Assembly (NCBI RefSeq): GCF_040807025.1
Contig: NC_090947.1
Location: 9,238,001 to 9,302,000 of the forward strand
Direction: 5' to 3'
Length of the DNA: 64,000 bases
From: Struthio camelus
Taxonomy: Eukaryota > Chordata > Aves > Struthioniformes > Struthionidae
Below, in pieces: positions 1-64,000 of the stretch; the first letter of the stretch is position 1; each line of letters starts with the position of its first letter. The notes under the pieces are model-generated. The model was not told the origin of the DNA. It saw only the letters and a list, made by a program, of their open reading frames with translations, and searched no databases. A program made the position numbers and the translations under genes.

Positions 1-272
1 TGCTAGGCAAGCAGAACCTGGCCTTCATTTTTAAGCTCTACTTATCTTAAACTTCAGTATGACTTGTTCTGAGACTTTGTTTATGCAAAGTTGGCTATGG
101 ACACTGATAGAACAGTATGCTTTTGCATCATCTTTCCCTGCAGTAAAGCAAGCAATTGAATTTATTTTTTGCATGTCAGAATGGTATTCTCTTTTAATGT
201 TGAAAAATTACAGTGCAGATTTTTTTCAACATTCAGCATTTTAGGCAGTGTATCAAGTTGTATTTTTCTCAC

Positions 273-358
273 CTCTGTATTTTGCCAGTAGACTGTCTCC
301 TGAAAGGGCAATTAGGGCAGCTGCAGCAGACCTAGTTCTAATGTAACCTGTTCCAGAT
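273..358 (-). CDS. DYTN: DYTN coding exon 4
   Basis: An 86-base exon with acceptor TTATTTTCCTAG and donor AGAG|GTGAG. It encodes SGTGYIRTRSAAAALIALSG and then DSLLAKYR, which continues the preceding MYDR split codon in phase 2 and exits in phase 1. The next exon lies outside the window. Confidence 0.88.
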
Positions 359-580
359 CTAGGAAAATAAAGTAAGTGAAATTATATTCACCAAGAACGT
401 GAAAACTGAAACTTTGAAAGAAAAAAAATTGTTATGTTGGAAGATAACTTCAAAATTTATGTCCTTTTATATGTATATAACAGATGCAGCATTTTAGTGA
501 TGTTGACTTTTATGTCTAGGACCCTTTGTCACCGAACACAACTTCAGTATTAACTGGTCAAGATATTATGCAATCATAAA

Positions 581-631
<51 letters not shown>

Positions 632-3600
632 ATCCTTAAAAGACTTCACATTCCAAGTAAAATTTAGCTTTACATTTATAATACATGACCTAAAAAACGT
701 CCTGCTTTTTATTTGTGGAAAGTCTTTCCAAATATGGAAGAGAAAGCAGAGTTGCAAGCTGGTTTACGTACTACGTGATCAGAAAGCTTCACGGGGTCTC
801 CAGACCTGCACTGAACACCTCTTGGGCCGAGTCCCTTTAATTTCACTGCAACTCAGTTTAGCCATAAGGACACAGGCCAGGAGCAAGACTTCAGTTTTAA
901 CTGTTAGGAAATGCAAAACAACGAATCTAGCTTAATTTAGAACCTGTGTTTGCAACACAGGCGTTGTCTGAAGACAAAGCAGATGTGATTTGGAAGCCAT
1001 AACCCATGAAAACTTGCAATGTTATTTTTAAGATACTGCTTTTGCAAGGCGGTATTATATTTTAAAATATCACTACATAAAATTGTCTTCAAGACTCTCT
1101 AGATGTACTTCACTGATGTGATACAAAGCACACTGCAGAAAGCTGTAAGTATAGGCTCTAAAGCATAGGCTATATGGAGATCTGTTGGTCAAAAATGTAT
1201 ATGAATATATATATTTAGTCCATGTTCTTTCCAGAACTTTCATGGAAAGATTTTGTTTTATTTTGTATACTTAAACATTGTACTACTAAAAATAAATAAG
1301 ACTAAAAACTTGCTGAAAAGGAATATACACAGCATATTCACCAGACATTGCTGTTTAATGAAACATACAAAAATCAAACCTGTGACAGTTACTCTCAAAT
1401 TTCATATAGCATATAATCAAAAATCCTTATGATGGTTTCTGTAGGCATATAAGTAAATTACCGTATGAACATAAAAAAGCCCTTATGTGTCCTTGCCATG
1501 AAAAATGTTCCATTATCAGTAGTGGAGAACAGCACGTCAGGGAGAAAACATGATCAGAAGAAAATTAGAAGAAGCTTTTTCTGTCCTGTATATATAGCAA
1601 GAAATTTGTGGGAAAAAAAAATTAAAAAAGAAATTACAGCAAGAAGAAAATGATAGCCTGTTTTAGGAAAAAAAAAAGGGGGCAAGATAACCCTGTTAAG
1701 AAGATTCTCCTAAATAGTTTCCTTATAGTGGTATTCAGAGCACACAAATTATTAAATACTCTTCATATTTCTAGCTGTTTCAAAAGACACCACTTTATAC
1801 CAAGTCTGAATTGACTTGAAGTACAAAAAATTCATAATATGGGATCTTAAACAGTAGTGATCATATTATTAAGTAACAGTAATTCAAGAAAAAGTCCTGT
1901 GGATCACTTATATCTCACTCACATTCTTAGTAAAAAGCTTTGCTCTGATGCAGAAAGGAACGAATTTCATCTGTGGTGAATAAATTCAACTTAGACTTCT
2001 CCTTTCAGAGCTGATGTATTCATGAAACAATCCAGCTTCCTTATTATTCCCAATAGCGATGTGCTGGTCACAGGGGCTAGCTGACCAGCTTAGTTATAAG
2101 ACAATGTTTTTGTTTCATAATTGGTTGATAAACTTTTTAAGCTGGAAAATAACATACAGTAAAAAGAGACTGGCAATTTCTTGACCTGTGGCATGGATAC
2201 TCTCATTCACAGGCAAATAAAAATTCGTTTTCACGAATATAACAAAATATCTTGGCAATTAAAAATACCCACTCTCTGTACAAAGCTGTTCACAGAAAAA
2301 GTGAAGTATAGTCTGGTTAGTATAGGTCTGGACTTTCAGATAACTTTGGAAACATTACACTGCTCTTTCTCTAGTAAAGCTCTGTGCCTCATCTTCCTAC
2401 CACTGAACTCCTCTCCTGTGAGCAATGTTTAGCAAAATACCTGCAACATAGGAGTTTGCTACATAAATGACATAAGAATGATAGAAATGGAATTTTTCTA
2501 GCAGTACTAGGTGACAGATTTACTCATGTACTTCCTCTCACCTGTCATACATGGCAGCTAGCAGGCTCAACGTGAACTTGGCGGTTCTTGGATCTACCTG
2601 GCCTGGTTTTTCTAATCTCACCCTTTGGAACAGCTCCTTCAGGATCTCAGAGAGCTGCTGCACTTTCAGAGAAATCTGCTTTTTCCCATGGCTCTGTTCA
2701 CTCGGCAGGATGTGCTGAACCAAGGAAGTATCAATCAGATCCACTGTAGGAAAATAAAGGGAGAAATGAATGAGGATCCCTGTCTTCTCATGAATGGAAA
2801 CTAGACTTTTTTAATTAAAAGTGCCTACTTAAAACAAGTCTGGAAAATGAAGTCTAAAACAGTATGTAACATAAAAAGAAAATAAACCAGGAAAGGTCTC
2901 GCTGGGTTTATGGATTTAGCTGAACTTGTGAGGCTAGGAAGATGGAAAACCTCAACTAAGATTCCCCGGATGTGATTTAGGGACAGTTAGGAAGAAAAGG
3001 AAAACAGATTAACTGCATCCAAACTATAGTTTTTTAGTAAAGAGGAGTGAGGATTTTTTTAAGAGCACTTTTCAAGTCAAACCTCTGTGCACAGAGATGT
3101 AATACAAAACTATGCACCACCGGTACTTCAAAATAAAGCTCACCTGGAACAGAGGAGTCAATTTGTGCTTAGATGTAGGCCTCCTTTTCATGCACAAAGA
3201 GAAGGGAGGTGCTTTGGCCAAGAAAGGGGCAAACAGGCTGTATTATAAAACGTGCCACGGTATAGCTAATACCTTCCCTACCCTGAGGGAAGAGATGACT
3301 GATATCCACTATATCCTAATAATCCTGAGGGAAGCCAGGACTTATTAAAAGGATCCATCCAGTACAACAGAGAGATGATCAATGAGAAGTAACATCAGAA
3401 GAATAAGACTGTCATATATGCCTATATTCATTTCTCACCACCGTCAATATGATAGAGCTGCTAAAGAAGCAGAGGAGAACCTAGAATACTAAGTAAGGTC
3501 TTTCCAGTAGAGATGGGAAAGTATCAGTGTGAGACATGGTTGATACTCCATCTGGAATCCTGCACACAACTCTGGGCATCGGCGTTCAAGCAGGAGGAAC

Positions 3601-6600
3601 ACAACAAGGTAGATGCTACAAAAGCCAAAAGGGGACATGCAGGACTCTGTAACAGAGCTAATGAAAACAGTGCCTGCGTGAGTCGACGCTTCCATGCTGT
3701 GATACATAGCACCAGGCACATTTACTAGATAGAGATTAAATATAGTCACACAACAGCATGCCCAAACTAAAAAACATGGCCAAGGCCAACAAGCCAGTCA
3801 TCTTTTCTATGCTGCCCTGAAGAGCTCATTTGCAATGATGGTGCATTTTCAGTAACAGACTGCTTCAGGTGGAAAATTCAAGGTGATTTCCATGCAATTT
3901 AGTTCAATACGGAATTCACACCCAGGAACTGCAAAGCAAGCTAAGCGTCTAGAACTTTGTTCCATAACTCTCTGTTTGCACAGAGTTCTCGTTCACTTCA
4001 AAGCCAAGGGGAATAAATACCAGCCAGGGGTTTTCTGGTCTATTGTATCTTATTTTGTTCTCATTAATATTTATAGCATTAATAATGTCTATCCTATGCA
4101 TTTTTGATGATCTATGTCTATATCCAATAAATCCATCCCTAAGAAATCCATGAGATTTTGACATTAAGTGAGAACAATAATATACAGATGTAGTTTCATA
4201 ATTGCTGGTGATGTCTATACAGCAAAGTAGCAGATTGTAATAGCAGTTCAATTCCCCCATGCCTTTAGAATATTACTAACGTATTTCTACTGACATTCAA
4301 AAGGGCAAAAAATATTTGTATATGAACTACTATCTGGCTCTTAAAGGTTTGTAATATACTCTAAGATTCTCAGGTGGAAAATGAGAGAGCAGAACTCGTT
4401 AAAACTCATGGTGACAGCAGCACAGCATTTTTACAGATTCTTTTCCCTGACAAGGCACAGGACTTTCTATCTACTAACACTGGCACAGACTTTGTACGGA
4501 GCATAGTTTTAGGGCTGTTCTGTAGACGGAACTCTGAACATCACTGAAAGCCTCTGCAAAAGAAAACAAACATACATAACAACAGAATGGTTCGTTCCAA
4601 TAAAAAACTGAAAATCACATGGTTTAATCAAAACCTGAAATACCCAAATTTGGTCTTGACCATAACCCACAATACTTTGTAGGAAATTTTGATTAAAATG
4701 AAAACACTTTCCTTCCCTCCTCCACCACAGTTCCGTTGGGAAAATGGTCTTCTTATGACCAGCCACACTGTGAGTTGTAGAAACAGTATTTAGCATACAC
4801 AGCATATCTGCTTCTTGGGGAATCAACTGTATTCATGGAGCAAAAAAAAAAATATATCCACTATGCATACCTTTAGCTAAGGTCACAACGAAATAGTATT
4901 TCTTGAAGCAAAACACTCTTGATCAGAATAGAGAGGCTCTTATACAGTCAGTTTGTCAACCCACACAGCAGGGTTATTGTTTCGGAAGCATACTGTTTCA
5001 AACATTAAACAAATTTTGTGTCAGGACCAACGTCTGGGGCTCAGAAGATAAGCAATTTAACAGAACAACTGGCTTTTGACATCTCTGCCTAGTAATCCAA
5101 CTCAAACTGCTTGACTGAATCCTATGCCTTTACATGACTTCAGCTCATTCCTTTCACATCACTAAATGATGCTTTTCTGAGTGGGATGTGAGTAAGGGCT
5201 TCAGAACTTGCCCTATACCTAATGCTTTACACATATACTTAGAACTCGATAGGCTCGATCACAATAGCCTTAGAAAATAGCATGGGATTTATCACTTAAT
5301 CCTCCTGTCCTCAAGGACTCTCTATCCCTGTTGTTCAAAGAGGAAGAGTTACTCACAGTTGACGAAGGACAAAGATAAACAGCAAATACGCATAATTGAG
5401 TAGCAGTAACACACAAAACTCTCCACTTGGTTACTTTGGAAATGGGCCAATCTGTGTACAAATGTACCAGACTAAAGTTAATAGTCACCCAATTATGGGC
5501 TCTCTTGGTTCCCAGATGCTGCCTAGGATATAGAAGTAAGCCTCTATCTGCTATACCATCTGTCTAGTGTCGCTCTTGTCAGATTATGTTTTGTGATATT
5601 ATTTGAAGACGTAGTGCAGTATGTCATGAAATGTGAAAATGAGTTTTGACTTCCATGTAGTATCATCAGTCCTCTTTCTTCAGTGACCTGATCGAAAGCT
5701 CTTTTGAAGGTAATAGAAAGATTTCCATTGTTGTCCACAGGCAATGGATTAAGTCCCAAATGTTTATTTTCCTCTCTAGGAAGGAATGCAAATGTTAGAA
5801 ACATACAGACGATCCAACTAAAACACCTTTCATGGGCAGGATCACTTTCTAAGCAGAAGGAATGTTTTAATAGCCATCTGCTAGTCATTTGTTTTTACTA
5901 TATTTGTTATTCGAGTCTGTCCTTACAGACAATCTGTGGCCTCAAAGTAGGACATTCTGTGTCTGTCGAGTAATAGTTCCAGAATAAACCTGCAAAAACA
6001 CACAGGTAAATAACACACAAAGAAAAAAGTCCAAATTAAATACAAACATATTTTAGGATTATTACTGTTGAGACGATATTTGAGGACACGCAACAGCTGA
6101 AACTTTTCATTTCTGATAGGGATGAAGATTGCCCCTTGGACAGAAAACCAGCATATAACCACTCTGCAGCAGGACACATTTCACCTCAAGACTCATAAAC
6201 GTCCTTTGTTCAGAAACTGACAGAGGAATTCTTTCATGTATAGAAAAGAGCACTGTTTCCTGAAATCGTCCAACTGCCTACATGCTCGTTTTGCATTTTA
6301 TGCTATTTATTATGTAGCAGATGAAGTCTCCCCTCAGATTTAACACTCAGAAAGGGAGTGTACAGCCATCCTGCATATCTATGCTAAAATAAATGAAAAA
6401 ACCCTTAGCATATAAGTAGGACAGACACAAAAATACAGGTTGTACTGTAAGGGTAAGACAGCATGGCTATGTAATTTGGCATTTATGTGTTACTACGCAC
6501 ATTCTGAAAGTGGCATGACTTCATTACAACTCATTAGTTTGTCTCCACACAAACACAGAAATGCCACTTGAGAAAAGTCAGAGAAAACTGACAAAAAAAT

Positions 6601-6653
6601 CCTTACCCTGCAGGTCTGGATCCATTTGAAACGGACAGATGGTATGAGGTGTT
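273..6653 (-). CDS. DYTN: Dystrotelin (5' part of gene; continues beyond left edge)
   Basis: Four coding exons on the minus strand join in perfect phase (1, 1, 2, 1) and encode the N-terminal part of dystrotelin, a dystrophin/dystrobrevin-related protein with EF-hand-like and ZZ zinc-finger regions. The visible part, about 127 residues, starts MDPDLQE and runs through VYRTALKL, a long segment with LFQRVRLEKPGQVDPR, AMYDRSGTGY, and AALIALSGDSLLAKYR. These match the dystrophin-type EF-hand region as I remember it from human DYTN. The ZZ domain and C-terminal coiled coil must lie to the left of position 1. No frameshift or stop is seen. Introns of roughly 2-2.2 kb separate the exons; apart from an (AG) microsatellite near 0.6 kb I see nothing distinctive in them. 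The adjacent MDH1B on the same strand agrees with mammalian synteny. Gene identity is confident; the true transcript start is inferred. Confidence 0.88.
589..628. repeat. (AG)n microsatellite
   Basis: About 20 uninterrupted AG units follow a 12-base A run, inside the DYTN intron between exons 4 and 3. Confidence 0.97.
2542..2743 (-). CDS. DYTN: DYTN coding exon 3 (EF-hand-like region)
   Basis: A 202-base exon with acceptor TTTTCCTACAG and donor GACAG|GTGAG. It encodes DLIDTSLVQHILPSEQ through ELFQRVRLEKPGQVDPR to LLAAMYDR. This is the most strongly conserved DYTN piece in the window. Confidence 0.92.
4479..4553 (-). CDS. DYTN: DYTN coding exon 2
   Basis: A 75-base exon with acceptor TTTTCTTTTGCAG and donor CCAGT|GTTAGT. 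It encodes EAFSDVQSSVYRTALK and then LCSVQSLCQ, matching the start of the dystrophin-like helical region (human VYKAAFKLRSLQTLCQ). Entry and exit phases fit both neighbouring exons. Confidence 0.85.
6607..6653 (-). CDS. DYTN: DYTN exon with start codon (5'UTR plus 19 coding bases)
   Basis: The ATG is at 6625-6623 and is followed by DPDLQ and a split codon, comparable with the MDLDKQ start of human dystrotelin. The donor is CAGG|GTAAGG. The upstream end at 6653 follows an acceptor-like TTTCATTATAG, so an earlier non-coding exon is likely. Phase at the exit is 1. Confidence 0.75.
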
Positions 6654-9285
6654 CTATAATGAAACAAACCAAAGTGTAAAATCACAGTTTCTGTACAGAG
6701 ACATGCAGAACCATTCAAATTAAACCTTTTAATCTGAACAATTTACTAGATGCATTTCAAAGATGAAATTAAACAGAAGTTACATAAAACAACATAACAG
6801 TTTTGCTGCCATGTGCAGAGAAACTTGAGAAAACTGCATGCAAAGGATCTGGTAGTCCTTTCTAGTCAGGGTAAAGCAGAAGTAACTCTAGAAGCTGCAA
6901 AATTGTATGAAGGGGGAAATCAGACCCAAGACAATTCTAAGCGCAAGAAATGGGATCGTCCACTATTCAACAATCCATTGTGCACCTACAGGATTACCAC
7001 ACGTTATTCACAGTGTATAATTCCAGGAGAGGGAGAGAGAGCATATCTTTCTACAAGCCCCTTCCCAAGATTCATTGATTGCAATCACTTGCTGCTCTAT
7101 TTTCTAAAATTTTGAAATTGAAGTAAGGTTTTAAGATGACCTAAGATTATTTCTTTTTGAGCTAAGAATGAAGGGGAAAACAAGCAAAACCATGAATTTA
7201 ACTCTTCACATGTGCCTGAAAGCAGAGGTCATTTTATCACTGATAATAATGGAAACTTAAAGTCTTGCCTCAAGACTTAAATGTCATTACTCCTTTAAAT
7301 TATATTACCATTTTACACATAAAAACATAAATTCAGTATAGTAGCTATATTTCATTCAATGTTCAAGTTGAGAAACCCTAGGTATAATAGATCTACTAAG
7401 TTACACGATGTTCCAAAGGCCATATATATGGCTTATAGTAGGAAAAAATGGAAGTTTCGTAGAACAAATAAATGTTCAATAGTTGGAAACTATCTAAAAC
7501 ATAAATAATAAATTTGACATTAAAGTTGAACTTATCCAAATTTAATTTTATTACATTTTTCAGTCAGCGTGACTGATAATTTGTCATGAACATGACAGCA
7601 CACTGGCCAATTATGAAGCATAAATATTCAATGATCTATAACCATTGATTCTATCACAGATGTGTTTTAATTGGTGAAAGCTGCAACTTCAGGTTTCAGT
7701 CTCTTAATAACCCATAAATATTTAAAATAACGGGATACAGATTTGCTTTTATTTCTTCTTCATTACAGACTACAATGCCACAATTTTTATTGAAGTATTT
7801 CTTTGAAAGAAATACCACTATGCTGTTTCTTCACTATTCTATTTTCTTTCTTACTAAGGTTTAGAGCTCGGATCCAGCTTTGGGTTCTGCAAGACTGCAG
7901 TCCTGCCCAACATTTACATACGCATGCTTATACAATTATTCCTAAAATGAGTGCAGCAGTATATGACTCTGCACAGCTTGAGAGAAAAATCAGTGTAGGG
8001 AAATCAGTGGCATCAAAAGATTCTAAGCAGTGAATTAAACCTAAGTGTTTAGCGAAAGCCACGTGTGGTAACCCAAAGTCTGTATATTTGCAAAAGGACA
8101 TATTTACAAATACACAGCTTATTATGTGAATCAACTTTTTTTTTGTTCTTTTCTCTCCACCAAACGTGCATAACATAAAGCAAGAGGACGAATATAAAAA
8201 CACACAAGTCAAACTCACTTACATTAGAACTCAAATTTGCTCACTCAAATAAGGATAGATCCACTGACTTCACTGAACTATACAGCATGCATAATCTATT
8301 ACCACTTGATCCTATAAGATGACAAGCTCTCTGACCACTACAGCCCAATGTTTAACCAATATCCTTTAAGTTATCCATATGGATAAATAGACTATAGCCT
8401 TGTACCAGGGTGTTCACGGTTCCAAAGTACGTGCTTACATGTTTTACTGAACTGGTTGTCACTGTGAAAGGTCATGACATCCGATGTGTTATACCCATGA
8501 ATCCTGTCTCCAAAAAGTTATGAAAGGCATTATTAACATATGTACAGGGTACATATTTACATATCAAATCCTATGGAGAGTCTGCGTCTTGACTATAGTA
8601 GGAGCTCTTGGGTGAAATGCGCGGGATCTACTCCAGTGTTAGCACATCTCTATAACAAACAGAACATGAATGTAGAAACAGCATCTGTCTACTATAAAGT
8701 ATCACATCTGAACTAACATTGCTTGCTGATATGCTCTTTAAGTCACAGTGTGCCATATACCCTTTATTACTATTAAAAAGGCTTCCACAGAACAAAAAAG
8801 ATTTATACAATTAATTATAAACGTACAGGAAAGACATTTTACAATTATAAACCCATATCCCATTAACACAAGTAACAATTACGTGCAGAACAAGAGTTGC
8901 CTTTTCCTTGAATCCTACTGGAATTAGCAAGAAAAGTGATAGGATTTGATTACTTATACGTAGATTGTTTGCATATATAGGATTGCAGAATATGTACTTT
9001 AGCAAATAAAATATATCTTAAAACATGATACATAATTAAGTTAGAGAAAGACAAATCATGATAAGGCATAAAAGCAGAAATCTGTCAACAAATCAGCTGA
9101 CTTGATCAGAGTCCTTTCTTCTTTTTGAAATCAGTCACACAACATAGGATCAGCATGTTAAATATACATAAAACAGAATAAACTGCAATTATTTTTGTTT
9201 CCTAAGAAGGTGGAAAACCTTGTATGTTGTATTCAAAGGATGAAGTTGCAATTTTTCTCCTCTTAAATACAGTAACAGTGCTTAC

Positions 9286-9610
9286 CTTTCTCTCAGCTAT
9301 CTACTAAAGGCCCAGAAGTTAGAAGATACTGTCAGGGAAGTCCAGTAGTTCTACAGCACTTAAAAGTTGACTTCGAGACACACTTCTAAAGGTTTTGCTT
9401 TTGAATGAATGCTGCTCACAACAAACGCCTGGCAGAGGCCCAGATCAAAGTATCAGGTAATTGTCTCAGCAGTCAAGACAGAGAACACTAATTAATTAGT
9501 AATAAATATTCTGAATTATTAAAGATAAAACTTCTCTGATCTTTGTTTCAAAGCCATTTTTTTCTTATGGTTTGAGTGCAGTATTTCTAAATTGAGGGGC
9601 CATTTTACTA
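9286..9610 (-). other. DYTN: Candidate DYTN non-coding first exon
   Basis: Inference. A near-consensus donor on the minus strand, GAAAG|GTAAGC, has its exon side ending at 9286. Two RFX-type X-boxes lie roughly 340 bases upstream of that donor. Because the DYTN start-codon exon opens with an acceptor, a non-coding exon upstream is expected and this is the best-supported place I see. The 5' limit is a guess. Confidence 0.35.
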
Positions 9611-9621
9611 AGCATCTCCCC

Positions 9622-9651
9622 GTTGCTGAGAAACAGTGTTGCTATAGAGAC
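9622..9651 (-). promoter_or_regulatory. Two adjacent RFX X-box-like sites
   Basis: Read on the minus strand, the sites are GTCTCTATAGCAAC (9651-9638) and GTTTCTCAGCAAC (9634-9622), three bases apart. Both fit the RFX consensus RYYNYY-N1-2-RRNRAC. They sit upstream of the candidate DYTN first exon. RFX factors drive cilia and spermatid genes; assignment to DYTN is inference. Confidence 0.5.
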
Positions 9652-11486
9652 TGAAAAGGAGGTGGAAGTCAGGCACACCACTGCAGGAAGCAGCCTGTGC
9701 TGTAACAAACAGTTGGTGCAACAACATATAGAGGGATAACAGGAAGCCCTAGTGGTAAAGTCCTAGAATAAGAACTGATCAGACCAACCAGAAAGTTTAC
9801 ATGCTCTGCAGTGGATCCAAATTCGAGAGTTTATGCAGAATACATATAACATTTTTAAGATACATCCCTTTATCATAAGAACATTTTTAATGATTTTTTT
9901 TCAGTTACGCTAGCACTCAGGTAGTAGAACTCATCAATGCTATCCTACATACACACCATTACTCAAAAACTTGTGAGAAAAATGCATAATGGAAATTACT
10001 TATTACTTAAAAAAAGAAAAAACCCTACCAAATTTGTCAATACAAAACTAAGTCTTTCGTTGTGCTACCAAGAGGTAGTTTGTGTTACAAAGAGGCCAAC
10101 TTTGAATATGTTATCATATTTTAGCTTTCCTATTATTTTTATTCTTTTTTTTTCCCTAAGCAAAAGCCAGGGTAACAAACTTTAGTTTCCATGCTGTTAT
10201 GTCTCCATGAGGAAATATCTGGATTTCCCTGCAGGCCACTAGCTTAGCCTAATTAGAGTAATTTAGGATATAAGAGACATCCACACCACGGATATTTGTT
10301 TTGACTTTCTCCTCCAGATTCCCGAGAAGTGCTTTGGCTGTGATTCTCACATGGTGACTCAGAAGCCCTCTAAGCCTGCTTAAATGATGCAGAAACAGCT
10401 CATTTATTTCTCATTAACAGCTGTGCAGTGCTAATGCCTGAACTGCACAGTGAGTTTGAACTACCATCTCCACAGGTAGAATAAAAGAACACAAATAGTA
10501 AAAGACTGCCAAATCATATTCCATGTAGGAAAAAAAAGTAAATACACACCGGAGAAATTATTACTTCCCTCACATCTCCTTAGAGAAGAATGAGTCATGG
10601 AACAAAGCAAGATATCGCTTGGAAAGACTACTGGTAGCAAGCAGCCTTCCTTCCTTCCTTTGCTCTCCTGAGATATCTGCCTCCAGATGCTCTTTAACGA
10701 TTCAGCCAATTTTCTGTGCATACACTGCCAGAAACTAATTCCCTCAAGAGCATATCCTCATGAAATTAATGATTCCCTACCACTTTCTTCAAGACCTTTC
10801 ACAACATCTGCCTCTACAACTCCCATCTGAACTCTTCCATGAGGATACCTGTACCAATGAAATCTCAGTTCCTGTACATGTTGCTTCTCCCATACACATT
10901 TCCTACAAGAAACTGCACCCTTTCCTCCAACTCCCTGGTGATACCTACGCCTTCTGGGTGCCTTTTTCAAAGACCAGGGGAGAGCCTCCCCTTCTCCTTC
11001 TATTCATATTGGCTGGCAAGGAACAAATAAACTCCTCTTGGTTTCCTCACATAAGATGAGTTCTACCCCTGTTAAGAGTCTGAACTCCACTTGAACAGAA
11101 ATAATGAATGTATACCAACATAATTTATTAGAGATAAAGAAGAGACAATTTTTTATTTGGCTTTAAACTTTCACATCGGATAAAAAACGAGGAAGTTGAA
11201 TGACACTTAATTTAACGCAATCTCCATCTTTTAAGGCACTAACGATGCCGCGAGTAATCCTAGTATTATATTTCATAAACAGTTGTAGTTCCAAGCGTAT
11301 AAAAGGGGCTGTAGTTCCTCAACAACCTCATTTAGGCAAGGACTTGATTAACTATACGTTTAACCTAAAACGTGAGTAGTTTCTATGAAATCCCTGAAAC
11401 AAATAAAATCATGAGACAAAAATGGTCTTGTCACTAAGGAGATGCATGCAATTTAATTTTTATGTTAAAAATAAGTTTTGAAGAAT

Positions 11487-11510
11487 GTATAAGAATGTAC
11501 ATTCTTATAC
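11487..11510. repeat. 24-base perfect palindrome
   Basis: The left half is GTATAAGAATGT and the right half is its exact reverse complement, with no spacer. It is AT-rich and lies in the spacer between DYTN and MDH1B. Confidence 0.95.
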
Positions 11511-11823
11511 AAAAACTATGTTTCATTACACGCGACTACCATATGAGGCAAGAGTTTGGAGTTACGAAATTACTATTCTTTACTATTCTGTCTTAATTTA
11601 AATGTTTTGGACATTGAGAGATGATTTTGAAACAGTCTGTTGGTCTGAAGAAATGTCATTGGCCACAAAGAAAATCCTAGACTCATTAAAGTCAGCAGGA
11701 GTTTTGTCTTGGTCTCCAGACTAAGGATGCTATATTTATACCATTTTTGAAATATTTTTCTGCCTCTAGAGTTCTAGGTTTTCGAAAAGGAAGATACTTT
11801 AAATGTGATGATAATGTTCAGCC

Positions 11824-11829
11824 TTTATT
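11824..11829 (-). terminator. Candidate MDH1B poly(A) signal AATAAA
   Basis: AATAAA on the minus strand about 75 bases after the proposed MDH1B stop. Its position supports that choice of terminal exon, but AT-rich DNA makes chance hexamers common. Confidence 0.45.
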
Positions 11830-11903
11830 TGTAGTTTGCTCTTTGGAACAATGGAAAGATTGTGTTAAAAAGTTATATTTATGTTTAAAAATAATAGGAT
11901 TTT

Positions 11904-11977
11904 TTAGTCTACCATATGGGAATTTTCATTATTTTCTCTGCAGCCATCTTGAAGGCCAGTAGAGAAGGTTTCCAGGT
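11904..11977 (-). CDS. MDH1B: MDH1B terminal exon (proposed)
   Basis: A strong pyrimidine tract ending TTTTTTTAACAG precedes an in-phase acidic tail of 24 residues, [12 protein letters not shown] to NENSHMVD, then TAA at 11906-11904. The human tail is also acidic and poorly conserved. A rival acceptor ending at 12500 would give a 10-residue tail instead ([11 protein letters not shown]). Confidence 0.5.
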
Positions 11978-14900
11978 CTGTTAAAAAAAGAAAATTAAAA
12001 ACAGTCCATATTTTTGTCTACCTCCTAATATACTTAAACATGTAAGAAGGTAAGCAAGGCATTTAGGTTAATACCTGCATAGCGTGGCACTTGATACTCA
12101 TGTTGCAAGAGTAGCCACAACTAAGTAGTTAGCTGATAGCAGCCTGCAGCCTTCCCACAAGCTCCTCATATTAGAAAGGGATGCTGGCGTTGTTCTATAG
12201 ATTTTTAATTGAAACTTGTCATATAATTATTTTTTTTTTCAAAATTAAGTCATGAGAAACTTTGTGCGTCATTAACAAGCAAAGGGAAATGGGTCAATAA
12301 CTTAGAACGTAGGGATCTCTGAAAGATCTTGCATTTACTGTAACTGGAAGAAGTGGCAGATATGGCTGCCGCTTATTCGGATAGCCTTCTCTGCAGTAAG
12401 CAGGGATATCATTTTTTTAGCCTATGCCTTCTGGGTGTCTCAACCTTTTCTTCTTTTGTCTGGTTTACAGATTAAAGATATTGAATGAATGGGTAGATAC
12501 TGTAATAAACAGAAAAATGAGAAGTTTAATTTCCAACCCACAGTATTTTTTCTCTCTTAGAAATTGAACTCATTCTTTCTAGATTTATAGTAGTAAAGAA
12601 TAACTTCAAAAACATATAGTAGGACCTATAGTGAAAGCACTTTTCCAGTAACAGCTACTTGGGTTAGAAAGAGACAATACCACCTTGAAGCAAATATTTT
12701 TACCAGTGATCTTACCATCTCTGTAAGGACTCATTTCTTTTATTTCCTTTAGTGCAACAAACTTTTCCTGAATGGAAAAGATAGTTTTATTATCACTCAT
12801 CATTTTCACCCACTGCAATTTCTATCACAAATTTAAATATATTTAAGTGAAAACTATACTATTATTATGACTGAAGATCACAAATATCTGACTGATGCTA
12901 GAATGCAGAGTTTGGGACCAGTCTTTTTTGGATACTGATATTTAGCCAAATTAACTTCTTGATATTCAGTGAGGCACACAGAATCTAATGATGAAATTAC
13001 TGCTTGCTGATTTTGTATTTTCTAACAAATAAAAATAAAAAAATCCCAAATTATATAGAAGTCTGACCTTCTTTAGTTGTGCACAGTCACAGCCACAAAG
13101 ACCTCAACAGATCTGGCTCATGACATGGAACTACTCTGAATATAACACTAGCAAAATCAAGATCGACAGCTCAGAATGTACTAACATTAAATTAAAGCTA
13201 ACATCTCTGTTCTGTACAAAGCCCATGGAACTTAGAGATGCGTTTCCTACGTTTACATAGGTAAACTTATTTTATCATCTCCTTTTCAGGCAATGGAACA
13301 GTTGCCTGTTCATTTCCACATATAAATACTACCTCATACTGATAAATATGAGCTTTTACATAAGTAACCATGTGTGTGCAGTTTGTAGACGACTAATGTT
13401 TGAAGTAAGGGTCTCAGTATCCAAAGTTATGTTGTGACATACCCATAGGTGGCAGGGTAGGCATATTATTAGACACAAGAGATCATCACCTGCATTAGAT
13501 CATGGGTTAAGAATCTCAGAATTTCTCGAGTTGTTTCATTAACTTCTAATTCTGTCATGACTTCCCAACCACCGTTCTGGAACCGCACTGGCATAGAAAA
13601 GACAACCCCTTCCGGAACACAAAACTGACCTGAAGAAGAGAGAAAAATTACCCTAAACACATGATCTCCGATTAAAACCCACATCCTTACCAGTGTCAAG
13701 ATTGCCTTGCAGAAATCTGCAACTGTGTGTAAAATCTTAGCATAAACAGAGACTGCCTTTCTCAATGTACAGGTCAAAAACTAAAGGGCCTCCCTCTAAC
13801 TGTGACTTTGGATTTTAGTTTGATGTACATGTATCAACTTTACCTCTTAAAAAGGGGAAATCTTAAAACTCTTATTTCATGCAAGGGCTAAATGGCTGTT
13901 GTGAAACATTTCATTTATCGGTCCGTATAACTACCCAAATACATGCTTTTATAGCTTAGGTACTAAGAATTATAAACAGTCCTTGTGCAAAACACATGCT
14001 CCAGGAAAAGCATTTAAACTAAAAGACAATCTGCAAAAAGACAAGATTAACCTAAAAGATACTGGTAAGAAGTGAATACCAAATCATAAGCTCTGGATAG
14101 AGCAATTGCTTAGAGGTGGAAGCTCTTATGCTGAAACAAACTCTCAGTCTCTCATTGTATCATGATTTGATTTTCAATTTATTATTAAATTAGAAAGCTT
14201 AATAAAAAATAAAAAAAATTACAACTACTGAGGAAGGCTATACAGTAAAGAGATGTCTTCAGAGAATATGTCAAGTAAAAATAGATTTACCTCCAGCAGG
14301 AATTCCCACAGAAACAATCTCCCCAGGAGGAGAGCCGTGATACCAGTATCTGAGTACAGTAGCTACTGCATGAGCAAGTGACATTCCTACACAGTGATAT
14401 TCCCGGGAACTCAATGAACGCTGTGCAGATGGCGATTCTGGATATATCCGGCTGCTACCATCAAAAAAAGAAAAAGAAAAAGAACCCCTGAAGATGACTG
14501 CAAGAAGAGTAGTTTTCTAGAGGGAGTAATGGAAGATAATAGTTAAAACTTACTGAAATTTGGGTGCTTAAGGCAGAAGACATAAGGTCCAGCAAAAAGT
14601 CACTCAAGAGCTAACAAGAAGCATCCTTATCTATGAAAGTCAGGTCACTTAATCAAGTCATAACCTCTATTATTGTTATTTACACGTATTACTGTATTAA
14701 CGTAAGGACCCATCCACAGACCAGAATGTCTTTGTGGTAGCCACAGTAGAAATATGGAACAAAAGAAAGTGTCTGTGGCCCAAAAACCTGCCTATCAAAT
14801 GTCCCCTTTCAGTGGCTCAGTAAATGCTAGGTTTGGCCCAGAGCCGGAGCTCTGCACACAGCCAGACATGAGTGCATGTCGCATCTACTGCCTCCTCACA

Positions 14901-17900
14901 ACAACGATCCTTTCTTTGCTACTTGCCTTTTGGCAAGAAACTATCTGGCTGCCAAGTGTCCTTTTTACAGGTGTTAGCAACCCCTGTTTTGTGAAATTGA
15001 CAGCATTAGCCCCTGCAGGCCATATTTTCAATATACATTTAGCATTATTTCAAAGATGTCTTACGGATATGAGGAACCATGTCACTAGCTGGCCTTTCAC
15101 CACATTTTAGGGGCTGCTCACGATATGATACAAAGAAATACACTTAATATGTAGGAAAATACAGCTATAACTAAAGTTGGAAGGGGAGTTAGAACTATGT
15201 ATAGCACTAGTAACTACCCAACTTCTTTTGGGGCCTGAGTACTTCAGCATGAGTATTTCCTTTATATGCAGTACAAAATCTGTCAGTAAAGACAGACCTT
15301 GAAAACAAAATCTTTCTTTGTTTTTTAAAGGGTTCAGAGAAAAAGAGATTAATTTAAGTTGGTTAGTTTTACTTTAAAAAACAAATCTGTACTGTACCTA
15401 TCATAAATCACGTTGCATAAAGGACGTGAAAAATTAGGTGGACCCCAAATAGCACCATCATGTCCATACACTTTTGCATGTGACAAATCAGTGTAGCTCC
15501 AGCCAGTAACATTGCCCCAAATAATCACATCTTTAACTCCTGTAACAGAGAAAAATACACAGATTAATAAAGAGAAAGACAAATGCTTGCACAAGATAGG
15601 CTGGAGTAAATGATCTCCAGAAGACCCCTCGAACATGCACTATTCTCTGATTCAACGTCCTACTTTCATCACAGAGATCATTTCATCTGAAAACTGCAGC
15701 TAACCTCTGTTTCCACAAAATTACATGAAACCTCATCATAAGCTGAAGAAGGAACTTTAACTTATAGAATGCTATTGTAGGTATTAGAGTAAACCTAGTA
15801 AATATTTAGTTGTTCGAAAACAAAACAAATCATACTGCAAACATACAGAAACGTTCCTTATAAAGCCCTGCTCATGCAAATATAGATTGCCTAATAGCAA
15901 TCTGTAGAAAATGATTTAAAAAAAATCTAACCGCTTAGGCGCAAAATGAATTTCTTAAATAATCTGCTGACATGCTACTCAGTCTATTAACTTAAAAATT
16001 ACTTTTCTGTTTTATTAGGCCCCAAAATATATAGACTTGTCATTGATGACCATTTCCTACCTCTGCAGCACAGAGAGAATGTTGATGCAGAACAGAGTGT
16101 TGAAGAACTGTGTGAATATAACCAAGCTATAACCCTTGGCCTTCCTGAGAAAGGAAGCTAACTTACTCAGGAAGAACACTGCAACACAGTTCTGTTATAC
16201 TCTCAGTTTATTATCTGCACAGCAGTATGCTGTCATGTTTCTATACTGGTTTATTCACAGCTAGCTTGGGCATCTCCGATGTAACAATATACTGCACAGT
16301 GCAAACGCAACCTTGAAGTCCTAGTTCTTGATTCACAATGCAGCTTAGTCCTGCTTAGCGTATTCTCCAGCATAATATACATGCCAGAACGGCAGGGCTG
16401 CGTGCAACAGTTAGCGACCGAACTGACATTCATGGGACCATGCACAGATCCACACAGCTGTAGGCACAGAGAACAGCAGTACCTGCTAGTCACACCCCTA
16501 GTGTTCTGTACAGCCATGAAATTCAGGGGGCGTGCTGCTGTGCTTGCATTTCTGCACGTACACCAACTGTGGTCTGCTATGAAACGCACGCTCTAGAAGG
16601 CATCTACCCAGTGAAGTCCCCAAATGCTACCAGAACACAAATATTCACCTGCTGTATTTATATTCAGTTTCCTGGCCAGCACGGCTTTAGCTGCATTTTC
16701 CCAGAAAGTCGCAAGGGCAATGATATTTTCAGGTTTAATGGATGGGCCATATGTCATAATCATCATTGCCTTAAGGTTTACGAAGGTTTTCCCTGCTGAA
16801 ATGACTCTGACGCTGCTCTTGGCATTCTTCTCAATGAGGGGAGCATACACTCGACAGATCTCACTCGCTTCTCTGATGCAGTCCTCAAGGAGTGGGACTT
16901 CATGTTTGAAGAGGATGTCATCAAGAACAACGATAACATCAGCTTGAAGAAAAGCCTCTTCTATTTCAGTGTGCTTTGAAATACTGCGGAGGAGCGGGAA
17001 TGCCAGGTCTTCAGCTTCCATCACAATACCACAAAGAACTTCCTTAAACTGGTCCGTGTCAAGTAAATGGATACTGATTTCTGTGGTCATCCCAAACACT
17101 TCTCCATTTGCCAATAGAGGGATTAGATGATAGCAGGTTGGAGCTGATGCACTGATGAGGAAAAGATACAGAAAAAATACAGTTAACCAGCCAACAGTGC
17201 TTGATCAGAAGTACTACACAAATGAAAGAGGAAGAACTTGCTTTTGCAGTTGATTAACGTTTAAATAGTCCACTAGCTTGGTTCACTTCTTGCTCTTTCT
17301 TCCCATTTTAAGTTAAAAATTAAACAGGTGGCCTCTTCTTTCATTTAAAGATTTTTTTCATCCTATACATTTCAGGGGATACTGCCAGTTAAAACTTAGC
17401 ATCTTTAAAGAACGATAATTCTTCTTGAGGTGTGCAAATATCAATGGCAAATACTAACAGAAATGCAGAAAAATTCAAAGTCAGAACTGCAAAGGAGTGT
17501 TTACTTATTTAAATATTTCCAAAAACATCCTGTATTACACCATTCTTACCTTATTTCATAAATATTTGCTATCCCCAAAGGTGCCTGTTTGCATCGTTTA
17601 CTTAAATTGATGCAAGATGCAATGAAAGCAGAAATACCTTCTGGATTATACCCTGAGTGCTTATATGGAGGGGTACAGAACGTAATTCAATTCAGCAAAT
17701 TACATAGGTTCATGTATAACCTGTTGGTTATTAGCTCTGTTAGATGTGATGAGAAGAAATGCATTCTTTTAAAGCTGACTGAAATTTTGTAGAGACATTC
17801 TCTTTACTCTCACCTGGTGATCCAGATCTGCAAAGGGTTGATAAGACTTCTAATCTCTTCCTCCTCTTTTACAATTTCAATGTGAGTTTGTAGGTTCTCC

Positions 17901-19846
17901 TCAGCAATGGTTAACATCTCCTCACTCAGCATTGTTGATGTGATGCCATAATAGTGCTAAGATCAAAAAGGGTGATCTCTAATCAAATGACAGCCCAAAC
18001 ACAAAAACCTAACACTAGAAAGGTCCGTTTTATTTTACACTTGAAGGAGGAACAAGAACGTTATATGAAAAAAAACCTAAAATATGAGTTCACAGCATTA
18101 AAAGCAGCTCATTACCTGAGCATATTGCAGAAAATCATTAACTCCTCCCAGAAGCAGGCCCTTCCCTCCACGATTCGAAAGTTCTCTCCAAATGATTGGA
18201 GACTGTTTGTGTTCCCATCCGTTCATTGCACAGATGTCACGAAGCCATTCCTATTGTAAACACCCCAAAAAGATGTTAATACTTTTTCCACATTTGATAA
18301 CACTTACATGTTACAGCTATCAACATTTTTGTTATATTATTTCCTCTCAAGACATAATTACAAGATGTTTCACAGCTCACCAACATACCAGCGTGTACAA
18401 AATGGAAGAATGACACAGACTAAGTCATGGTGATACCTCAACAGACGAGCAAAAGGTTTTACTAACTTCTGCTTGGTTTTACTGCCCTAAGTTTTCTCAG
18501 CTGTCTCGGTGGTACCAAAGAAAGTAATACTTTGAAGCAGTGAGTAATGTGAGGATTTCTAGTTAACTGTACAAGGTAAGTAGGCTGCTATTCACTTAGC
18601 ATTAGAGCTCTTCAAGTTACTTGGCTGAGGTGTCAAGCAAAGTGTTAGGGCTAAAAAGCATGACAGTACTGTCTTTTCTCATGAAGTAATACTGGATTTT
18701 TTTTTCAGTTCCTTACAGGGACTACAGTGTAGATAGGGCAATATGTAAAATGGCCTTCAAGCAGAATGAGCAATTTGGCATACAGCAAAGCGCTCAGAAA
18801 GGCCCATCCACACAGTAAGTGAGAATATGAGATTTAATTTCATACTTCTATTGCAATTCAAAGCCCTTGCACTCAAAGCTAGAAATCTTCTTGTCAATTA
18901 ACGACTCTGAAAGCATATACATTCACAATGCACAGAAATTACAGCAAGCAGCAGACCGAGCAGCCACTTATACATAATAAGAAAAAAAATAAACTTCTTC
19001 AGCTTTTTAACCAACAAACACAGCTTCAGCCTGGCCCTCAGTTTGTGTCCTCACGAGAATGCCGGTCTCTCACAACATTTGACCTTTCTTCAAGCTGTCT
19101 CTTGCAGCCAAAGCACCTCTACCCACATAGCAAAATGCTAATACAGAGAAAGAAGAGACATACCGCAGCTAAGAAGCGCATTCCTTACTTAGTGAAGCAC
19201 TGGGATATCTACTAATGACTTGACTTATAATCCCTTACCTCCCATTTGTAAGGGTGCTTAGTGATCTTGTGAACCCTGAAGTCCGGCAAATTAGCCTGGA
19301 GATAGTCAGCCAGGAGTTCCGCTTTGGCATAGTAAGGGCAATTTGCCCTACCTGTGAACACAGCAAGAACATGAGCAAATGGAAGATTTTGTGACATTGA
19401 TTGACAAGGGCTTAATAAATCAGGAGCCTTTGAATTGTTCCAACTGAAAAATCTCAATTTTTGAACTGTTCTAATTCAAAAAGAGTCTTATGTAACCAGT
19501 ATGCCCTGAGTTCCCAGAAAGCGGCAGGACAAGCATAAAGACAACTTCGTAGGCGATGCAGCCCATTCCAAAGCAGCACTTCAGCCGACTTTTAAGGGGC
19601 TGAGGAGGCCACCCCGGAGCGAAAGCAGTGGAGAGGGGGAAGAGGGGGACAAAGCCAACACCGAAACGGCTGAGGCAGGGCGGCACAGAGACACACCTCT
19701 AAAGAGAGAGAAAAAAACACTACTAACGCTAAAGCTACAAAGCCTGCAAAGACGATCGACTGCCGCCGGCAGCCGCATGGCCACTCCGCTCCCAGGGGCC
19801 GCTGGGGCCCCGGCGGCCCCTCACCTGCCAACACGAGCTTGGCCAT
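11904..19846 (-). CDS. MDH1B: Malate dehydrogenase 1B, putative (probable pseudoenzyme)
   Basis: Ten minus-strand exons splice into an open frame of about 494 codons (human about 518). The N-terminus, [17 protein letters not shown], is a short MDH1B-specific domain that continues through SPIIWREL and GGKGLLLGG (about residues 70-85). An MDH-like fold follows from about residue 130 (INPLQIWIT) to about 460. MDH1B belongs to the lactate/malate dehydrogenase family and is known mainly from ciliated and testis tissue. Family hallmarks are missing. The glycine-rich NAD loop is replaced by [10 protein letters not shown] (about 138-147). The substrate-arginine loop is replaced by [16 protein letters not shown] (about 214-229). 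The NHSSTQ catalytic histidine segment is NVTGWS (about 315-320). Malate dehydrogenase activity is therefore doubtful. The frame has no internal stop. FASTKD2 lies head-to-head less than 200 bases away. The last exon is the least certain part. Confidence 0.9.
12716..12767 (-). CDS. MDH1B: MDH1B exon 9
   Basis: A 52-base exon encoding [17 protein letters not shown], matching the QEKLVAL region near the end of the fold. Acceptor TTTCCATTCAG, donor GATG|GTAAGA, exit phase 1. Confidence 0.82.
13490..13629 (-). CDS. MDH1B: MDH1B exon 8
   Basis: Encodes [20 protein letters not shown] and THDLMQ, the highly conserved GIVFSMPV region of the C-terminal MDH lobe. Acceptor TCTTCTTCAG, donor ATGCAG|GTGATG. 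Confidence 0.92.
14291..14451 (-). CDS. MDH1B: MDH1B exon 7
   Basis: Encodes a variable stretch, then [20 protein letters not shown] and [10 protein letters not shown]. Acceptor GATGGTAGCAG, donor GGAG|GTAAAT, phases 2 in and 1 out. Confidence 0.88.
15398..15539 (-). CDS. MDH1B: MDH1B exon 6 (catalytic-His segment lost)
   Basis: Encodes [18 protein letters not shown] then [18 protein letters not shown]. In MDH1 the position after WGN is the catalytic His; here it is Val. Acceptor CTGTTACAG, donor GATAG|GTACAG. Confidence 0.92.
16649..17151 (-). CDS. MDH1B: MDH1B exon 5 (largest exon, Rossmann-like core)
   Basis: A 503-base exon from the [10 protein letters not shown] loop through [25 protein letters not shown] and [16 protein letters not shown] to [14 protein letters not shown]. 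Gly and Arg residues needed for NAD and malate binding in true MDH are absent. A 107-codon open frame on the opposite strand is a shadow. Confidence 0.93.
17814..17956 (-). CDS. MDH1B: MDH1B exon 4
   Basis: Encodes [15 protein letters not shown], a Glu-rich stretch and INPLQIWIT, the first strand of the MDH fold. Donor CCAG|GTGAG, exit phase 2. Confidence 0.9.
18116..18250 (-). CDS. MDH1B: MDH1B exon 3
   Basis: Exactly 45 codons: EWLRDIC, then [17 protein letters not shown] and ending FLQYAQ. Acceptor TTTACAATAG, donor CTCAG|GTAATG. Strong match to the MDH1B-specific N-terminal region. Confidence 0.92.
19239..19351 (-). CDS. MDH1B: MDH1B exon 2
   Basis: Encodes [18 protein letters not shown] to KHPYKWE, with acceptor GTTCACAG and donor GGGAG|GTAAGG. 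It leaves in phase 0 after residue 45. Confidence 0.92.
19825..19846 (-). CDS. MDH1B: MDH1B exon 1
   Basis: Twenty-two coding bases, MAKLVLA plus a split Gly codon, with donor GGCAG|GTGAGG. The start is chosen because it matches the human MAKFVIAG start and lies in the CpG island. Confidence 0.88.
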
Positions 19847-19920
19847 GAGGGCGGCACCCTCCAACGGTCGCGGCGTCGCGCCCCCAGGCGGCGCGCGCAC
19901 CACCCGCCAACGGTCGCGGC

Positions 19921-19933
19921 GTTGCCCGGCAAC
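19921..19933. promoter_or_regulatory. Palindromic RFX X-box in the shared promoter
   Basis: GTTGCCCGGCAAC is a full X-box with a one-base spacer, 75 bases upstream of the MDH1B start codon. RFX2/RFX3 sites of this type mark promoters of cilia and spermatid genes, which fits MDH1B better than FASTKD2. Confidence 0.7.
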
Positions 19934-20023
19934 GCGCCGCGCGCCGCGGCGGTTTGTCCCTCGGCCCGCGCCGTCCCTCTCGCGAGGCCCGCCGAGGGCG
20001 CGTGGCCAGGGCGCGCCGGTGTC

Positions 20024-20054
20024 ATGGCGGCGGTGCTGCGCCGCCGCGTGCGAG
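20024..20054 (+). other. FASTKD2: FASTKD2 exon 1 end with upstream ORF start
   Basis: Inferred non-coding exon 1 ends at GCGAG|GTAACG. It holds an ATG in good context (GTGTCATGGCG) that cannot read into the main frame. Joined to the acceptor ending at 20358 it would stop as a short ORF, MAAVLRRRVRDK; joined to the acceptor ending at 20385 it would also stop before the main ATG. Confidence 0.5.
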
Positions 20055-20076
20055 GTAACGGCCGCGGGGCGGCGGC

Positions 20077-20103
20077 GGGCGGCGGGCGGCGGGCGGCGGG
20101 GGG
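20077..20103 (+). other. G-quadruplex-type run
   Basis: Four G-triplets or longer separated by CGGC, the last being a run of six G, lie just inside FASTKD2 intron 1 on the transcribed-sense strand. It fits the G3+N1-7 pattern. Confidence 0.75.
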
Positions 20104-20466
20104 CTCCGGCCACCAGCCACCAGGAGCCGGTGCGCACCCACCGGGAGGGCTGTATCCCCCTGTAAGTCCCCTCTACCGCGTCGCGCTTGAGAGGGCTCGT
20201 AGCCTAGCGGGAGCGGCCGCATCGTGTGTTTTCTACATCTTTTCTTTTCTTTTCCTTTTTTTTTCCCTTCTTCTGTAAAAGAAATGGGTAAATCTGGCGA
20301 TTTACTTTAGGAATAGAAAGTCTCTTAACTAATCTCTACTTCTCAATTGGCTTTACAGATAAATGACCTTACACTGTTTCTCCAGGCCTGTTTCCACCGG
20401 TAGAATTTCATCGGATCTGTTGTCCCGAGCTGGTACTTGCAACCCGTTAATCGGGTATTAGCAAAA

Positions 20467-21153
20467 ATGAATAACAAAATAAGTTATTTATTAAAGACAG
20501 TGAGATGCGTGCATAGGTGCAATTCTGTGCAGGCACCCAGCTCTTCAGCTACAGTGAGAGCACACGCTTTGGGGATTGGCAGATATAAGGATCCCATGGA
20601 AAACGCAAACTTCAGAAAAATCTTTTTAAACATTTTTCGGTGTCTGCATCAATCATCTCTTCGATTTCTATCTCAGAAGACAGATGTTTTTAGTACAGGT
20701 GCTAAAATACAAGTGGAGAAGAGCACAGAGGCTTTGGTGAGTGAGCAGGCCCCCCCGAGCTCCTTGACACTTCAAAAGTTGGAGGATGGTTCCGGGAACC
20801 TGGAAGCGAAGCAAGGAACGGTTCACACCGAGCAGTTCTTTAACAGCCTCCAGAAATGCACGTGTCCGTCTGACGTACTGGACTTGGTTTCAGAGTCTGC
20901 CGTTTCCACCAAGCATTTCACAAACTGTTTGACTACGTTGTGGCGACTCTTCAAAAACCTGTCTGAAGACCAGCGGCGTTACGAGAAGCGGCTGATCTTT
21001 GAGCACCCGGCCTTCGTTCCGCTTTGCCAGCAGCTGCTGCGGGACTCCAGACGGATGACGCGGGGGGACTTGGTGTTCAGCCTGCATGCTGTGGTGAACC
21101 TAGGCGTTCCTCAGAACACTCTCCTGGTCCAGACCTTCTTGAGGGTGTGCCAA
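20467..21153 (+). CDS. FASTKD2: FASTKD2 first coding exon
   Basis: Residues 1-229, ending FLRVCQ at donor CCAA|GTAAGT. The exon itself probably begins at 20359 or 20386, after either of two acceptors. The first half is poorly conserved; the last 60 residues match human closely. Confidence 0.93.
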
Positions 21154-24100
21154 GTAAGTATCAAAATCCCTCTTTTCCTAAAGATTGGCCTGGAACCTCA
21201 CGGCTAATTTTGGTAGGCTATACAGCATTAGTGAGAGTTTGCGTTATATCCGTGGGTTAGTCTGACGTCCCATGGAAACGAGGCTCACTTACTTGGTGGG
21301 GGCTTCTAGTTTCCTTCGTTTTTGAAACCACTGGCTGATTTCAGCAAGACTTAACAGAAGGAAGAAGTCTCAAAAAACACGACCCTTTTCAAATCAATTA
21401 AATTTGACTGGTGTGAGGCCTTGTAGGTCAAAGGAGAATTCAAGCTGATAAATTGACTTTTGGAAAGAAAGATGGTGTTGCAGGAAAACATTAAATGTGG
21501 CCAGTTTTTCTTTGAAGTTTTTCTTTGACGTTTTTACTGGCCTGAAGTAATCTAACGTCGTGAAAACTCTCTAATAGGAGAAGCTTAATCGACTTGATAA
21601 CCGATATGTCTCCGTTTTGGCGAGCACTTTAGCAGGGCTGGATAAAGACAAGAACGTGAGCGCTCTTCAAGCTGGATTACGGTGAGAAAAATATATCTTT
21701 CACATGTTCTTTATATTTAAATATTGTTTGATTGTAGGTTTCTTAGAAAGCATGGAGGGAGAGTCTGTGCACAAAAGACATTGCAGTTTTAGGACCCAGA
21801 TGATTACCATGAGATAACAGCTGTACAAGGCAGTGATTTTTTGGCATTGTCTTTGCAGTCTCCAGCAGAAAGGCTTCCAGTGGCATAAGACACTAGATTG
21901 CTCTGCAGGAGATGCATATTCTGACTGCAACTCCACCACTGTGGTTTTTTTGTGATGTTAGTCAAGTCATAGCACCTATCTATGCCTCTGTTTTCCCCAT
22001 GTGTACAAAAGAGGTAATGAGGCTAACTTACTTTGTGAAGCATTTTGAATTCTCCTGATGAAGAATGCTGTTCAATAGCCAGGGACTATTTCTGTTGAAT
22101 TGAGTAAGGAAAAGTTAAGAGGAAAACAAATTTTAACTATATCTGTGCACCCAGCAAGTCCTTCTATCTACTGCTTTAGCAGAATAACTTCTTTGGTTGT
22201 AATGATTTTTTTCTTTTTTTTTGGCAGATGAGAGTTAGGTGTTAACCAATCCACTGACCCCCATGAGATGGTTTTTGCTGAAGTTCTCGCAAAACATGCC
22301 ATGGCTTTGGACTTTTGGTCCAGTGCCAGGTCCAGCTTTGAGAAGGTGGCTCTGTTAGCCACAAAAAGCAGGTTCTCCTCAGGTACACAGTTCTTGTAGG
22401 TTGGGGGAAGGCAGGTGATCCACCTACAACTTTTCCTCCGTATTGATGTCCAGAGCTCCTGCCCATTTACAGGAAGCAGCTTCTGCACTGATGAATTTCA
22501 GAGCAGTTCACTGCCCTTAGAACGTGACAAAAGTAACACTTCATATTTTTGTTGCTGTGGAGGTATTTTTAGGGGTGATTCAGAGGTAACAATTACAGTG
22601 TTTCCTGCTGAGCCAGAAAAGGAGCTGCTGGGAAAGCTGGACTCCTTGATTTGGTGCTTATGGTTCCTCTGTGTTCTGACATGCCCTTTTGCTCCTGCAG
22701 CCCACAGCACCACTGGTTGTGTTTTTTCCCTCTTTTGCTCCAGGTTGTTGTCAAGGTCCATCACTGACTTTCGTGGCTGTTTCAGAACTTGTCTCCATGT
22801 AGATGATTTGATGATAAAAATCTGCTTTTTTTTCCTGCAGAAATGTGTTAATTCCATGAGGCTTGTAGCACTTAGGCCTGCGCATTTACATGCTACAGTC
22901 TTGGCAGGTGCCTCTCTTGTTCAGGCTGAAGAGGGACAACACTGATGTATCAGGATAGCATTAAGAAGGCATATGTTTGTATTAATATCATTATTCCCTT
23001 CTAGGTAAACATTTGTGCTGCAGCTACATCATGAACAACTGTGCCAGCCTTGCAAAAAAGAGGGGGTGAGAGAGAAGCAGGATAAATTATGGCTTTATTT
23101 TGGGGGGGGGTGACAGTGAGGGAGGGGGTACATATCTATGTCTGCTGAAATAAGAGAACCTCTATTAAACAGGTGTTCTCTGTAGCTGAAGGCCTTGTGT
23201 TTTCCTTTAACAGATTACTAGTAGAGCAGCGAATCCCAGATATCGGAGACATCTTTATACTGCAAAACCTAATGAGATGCATGGGAAAAGATGCTCCAGT
23301 CTTTTTGAAAAAGAAGTTAGAGGTACATTTCATAATTTTTGTTGGTAAATTTCATTTCATCACTGTTACTGCTACAAAACCTGTGCTCTGATTATTTATA
23401 AGTTGTGTACGGTTCTTTCTAGACAAAGAGAAAATACAATAGAAAAGTTAACTGGATTTGCTGTATGAGTCGTACTCCAGCTGTATTTGCAAGAGAGACT
23501 TAAGTTTGGAGGCTGAGAATGTCAAACCATTGAAGGAGCAGAAAGCAAAGGAGCTGTGTAAAAAGGGAATTGAAAGAGCAAAATAGTAGTGCTCTCACCT
23601 CTTGTTTAGGTTGGTCACATTATATGTTATGGAAGCACTTTTAGCCTGATCCCCTTGCCTGACCTGTGGCTTGAAGACCAGAAAACTGTTCTGTGATGGG
23701 GCCACGTCCAACGATGCTATGGGGCTAGAGAGAGCTGGGAGTGAGACGCCAGGAGAACTCGCCTAGCTCGTGGCCTTATGCTTGTCTTTATCTGAGAGGT
23801 CCCCCAGGAAACAGAGTGGTTGGGAGCAGGCTGTGGTTATATGGCTGGTGATACCAGGTTTGGCTGGTGATACCAGGTTTTGTCCTCTGAGTAAAGACAC
23901 TTTTTTCAAGCTTCTTTCAAACTGGGCCTGCCAGTGTTTTTCATCACCCAGCTGAAGGGCTCTAAGGTCAGGGTTAATAGCGTTCATGAGGAAGTGAAGG
24001 AACATAGTGCTGATAGGAAACTGGGCTTCTCATGCAAAAATAGAGCAGTGCAGGGCGCTCACATAATGTCTTAGATTTAAGTAAACCAAGAAACCTTGGA

Positions 24101-27100
24101 CAAGGTAGCATTTTTTAGAACAAGATGGTGAGAACTTGGCACAAGATGTAGTGGAGAATGGAAAGCAAAACATTTCCACTTGTTAACTGAAGAGAGCTTT
24201 TATAATATCCTGTGAGACTATGGAACGCTGTTTTTTCTTACTATTATCTAGTGTATTTTCTACTGTAGACATTTTATATTTGTCCTTTGGTAGGCATGCT
24301 ATAAGAATATTGTATTTTAAAAACCAGTACAGCTAAATGTCTTAGTCTCATTTTTACTGTCATTTATATCCAATTCACTACTGCTTCTATAAATGAAGTC
24401 GATTGTATGGCATCAGAGCTGACCTCCTGTGTGCCTCAGGCCCCATTTGTAGCTGGGTATATGTATTACAGATATGCCGCTGAGTGTGCTACTGGATCAC
24501 TCTGAAGGCTTACAGCTTTCGCACGCATCCAAAACAGTAATCGCAGTAGTATTAAATGTCTACCATGCCAACTGTATTTCTGCTACCTTTTTAATAGTTG
24601 ATAGGAGATATATACTCACAGTATTTGGAAATAAGCTTTAGAAAGACTTCTTTCTTTTAAAAAATCCATATAAAGGCAAATTGCTTGACAGCTCTAGAAA
24701 ACTATCAGCTGTAACTGTTTATTAGGTAATTGGAAGAAATTTATGCTTTTGTTGCTTGTTATTACTTTTTCCTTCATGTGAATCCCAGCAAGCTAAGGAA
24801 TTTGGGAAAGTTTTCGTGTAAATAAGCAGTGGTAATATACCTGAAGAATGAAAGATTTAATAAACTTTAATTCACTTTAGATGGCAGTTTTGAAAGAGAT
24901 AGACCATCTGACTTTCCCGAATGCTCAGCGTGTGTTTTTGGCTCTTGCTGCAATGAATTATTGTTCCATTCCGATCCTGAATGCCTGCAGCGAAAAGATT
25001 CTGGGTAAGAAAAAATAAGTTTATTAAATTTCCCCCTCCTTTTACCAGATTCTTCCTAATTATTGTCCCATCTCCCTTTTCTAATATCCTTTAAAACTCA
25101 GGAAACATCTTTATTTTACAGGTTATTTTAGTAACGTGGAGCCATATGACAAGGAGGAACACAGAAAATTACTAATGTGTAATGAAAGCGAATAGTTCTT
25201 GTGGTCTCTGTCCTTCTTAACATCTTTTTCAGTTGTATACTTCTCTTTGCATTCTCTCTGTATGCAAAATTTAAGAAAAAGAACTGAATGTGAGCAAGAG
25301 AAAGTAGATTTTGGATAAGCTTTTAAAAGAATTGCATTGAAAATGGACATCTTGTAAGACAGATTGATGGCTTAGTGTGTTTAGATGATAAACGAAAGGG
25401 CATATAATGTTTCCCTGACTAACTGAATTTCATGACTGAATGCTGCTTACTAATTGATTTCATGCTGCAGCCCAGAAAAAAATTAAATGAAGGCTAATGT
25501 TCTCACCTCCCTCCATATGTTTATAATATGTCTCCAAAGCATATTTGGTCAGTATATATTGATTCACACTTCTAATACAGCTGAATGTTTGTGTAAAAAT
25601 CAGTAAAATAGCAACAAATGTTTTAAAAACGAATGTTTTTAAAAATTAGGAACATGAATGTTTGGACTGCTTGTGCAATCTTAATTTGTCCTAGTTATTC
25701 ATATGTGTTAGGACACAGCCTTTAATTACCTATATTGGCTTCTCCCACAGAAATTATGCCTTGCTCAGCACACAGGTTAGACGGCATGCACTGAGCGAGC
25801 AGCTACTCCATACTTTTTCTCTGCATTTTTTGGCATGTGTTCTCAGGGTTTATGTACGGCGCATAGTGCAAAATGTGCTCTGAGGGCAGAACGATTAATT
25901 TCTGGACAGAAACGATCCTCATCAGGGGCTGGAAATAGAATAGGGAGAGAAGAGAGGGGCACGATTTGGGGCCCACGGGGCAAAGGAGATCTCCAGCAAG
26001 TTTTTCAGGTCCCATGCTGTTGTTCAGGCCTTCAAAAAAGTGCGTTGGTTAGCCTCCTCCCCCACATTTGGGGGCCTGACCTTAACTGTAATAAATGACT
26101 ACTTTATAAGTACTTACTGAGTTCATTTTTGCAGCAGCCAGGAAATGACCCAGGGTTAGTGAGGCAAAAGAGAGCGCTTCAGATTCAAATGTCCAGGAAT
26201 TTCAGACTCCTTTGGCCTGTTTTCTTTAACAATACCTAGCATTAAAAATATCTTTATTTGATGCACAGCTCCCATTGGTTTCAATTGCAGCTTCAGCACT
26301 TCAAGAAATTAGGTAACAGCGTTCCGTGCTGAGCCTGGAAAATGAGTGAGCACAACTCACAGGATTTAAATTCAGTTATGTTCCTGCTATCCCTTTGAGT
26401 CCTCTGACAGGAAAAGATAAAATCTAGTTCTGATGAGTGCTGTTCCTACTACTTTAGTGATACTCTTGTCTCTTCTTGCAGTCCCTGTCTCTTATGACAT
26501 GTATGCCACTCACTGCAGCAAACAAAGCAGGATGTTCAAAAGAGAACATTGTTCTTAGGTACTTAATCTTTTTCATCTCAGGAGGAGGTCCGTCTTGTGC
26601 GCTGAATGAAGCAGCACTCCTGTGCAGAAATCTGTTGTGATCTTGTAGTCAGACTGTGTCATAACGCTCATGTGCCAGGAGGTTAAGGTTGCACGTTTTC
26701 CAGTCTGGCATACACTAAAGTTTCTGTGCTTGACAGCCTTCGTATTTTTTAAACATAGCTTCGTGCATATAGACTCATGGTTTCTTGCAGTTTTGTAAAT
26801 GAAACCTGAAAAATGTCAATTTCCTCATGTGCCAACATCTGATTAATTAGCAGCTTTAGATCCACCTCTTTATTACTCCCTCAGCTGACGTGGCAAAAGC
26901 ACCCCGATGGGCAGCCCAAAGGCTCCATCACTGCTACTACAGCTAGCCTGGGGGGTTTCCATGCTGAGAGTAGGGAGGCAGTGAGAATCGTGAATCCTGG
27001 AACAGGAGATATTCTAGGTAACATACGCTTCTGCTTGCTTCTTCTGTGGATTTGTCCCCTCTAGCCCTGGTCCTGGCTCAGTTTGGTTTCTTCCAACTCT

Positions 27101-30100
27101 CGGCTCCTTCACTCTAACGAGGTTAAGACTTTCCTTCCTCCTGTTTGGCTCAGTTTTAGCTCAGTTTAGCTAGCCTTGGTCTGTTCCACTATTCCCAACC
27201 TGATTAATTTTTTTCCCTCCTCCATCCCTTTGCCTCACTATCCCCACCATGTCTCCAACATACAGCTCCCATTGCTTTGTATCATCTGTCCTTTTTTGCT
27301 CCTCTGTTACAGAGAATGTCCACGACGCTCCATTTCGGCAGTTAATTCTTATTCTGGAAGCTTGTTACAATCTCCAGTACCGTAATGTAAAATTGTTCTC
27401 AGCAGTAGCAAACTATGTGACTTCCACTGTCTACCTTTGGGACAAAAGACAGGTGAGGTTGAGACTGAATGATACCAGTACCAGTAGAATAGGCAGTTTC
27501 TGGTGGTTTCCATTTTATCTTTCTTCATGTTATCTTTGATCCTCAGTAAGCAGATTTTAGGAATACCACTCTGATGAAGTTGGCATAATTACATTTTTAA
27601 AATGCTCTTCTATTCATTAACTTGTAGAAATAGAAAATAAAAGGGATGTTACAATTTGAAAAGTTTGTTTCCATTAAAAATGTCCATTATGATCCATTTC
27701 ACTGACTTTATTTCTTGACTTTAAACAAGTTTCTTCTGTTTTAGATTATCCTTTTTCTCTCTGCCTTCGAGATGCTTGGCTTCCAGCCTAGTGAACTGAT
27801 GGATATTTTTGCTGAGAAGGTGACAGAAGACCCGGAATTCCTGAACTTGAAATATCTTTTGATAGTTCTCCGAGTTTATTCACAACTCAACTATGTTCCC
27901 AGAGGCCAAAAGCATCTGTAGGTTTTGGTTTAGAAAGCCTGGTAATCTGTTACATAATCTTTATAGGGTCATATTTGGAATGGAAACTGATTTCACTTGT
28001 GAAAGAAGTCATAGTCCTGTTTTATTTATCTGTATGTTAAACTTGCTGTGTCTGTTAGTAATTTTTTCTACATAGTAATTTTTCTCAGTACAATTGAAAA
28101 TACAGACCTTCTTGGTTCTAGATTGACCAGACTACTAAGTCTGTTAATGTTGGAATACACAACATATGATTAATCAAGGTGAAAAGGACTTCTAGCTTGT
28201 AGTTTGGTTTGAAATCTGCGTTTTCTATATTTCTTATTTGTGTATTTGATATTTTTCTTCTTCTTTTGGAAAAGGTTTTTTGAGACTCTTCATAGCTGCT
28301 TGAATAAGTACCTCCCCCATATTTCCAACACGGAACTGCTGAAAGCGGTGTATTCACTTTGCATTTTAGGATATCTACCTCATCTTGCACTTGATCAGCT
28401 GCTGCAAAAGGACAACCTTGACGAACTTCTACAGTCAGGTCAGGCCTTACTATGTCATGTTCCTTTTTTAAAAGGGGTAGTCTGCCTCCATACAAAATTT
28501 GTTGTTACTGTGTTAAAGTTTAGAAATTAAGGAAGGCAAAATGATTAATATTAAATGTGAAGTCCTCAAGAAAAAGCTAACGTTATGATGGCGGTCTAAG
28601 TGATACAGTATATTCTCTGATTCTGTGCTGGTCATCAAGCTTATTGTCTTGGGCCACGAGGTGGCCACACTTTAAATAGTAGATCTGCGCAGGGAGAGGA
28701 GTAAATGTGAGATTTGTAGTAATGGTTGAAATGGGTAAGAGCCAGGGGTTCTGTCTTCAATGTTCAGGCATTTTTAAAAAATGTTCTGACATGTTCAGGC
28801 ATGAAAAACAGAGGAAGTATGACTTCTATAAATAAACTTTAATACTTGTAAGTCATGGGTAGAAGTTTCTTTGACTACTTTGAGTTATAATGAGGAACTC
28901 GGAAAAGTTTGTAGAGGAATTTGGTTTCTGCATTTTAATTCCCTACAGCCAACAACGTAGTTTTGCAGAGTAGGAATTCAGTGCAGAGTAAGAGCCTGTG
29001 TCTTACTGTTGAGCCTCCTTTGACTGAACCTGAAAGCTGTGCCGGCTTACAGTTTGGCCTTTTTACTACTGTTAAAGCACAGTTTCAAAATTCTGGCCAA
29101 ACTGTGAGATATCTTCTTTGTTTCCGAAATAGCCTTTTATTTGTCTGGATTTTATAAAGAACTTTACATTTGCTTTCGCATTCAGTGTTCTCCTGAAGTC
29201 TTCTGTAATAACTGACAGCATGCATAGAGCTGTGTACAATAGAGTGGAAAGAGTGGATAAATGGACAGGTTCCAGCCATAGACTTCAGATTATAATTAGT
29301 GAATCAATGGGGTATATTTAAAAATATACTGCAGTTATTCTGAAAAAAAAAAAGTGCTTTGATTCTTATATTGAAATTAATTTGCTCTGAAAGAACAGAC
29401 TGCAAATGATAATAAAATAAAGAATTCTGTGAGATAGTACACTGAATTTAATTTTTCTTTTTGTATGCTTTTTCAGGTGTCCTTTACAAAGAACAAAAGG
29501 AAAGGATGCTTCATTGTGTGAAAGCATGTATGGAACTCGATAGCCCTTCCTTCACAAAGCCTGCATTTGTGCTGACTGAGGAGTTCTCCTCATTAGTACC
29601 TTTTAATCTCAGAAAGGCTCGAGAGGCCCTTCTAGAACTTCTGGGAGATGAGAACATGTTTCGGCAAAATGTTCAGCTGCTGCACAAATACCATATTGGT
29701 ATGAAGCCAAATTACTGTCCTTTGAATATAGATGTGTTATTCCTAAAATAATAAGATATTAACAAATGTGCATAGGGTACAGGGGGTTAGAAATGTAAAA
29801 CTCTGAAGACACTGTCTTCAGCAAATGATGTTCTTGACTGGTGAATCTATTTTCTAGGATGCTTCTGTTAAAGTATTTAATTTACTAAAACATTATGATT
29901 GCGCTTCTTTACAGAACTGCTTTCAACTTTTGTGGAAAGCATCAGAGAACGGGTTGTAGTTATACATAAATCCAGTACGGCCAACCATTTTAGAGAGTTG
30001 CCCTCTTAGTACTAAATCACATCAAAAACAAAAACCAACAACCACTTTCTTTTTGTCTCTGACTTGTTTTTCCTCCAAAACTGGATAAGGTTCGAATTCT

Positions 30101-32464
30101 ACTTGAATTTATAAAAATGGGATATGAGCTTCTTTGATAGGTGATAATTTCATAACATTTAGTTTCTTTTATGTTTTGATATTGCTTATTCTTTCGTCAG
30201 CCGCCCAGCTTGCCAATATATTTTAGGATACTTACAATAATTTTCTTTGTAAATATTTTAAAGTTAGGGATCAGATCACAGGAAAACCTGAATAGGTACG
30301 ACAGACTACGGTCAAGACTTGTTTCTTTAAACTGATTTCATTCCTATAAACTTTTTATATCTATAGTTTCTAAAAAATATCTTTTCTAGAGATGTGCAAG
30401 CTATAGCTGTTTATACTGGTTGCAGGGAAGGAAGAGTCATCAGTAATAGGTAAATTATTAGAAAGTAAGAATTAGAAACACAGCAGTGACAATATCTGTT
30501 GACTTTTTCAAATTAGCTGGATAGAACATTATTTGTAACCTCTTGCAGTGTTTAATGTTTTATTGTTTGGTTTTCAGATTTTGAAATCAGAATGGATTCA
30601 GAGAGAAAGAAAGTGCTCCCAGTAACTGCAACAGATGATCATGCTGACTCAAGTGTTCAAAGGTGTCTTTTTTTGATTGCATATTTTCTCCAGCAGGCTA
30701 GTTTTATTTGTATGTATTCCACCTAGTTGCTTCTTTGGTTCATTGACTTGCAGAAACAAAGTAAATACCTGCCTTGTTATTTGTGCTTGCAGAAACATAG
30801 AAAATTTCCCATGCCCGTTCAGAACCACAACTCATCTAGCTCAGTACCCTCTTCTAACAGAGTCTAGAATTTACACTTTAGACAAGGAGGCAGGAAACCT
30901 CACAGCGGGGATAATCTCAACCTCTTATAATGGATACAGATTTCAAAGTATAATTAAGATCCCTTCCAAAACATTGTTACATTATAATTTTAAAATTCCA
31001 AGCATTTTTGTGCGTCCAATCAACATTCAGTTATTCTCTTAAGTCTTCAAAATTCGCGCCTCCACGTTAGGTTGAGGCAGTGAATGCTGCTGCTGAAATA
31101 TAGTCTGAATGAAAAGCATCATCGTGTCCACGTTTTCAGTGATTAAATTAATCTTGTGCAGAAAAATGGCCTCTCAGTAACTGAAGTGGGACATGTATCA
31201 TCCAAGTAAGACTTAACTAGGACTGGACAATGCTTATGGTTGTGTGCTGGATCACACAAGCAGCAGTATATTTTGTATAGTTTGCTTTCTGGAAAATGGG
31301 GAGCTAGCGACTTGTGCAATAGAGGTTCACTGTCAGGCTACCGAGGCATTAAGGTTTTCTCACTCTTCCAAATAGGCTTTTATGGCAGGAAATAAAATAT
31401 TCTGAATGTTAGCAAAAGATCAAAGTAAATGCGCAAGCTGTCAAAATAATGTACAATTTTGAAAGATCTATTTCCTTCTCATTGTGGGAGAACTAGAGGT
31501 CTAAGGAGTTGTTTAGGTAGATGCCTGTACTTATGTGAAGCTCATAGAAGAAAAGAGGTGTTAAATTATTTGGAGAAGGAAAAGAATAAAGCAATTTTTG
31601 CAGTGCTGGTATTTTTGCCCACTAGTAAGACAGATAGGTTCTGCAGTATTAAAGAACATCTCTCAACCATTAAATCTTTAAAATGCTTATTCTGCATTCA
31701 TACAATGGAGTTGTCCCTACTCTTCTTGGTTGTAGGTTGGCTTTTCTCTTTGTTCCTCTCTCTGCTTTCTGCGTGGGTACAACACACCCCCAAGGGAAGC
31801 TGGCAATGAAGAAGAGGCATCTAAATAAACTGGGCTACCGTGTGATTGTGGTAAGACAAGTCCTGTTATTCTCTCTGTTTAGGTCCTGCTAATCAGTGCG
31901 GTGATGAGTATGCTTGCGCAGTAGAACAGGCCCTGTAGGAAATGGTGAGCTTCCTCCAGAGTGATTGATTATTTGTAGATCATCTCCTCTTACAAGGTAG
32001 TGGTGGTGGTATCGCGATAGAGCATTCTGTCATAAAGAACAGAGGAACTCCAAAAGACAAGCTACAACTTATCACTCTCAGTGAAATTAAAACAAACAAA
32101 CAAACAAAACAACGCATAGTTCAGCAAAACAAAATCACAGGTCACTGAATTGCTTTGTACCTAAGACCTATGTGACTGGCTTATTTCCCTGTTTTGTACA
32201 GAATGAATGATCTGAATCAACTTGTTTTCAAAATACATGGCCATTTGCCACGGCCTTCCCATCATTGAATGCTAGGTATATGGGACAAGGTGGTTTGCTA
32301 AAGACAACAGAACTAACGTACCCTCTCCTTTCTCTTTCCTCCAGATCATGAACAAGAAGTTTCAGGAAATGACAAATGAAGATGCAGTTGAGTTTTTGAA
32401 GGGAAAAATTTATTCAAGAAATGCTTTCCCTTCTTCTGAAGTGAATATGCAGGATAATAATTAA
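20467..32464 (+). CDS. FASTKD2: FAST kinase domain-containing protein 2, mitochondrial
   Basis: Eleven coding exons give an uninterrupted frame of about 680 residues (human 710). FASTKD2 is a mitochondrial-matrix RNA-granule protein required for 16S rRNA stability and mitoribosome assembly. The N-terminus, MNNKISYLLKTVRCVHRC, is basic with few acids, as expected of a targeting peptide. The body contains YEKRLIFEHPAF and LVFSLHAVVNLGVPQNT (about 190-225), GKDAP (about 290), then FAST_1- and FAST_2-type helical repeats (about 390-565) including ELLKAVYSLCILGYLPH. The RAP domain is at about 603-665, with FLFVPLSAFC and KKRHLNKLGYRVIV. The ATG is chosen because it matches human SKMNNK and an in-frame TAG lies upstream at 20401. 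All splice sites are GT/AG. Long introns (for example 25.0-27.3 and 29.7-30.6 kb) hold no further exon I can support. Confidence 0.95.
21578..21681 (+). CDS. FASTKD2: FASTKD2 coding exon 2
   Basis: Encodes EKLNRLDNRYVSVLASTLAG to LQAGL, with acceptor CTCTAATAG and donor TTACG|GTGAGA. Exit phase 2. Confidence 0.92.
22200..22860 (-). pseudogene. Possible antisense retrocopy in FASTKD2 intron 2, source unknown
   Basis: On the minus strand two long, overlapping, frame-offset open readings (about 119 and 106 codons) run towards a 22-base A-rich tail at about 22224-22203. This resembles a processed mRNA copy with poly(A). I do not recognise the protein (it contains SPLKIPPQQQKYEV and LDLALDQKSKAMACF). 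Open frames also exist on the plus strand, so coding origin is uncertain. Confidence 0.25.
23214..23322 (+). CDS. FASTKD2: FASTKD2 coding exon 3
   Basis: Encodes LLVEQRIPDIGDIFILQNLM and CMGKDAPVFLKKKLE, close to human KCIGKDAPIALKRKLE. Acceptor TTTAACAG, donor TTAGAG|GTACAT. Confidence 0.94.
23842..23879. repeat. Two-copy 19-base tandem repeat
   Basis: TGGCTGGTGATACCAGGTT occurs twice head to tail within FASTKD2 intron 3. Each unit itself contains a GGTGATACC palindrome-like core. Confidence 0.93.
24881..25004 (+). CDS. FASTKD2: FASTKD2 coding exon 4
   Basis: Encodes MAVLKEIDHLTFPNAQRVF then LAAMNYCSIPILNACSEKIL. Acceptor TCACTTTAG, donor CTGG|GTAAGA. Confidence 0.93.
27313..27452 (+). CDS. 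FASTKD2: FASTKD2 coding exon 5
   Basis: Encodes NVHDAPFRQLILILEACYN, LQYRNVKLFSAVANYV and YLWDKRQ. Acceptor TCTGTTACAG, donor GACAG|GTGAGG. Confidence 0.93.
27745..27917 (+). CDS. FASTKD2: FASTKD2 coding exon 6
   Basis: Encodes IILFLSAFEMLGFQPSELMD, VTEDPEFLNLKYLLIVL and YSQLNYVPRGQKHL; it matches the FAST_1 region. The donor CATCT|GTAGGT is somewhat weak, but the phase to the next exon fits. Confidence 0.92.
28275..28438 (+). CDS. FASTKD2: FASTKD2 coding exon 7
   Basis: Encodes FFETLHSCLNKYLPHISN, LLKAVYSLCILGYLPH and DQLLQKDNLDELLQS. Acceptor TTGGAAAAG is purine-rich immediately before AG, but a TTCTTCTTTT tract lies just upstream. Confidence 0.93.
29477..29698 (+). CDS. FASTKD2: FASTKD2 coding exon 8
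   Basis: Encodes VLYKEQKERMLHCVKACMEL through ALLELLGDENMFRQNVQLL to HKYHI, matching human LLGGEGHFSKDVHL. Acceptor GCTTTTTCAG, donor ATTG|GTATGA. Confidence 0.94.
30578..30662 (+). CDS. FASTKD2: FASTKD2 coding exon 9
   Basis: Encodes DFEIRMDSERKKVLPV and a variable acidic stretch to SSVQR. The donor CAAAG|GTGTCT is weak beyond GT, yet phase 2 fits the next exon exactly. Confidence 0.88.
30790..31020 (+). repeat. Possible degenerate CR1-type 3' fragment
   Basis: The words TTTCCCATGCC, CATCTAGCTCAGTACCCT and GGGATAATCTC occur in the order I remember from old sauropsid CR1/SINE 3' ends. Match is by memory of the family only; the copy is diverged. It lies in FASTKD2 intron 9 of the coding set. 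Confidence 0.35.
31736..31850 (+). CDS. FASTKD2: FASTKD2 coding exon 10 (start of RAP domain)
   Basis: Encodes LAFLFVPLSAFCVGTTHPQG and LAMKKRHLNKLGYRVIV, the core of the RAP domain. Acceptor CTTGGTTGTAG, donor ATTGTG|GTAAGA. Confidence 0.94.
32090..32112. repeat. Short (AAAC)n repeat
   Basis: About five AAAC/AACA units within the last FASTKD2 intron. Confidence 0.85.
32345..32464 (+). CDS. FASTKD2: FASTKD2 last coding exon
   Basis: Encodes IMNKKFQEMTNEDAVEFLKG, KIYSRNAF and ends QDNN-TAA. Acceptor CTTTCCTCCAG. It completes the RAP domain. Confidence 0.94.
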   Translation: MMNKKFQEMTNEDAVEFLKGKIYSRNAFPSSEVNMQDNN

Positions 32465-32470
32465 AATAAA
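32465..32470 (+). terminator. FASTKD2 poly(A) signal AATAAA directly after the stop
   Basis: AATAAA begins at the base after the TAA stop codon. If used, the 3'UTR would be only some 15-40 bases; longer forms could use later signals in the following kilobase. Confidence 0.55.
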
Positions 32471-35400
32471 GTAACAGGTTTTGAGTCGTCTGATTTTTTT
32501 TCCTGTTCACTTAACATAAGTTTTTAATGGCAAATATAAGCAGCTTTATGCACAACTGCACGCCTCGAAGTATTACAGATTGAGGAAAGTTTGTAAAGTC
32601 AACAGTGTCTGCTGATAGTGGGGGTTTTCTTTAGCGATATAAGTAGTTACTTGATTAATGGCCCCGAAAGCATCCTGTCATCTATCACTGTTGAAATTGC
32701 TTGATTTTATATTATCATCTCTTCCCTTTTCCCATGCCCCAGGTGAAACTTCTCTTTTCTTGAGCTGGGTCAGATTAGGGAGGTGACCATTTCAAGTGCT
32801 GCTGTAACCTGGCCTACAAATGAACTAGAAGGATTCCTCACACATCTTGCCCCTGTCACCCCCTGCATTAGTCTCCATGCAGAACTCTAGACAGAAAAGC
32901 AGTAAATAATTTGCATGTCATAACAGATTTATTAAAAATTTCCAAGTTATGTGGAAAGTTTCTTCAGAAAGTTTCTTACTCAAGTTTTCAGAAATTTAGG
33001 ACAAGAATGGTTCCTTTAGTTGTAAGCGTTTTCTTTTGAATCTTTTGCTCTATTCCTACTGTAATAGATTTTGAGACTACAAGAATACAGGCCTGGCATA
33101 TCCTTATAAACCAACTCGTGGTCTGTGTTTCTGTTGGTACTGTCTCCACAATTCACATTAGAGAGATGTTGCAGTAATCAAGTTTGTTCATTACATGTTG
33201 TGATGCACCTGCCCTAGTCTGTTGTGTAGTCGAAGGTAAAATAATGGCATTGTAGAATTGATTATGTTGCCTGAGGCCTAAAAGTTCAGAACAGTGTTGG
33301 GCCTTTGAGCTGAAGGAGAAGAGAGAACGGGTATATCTTTTCTGCTCTTGATAATCCATTTGTTGTACTGGAGTACTTAGTAAGAGCATTGGAATGCTTG
33401 GCCTTGCATACATTTGCAAACAAAAGCCTGCTTGTTTCTGTGGTATAATCAGAGCTTCAATCACAATTTTGCTGTACCATAACCACAGCAAAGTCAGCAT
33501 GAAGGGAAAAAGCAACACTTTTTACAGTGACTGTGTGTTACCTAACGGTGGTGCCCTTGCTTCACTTGACAAGCTAGTACTATGTTCTTTGTCTTCCTCA
33601 AGTAGCATGGACACATGGGTAAGGTATTGCAGTGATGAGATAAAAAGATTTAAGTGGAAATAAACAATGTGTTTAAATTCACTGCCCAACCCCTCGCAGA
33701 ACATGCAGATTGAATGTGGTGCACGTCTATGAAGGAAAATGTGCTACTAAAGCATTATCATAGCAGGTCTGGCAGCACAAAGAGAACTGTTCAGCATTTG
33801 AGTTTGTCTGAAATTCAGCAAGTGCAGAAGAATAGATTTCGTGCAATTGTAAAACTTAACAACCATACCAGAGTGGTGCCTGACCTGACGTGAACTTAGT
33901 TGTGTCCTCTTTCTGGGTCTGCAACTGCGAGAAATTATTGTCTATACAAATTCAGCTAAAAAGCGGGTTGGTCAGAACAATTCTGATGTTCTGAGCTGGC
34001 TGGCTGACTTGTGGTTGAGGCCCATACTGAAGGAGGCATGAAATACTCAATTCATCTGTGTTGGAGAGCTGGGAGGTGTGCAGAGCTGTCCTTGAGGTAG
34101 GATTTGGCGCTGTTTTTAAAGCTGAAGCCCTGCACACCGAGCTTCTGCAGTTCAGCTGCTGCTCTCACCTGGGTTGAGGAGCAGCTTCCTCTGCCTCAAC
34201 TTTTTCAGTCAGGTTGTCTGAACCAGGTATGTAGCTCCCTGTCTTCACAGACAAAAGACCAGGTAGAGAAGCACGCAGTCCTCTTGTGTGCCAGTACCCT
34301 GAACAGAATTAGCCACTAGTGGTTCCACAATGGTATAGCACTCTTGTGCTCGCTATATTGAGTAAATTTTTTCTTTCTTTTTTAAAACACCTTACTGGTA
34401 GATGGAAACTTGCACAAGCAGTATGGAAATGTAGTAGTCTGCCATAATAATCACCTTGCTTTTTAAAGTATCTTGCTTTATGTTGTCTCAGTAATTCAAG
34501 ATGTTACTTTGTCTTACCTACACTGATTTATAGTTCCAAGCAGTATGTTGCTGCTGACAGTGAGACTTCAGAGGTGTCAGTTTCTTGAATCTTTACTTCT
34601 GCAAAATCCCCAATCTTTGAGCGAAACAGACGCTAAACAAATGTTTTTAGCCTATCTGCCAGTGAGGCTAACATTTCTATACCATTTTGCAGTCTGCCTG
34701 CAGACTGAGGACCATGTGTTATGTTTCTGCCCCCTGTTCACGTTTGGAACGCTTTGTAAGTGCAGCGGCTAGAAACTTCTCCTGCACAAGGAAGGGGGAA
34801 CCTGGAGGCTGGATATGACTCATTCAGTCTGTTGCTGTATCTTGGTAATGGGTGGCACCCAGGCATTCGCTGTGGTGTTTGACTCACTAAAGGAATCTCA
34901 CGAGTGTATCCAATCTGTAGCAAGGCCAAGGTTCTCACCAAGATGTAAAGTGAAAATAGGTCATTTAGTAAGTAAACTAAATTGCTCAGGAATGGGAAGA
35001 TCTTCAATGAATTGAAGGCTGCTTAAAGAAGAGAAAGCAAATATAGGGCTCACATGTAATTATGTAGCTATGACTTAAAGACTGCAGACTCAGCTGCGAA
35101 GAGCAACTATATATTTGGCCAGCTCCTTGTACGAAGGCAGCGTATTTTATTTCTGGGCCACAGGGAAGTCTGAAAAAAAGACCCATACAAATCATTCATA
35201 CAAATCATTAAACTTAACCATCTGTCCTGCGAATCACAAAGGAACGCATACTATCTTTTCTGACTCCTGTTTTTTCACATGCTACAGTTGTACATTTTCG
35301 GATCCATAAAAGTTCTCTTGTTACAAAACAATAAAACGTGATGATGGAACTGGCTTATTCGGTATTTTTTCCCTTGAGAATAATCCATACACTATTCATG

Positions 35401-38269
35401 CTTTGAATTCTCCTGCTCATCTGAAGGATATCCACATACAAAAGGGGTGACAAGCTCAGGTCATTGTTATATATCACACAATCGATAAGAAAACATTGTG
35501 AGAAGGCTTTACCAATGTAATTATATAACAAACTTCATCGGCCCAAGGATGAGGTTAAACATTGCAGGATGCACGAACAGATCTAAAATGAGATCAAGAA
35601 ACAGGAAGGCAGAAGATGGGTGCTGCAAGGGTCAAGAAGGCTCTTGTGTGAACAGAAAATAAACTAGTGCCATCTGAGCAAAAATGAAACAAGGTCTGTG
35701 AAGTAATGCAGAATGGGAACACTGAGGGCCTGGAAAAACAAATCATTTCCACAAGCAGCAGGATTTGAAAACCCTGAGGACCTGCAGTTCTCTCCTGCTT
35801 GGATATGCTTACGTCTAAAAACATGCTTGAGCCTTTACTCCAACCTTTTCTTCAGGAGTATCGTATATATATATCAACCACCCAGCCACTCATTCTCAAG
35901 AAACACCCAGGAACCATCTTTAAACTTTTATCTTGCTCTCAGATTGGCCAACAGGTTCAAAAGTGACTACGAAAGGGGGTCTAGGAGTACACTGCAAGAG
36001 TTTGATTGCTGTTAATAAGTCAACCTCTATATAAACCAGACCTTGGAATTAAGGGAATGAAAGTCGCTTCTCAGGTAACTTGACCGTGTTTCTGCGTAGA
36101 CAAGGGGTCTAATAATGCTCTACGTGCAGAAGCCTAAAGAAGTGTCACTGGGCAATAGCTAAAAAGAAGAAAATTGTAGTATTCAGAACTATTACTAAAA
36201 CTTCCCTCTAAAGCTAGTTTTGTTCCTGGCCATTGCAATAAGTAACACTTTATATTACCATTTATTAATGCTAAGCTGTCCTTTTTCCACACAAATCTCA
36301 GAGCAAATAAGCTTGCTTGAATGAGGTATTAGTTTCACTTCCTCTTTGCTGGCACTACAGTATTCAATAATTCAATAATTCAGGAAGAATTGCAGGTGTT
36401 TTGTTGATCTCAACAAAGTGGAGTGTTCATTCCCAGGCCGTGTGTGCTGAAATTAGTTGTCTCAGAACAAAAGCAGAGCCAGTAAAAACTAGCAACGGAA
36501 CATGGTGGTTATCTGTTGACCTCTTCATGCACATATACCTTTCAAGCAAATACGATTTTTAAGTCTGGTTTTGCTAAGCACGTAATTATGTTTCTCTGTT
36601 CTTCACTAATAACCATAGTTGTTTTAGCATTTCTGTATTGTTCATCTCTTCTAAATGATGCAAATATTATGGATCTCTGAGCCAGGTTTAAGTTGTATCC
36701 TTTTAGTAGTAGCAGTTCTTGCCTTTTTTTTCACCAACTCTGGACATTGGCAGCATAAAGGGAAAGTATGAACGTGGTGGCAACTCTAAATAACAGACTG
36801 GGAACAAGGAGAAGGAGAATCTGTCGTGGGGTCTGCGGCAAAAGTCCTTCTGTCCACAGATAACCAGTGAGCTTCTCATTTCATCCTATTTCCTGGCTCT
36901 GAAAACGTTCCCATGCAATACTCTAGTGATATTGTTGCCATGGCACCCATCAAAAGACAGATATGTTCTTGCATTATGTAGCAAGATGTAAATTTTGATA
37001 AACAGGAGAATTTCTTTTTACTTTTCACTACTATACTTACAGGATTCTATCCATGCCTCCAGATAGAGGCAATTTACTGAATACTCTTTGTCATTTATGA
37101 GTACGTGTCACGGTTTACTCTCATCAGTTCAATCCACAAAGGACACTTGATAAATTTTCTGCATTTGCCTGTTTGATTTTCATGGTACAGTTTCCTCCAC
37201 ACATAAGATGTCATCTGAACTTGATCACCCTTTCGAATGGCGGGGAAGTATATGGCGAGTGCAGGGAAAGGGGGAGTAGCTCATCAGCTGGTTTAAATTA
37301 AAGTCAGAGCACTACATCAGTATACACCAGATGAGGTTCTGGCTCTAGAACTTCAAAGGCAAAACCTTGAATTGTTATGCAAGCCTAGTTTTCTCTTTCT
37401 GGTCTAGAGAACAGCTGGTGAACCTGGCTCTGACTGTACAGAGCCTGGTGTAAATAGAGAGAATTGTCACTGAAATCTGATTTGTACTGATACAGATAAG
37501 ACGAGATTTGAGAACTATACAACTGCTTGACATGGAGGAGATTATATATCTGTACGTTCAGACTTTTTTGCACACAATAGCTGGGGAAGCAGGGGAGATC
37601 AAAAATGGAGGCCCATTTGAAGTAATTTCAGTTATGTAATAAAAGATGATTTAATGGTTTTAAATATACATATTAAAGACTAATAACGGGTTGTGGCTTG
37701 CCTTTTATGCTGGCTCAGCAGCTAGAAATCAGCTTTACAGGAACAACAGACAGTGCCTTGACATGGGGAACTCTCTGGGAAGTACAAAGGCAACCTAATC
37801 CCCATGTACTGTGGCGTATGAGGCAGTAAGAGGGTGAAGAATACCAATGCATTTGCTTCTGTTGTCTTAGAACATGCTCCAATTTGCTAATGAATGATTT
37901 GTCACAGGGATGCACTATCTTTTAAATGAAACTTCAGTCTGGCTCTTTTCTATATAACCATATGGAAAAGAATGGAGATTGGGAAGTTAAGCATGCAAAA
38001 AAGTATGCATGTGCATGTATGTTTGGAGATTTGCTCTGTACCAGCCTATGCTCAACGAATAGTACAAAATGATGAATACTTCACTGATGTCAGCACGGAG
38101 ATGTCATTCTCAGTATAGTCTGTACATAGTACAGCACCTCTTTTTTCTCTGAAACTACACACCCCCAAAAAGGTGGTATTGAGGTGGATGAAGGTTGGCT
38201 TGATTCCTGCAGATGCAGAATGAAAAGAGGACTTTCCATTGCTGATGGTAGGTTTGATATTCAAGCATA

Positions 38270-38480
38270 AAAAAGAAGAGAAGAGAAGAGAAGAGAAGAG
38301 AAGAGAAGAGAAGAGAAGAGAAGAGAGAAGAAAAGAAAAGAAAAGAAAAGAAAAGAAAAGAAAAGAAAAGAAAAGAAAAGAAAAGAAAGGAAAAGAAAAA
38401 AGAAAAGAAAAGAAAAGAAAAGAAAAGAAAAGAAAAGAAAGGAAAAGAAAAGAAAAGAAAAGAAAAGAAAAGAAAAGAAA
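38270..38480. repeat. Compound (AAGAG)n / (AAAAG)n microsatellite
   Basis: About 50 bases of AAGAG units are followed by about 150 bases of AAAAG units with a few interruptions. One strand is purely A and G for over 200 bases. Apparent Phe/Leu/Ser-rich proteins on the other strand are artefacts of this repeat. Confidence 0.98.
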
Positions 38481-39626
38481 CATTTATTTGCTGAGTCAAA
38501 CAACTCAGTATTTGCTGAGTAAAAAAAAAAGAGGAGAAGAATAACTATTGAGGTATCAAAAACACTTGTTCCTCTTCCTGCTGAACAGAGGATAAGATGA
38601 TCTGGCACTAAGGCAGATCAGATTCCCTCATGGGGAATCTGAGTTTACCTCCCTGCTTGCCACCACTTATCTGTCTGCCCATGGGCAAGTCACTTAGGAG
38701 GTCTCATGGTGCACCCTGAGTCCTGGTGCTCGCATACATCTTGGCTGTACGCCTTGCTTCGTAGCAGAATGGTAGCCTCAGTGCAGCCCAGAGCCTGCCT
38801 TCCCTCTCTGTCCAACGGGGATGTTCCCATGCCGAGTTGCTTAGTTTTGTAAGCCTTTCCAGGTAGACCTGGCTGATGTTTTCAGATCCACTCTTTGTGC
38901 ACACAGTAGTAACATACTTCAGCCCTGAATCTGGAGAAAGTCTTGACTAACTACAAAAGAAAAAGTTCCCTCTCCCTGAAGAACCCCAAACCTTGTGACC
39001 AGAACTCTTCAACGCAGGCCCTGTCAACACCCTTGCCGCAAGCCTACCTAGCTCTGTCACAATAAGCATTTTGAAGCTTTACTAGCCAGACCCTTCCCCC
39101 GAGCCTTTCCTGAAATATTATTAGCAGCCAAAACAATTTTTTGCAAAATCAGACACCAAAATACAAGCTGCTTCGACTGCATTTTACACCCATACTCACA
39201 TAACATCCTTCAAGCCTGGTCAAGGATGGTTGAAAAAAGCCATTTTTAAGGCTCATTTGCAAAAATACATTGGAAATATCAATAAATATAAGTTATGTAG
39301 AATGGACTTGTCTGACTCAGACAAGATCTTGGATCTGTTTTGGGATCTTCTCTCAAGTACTGTTGCTTCTGTTAATTATCACCACGATTCCCCAGAGACA
39401 TCACAATCGAGTTTATCAGATCTTCATGCAGGTTGAGAGGTCTGTAGTGTTACTCACCTTACATACACTTACACAGATACTTAGCTGTATGCATGTTATG
39501 TTAATTTGTTATGCTCAGTGGTGCTGGTATTAGAGAGAAAGCTAAGAATGAATCACTTTGTTGATAGAACTGAGGCCAAAGGTTAGTATGAAAATGTTGT
39601 ATAGCTGCAAAAGGTAATTACCTAAC

Positions 39627-39691
<65 letters not shown>

Positions 39692-39703
39692 TTATTATTA
39701 TTA
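39627..39703. repeat. (TTA)n microsatellite with flanking direct repeat
   Basis: Around 25 TTA units with one imperfection. The 10-mer TAATTACCTA flanks it on both sides (39615 and 39702). Confidence 0.97.
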
Positions 39704-41152
39704 ATTACCTATACTAAGTGACCACAGTATATATAGTTTGAGTCTAAGAAATTGTATGCAAGCATATTTGCATCTAATCATTTATGCCATGTTTAAATAG
39801 TTCATAAAGTATTTTATCTCTTGTAATAGAACTCATTAAAAATAATGTTGGTTATTCTAGAATGCAGTGCAGTAAGCTTGTTTTTAACCATTAAGCAATA
39901 ATAGAGGCTTGCGTGCTGTCTTCTACAGTTCTGCTAGTAGCAATAAAATAATACTGGTTTATTTACCTACACAGGTAATTATTTTATTTAAAAATATAAG
40001 TAAAATAGGCGTTTAATGTTATGTGACACCTTCTTTAAAAAGTTGTTTTAAAAAGGCCTGATTAAAACAGAACACATTGAAGTTTTTTTGACCGCAAAAG
40101 ATTTACAAGAAGTTTTATTTCTTTTGTAAAATCAGGGATTCCTGCCTAATTCTTGCCTACTCAGAACCTCAATATAGGATCAAATACTTCTGAAAATCTT
40201 TTCCCCCCCAGAGCAACACCTCTGAAATTGTAAGTTCTAATCATGTCACCAGAAGCTATTCTTATGAGTGAAAGTTTTTAGGTCTGGAGAAGAAGGTGAG
40301 TGTGAAAACTGACTGCTCTTTCTGACATCAACTTCAGGCACATTAAAAACTGTCAGCAAATTTAACCTTCCTTTTGATCAAACTACTAGGGCAATATTTT
40401 GTAGCCAGCTTGCATGCATGGACTTCAGGTTCAATAATTCACATCTGCATCTGCATCTGCGACACTGCTAGAATATATATATTTTTTAATTTAAATACAC
40501 AATTCTTATGCAGACAAATTTCCCACAGGAACTGTGCTTATACAAGAACTGTAGGATTTTGTGCACAACTCTTGCAAAAAGCGATCACCCCTAACTCCTA
40601 GAACTGGATCAATGGTGTTTGTTACCTCTGAGTAACAGGCTGTAAATACCATCTTGAATTCAGATTGTATGTCAGAGGGCCAGCTCAAGTTTCCTTAGCA
40701 GTGGCATTTTGCTGTCCGAAAGATGAAGGCAAAATAACCATCGAGGCCACCTGTTAAGGAAACAATAAGGAAAAATTAAGGAATGACAATTCACTCATAA
40801 CACCTTCCTGTCCTGGTTAAGAAAAATGGTGTTTGAGGGAGCTGCTCTGCTAGTCTTATTAAAGCAATACAGATTTTGCCAGTCTGCTTCAGCCCATTTC
40901 CCTAAGCAACTGCTTACTGAGTGGGTACCTGAAGCTGCTCTGGAAAAAACAAAGATGTCCCTGCATCACAGGACATGTGGAGAAAAGGCAGCTGTTAATT
41001 CCTACACTGACACAACACACTGAGATTTCCAGCTCTGGCTCAAAATGTGTGAGTATGTGTGTGTACAAATGATGTAAAGACTATGGAGAAATCTTTGAAA
41101 GTGAGTGTAAATGTGTATCTTTTGAAATTATTAGATCATTTACCAGTCCTCT

Positions 41153-41238
41153 AATTAGTTCCACTAAGCTGAAGCTTAAGTGTCCTATGTCACTTGATGA
41201 TCCACAGGACACTTAAGGTCAGCTTAGTGGCACTAATT
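41153..41238. repeat. Long imperfect inverted repeat (hairpin), possible MITE or pre-miRNA-like
   Basis: The arms are about 34 and 33 bases with a 19-base loop. The inner stem TTAAGTGTCCT/AGGACACTTAA and the outer stem CCACTAAGCTGA/TCAGCTTAGTGG are perfect. They are separated by a small AGC/GG bulge; one mismatch precedes a further 7 paired bases (AATTAGT/ACTAATT). Confidence 0.85.
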
Positions 41239-43569
41239 TTAAGATTTGCAGTAATGTTGTCCTAATCTAGTGTATGTTGGCTGGAATTCTCTCTGTTTTA
41301 AGATTATTTTTAAACTCCCGGATGTAAGGTTAATGGAAGGTTTTCAGTATAATTCCTGAGAGAGAGAGGAAAATTCAGCAAGTTGACTCTGGAAGAGAGC
41401 TGTCTTAACTTAGTGCAGCTTCCAGTATATTCCCATTCAGGACTGTGGCTGCAGCAAATGAAGCTTGAGAACTGTTAGCACTGTCGAATCACAGTGGAGT
41501 CCAGAAAATTTCAGAAAGATCTTTCCCTAATATAGCTGTAAAAGCTGAAGACTTGGCATACTGAGAGGAACTATAATTCAAATTTCAGACAATACAACAT
41601 AGTGCTGAAGATGTGTGGTACAGAATTAAGACTATACACTTAATATTGTAGAATGAATGGGAATATTTGGAATATTGCTCAGAAAAAGACTGAGAAACCT
41701 CCTAAAATGCTCACAGAAAAAGACAATACCTGTGGAGTTAGCTATCTCCCATGACAAGTCAATGGGAAACAGAACTGTCAACTCATTGTGTGCTTCCTCC
41801 AAGCAAAGCTGAAGTGATACCCAGAGGATATTTTATTAGAACAGCCGAATTACCCAGCCTCCTTCTTCAGAGGCACAGACAGCAAAAGACTAGGATTTAA
41901 GGCATATTACTCAGCACACTGCTATATTGACCTTCCTGAGTGATGAATCTGGCTTGCATACACAGCATGAGCTTTCCGCAGCCATGAGAGAAGGAGATTT
42001 ACTGGAGGATGACTTAGTCAGAGTTAAGGTGACGAATTTAAAACAATTTTGATTATGCTGATTTCCATTTAGTTCTAGTCTGATTTTTAGTTCAGATGGA
42101 GTCAGTACAGGGATTTAGCTGTGTAACTGGGGAAGCTTGACATGGTGAACTGATGTTTGTGGAGAGACAGATGTGTTTAACTTTTTTGTCTTTTTAATAG
42201 TCTCTTTGCCCTTGAAAGTTGCAGGCAGCTCTGTAGGAAGTCTGAGTGCAGGCAGCTCCCAGGGTCAAACTCACTGCTATATGTTAGCTGTTTAAAACGT
42301 GTCGTATGTTTCAGTATGGAATCTTAAAACAAAACAGTTCTAGTCTGAGACTGTTACTACACATCCTGTATGCAGATAAGTCACAAATAGCCGAGCATAT
42401 GTGTGGTGCAAGGTTAAAACAATAACAAGCAGGTCGAATCATTCAAATACTGGAAATCACTTTGACTCCAGGCCAAAAGCTTAGCTTGAGATGATATCAG
42501 TATGGGATAAAAAGAGGATAAACTAACAGGCTTAGCAGCCAGCTTGTTGAAGTCAGCATATAGTATCTATACTTCCAGCAGGAGAGCAGATGGTCATATA
42601 TTTAAGGAAGCACCAGACAGGGAGTCAGGGTATCTGACTTCTATTCCTGGCTCTGCAGCAATATTCCTATGTCACCTTGGGGGAGTCACTTTTTTCCCCC
42701 TTTTTCTTTAAAGTACTGGAAATAATATTTGCTTGTCTCACAGAGCGGTTAAGAGGCTAAACTGGTGCTGAAAAACCTCTTTGAAGCTTTAAGAAGAATG
42801 AATGGAAGAACTGCAAAGTAAACTGGTCTGGAAGAAAGGGCACCACGTGGTTTCATATGGCATGTTCATGCCATATGTTTACGACCTTTCTTCTCCCTAG
42901 AACACCCCATGCTTTTTTGCACATAGTTTTCAAGGAGGGAATAAATGGATTAAGCTGCCTTCCACATTTGCTAGAAGGATAAGCAGCTGCTAGTAAGAAC
43001 CTGACTAACAAACAGATTTTATTACTGAGAGGCATTATTTATGCCCAAGAGGGCAATAGGCTTGTTAAAGTTAGCTGTTTGTCCTAAGATACTTCTGCAT
43101 TGACTGTAGAATGATGTCTCTAAAGGCTTTTATTCTGTCTTGTGTGCTGCCTGCAAGCTGAACATTAAGTACATACTTAAGCATCCTCTTTTATGAACAA
43201 ATCTTGTGCCAAAGTCTCCAAACAAGTCCCTTTTCTAAATCAGTTAGAAATGTTTGTGATTATTTGTGCAGGACTTTCATCTAAAGCCCATTAAAATCAA
43301 CCAGACTTCAAAGGAATTTGAATCAAAGACCAAGCAAGCAATGTTGTTTCTTCTGAATCCTAAGCTCATTACGCAAAATGACCCTATCTATCTTGATAAC
43401 TATTTGACATCAATGGAGTACTGTTTTCACCACAGAATAAATAGCTTTCACTTTCAGGGTGGAGGTGTAAGCTTTGGGCTGGAGTTGAATTTTAGCCCAT
43501 ATCATGATTTGCTTCATTTGTGTGTATTTTTTTAGCAAGAGAAAAAAAAGATGTAGCCTCATGATCACA

Positions 43570-45731
43570 GGCCCGGGTTCTCATGGGGGACTTCAACCAC
43601 CCTGACATCTGCTGGAGGAATAACACAGCAAGGCACAAGCAGTTCAGGAGGTTCCTGGACAGTGCTGATGATAACTTTCTGACGTAGGTGATAGAGGAGC
43701 CAACAAGGAGAGGTGTGCAGCTGGACCTTGTGCTAACAAACAAGGAAGGACTGGTTGGAGATGTGAAGGCTGGGGGCAGCCTTGGCTGCGGTGACTGTGA
43801 AATGGTGGAGTTCAGGATCCTGTGAGGAGGAAGCAGGGCAAAGCAAGTAGGATCACAACCCTGGACTTCAGGAGAGCAAATTTTGGCCTCTTCAGGGACC
43901 TACTTGGAGGAATCCCATGGGTTAGGGCCCTAGAAGGAAGGGGAAGTGATATTCAAGGATCACTTCCCCCAGACTCAAGAACGGTGCATCCTCATGAGCA
44001 ACAAGTTGAGCAAAGAGGGCAGGAGACCTGCATGGATGAGCAAGGAACTCCTGACAACACTCAAACAGAAGAAGGAAGTCTACAGAATGTGGAAGCAGGG
44101 AAAGACCACTTAGGAGGAATATAGGAATGTTGTCAGAGTGTGCAGGGATGAGACAAGGAAGGCCAAGGCCCATTTGGAGTTAAAGCTGGCAAGGGATGTC
44201 AAGGACAGTTAGAAGGGCTTCTTCAAATACATCAATAGCAAAAGGAAGGCTAGGGAAAATGCGGGCCCACTACTGAATGGGGCGGGGGCCCTGGTGATGA
44301 AGGAGTCAGAGAAGGTAGAGTTGCTGAAAGCCTTCTTTGCTTCAGTCTTTACTTCTAAGGCCAGCCCTCAGGAATTCCAGACCCTGGAGACAAGAGAGGA
44401 AGTCTGGAGAAAGGAAGACTTTCCCTTGGTCGAGGAGGATTGGGTTAGAGATCGTTTAGACAAACTTGACATCCACAAGTCCGTGGGCCCTGCTAGGATG
44501 CACCCCCGAGTGCTGAGGGAGCTGCTGGATGTTTTTGCTAGGCCACTCTCCCACCATCTTGGGAAGGTCATGGAGAAGAGAGGTACGTGAGGACAGGAAG
44601 AAAGCCAGTGTCACTCCAGTCTTCAGAAAGGGCAAGAAGGAGGAGTCAGGAAACTACAGGCCTGTCAGCCTCACCTCCATCCCCGGAAAGGTGGTGGAAC
44701 AGCTCATCCTGGAGGTCATCTCTAAGCGTATGGAGGACAAGAAGGTGATCAGGAGTGGTCAGCACGGATTCACCAAAGGGAAATCATGCTTAGCCAATCT
44801 GATAACCTTCTACGATGGGATGACTGGCTGGGTAGAGGAGGGGAGAGCAGTGGATGCTGTCTACTTGGACTTCAGCAGAGCTTTTGACACTGTCCCCCAT
44901 CACATCCTCATAGGCAAGCTCAGGAAGTGTGGGCTAGATGAGTGGACAGTGAGGTGGATCGAGAACTGGCTGAATGGCAGAGCTCCGAGGGTTGTGATCA
45001 GTAGTGCAAAGTCTGGTTGGCGGCCTGTAGGTGGCGGTGTCCCCCAGGGGTCAATACTGGGTCCAGTCTTGTTGAGCATATTCATCAATAACTTGGATGA
45101 AGGGACAGAGTGCCTCCCCAGCAAGTTTGCTGATGACACAAAACTGGGGGGAGTGGCTGAGACGCCAGAGGGCTGTGCTGCCATCCAGAGGAACCTCAAC
45201 AGGCTGGAGAGATGGGCAGAGAGGAACCTCATGAAGTTCAACAAAGGCAAGTGCAGGAACAACAAGTGGACCATGAGCCAGCAACGTGCCCTTGTGGCCA
45301 AGAAGGCCAAGGGGATCCTGGGTTGCATTAGGCAGAGTGTTGCCAGCAGGTCCGAGGGAGGTAATCCTCCCCCTCTACTCAGCCCTGGGGAGGCCTCACC
45401 TGGAGTATTGTGTCCAATTCTGGGCTCCCCAGTACAAAAGAGACATGGAGCTACTAGAGCGAGTCCAGCAGAAGGCTACCAAGACAATGAAGGGACTGGA
45501 GCATCTCTCCTAGGAGGAGAGGCTGCGGGAGCTGGGCCTGTTGAGCCTGGAGAAGAGAAGACTGAGGGGGGATCTTATCAGCGTATATAAGTATCTGAAG
45601 GGAGGGTGCCAAGAGGATGGGGACAGACTCTCCTAGGGGTGCCCAGTGATAGGACAAGAGGCAACAGGCACAAACTGAAACGCATGAAGTTCTGTCTGAA
45701 CATGAGGAAACTTCCTACTGAGCAGAGTGAA
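43570..45731 (+). mobile_element. CR1 non-LTR retrotransposon, 5'-truncated and decayed
   Basis: The element begins within the C-terminal endonuclease region ([11 protein letters not shown]), then LDLVLTNKEGLVGDV. The linker has AFFASVFTSKASP. The reverse transcriptase domain has [52 protein letters not shown] and the catalytic FADDTKLGG. The thumb region has [19 protein letters not shown]. The RT part stays open for roughly 330 codons (about 44.6-45.6 kb), but the endonuclease part has a TAG and frameshifts. A short internal deletion follows FNKGKC at about 45.25 kb. It is transcribed in the same direction as CPO and lies just upstream of it. A dead copy by its truncation; the family is autonomous when complete. 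Confidence 0.95.
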
Positions 45732-46091
45732 ACAAATACATTATTATTTCAAACACCCAGAAATCAAGAGAGCCTTCATTTAAATAAAGTTTAGGAATCA
45801 GAAAAGCCTTTCGAACATACAAATGGGAGCTGATAACTGTTTATTTATTTCTGTCTTCTACAGCCTCTGGGTTACATCCATATTCTGAAAAAAATCCACT
45901 ACGTTAAATGGGACGGCAGCGCATCTCCACTACTTAATACTGAAAGAAGCATCAGCCTTTTTACTGCAGACGAGTGCACAAGAAATCACAAATGTTAATA
46001 TTCTTTAATGTTGGTAAGTTTGGAGTTTTTTGATTTTTTCCTCCTCTTTTCTTGCAATATCACACATCCTTAGAGCTACTTTCAGTATAGG
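45732..46091. other. Non-CR1 segment separating the CR1 body from its 3' tip
   Basis: CR1 similarity stops after CTGAGCAGAGTGA and resumes about 360 bases later at the terminal CR1 motif. The intervening AT-rich DNA matches nothing I recognise. It could be an insertion with loss of CR1 bases, or the two CR1 parts may be independent insertions. Confidence 0.5.
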
Positions 46092-46173
46092 CAGGAGCAC
46101 TGATTCGAGGGGTTGGACTAGATGATCTCCAGAGATCCCTTCCAACCTCAATCTTTCTGTGATGCTGTGATAT
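46092..46173 (+). mobile_element. CR1 3' terminal fragment
   Basis: Contains GGGTTGGACTAGATGATCTC and CCCTTCCAACCTCAATC and ends in CTGTGATGCTGTGAT, the typical octamer-like CR1 3' tail. Confidence 0.92.
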
Positions 46174-46228
46174 GTATTGTGTGTGTGTTTAGGGGCAGAG
46201 AATAGAGAGCTTGGAGAATTAAGAAAAA

Positions 46229-46264
46229 GTGGAACTATATTTCAAAGTGGAACTGTATTTCAAA
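46229..46264. repeat. Two-copy 18-base tandem repeat
   Basis: GTGGAACTATATTTCAAA and GTGGAACTGTATTTCAAA occur head to tail about 170 bases before the CPO start codon; one base differs. Confidence 0.93.
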
Positions 46265-46318
46265 GTGTCAAGAGAAGTTAAGATTCAACAAGGGCAGGTT
46301 TCCTTCCATAGTAAGTCT

Positions 46319-46333
46319 GGTTATATATTATAT
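46319..46333 (+). promoter_or_regulatory. Candidate CPO TATA-like element
   Basis: GGTTATATATTATAT lies about 100 bases upstream of the CPO ATG. A TATA-type promoter would be usual for a digestive carboxypeptidase gene, but the region is AT-rich. Confidence 0.35.
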
Positions 46334-46432
46334 TTGCACAAATCAAGTGTTGAGTACAGATCTGATGGATATTTCAATCTATCCTCATCCCTTTTAGTCC
46401 TGCACTGTTGGGATTGGGTTCTCCGCACAAAC

Positions 46433-46512
46433 ATGCAACTTCTTCTTGGAATCATCTTTTCCCTAGGGATCCAAGTTCCTGGAACACTCAGCTTGAAATT
46501 GCAACATGACGG
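46433..46512 (+). CDS. CPO: CPO exon 1 (signal peptide)
   Basis: MQLLLGIIFSLGIQVPGTLS is a signal peptide, followed by LKLQHDG with a split Gly codon. Donor GACGG|GTGAGT is strong; exit phase 2. Confidence 0.8.
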
Positions 46513-49500
46513 GTGAGTGTGAACCAGGTATTGTGAAGAACTGTGCATGCGGTGACATTCCCACACACTGTGTAAAAGAATAATAATAACAATTCTGAAA
46601 CGAAAACCTAGAGAAAGGGTTACTAAGCTGTACGCTTTATAAGATTTGGAAAGAAAACATAATGATGAGAAATGAAGAAGAGTGAATCAATACAAGCCAA
46701 TAAAGACATGACTGCAGTCGTAGGAGACACAGAATGCCCCTCAAATGCACCTAAGGGTGCTCTAATTCCATTAGCGGAAAATCATTTAGCTTAGCCTCTT
46801 TCATAAGGAACTTTTGAAATTAGATCCTCTGGGAATAAAATGCCTTTTCTGAATACATTGAAGGTAAAAATGACTGAACAAAGGTAGATCCATTAATAAA
46901 AGAGGTTGTGTGAAAATAATGGTGTCAAAAGCAGCGCAGACACTGAATCCCGGTTGGAAATCTGTAACAACAACAAAAAGACATAGAGAAGAAATATGGG
47001 CAGGAAGCAAAAAACCCCAGAGGTAAAAATAACTGATAAAGTCTGGGGAATAAAAACTGCAAAACCTAAAAATATGCTAATGAAATTGATCCAGACAATC
47101 TTCAGGCAAAGGTTTTCAGGGAATGAGATTATCATGTTTTTATTTCTGACAAGTGATTTTGAAAAAGCATGAGTTGGCTAGTTTTGCTGTATTCTTCATT
47201 CTCTGTTCTGTTTCTTAAGAAACTGAGTGTTATCAACTTGTGCTGTTTACCTATTTTGTCCCATTCCCCCTCACCTTTACAAGAAATGATATGTCATTCT
47301 GTGCATTTACAGCAGTTAGGATTTGCAGGAGGGGCAGAAATGTAGTGAGAAGGCTGACTATCCACATATAACTTTATAAACGGAATTTTCTAAAATAAAT
47401 AGAAAAGGTAGCCCAGTGCTAAGTGTTTCTAGAGTAACTGTATCCCATGGATTTAGTTTTAAAAAGGGGAGAAAAATGAAGCAACACTTACTGCAATAAG
47501 TTCCTTCCTAGTCTACCTGTCCTACATCTCTCCTGGCAGAGCGCATACGGTTACCACTTCTTCCTCTAAAATATCCAATTTTCCTTGGATAATCTTTAGA
47601 TTTGTATCATGGACTCACTCAGAGCCTGTTGATTTCACTGGATAGAATTCAATGAACCTTTAGTAATGCAGTGTTTATCTTGGTTTCTAATTGCTGTCCA
47701 GAACTGAACCTGACACCTGCATAGGATTTGAAAGCACCCTTAATAGCATGGTAAGTGTGATTTGGAGTTGGCAGCACTTGCACAAAGATGAAGCAACCGG
47801 TAAAGGCCATCAGGACTAACATTTTTATTGTCATTTACTCTGTGCAACAATCTAAATTAAAGATCAGAGGCTATGAGCATCCAAAGAAATGCAGCTTGTG
47901 CTGAGAACAGTCCTTCAATTTGGTAAGAAAGCTTAACTGTAGTATTACAAAATTGTTGTCCTTACATGGTCACATGGGCTGACTTTGCACTTCTGCACTG
48001 AGAATCCTAGCCCATAATCATAAACGAGTGTGTGCTTTCTAATCTTAGTGTACCATTAAAAATGATCTGTCTCCACACTGGCTATTGTAAAAGGTTTATC
48101 AGTAAATAAGAGCTGGCCATCTGGCAGCAATCTGACTGTCTGGCATTTCTTTCATTTGCTGTAATTAAGACATAATGTCAATGAGGATAGAAAGATATTA
48201 CAGGATATTGTTTCCCTTCCTGATAGACAAAGAGCAAAGCAAGCCCAGGCATTTAGAGAGAATAAACTATGAACTGCAGCTGAGATGTTTATTCTCCTAG
48301 CAAGATGTTTATCCTGCATCTATGAGGTTCTATTGCAAAGACATCATGGCTGTTGTACCGAATTGTTAGCAATGCAAATGTAATCATTTTGCCCCATAGA
48401 TAAGGGTGCTATATACTTACAGCATCTCCCGAACCAATAGTACATAGCCCATTTTAACTATTAAGTTCTGTGCTGGTCTATCAGCAAAGGTGGTATGTTA
48501 AAGAGAGGGATGTTAAAAAAAATCCCCTATTTTTCAGCTGATAATGTGAATGAACAGTGAATTCTATTTCCATGTATATTAAGCCGATAATTGTACATTT
48601 GTGTACGGAATCACAAACGGTAGTAGCAGTTGCAGTTCAGATGATGAGAGCGTATTATATTGATGACCATAATGATCCACCAGGCAAGGCTTTTGCAGTA
48701 AGAGTTTCTGTTACAGAATCTTTAAATGTAAAATGTTCTTTGTGTTTGTACATGCCCTGTAATGGTTCCAAAGCCCACTGAAGTCACTGAAGGAGACTGT
48801 GAAGCAGTAGTTACTGGTTACTAACAAATAAAAACGTTTCTCAGGTTCTTCATTTTATCACATCAGTAGTGGACAACTGCCATCTCACCTTTGAGTAATG
48901 TAATGTAGTCATCAAAATCTGCTCCTTATTATGAAACCCTTTCATTGGAAAGGTCACACTTTCTACCAGGCCTGGAAAGGTGATCTTGATGAACACTAAA
49001 AAAAAAATAGAAAAAGAATTGTGAAGGGTTTTTTCCAAAGTAGAAGTTACGGATTTGCTTTTTCTGCATTTCTCACCATTTTAGTTTGTTCTCTGTAAAC
49101 TTGCAATAGTTTTTTTCACATTAAGCCTGCAGAAAATGATAGTTTCATGGTAACTAATTAAAACATATACTCAGACACTGAATCTAGGTGTCTTTTTAAA
49201 AAAATATAAAGTTATCATACACCCCGTACCAGAAATTTTTCTTTACTGCTAAGAGAGTAAGAATATGCAACTTTGCAGGCCGCTGTATTCACTGTTTGTT
49301 GAATAAATTGGTTATTCTCATGGCAAGCAGTTTGCGAGCATCTCACTCTCTTAGCAATGTTTATATACCACGGCTATCTAACTTTTTTGCGTGCTGAAGC
49401 AGATCAACAAAACATGAATCCTATCTGAAATAATTCCTGAACAGAAGGGAGAAAAAAGTGATATCTGATGAAGTAAATAGTTCATTATGTACTACCAATG

Positions 49501-49840
49501 ATCATGTTTTGGCCCCAGTCCTGCAAACACAGAAGCACATACACCAGGGCTCATGCAAGCTGTTGGATTCAGTGAAGCTGGTTTGATGGATAAAGGTCAG
49601 CTACTGGCAAGTAAGCAGAGCTAACCTAAAGTCCTAGCAACAGAAAACCCATATCACTTAGTCCTACATGTAGCTAAAGCATTCCAGGAATTCATCATTC
49701 AGCCATGCTTTTGTTCAAGCAGCACTCAGTTACATGCTCTGTCTTCCTTCCGCATAACAAAGTACCGCCTCTTGACTTATGGAAATCATGGAGACTTTAG
49801 CAGATATTAAACTGATCTTATTTCTCCACTGAATTTCTAG

Positions 49841-49916
49841 GGATCAGGTTTTGCATATTGTGCCAAAAACACTTCAGCAAGTCCAGCACCTTCAGCATCT
49901 TTGCAGCACTTTGCTG
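49841..49916 (+). CDS. CPO: CPO prodomain exon A (fossil or alternative)
   Basis: In phase with exon 1, encodes DQVLHIVPKTLQQVQHLQHL and CSTLL. This resembles the start of CPA/CPB activation peptides (HQVLRI...LEHLQ). Good acceptor TTTCTAG and donor GCTG|GTAAGT. The frame is open. Human CPO, as I recall, has no such exon. Confidence 0.7.
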
Positions 49917-50308
49917 GTAAGTAAGAATAACCATGTGCGCATAAAAACCAGAGAGGTGTCTTGGTCTGCAAAATAGTTTTATATGTAACTTTGGACAGAA
50001 ACAAAGATAAAAGTTAGCTTGGGAAAGCTTTACTTTTTTTTTTTTTCTTAATTTAGGGTTTATAAAGAGAAGTTAGTTTCCTTGCATGGCTCTGTGAAGG
50101 CACTGCTCCCTTTCAGTGGCGCCTGAGTCCATGGAAACACTAAGCCTGTGCTGCATGCTCTATGAACAGATGGCTGGGGAATAGTTAGGGGAAAATTTGA
50201 AGAAACGCTTCTTCCATGTATTGATCTGCAGCTACTCTATCTTGAATATATTTTTTCATTCTGTAAACAGAGCTTGATTTTTGCATTTCTTTCTTCTCCT
50301 CTGCCCAG

Positions 50309-50446
50309 CTGGATCTGTGGAAGCCCCTGCTGCCTGAAGACATCTGGACTGGAGAAGACCTGCATATGAGGGTCCCAGCCCCTCTGGTGCAGGAGGTGAA
50401 AGACAGCTTAGATCAGCATCTGATCTCCTATGAACACGACCTCTAA
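50309..50446 (+). pseudogene. CPO: CPO prodomain exon B with lost donor and in-frame stop
   Basis: Starts LDLWKP in phase with exon A and contains MRVPAPLVQEVKDSLDQHL and ISYE, the classic second half of a carboxypeptidase prodomain. The junction to the next exon (VLIHDVQ) requires a donor after TATGA at 50433. The sequence there is ACACGA, not GT. Reading on reaches TAA at 50444-50446. Confidence 0.7.
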
Positions 50447-52915
50447 TTTCCTGATACGAAAGTCTGTCTCTAACAATCTTCCTTGCTATCACAAAAGGGC
50501 TATAAGCCCTTTCTAATGAGCAATCTGCAAATACTAGCGATAGGACTCAACCTTTGTTCCCAAGTGGCTCCAACTCCACTTGGCCCAGTGCACAGGAGCT
50601 GTGTCCAACTCTGAGTTTCAAAGGCACATTCCCCTATGCCCTGTTTATTCACCTTCCAGCGAGCCTGGGCTGTGAATGTGGAGCTGGGATGTCTGATCTA
50701 TCTTTTTTTCCTGCAGCTGCCTCCTCAGTTGCAAAGGATGGCTCTGAGACATATGACTCAATTCTCTAGTCAAGCCAGGACACCAAGCTTGATACATCCA
50801 CCTCTTAAAGGAGCATGCTTTGCTCTTGGAAAGTAGGAATACTTGCACAAAGTGTCCTCCCTATTTTGGAGAACCTGAAGGTTTGGTCGATGTCACTGAA
50901 AAGCAGCAGAGCCTCTGTTGCTCTCCTTCTCCCTCCCTGTCTTTTGTTGCTACCTCTGGTTTGGAAAAGAGCCCTTTCAAAGTGAATTTCCAGACAGTTT
51001 CTTCAAAACTGCAGTTTCCCTAATGTCCTCAACCCCGCTGCTGTGGTCAAGCTGGTAAGAATTTCCTGCTGCCATCGAGCCAAAGAGAGACAGCCCAGTC
51101 TGACACAGAGGGGCTAGTAGGAGGCCCCCACTGTGCAGGCCACTTGCTGCAGAAAGCTTCGCAATGCTTTTGCATGCCTATCCAGTCCACATCTTGGCCA
51201 CTCACCATGTATCTGCTTCCAACCAGAAGATCTAATTCACTGTGGAAGTTTCAGATACAAAGAGTGTTCATAAAGCCAAACTAAATAACTGGGCAAAGAT
51301 CTATTTCTCACAAGTCAGACTCCCATGCAGAACTGACTTATAAACCATTCTGTAGTCATCCAGTGCTAATGAGAATGGCCTATGGACATACAGTGACATT
51401 TACTAATCAAAGATAAGCTAAAGCAGGATTGGGCCACTTTGAAGCTGTTTAGAATTAAAGCTGATCTTGACATCCTGCCTGACAAATTCTTTTTAGTGAA
51501 CGTGATGCCCTGACAACTAGAAATGCGGAGAGATGAGGCGGAAGCCAGTACGAACGATCTAGCATCGGGTTTAGATATTCAGGACTTAGACCGCATTCCA
51601 CAAGATATTTAGTCTCTTATTTATATCGAGGCTTTTCATGTTCTAATGGTTTCAATTGATTCTAGTGGAAATTTTAAGTCTACATTGAAATTAGAAGCTT
51701 GGGATTTTTTCTTGGACTGGTACCAGAACTGTGTCCACATTGTGTAGGAGCTGCAAAAGAGAGGTGGCTTATTTCAAAGTGAAGCTGAAATTTTGGCTTT
51801 GTACCGCAGGAAGGTGGAAGAGAGGAGGAAAGCAATGTTATAGTTAAATTTTTTTAACAGATTCAAAGCAGGAGTCATCTTTTAGAAGGTAGTTGACATG
51901 CAAGGAAGGTAAAATGACAGTTAGGTGTGTAATGACAGAGACATAAATGACAAATTATAATCAGGACATCAATATTCCGGCTGTGTCAAACTCTACGATT
52001 TCAGTTCTCCAGAGCTCTGATAAGGCTTTTTGCGTGTGCGGTTTGAGTTCATGGGAATTTGCACTGCCTAAATTTTAGTTTGAAGCTCAGATTTGAATAA
52101 ACATCAAAGCTCAAAGTGAAACTCAGCTGTAACCACTCTTAAAAGTTATACGCGCAGCTTCCAGAAATGCCAATCAGTGCTAGTGTCAGCAGAACAGCCT
52201 ATTAGCACTTACAGTGTTCAAAACCAACAATGTTTAAGCTGCCTTTGCAGTTGTCTTATCGCATGTAATTACAATGAGCACAGATTTATAACAGTGTTAC
52301 AAGGGGCTGTGTCCAGTAAGAAAGCACAGCGCACGATCCAAAGTCCTCTGGAGCCAAGGCAAATGTTTTACTGACTCCCTTGATCATGGAATTAGGCCCA
52401 TACTATGCCTTTTGAGTTAATTTGTAGCTAAAAATCAAGAAGAGTTTTTTTTAAAGAAAATAGCTTTTTGGTTCTGATTTTTTTTGCAAATTGCAATACA
52501 TACCTTTGTGAAGTCTTTGCAAATTGAAAATTTCTTCATGAAATATAATGAAACAATAATCTTAAAATTTTCATTTTTCCCCCCCTTCCTCTAAAAGGTG
52601 GAATTTTAGAGTTTTGCCCAGCAGTAGAATTGGTGAAGGACACAAAAATCTTGATTTTTTGGGGGTTGAAAATTGTTACTTAAAAAAAAAAAAGTGATTA
52701 AATTGTTACTTTAATTGTTATTAAAATCCAATTAACAACTCAGTATTGTGAAAGTATGTTGATGAATTTGCTGTGTCTAGTAGATGGACAAGCAAGATAC
52801 GTGGGGCAGGCCACAACAGAAGGGGATAAATCCTTTGATTTACTGATGTAAGCAGTGTATCCACCATAATAGCTGGGTGTTTTCTTTTCTATCTCCCCTC
52901 TTCCCCTCTCCTCAG

Positions 52916-53030
52916 AGTCCTTATACATGATGTGCAGGCACTTGTGGATCAGAGCGTGCCAAGGGAGGGGAGCAGCCACAAGCAGGTGCCAGAAGGCTAC
53001 ATCTATACCCACTATCATCCAATGGAAGAG
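52916..53030 (+). CDS. CPO: CPO exon with prodomain end and start of mature enzyme
   Basis: Encodes VLIHDVQALVDQSV, a linker and GYIYTHYHPMEE (human YSYNIYHPMGE). It needs a phase-2 partner, which either prodomain exon B or exon 1 could provide. Acceptor CTCTCCTCAG, donor GAAGAG|GTAAAG. Confidence 0.85.
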
Positions 53031-54081
53031 GTAAAGAGGAACCCACGCGTGTTCACTTTCTCTGTTGCTGCTATTTTATAAACACCATAGGAAGCCACTG
53101 CGTTTTTGCAGAAAGCTCTGCTGAAGTCAGTGGAGCTCCTTCTACCTTCAAGGGTTTTTTCTGAAGGACTGGTCCTTACTCTTTACCAGAATCTTGGCCC
53201 AGTTGAATTGACTGTGAATTTGCCATTGATTTTGATCAAACCTCATTTTCCTCCCTGATGAAAACCTAAATGCTCTGTGTGAAGTAGCCATATTATTTTG
53301 CAAGCAATATTCTGAATTTCAGTTGATTGGTTTGCTACTTTTCTACCTTATCATGCTTTCATCATTATCTTATCTTTAGTATTATTTTTCATTCAAGCCC
53401 CAGTATTTTTGATGCCGAGCTGATTATGAAGTACAATGACCATTGCTGTCTCTGGCATCCCAGGGAGGAAGCAGAGATGAGCACTGGTAGACCAGGAGGA
53501 GGAAGTAATTTAAGGACAATTTTTGACACTTTCAAAGAGAATAATGTGGATGGGGAGTGAGGACTTCTTGGTGCCGTGTTTCACAGACCAGCGGGTAAGC
53601 CTGGAAAAAGGCTCAGCACTGGATTCTTTCTTCTAGCCACGTGATAACGAGGGAGAGAGGTGTCAATCCTCATATATTTTGTGTACGACTGCTGATGAAC
53701 TCCAATGTGGAAAATCAATACTGACATGGAAGAGACTGTAACACTGTTTTGTGGATTTGATGGTGTGGTCCCAGGGCTGGTGAAATCAACAGAAAAATTC
53801 CCAATGGGATGGGCATATTAAATGAGATCCAGAATAGAGACTCAGTGCTGTATTGCAGTGATGTTATCTTTTAGCATCCAGTGCTGTAAGAGATGATCAT
53901 TTGTTTGCTCAAAGGCAAGTGAAAGGCCCTCCATCAATGTTAAGTGATACCACAGATTGATAGACGCTCTCAGAAAAATATTGCTTGTCTACACAACAGA
54001 AAACACTTTCATCTGGAAACGGAGGTGGGAAAGAGAGGGAAACTGCCCCTTAGCACCAAGAATTTTCTGTGACTATTTCAG

Positions 54082-54183
54082 ATTTATCAATGGATGACTC
54101 AAGTAAAGGAGAGCAACAGTGAGCTGGTGACTCAGCGCTACCTGGGAAGGACGAGAGAGAATCGAGCTATCTATTATCTGCAG
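54082..54183 (+). CDS. CPO: CPO exon IYQWM...YYLQ
   Basis: Thirty-four codons, phase 0 at both ends: IYQWMTQVKESNSELV, then RYLGRTRENRAIYYLQ. Same length class as the human exon. Confidence 0.9.
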
Positions 54184-54948
54184 GTAAGAGAAGAACTTTA
54201 CTAAAATAAATAAAGGGTATCTTTACCAAATAGCACATGAGGGAAGACAGGATTCAGATTTTTCCTAAGACAGTGCCCATCCCAAGTCACCGAAATAACA
54301 GGAGATGGGTCTACTCCTCTACAGTGCTGTTAGATTTGCCACCTTTCACATACACTATCACCATATTCATGCCATTGCTCTTTTGTGGTGAAAACCACAA
54401 ATTTGATTTAAATGCAATTTCAAAATACAAATCAAGCTAAAACTAGTTTGGTGACAGCTGTGTGTGAGGGGTTTGGTTTTGTTTTGTTGTTATTATTCTT
54501 CACAGTAGACAACTTTTCTAGTATGACTATTCCACAACATTTTTTATTGGAAGCCCTGGTAAAAACAAGAGTCTTAATCATTAAGTTAGTTATTGTTTAA
54601 TCTGTTCCTATCACCGAGAAAAATTAGATTCCTTGCCTTTTCGTGCTTCCCCTTCTAAAAAAAGAATCTCAAAATAAGAACAGTCAGTCCTCTGAATGAC
54701 TAATATAAATGAGGAAGAAACCGTTTTATTGACACTCTTGTTCAACAGAGACTTTAAGATTCTTGCCCTGAGATACTACAGAGATTGGGTTATTAGGAAG
54801 GAAAGCCTGTCATAACGAAGTCTGTAATAATAATTATCTCAGATGGCTCAGCAGTATATCAAGGAACATCTTTTTCTTCCTGTAATAGGCTGAGCTATTT
54901 TATTGTAACATAACAGTTTTCCATACCATCATTTCTGCAGTCTCTCAG

Positions 54949-55053
54949 ATCAGTCAACCACCAAATACAACCAAAAAGATCATTTGGATGAACTGTGGGA
55001 TTCATGCCAGAGAATGGATCTCTCCAGCCTTCTGCCAGTGGTTTGTGAAAGAA
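54949..55053 (+). CDS. CPO: CPO exon with zinc-binding HXXE
   Basis: Encodes [16 protein letters not shown], then [16 protein letters not shown] and VKE. His and Glu of HARE are the first two zinc ligands. A second AG lies eight bases upstream of the used acceptor. Confidence 0.92.
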
Positions 55054-55685
55054 GTGAGTCTTCACTTATCCAGTTAAATAATAAAAAACACAGATCACTT
55101 TCGGTAGTTCAGTTCTCTTCTGTACCTTGGTACCAAGTATTATGCTTTTTCTGTAAAAACGTGACTTTCAAAATTAATACATAGCACAGATAATTGTGGA
55201 GACATAAGATCAAACCACAATTTGAGATGAGATACATGATGATATTTGCTAGCACGTTGTGTCCTCCATCTGAACAGACTCTAAGGCCACAGAACTTGAT
55301 GGCAATCTCTCCATTTGCCACAGTGGCTTTTGGATCAAGCTTCTCTGCATTAAAAGCCACAGTCCTCCCTGGGAGAAAAGGACCCTAAAATACAGTATAG
55401 CAATGTTCCTCCTGCACTGAAAGTTTCTGGCCTACAGTGCCTATGGTAACCATGAAGCTTTCATCCCTGCAAGATTGTACTAATATGAAGTGCACTACAA
55501 TTGGATATATTGTCACTTTGTAAACAGTGGAAGGCAGATATCTCAATGTACCTGGGATCAGGCACATCTTGGATACCACAGTAATATTGAGGAGTGAGTG
55601 ATTTTTTGATGACAGTTCTAAACTGGTTCTTGCCAGTGATTACCACTAGATTCTCTGTTCAGTCCTTCGCCTTTTTTCTTTTCAG

Positions 55686-55796
55686 ATTCTACAAAATTAC
55701 AAAACTCACCCAAAGATAAGCAGATTTCTTCAGAATCTGGACCTGTACATCTTGCCAGTCCTCAGTGTTGATGGTTATATCTATTCCTGGGAAAAA
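55686..55796 (+). CDS. CPO: CPO exon ILQNYK...SWEK
   Basis: Thirty-seven codons in phase 0, the same number as human: ILQNYKTHPKISRFLQNL and VLSVDGYIYSWEK. Donor GAAAAA|GTAAGT. Confidence 0.92.
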
Positions 55797-56854
55797 GTAA
55801 GTAGTGAAAATCCAGGGACTGGACTGAAGGCTGAATGTGCACAGCATGTTTCTGTTAATTTTGGGTATAGTCACAGTAATTACAGTTAAACAGAAAACAG
55901 TGGCCGAATCATTACTCACACAAACTCTCTCATGGTGGGGGGGTTTTGTTTCTTCTGGTAAATCAGCAGTCATTTGAGATGACAGAGCTAAAAACTCCTA
56001 GCAAATGCCACGAGCCTTGGGAAGAAATAAGGACAAAGCTACAGGATCCACCGCTTTTGGTACTGGATGACAGAGTTAAGCATACCTTGAGGAGTCAGCT
56101 GTGCTTCACAAGGGCTCTGAGTTAGCTGACGGGACCCACCTTTAGGAGGAGGGGTAGGAGGAGAGTTGGTCGATTACTGGACTATCTGGCTTTGAAATAA
56201 GTGTGCCCTCCCAGATAATCTTCCTTTCTGATATGAAGGATAATGCCAAGTGTCAGTCTTCAGCAGTTCCCATTAGGGTTCTGCACTCCTGAGCCTAGCA
56301 GACACATGTTTTAATGCAGGACCTTAGCGTGGCCCAACAAACTGGGCCTCCTGCCATGTGGATCCCAGCTCGCTACCCAGCAGGTTTGCAGCACGCCACG
56401 CACTGCAATTCAGCCAAGACGCTCGCACAGGCAGTGCAGTGAGTTCTAGTACAGCAGGAAACCAAGGAGCAGGGGCAAGATTAGCTGACAAAAAAGCATT
56501 CATCTCAAATCTGAAACGAACATGTGTTTGACTATAATCTCTCCTGGACACAGAGGGTATCTCTCACAGTGCCAAGACTTTCCCAGGAGTGCAACGCTGC
56601 ATGGAAACAGTAGAGTACTAAGGAAATAGGATGTTTTTTTCTGAAGCTCAGGAGGCCCGTTTCAAGGTGTGTGCAGGCTTGTGGAAGATATCAGCCTGGC
56701 TGTAGCAGATAATGAGGTGTTCTGTCACTAAGCTTTGTCCCCCTTGCACTCAGAGTCCCCTACAATGCAAGAGCTATTCAGAATGCAGAGGACTGAAACA
56801 GAGGAACCTTTACACATTGATTGTTGTTATGTAACTGAAGGTATTTCTGTTTAG

Positions 56855-56946
56855 GAACGTTTGTGGGAGGAAAAACCGTTCTCCATATATGAATGGCACC
56901 AGCTATGGAACAGATCTGAACCGGAACTTCAATTCCTCCTGGGGCA
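56855..56946 (+). pseudogene. CPO: CPO exon with first 1-base frameshift
   Basis: Reads ERLW in the incoming frame, then RKNRSP...GTDLNRNFNSSWG only after skipping one G of the GGG at 56865-56867. The length is 92 bases where phases require 91, the human-equivalent length. The shift falls right before the substrate-binding Arg of WRK. Confidence 0.85.
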
Positions 56947-57537
56947 GTAAGTTCCGAGTACTTCAGATCTGCTACATAAATACAAACCAAGAACAACAAC
57001 TAGTCTTTGCAATAAAATGATCATGATCTCCTTTAAGAAAGGAATACTCATTTTGGTGTCATCAAGACTTATGTAAAAATAAAAACTTGGTTTGTAGAAA
57101 TTTTAAGTCACTGGCTTTCAGCTAGCATTTATTTTTGTGAACAGAAGACTGCTGCTTGTGTAAGCATCCCTCTAAGTCACTGCAGAAGCAAGCATCAGCT
57201 ATATGGCAGCAATGTTAAGAGCTGGTCACTTAACAGCCAGTATTTGTGTTTGCTGTGAATTTCAAGGAGTCTCCAGAAGTTCCCGGGCAGGTGGTGCACT
57301 GTGGTGGCGACAGAGTGCTTTTGTTGCAGCCAGCTTGAAAACGTGTTAAATATTTCAATCTTGTAGCAAATTTTAGTTGCTACCAACAGTGAAAAGCGTT
57401 AAAGTCCCTCTGAGCTGACTAGTCTCCCTGCCCACGTACATACATGCCCTAACGCTCTAAGGTAAACTTCCCCGTTCCCCCTGAATTGGGGTTTATGTAT
57501 TTCTCTCCTTTCATTCACGTTTTGTATTCCTCTCCAG

Positions 57538-57741
57538 GTATTGGTGTTTCTTATAATTGCAGCAGTGACATCTTCTGCGGATCTGGACCAGAATCGGAGC
57601 CTGAGACAAGAGCTGTGGCTCAGTTTATCGAGAGGAAGGAGGAGGACATTTTGTGCTATTTAACAATTCACTCCTATGGACAGTACATCCTCACACCATA
57701 TGGGTCCAACGACCAAACCTCCAAGTAACAACAAAGAACTG
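57538..57741 (+). pseudogene. CPO: CPO exon with second 1-base frameshift
   Basis: Encodes IGVSYNCSSDIFCGSGPE, then DDILC-like EEDILCYLTIHSYGQYIL with the third zinc ligand His, then YGSNDQTSK. One surplus base within 57723-57728 creates TAA at 57726-57728; NNKEL follows in the shifted frame up to donor CTG|GTGGGG. Sixty-seven residues plus one base match the human 67-residue exon. Confidence 0.8.
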
Positions 57742-59135
57742 GTGGGGCAAAACACTCCCCTTCCCTACTGGTAGAGAACAGGCCTGCTAGTAGCCTGTGG
57801 CACAACTCTATTTGCCCTCTTGCCTGTCCCTCAGAAGAACGGGGCTTATCCAGGGACTTGGCACCCGGAGTCACTGTCAGTCCTGACGTTGCCCTCACAG
57901 GGAGGACAGGTTATGAACTGACATTGGCTCCTCTCCCCTCCTTAGCCAGGAGAGTTGGAACCATCCCGTGCAGAGTTTAATGTCTGCATTTGCTCCGTAT
58001 ATCTTAAATATATTCTCTGGGTTTACAACTCCTCTCATGTCTATATAATAATATATCAGAGCTCTTGGCTTCCGTTTAATGCTACTTTCATTCCCTGTAA
58101 ATAGAAGCTCTTGGGACATTGACTTAGTGTTTGTATGGCGGAAAAGTGAAGTACCAAGGAAAAGAAGTAGCAAGCAACTTTTCTTCAAAGAAAGCCTCCT
58201 TTGAGGCAGGTCCCCCAAGCTTTAGCATGCTCATTTCCCTAATGTAGGGCTGTAGTCACCTCATCTTGCTTGGCTGTCTGTTTTATGGGCAGTATTTGCA
58301 AAGCCTGTTTGCCTCAGAAGTTAATCCTAATCCTTCATTTTAAAATAGGAAAAATGGATTATTACAGATAGGGTTACTGCAGTGCAAGAGGAGTAGAGAA
58401 AAGCATCAAGTTGTCCTTGCAATCAATTGTTGCATGCAACATGTGTTCGCACTTTGGGATGCAGGTATATTATACACACAGAGTTGTCGCAGTTGTGGCC
58501 AGAAGGGGTGTTCCAAAGATGTCCATGAGGAGAATGGGAGCAAAGGCGGCACCTGCTTTTGGTTACTTCTCCTCCTCAGCTTCCGAATGTTTTAAATCGA
58601 GTTTATTAAAATGTGTACTTGTGAACCTTGCTGCGCCTGGAGCACTAGTCAAGAGTATGACAAACTTGGGTTCAGCCTTCATATGAGATGCTGGGGAAGT
58701 TATTTAATCTGTCTATGGCTCAGTTTCTAAAGACTGTGAGTCACAGAACCTATGGTAACGGAACAAGCATAAGAGATCAATCACTCTGCTGTAGTTCTCT
58801 CTGCTCCCTGGAGACCAGTATGCTACAGAACATAGACCCTAATTCTCTGAAATACAGCCCTCTACAACAAAACAAATACCTTCTCTACCTAATAGCAGAG
58901 TCATTTTTGAATTGTAAGGTAACTTGCATTAAAAAAAAAAAAAAAGAGGAAGGAAGAAAAAAATGCCCAAATGTTTGTAATGGGTTTCTGTAAAGTCCTG
59001 AATTAATAATATTAAAACTTGAAGCCAACCACATGTAAACTCAAAGCTGAAAGAAAAGAAAGTTTTGGCCTACTCAAAATAGTTGCCAAATTTACCGGTA
59101 CTAATGAAAATGCTGTTCCTATTTTGAACTTACAG

Positions 59136-59220
59136 ATGCAAGTTGCAGAGAAAGCAGCTACTGCCCTGACGGGGAAGTATGGGACCAATTATCAAGTAGG
59201 AGCAACCTCTTTAATTTTAT
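59136..59220 (+). CDS. CPO: CPO exon MQVAEKAATAL...
   Basis: Encodes MQVAEKAATALTGKYGTNYQ and VGATSLIL, matching human VGQKAANALKAKYGTNY. Acceptor GAACTTACAG, donor TTTTAT|GTAACT, phases 0 in and 1 out. Confidence 0.88.
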
Positions 59221-60443
59221 GTAACTTTATTTATTTTTCCCTTTGATTGCTGTTTTTCCAAAGGAGAGTCATTCTTGTGTCATAGGTATCAGTAAGCGCT
59301 GCTTCGCCGAGTTTCCTCTTTGAGTAATATTTAATGGGCTGCTTCAGTGCAACATCTAAGTAGCAGGCATTTGAATACAAGATAACACTGTACGTTATAA
59401 AACTGACTGCAGGAAGGAAGCATTGATCAGAAGCTAGTTCTTACATGATCTCCTCACAGATATATCACAAGGGACAGAACAAGACTGGTGACAGATCATC
59501 CTGGCCCTGCTGAAATCAGCAGCAAAACTCCTATTTGTCTTCACTGGAGTCAAGCAAAAATTAAAATCCCAATCAGGTCTATAGTTGCTCCATCAGACAT
59601 TATCACACGGCAGCTGCTTGCAGTTCTGTGTGAAATATGCTGGTTTCAGCCTCGTTCCTAGCAAACTAGATTGCTACATCAGGAAAGTACCATCACAGCT
59701 GATATTTGCTGACAGTCTTAAGGTGGAGGACCAGAGGGCCATGGAGACTGCCTGGTAAAAACAACCTTCTCCCAGGAAGCAATAAGTCATGCTAGTCACT
59801 CATAATAGTAGGCAGTTGGTTTCAGTACCCATGTGGTTTTGCATATTCCCAATGTCTGTCTGTGCCAGTCCCAGAGTCCCACAAGTCACTGCATGAACAG
59901 CGAGCGCAGTGCAAGTATAAGGTAACATGTCCATGCCTATGACTGTGTCTATTTAGCCAGGGTTTGTACTTATATTGAACGGGTAAGAAAAAAGATCCAT
60001 GAGGCAGAAGAGCAGTGATACAGAGAGTGGCCAGAATTTTTTCAACTTTGAACAAAATTTTGCTAAAAAACAAACACACAAAGAACTTCCAAACAGTGTC
60101 AGCGTAGGAAGTGAAGTATGAGAAAATAAACAAATGGCCAATCCATCTTGTACCCAACGGTAATCATGGCAAAATGCTAAAAAGCACACAATCCCTGGAA
60201 CTCGTCTCCTGCTATTGTACAATACCATCTTACAGAGAATCGTTTCACTGAGGAAATTCTGTGGAGTGGAAGACTTTTAGTACAATTAAGAATCACAGCA
60301 CCTAGAAATTCTGCTCTCTCTGTCAGTGACATACGATGCTTAGTTCAGGGATTCTGGGACAATCTTGCATTTACTACAGCAAGAAGTATTTTCAAAGAAC
60401 AGTGCCTAATAAATTTATCTCCCCTCTATTTTTAAATTCTCAG

Positions 60444-60712
60444 ACAGTAACTCAGGCTCCTCGCGGGACTGGGCTCACATGATAGGCATCCCTTTCTCCT
60501 ACACATTTGAGCTGCGAGACAAGGGAACTCATGGATTTGTTCTACCCGCAGACCAGATCCAGCCTACACGTGAAGAGACGATGTTGGCTGTGACAGCTAT
60601 CATAGACTATGTTGATCAGAAGTATTTCCCAAGTGGAGGTGTGAGGCTGACCTCTGGTAGCCTGGGCCTGAGCCTTTGCCTGAGCGCTGTAGTTACATGG
60701 ACTGTCTTTTAA
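60444..60712 (+). CDS. CPO: CPO last exon (catalytic Glu, GPI-type tail)
   Basis: Encodes YSNSGSSRDWAHMIGIPF, SYTFELRDKGTHGFVLP and QIQPTREETM, then a hydrophobic tail ending VVTWTVF and TAA. The Arg codon of SSRDW is at 60464-60466. Confidence 0.93.
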
Positions 60713-60807
60713 ACACTTCTTAGAGAATCCAGAAAAATATTCCCATGCAAAGGTCCCTTTGGAAAGACAAAATTACACTAGCACATGAACTAAGCGTCAA
60801 TTATTTC

Positions 60808-60813
60808 AATAAA
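60808..60813 (+). terminator. CPO poly(A) signal AATAAA
   Basis: AATAAA lies about 95 bases after the CPO stop, in a TTTCAATAAAGG context, a typical 3'UTR length for this enzyme family. Confidence 0.75.
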
Positions 60814-63800
60814 GGCTGAAAAAAAATGCAGAATACACAAGGCATCAGGGAAGAAGGAAAGGATGAAGCATTGTGGCAGTTTCCCAAGCTTTTCTTGCTG
60901 GCTCTGTGAGAAGTCAGCTTCAACACGCATGCAGAGAAAGCAACATTACTCCCTGGTTCTTCAGCATGTTTTCAGGTGCTCACCTGGCCCTATGCAACAC
61001 TTCTGCCAGCAGCAGTCCTGCTCCAGCACAATTCTCCCCACTGCCTGACCGCACTGACACCTGGGTCTTGCTTGTTTTAGACTTTAATGTCCCCAGTTCC
61101 CACTCCAGAAAATTGGACAGCTTCCTTGACATTCATCTTCCTGCCCAAAACTGGCACATGGGGATTTACCAGAAAATAAAAAGCCTCAAACTTGGTGGAA
61201 ACTAACCATCAAGAGCGGCCAGAAACAAGCTGAAGAGCTGACCTGGTGGGGGTATGTGGGGATGGACAAGAGGTGTGACCTTGCCATTTAAATGCACTTA
61301 AATAAGTGAATATCGAGGCTGCCTGGATGCTTCACAGATACAAGAGGGAAAGGGGAGAGAAACATGTGGATGAGGTGTCATTCCGATCTCACAGAGCAGA
61401 CCAGAGAGTGATGTCTTTGCATTCTCAATCTGCAGCAATTTCCCTGCAAAACTGTGTGCCTGATGGCTACAAATATGCTCCTGAAGTTTGACTCTTAAGT
61501 AATTTCATTAAAGATGGTAATTATAGAAAGTCTATTTACACAGGAGTGCCTTTCTTACAAACCACATAGTGGAGTTTCCACCTTAATCCATTGGGGTTAA
61601 ATCTGCAGAAAGCCTGGGGCCTGGTTCAGCAGCTCTCCATCGCTGGGAAGGGTTTGCAGCCTCCAGCGATCTGCCTGGTATCCCTTTCAAAGCTCAGCAG
61701 CGAGCTGGAAGACAGGAACGATGGCAGCCGCAGCCAGCCACTGAGTAAGGAACCGCCTGAGCTGTTCGACAGGAAGCGCCAAGGAAAGAGCTTTGTGTTG
61801 TTACAGCCAACGGCAGAGGGTGCAGGACATTCACTAGAATAGAGAAGACTTATTTCAAATCTGTATTCTGGCTGCTTTTGAATCCAGGACTCCCACATCC
61901 TGAAATATGTCCACCATGCTTGGCTGTTACAAATAATAGGATGGATTTATTTCCTTATGATAGAAAATGAAGTTTCTAGAAAAAAAGAGGAAAAAGATTG
62001 TGTATAAACTACCTATCTGTTTTCCCTTAGCAAATTTCACGTTTCCACTTGAAAATTGAAAGCATTCTGACCAGAGATTTTCAGTGAAGTATTTCCAGCT
62101 TTGGGGAAGAGAACGCTTCCCCCCCCCCCCCCCGACTGCTTGAAGGCTAGTAATGAACAAATGCAGACCAAAAGCTTTTGCCAGAAAACACAAAGATAAA
62201 GATCACAGAGAGGACCAAAATGTTATTATCTCCAAGTTATGACATAGAGAGAGACTCAGAGACTAGACTAAGAGCTTAAGAGAGTCAGTGGCAGAACCTG
62301 GAAAAGTTCTTTTGTCCAATTCCCTTCCAGTGCTGCTGAGAGAAGGCTGTGCATCATTTTACCATGGCACAGTTTAAAAAAAAAAAAGAAAGAAAGAAAA
62401 AAAAAAACTTGTAACCATTTTTCTAAAGCATGTCTTACCGTCATTTTCTCTGTACTGTCTATTGCCAAATCTTAGCTCTGTGTTTGTTCTCCACAGATTA
62501 TTACCAATTGCTGTAGCTAAATCTGTCCGTCTCCTGCAGGTTCCCCAGAGCATAGCCCTTCCAGACCAACCACTCATTTACAGTAAGCCCGTCTGTCGCT
62601 GGGCTCGGTAGCAGAAGGTGTCACTAATTAGCACTTCTCCCCACAGGAGCATCACTCCCCAAACTTATGTTTGGTTTAAGATGCAACTTGTAAGCCTTTA
62701 AATTTCATTTGTACGGTGTGTCTTCGGAAGCGTAAGAGACAGGAGAGGCCCATCTGGCCCATCGTTGAGATCTGGCTTAAAGCAAGTGGGGTCTGACCAT
62801 GAGCAAGTCGCAGCCTTTTGCTGGCAAGAGGTGGCGAAGCTCCTGGTGCAGCCAGGGGGTCCACCAGCAGCAGATGGCAGCGCCTGTTAAGGTGTGACGT
62901 CCACACACGCTCACCTTGCCAAAGCTGACCCCAGGGGCTGCCACCCAAGCACTTTGCAAAACTTGCCCACGACTGCACCCCTACAGAAACTCTGCCAGTC
63001 AGGACCTCTTACAGGATTCAGAGACAGTGAGCAGTCTGGGTGTCTACAGCTAGGAAGAGGAGGGGAGTCTGGTTTTGCTGACCTTGGGTATATTTTGATT
63101 AAAATCATTTGCAGCTACAAGATGCAACCAGGTGTGCCCCAAGTTTAATTAGCAGGTTTCTGTGGACTGGCTCAGTTGTTTGTTACCTCCATTTTTTGGA
63201 ATAACCACCAGCAGGTGAGGGATAAGGCCCCTGTGCATGGCACCTAGGCAAGGAGTCATATGAGGGGAGTTTTTGCCTCCAGCATTTCTAGCATTTAAGA
63301 ATTGTAAAAGGGAAGAGGAAGACTTTGCCAGAAAGAAAGAAAATATTTGGCAACAATCATTATTTAGGAGAACGTCTGCTGCTGTCAGCACAGCGATCGT
63401 CCTTGGGTTTATAGCTCCTGGTATCTGTCAGCAATGACTCAGCTGCTTTGCATGGTAAAACCACAAATGAAGGTTGTGTGGAAGCAATCCCTTACTCCCC
63501 AGAACAAACTTCCTGCAATGACCACTTACAGCCCATTTGAGGAACTGTTTTTGCATGAGCAAGCTACAGTCCTCAAAAAAGCCCCCAAAAGGCTGCAGCG
63601 GAACTGGTCTTCATGAACGTTACAAGAGGTCTACGTTCACACACACACACACATTTTTCTTACTTCTTTGTGTATCTTTTGGGCTTGTAGAACAGTGTTA
63701 TGTATGTCTCACAAATGACTGCATAGAGGGTGTATTTCGTCAACCACATTTTGCAGAGGAAAATTTTAAAGGAAAACACGCTATGAATGTCTCTACTGAA

Positions 63801-64000
63801 ACTCCCCTTACTTTATGATTCCATTGCCTGGCTTTGTCTCTCCTGTATTCCTTTGTTGCTTTCTCTTTGACTCTTGCCAGGGATCGCTTTATGATGAGGT
63901 ATGGAAAAAGCCATGTTCTAACTTCTTTCTTGTTAATAAAAGCACAGCATTATCCTACTCAGACAATAACGTGACTCCTGATTTACTCACAGGTAAACAC
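60814..64000. other. Intergenic DNA downstream of CPO
   Basis: No exon recognised. It contains a 15-base C run (about 62119-62133), an A-rich run with GAAA units (about 62376-62406) and a short (CA)n at 63638-63653. By synteny the next gene would be expected to be KLF7, but no KLF zinc-finger coding is seen here. Confidence 0.6.

Follow-up and report, generated by a model that had tools for sequence, protein, structure and literature searches.

A probable young unitary pseudogene of prodomain-bearing carboxypeptidase O in the ostrich genome

Carboxypeptidase O (CPO) has been described in several vertebrate lineages. According to the excerpt of PMC9925722 used here, most fish and mammalian CPOs are without a complete prodomain, and four CPOs of Xenopus keep it. 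The CPO of mouse and rat has become a unitary pseudogene, which is located between Fastkd2 and Klf7 (excerpt of PMC3580494), and the jejunum transcriptome of the chicken includes a gene named carboxypeptidase O (excerpt of PMC9387010). In a search of titles and the beginnings of abstracts, with partial coverage of the literature, no paper on the CPO prodomain or on CPO loss in birds was found among the matches listed.

The window analyzed here, i.e. the whole stretch of 64,000 nucleotides of Struthio camelus DNA (contig NC_090947.1, positions 9,238,001 to 9,302,000), contains MDH1B (minus strand), FASTKD2 (plus strand) and CPO (plus strand), in this order. CPO comprises eleven coding exons that extend from 46433 to 60712 (Table 1). 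When the joined CPO product was compared with solved structures, human CPO (5mrv) scored 465 bits, and the next chain, procarboxypeptidase B (1nsa), 299 bits; the identity to human CPO is 201 of 307 aligned residues (65%), with the two frameshift codons set aside. The closest similarity to human CPO, the neighboring FASTKD2, the Arg at position 255 and the GPI-type tail (the latter two assigned by eye in exon 11) together identify the locus, as far as sequence comparison goes, as the ortholog of CPO. A search of the entire genome (1.45 Gb in 262 contigs, an assembly that may be incomplete) yielded no second CPO locus: 10 of the 33 matches represent the locus described here (all in contig C6, 9287842-9298709), and the remaining 23 are either more distant A/B relatives or weak. 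The paralogs are named by resemblance (CPB1-like, CPA6-like etc.); two paralog matches contain a stop within the match, not necessarily within an exon (TAA in C1:1982795 and TAG in C9:17822239).

Several other features were observed in and around the window. A degraded LINE (43580-45750, with an RVT_1 frame at 44517-45590), CR1-like by eye, is located roughly 0.7 kb 5' of the start codon of CPO, and a long AAAAG-type microsatellite (38224-38544) gives rise to overlapping lysine/glutamate-rich open frames. On the minus strand, a weak EF-hand_2 match at 2538-2810 (21.5 bits, below the cut-off of 27) is perhaps an exon of dystrotelin (DYTN), a neighbor of MDH1B in human. Elsewhere in the assembly, contigs C40 (70.4 Mb) and C41 (89.9 Mb) share, near their ends, 3 kb that are 99.3% identical. 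Such a likeness is what one would predict if the two were avian sex chromosomes, with a large W, that still have a pseudoautosomal part in common, and it would be in keeping with a palaeognath. The genome size, a first contig of 226 Mb followed by many smaller ones, and the CR1-like reverse transcriptase are consistent with a bird.

Table 1 Features of the ostrich CPO locus (positions within the window).
Feature	Position	Strand	Description
CPO exon 1	46433..46512	+	contains the start codon; encodes the signal peptide (MQLLLGIIFSLGIQVPGTLS...; by eye); phase 2 at its end
CPO exon 2	49841..49916	+	first half of the activation peptide, 76 nt, acceptor intact, donor strong
CPO exon 3	50309..50433	+	LDLWKP...RVPAP...ISYE, the second half of the activation peptide; 125 nt
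Lost exon 3 donor	50434..50435	+	AC; GT in the CPB1-like and CPA6-like paralogs
TAA in frame	50444..50446	+	reached if exon 3 is left unspliced
CPO exon 4	52916..53030	+	last part of the prodomain/connecting segment and first part of the catalytic domain
CPO exon 5	54082..54183	+	
CPO exon 6	54949..55053	+	HxxE zinc motif (GIHAREW); Asn instead of Asp before CGIH
CPO exon 7	55686..55796	+	Ser instead of Asn in the N-x-DGY motif
CPO exon 8	56855..56946	+	92 nt; between ERLW and RKNRSP, a +1 frameshift (GGG run at 56865-56867)
CPO exon 9	57538..57741	+	204 nt, +1 frameshift near 57723-57724, then TAA at 57726-57728
CPO exon 10	59136..59220	+	
CPO exon 11	60444..60712	+	FELRD with the catalytic Glu, Arg at position 255 (specificity), GPI-type tail, stop

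Exons 2 and 3, read up to the TAA, score 39.2 bits against the Pfam family Propep_M14 (cut-off 22.1, E 7e-10), the prodomain region within the joined CPO chain reaches 57.4 bits with the same family, and the solved activation peptides of CPA2, CPB2 and CPA1 also match these two exons; the likeness is thus beyond that expected by chance. For exon 3 alone, the whole-genome Propep_M14 search gave 21.6 bits, or 22.1 with neighboring sequence (E = 0.3), that is, at the cut-off; among the nine matches of this genome-wide search for prodomain exons, six are over the cut-off, and CPO exon 3 is the weakest of the six. The paralog at C1:191 Mb has no prodomain exon among these whole-genome matches. Exon 1 ends with the donor CGG/gtgagt (score 10.4 on a simple matrix with assumed base frequencies), exon 2 is flanked by the acceptor tttctag and the donor CTG/gtaagt, and exon 3 follows the acceptor tctgcccag, with the frame open up to the TAA; both prodomain exons are free of nonsense mutations and frameshifts. 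The remainder of the last codon of ISYE (GA/A) is supplied by exon 4 (A/GTC CTT at 52916). Placement of the exon 3 end after 50436 was also considered and dropped: with the junction at 50433, ISYE-V-LIHDVQ aligns with ISYE-T-MIEDVQ of CPA1 without an extra residue and, thus, 50433 is the correct end. A second exon-3-like copy was sought between 50447 and 52915 with seven motif stems in the three forward frames, and none was found (one chance LWK match). Judged by sequence, exons 2 and 3 are the true prodomain exons of CPO. The preliminary description had read an activation peptide from the same two exons with intron phases 2, 0 and 2, and this reading stands, the phases with exon 3 ending at 50433; the analysis likewise agrees with its statements that human CPO is without these exons (as given in the excerpted text of PMC6214572), that AC takes the place of the donor expected after 50433, and that a TAA comes shortly after ISYE, where it is the fourth codon, preceded by the three sense codons H-D-L.

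Within this genome, the CPB1-like and CPA6-like paralogs have a GT donor at the homologous codon (TATAG/GTAAGT and TACAC/GTAAGC, respectively); these are two of the five paralog prodomain exons over the cut-off, and in the other three (the CPA1/2-type cluster in C1) the junction apparently falls later, after DVQ. When each of the 12 GT or GC sites between 50309 and the TAA was used as the donor, every chain stopped early, at codons 78 to 269; no functional in-frame donor was found nearby. The GT at 50396 is the sole site among the 12 with a score like that of a real donor (6.0), and the corresponding chain stops at codon 86. Use of the GT at 50317 or of one of six GC sites leaves exon 4 in frame (phase 2), at scores from −2.9 to −15.0 (those of GC sites are low by construction of the matrix), and the resulting chains still end at the exon 8 frameshift.

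The lengths of exons 2 and 3 are both not multiples of three, and their sum is 201 nt; a tidy loss of the prodomain therefore must drop both exons together. Joining exon 2 to exon 4, i.e. skipping exon 3, shifts the frame and leads to a stop at codon 57, and a transcript of this kind would be expected to be destroyed. Because skipping of exon 3 shifts the frame and the donor of exon 2 is strong (10.4, the second of the nine CPO donors), loss of the exon 3 donor should cripple the gene instead of simply removing the prodomain, with probable damage to the gene as a whole. Nonetheless, joining of exon 1 to exon 4 is in frame (80 + 115 nt) and gives a prodomain-less start similar to that of human CPO, which raises the alternative that, after the loss of the exon 3 donor, CPO remained in use for a while as a constitutive enzyme of the human type, with exon 1 joined directly to exon 4, and that its catalytic frames broke only later. 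The fact that both bases of the donor (AC) differ from GT while the catalytic lesions are few speaks for such a course of events. We nevertheless regard it as unlikely, given that exon 2 would have to be skipped as well, yet its acceptor is intact and its donor is among the best of the gene, that the exon 2 to exon 4 chain stops so early, and that the two prodomain exons carry no disabling mutations. The two-base change at the donor would agree with exon 3 having been idle for longer than the few catalytic lesions suggest, unless it is the result of one event; two independent donor substitutions would be rare in the short time implied by the lesion count, and one two-base or indel event would suffice. 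Donor loss may have come first, followed by the death of the gene.

The frame that runs from exon 1 through exons 2 and 3 is open to the TAA and matches Propep_M14, and the splice sites of exon 2 are preserved. Conceivably, then, a short transcript of exons 1 to 3 could encode a secreted free activation peptide of 97 residues that would inhibit digestive carboxypeptidases. We give this very little credence, and equally little to the related idea that, after the donor loss, exons 1 to 3 were retained as a short gene for an inhibitor acting in trans on the carboxypeptidases of the same animal, with the part encoding the enzyme left to decay: intact frames are expected in a young pseudogene too, and the nearest AATAAA is located 1.65 kb downstream of the TAA, with the nearest ATTAAA (51454) 1 kb downstream. 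In the literature on free propeptide inhibitors, work on CPA1 is among the matches listed.

The catalytic exons carry two further lesions, which were absent from the preliminary description. Exon 8 is one nucleotide longer in CPO than in all six A/B paralogs of the same genome (92 vs. 91 nt), and exon 9 comprises 204 nt compared to 203 nt in three paralogs and 200 nt in the other three, all of the paralog lengths being in one phase (where there were several candidates, the one at the homologous junction was chosen). At both sites, the CPO peptide resumes in another frame, from ERLW to RKNRSP in exon 8 and from NDQTS to SNNKEL in exon 9; the paralog peptides are unbroken across the exon 8 shift site. 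The possibility that the two shifts compensate each other was ruled out because both are +1 and, accordingly, do not cancel. The chain in which exon 1 is joined to exon 4 reaches a stop at codon 208, and the full chain with both prodomain exons at codon 275; every chain tested loses Arg127, Asn144, Arg145, His196 and Glu270 (numbered after bovine CPA, following the excerpt of PMC9925722, and transferred via the alignment with human CPO). Thus, the exon 8 and exon 9 frameshifts truncate the enzyme in every splice form tested. There is no open frame through the catalytic domain that includes these five residues together with His69 and Glu72; the residues are encoded in broken frames. Points against a pseudogene are that, outside exons 8 and 9, the CPO exons are open, that all splice sites besides the exon 3 donor are present, and that the separate frames still encode the catalytic residues. 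The gene is predicted to make no working enzyme.

Substitutions were also observed at conserved sites. In this comparison, exon 7 was recovered from three of the six paralogs, and the C6 matches to CPO itself as well as one short spurious exon 6 match were omitted. Cys138, encoded in exon 8, is replaced by Ser in CPO, and the Asp before CGIH by Asn, both residues being present in all six paralogs and in human CPO; the Asn of NxDGY, present in all three recovered paralogs and in human, is replaced by Ser. In the exon 8 equivalent of the human SWC motif, Cys is replaced by Gly. The conserved-site substitutions may predate the frameshifts. In exon 9, both cysteines of NCSSDIFC are kept; they are presumably disulfide-paired in CPO with the two cysteine positions of exon 8, where the partners are seemingly lost (Ser and Gly).

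Single-base insertions are a common type of assembly error, and one assembly was examined. Under the explanation that the two frameshifts are errors of this type, CPO would be alive and would have lost the prodomain alone. This appears improbable, given that the shift sites are short runs (GGG and AA), not long homopolymers, that no break was seen in the neighboring genes or the six paralogs at the positions compared, and that the substitutions at conserved sites are independent of the frameshifts. As a control of assembly quality, nine exons of FASTKD2 (1808 nt, window positions 20467-30662) chain in phase without a stop and match FAST_1 and FAST_2, in a model made by eye that has neither the gene end nor a reference protein; similarly, the alignment of the MDH1B frame at 16593-17204 with solved MDH1B covers 190 residues and shows one- or two-residue gaps but no frame break. 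With one assembly read, two single-base errors or a polymorphic null allele remain formally conceivable as objections to a pseudogene.

Taken together, these observations make it likely that the locus is a CPO gene, found once in the genome, that has decayed to a young unitary pseudogene of a prodomain-bearing CPO. The lesions (the donor and the two +1 shifts) are found in a gene that occupies a conserved place, as indicated by the order MDH1B-FASTKD2-CPO, and no functional copy was found elsewhere, with one CPO locus in the assembly searched. The ancestral CPO would have been a complete zymogen, in which the signal peptide was followed by the activation peptide of exons 2 and 3, a catalytic domain with the acidic specificity associated with Arg255 and, last, a GPI-type tail. 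Later mutations would have removed the donor of exon 3 and disrupted the reading frame in exons 8 and 9. The loss of the exon 3 donor is probably one lesion of this general decay, perhaps the first. Thus, of the interpretation offered in the preliminary description, the part that stands is that these are true prodomain exons whose donor is gone, and the part that is not supported is that they are a snapshot of how CPO loses its prodomain, given the frameshifts in exons 8 and 9 and the out-of-frame junction of exon 2 with exon 4. The locus also shows that one broken splice site should not be judged in isolation from the rest of the gene. A rough likelihood estimate based on the frame lesions puts the time since the loss at 0.009 to 0.018 neutral substitutions per site, with an interval of 0.002 to 0.054 across the three indel ratios tried (ratios of 0.05 to 0.15, a frameshift fraction of 0.8 and a transition bias were assumed).

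A prodomain-bearing CPO and the death of CPO are each known; their combination in this lineage was not met in the part of the literature covered. The present locus indicates that CPO in this line used to be an ordinary zymogen like that of Xenopus, a point of relevance to the timing of prodomain loss in mammals and fish. If confirmed, this would be a second lineage, after rodents, in which the intestinal acidic carboxypeptidase is dispensable. The rodent CPO pseudogene (excerpt of PMC3580494) is similar in its adjacency to Fastkd2 and in being broken by frameshift and an early stop, but differs in lineage and lesions, and the prodomain exons are still readable in the present locus. Within the ostrich genome, the CPB1-like and CPA6-like genes share with CPO the position of the exon 3 junction at the homologous codon, whereas, unlike CPO, they retain the GT donor and have unshifted exons 8 and 9. 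The CPO paralogs of Xenopus tropicalis have the M14 activation peptide in common with the ostrich gene; however, there are four copies, which as recombinant proteins are active after trypsin treatment, one of them weakly (excerpt of PMC9925722), compared to one copy with broken frames in the ostrich. Human CPO (PDB 5mrv), with its 65% identity, shares the Arg255-type specificity and the GPI-type tail with the present locus but, unlike it, has no prodomain and is an active enzyme (excerpt of PMC6214572).
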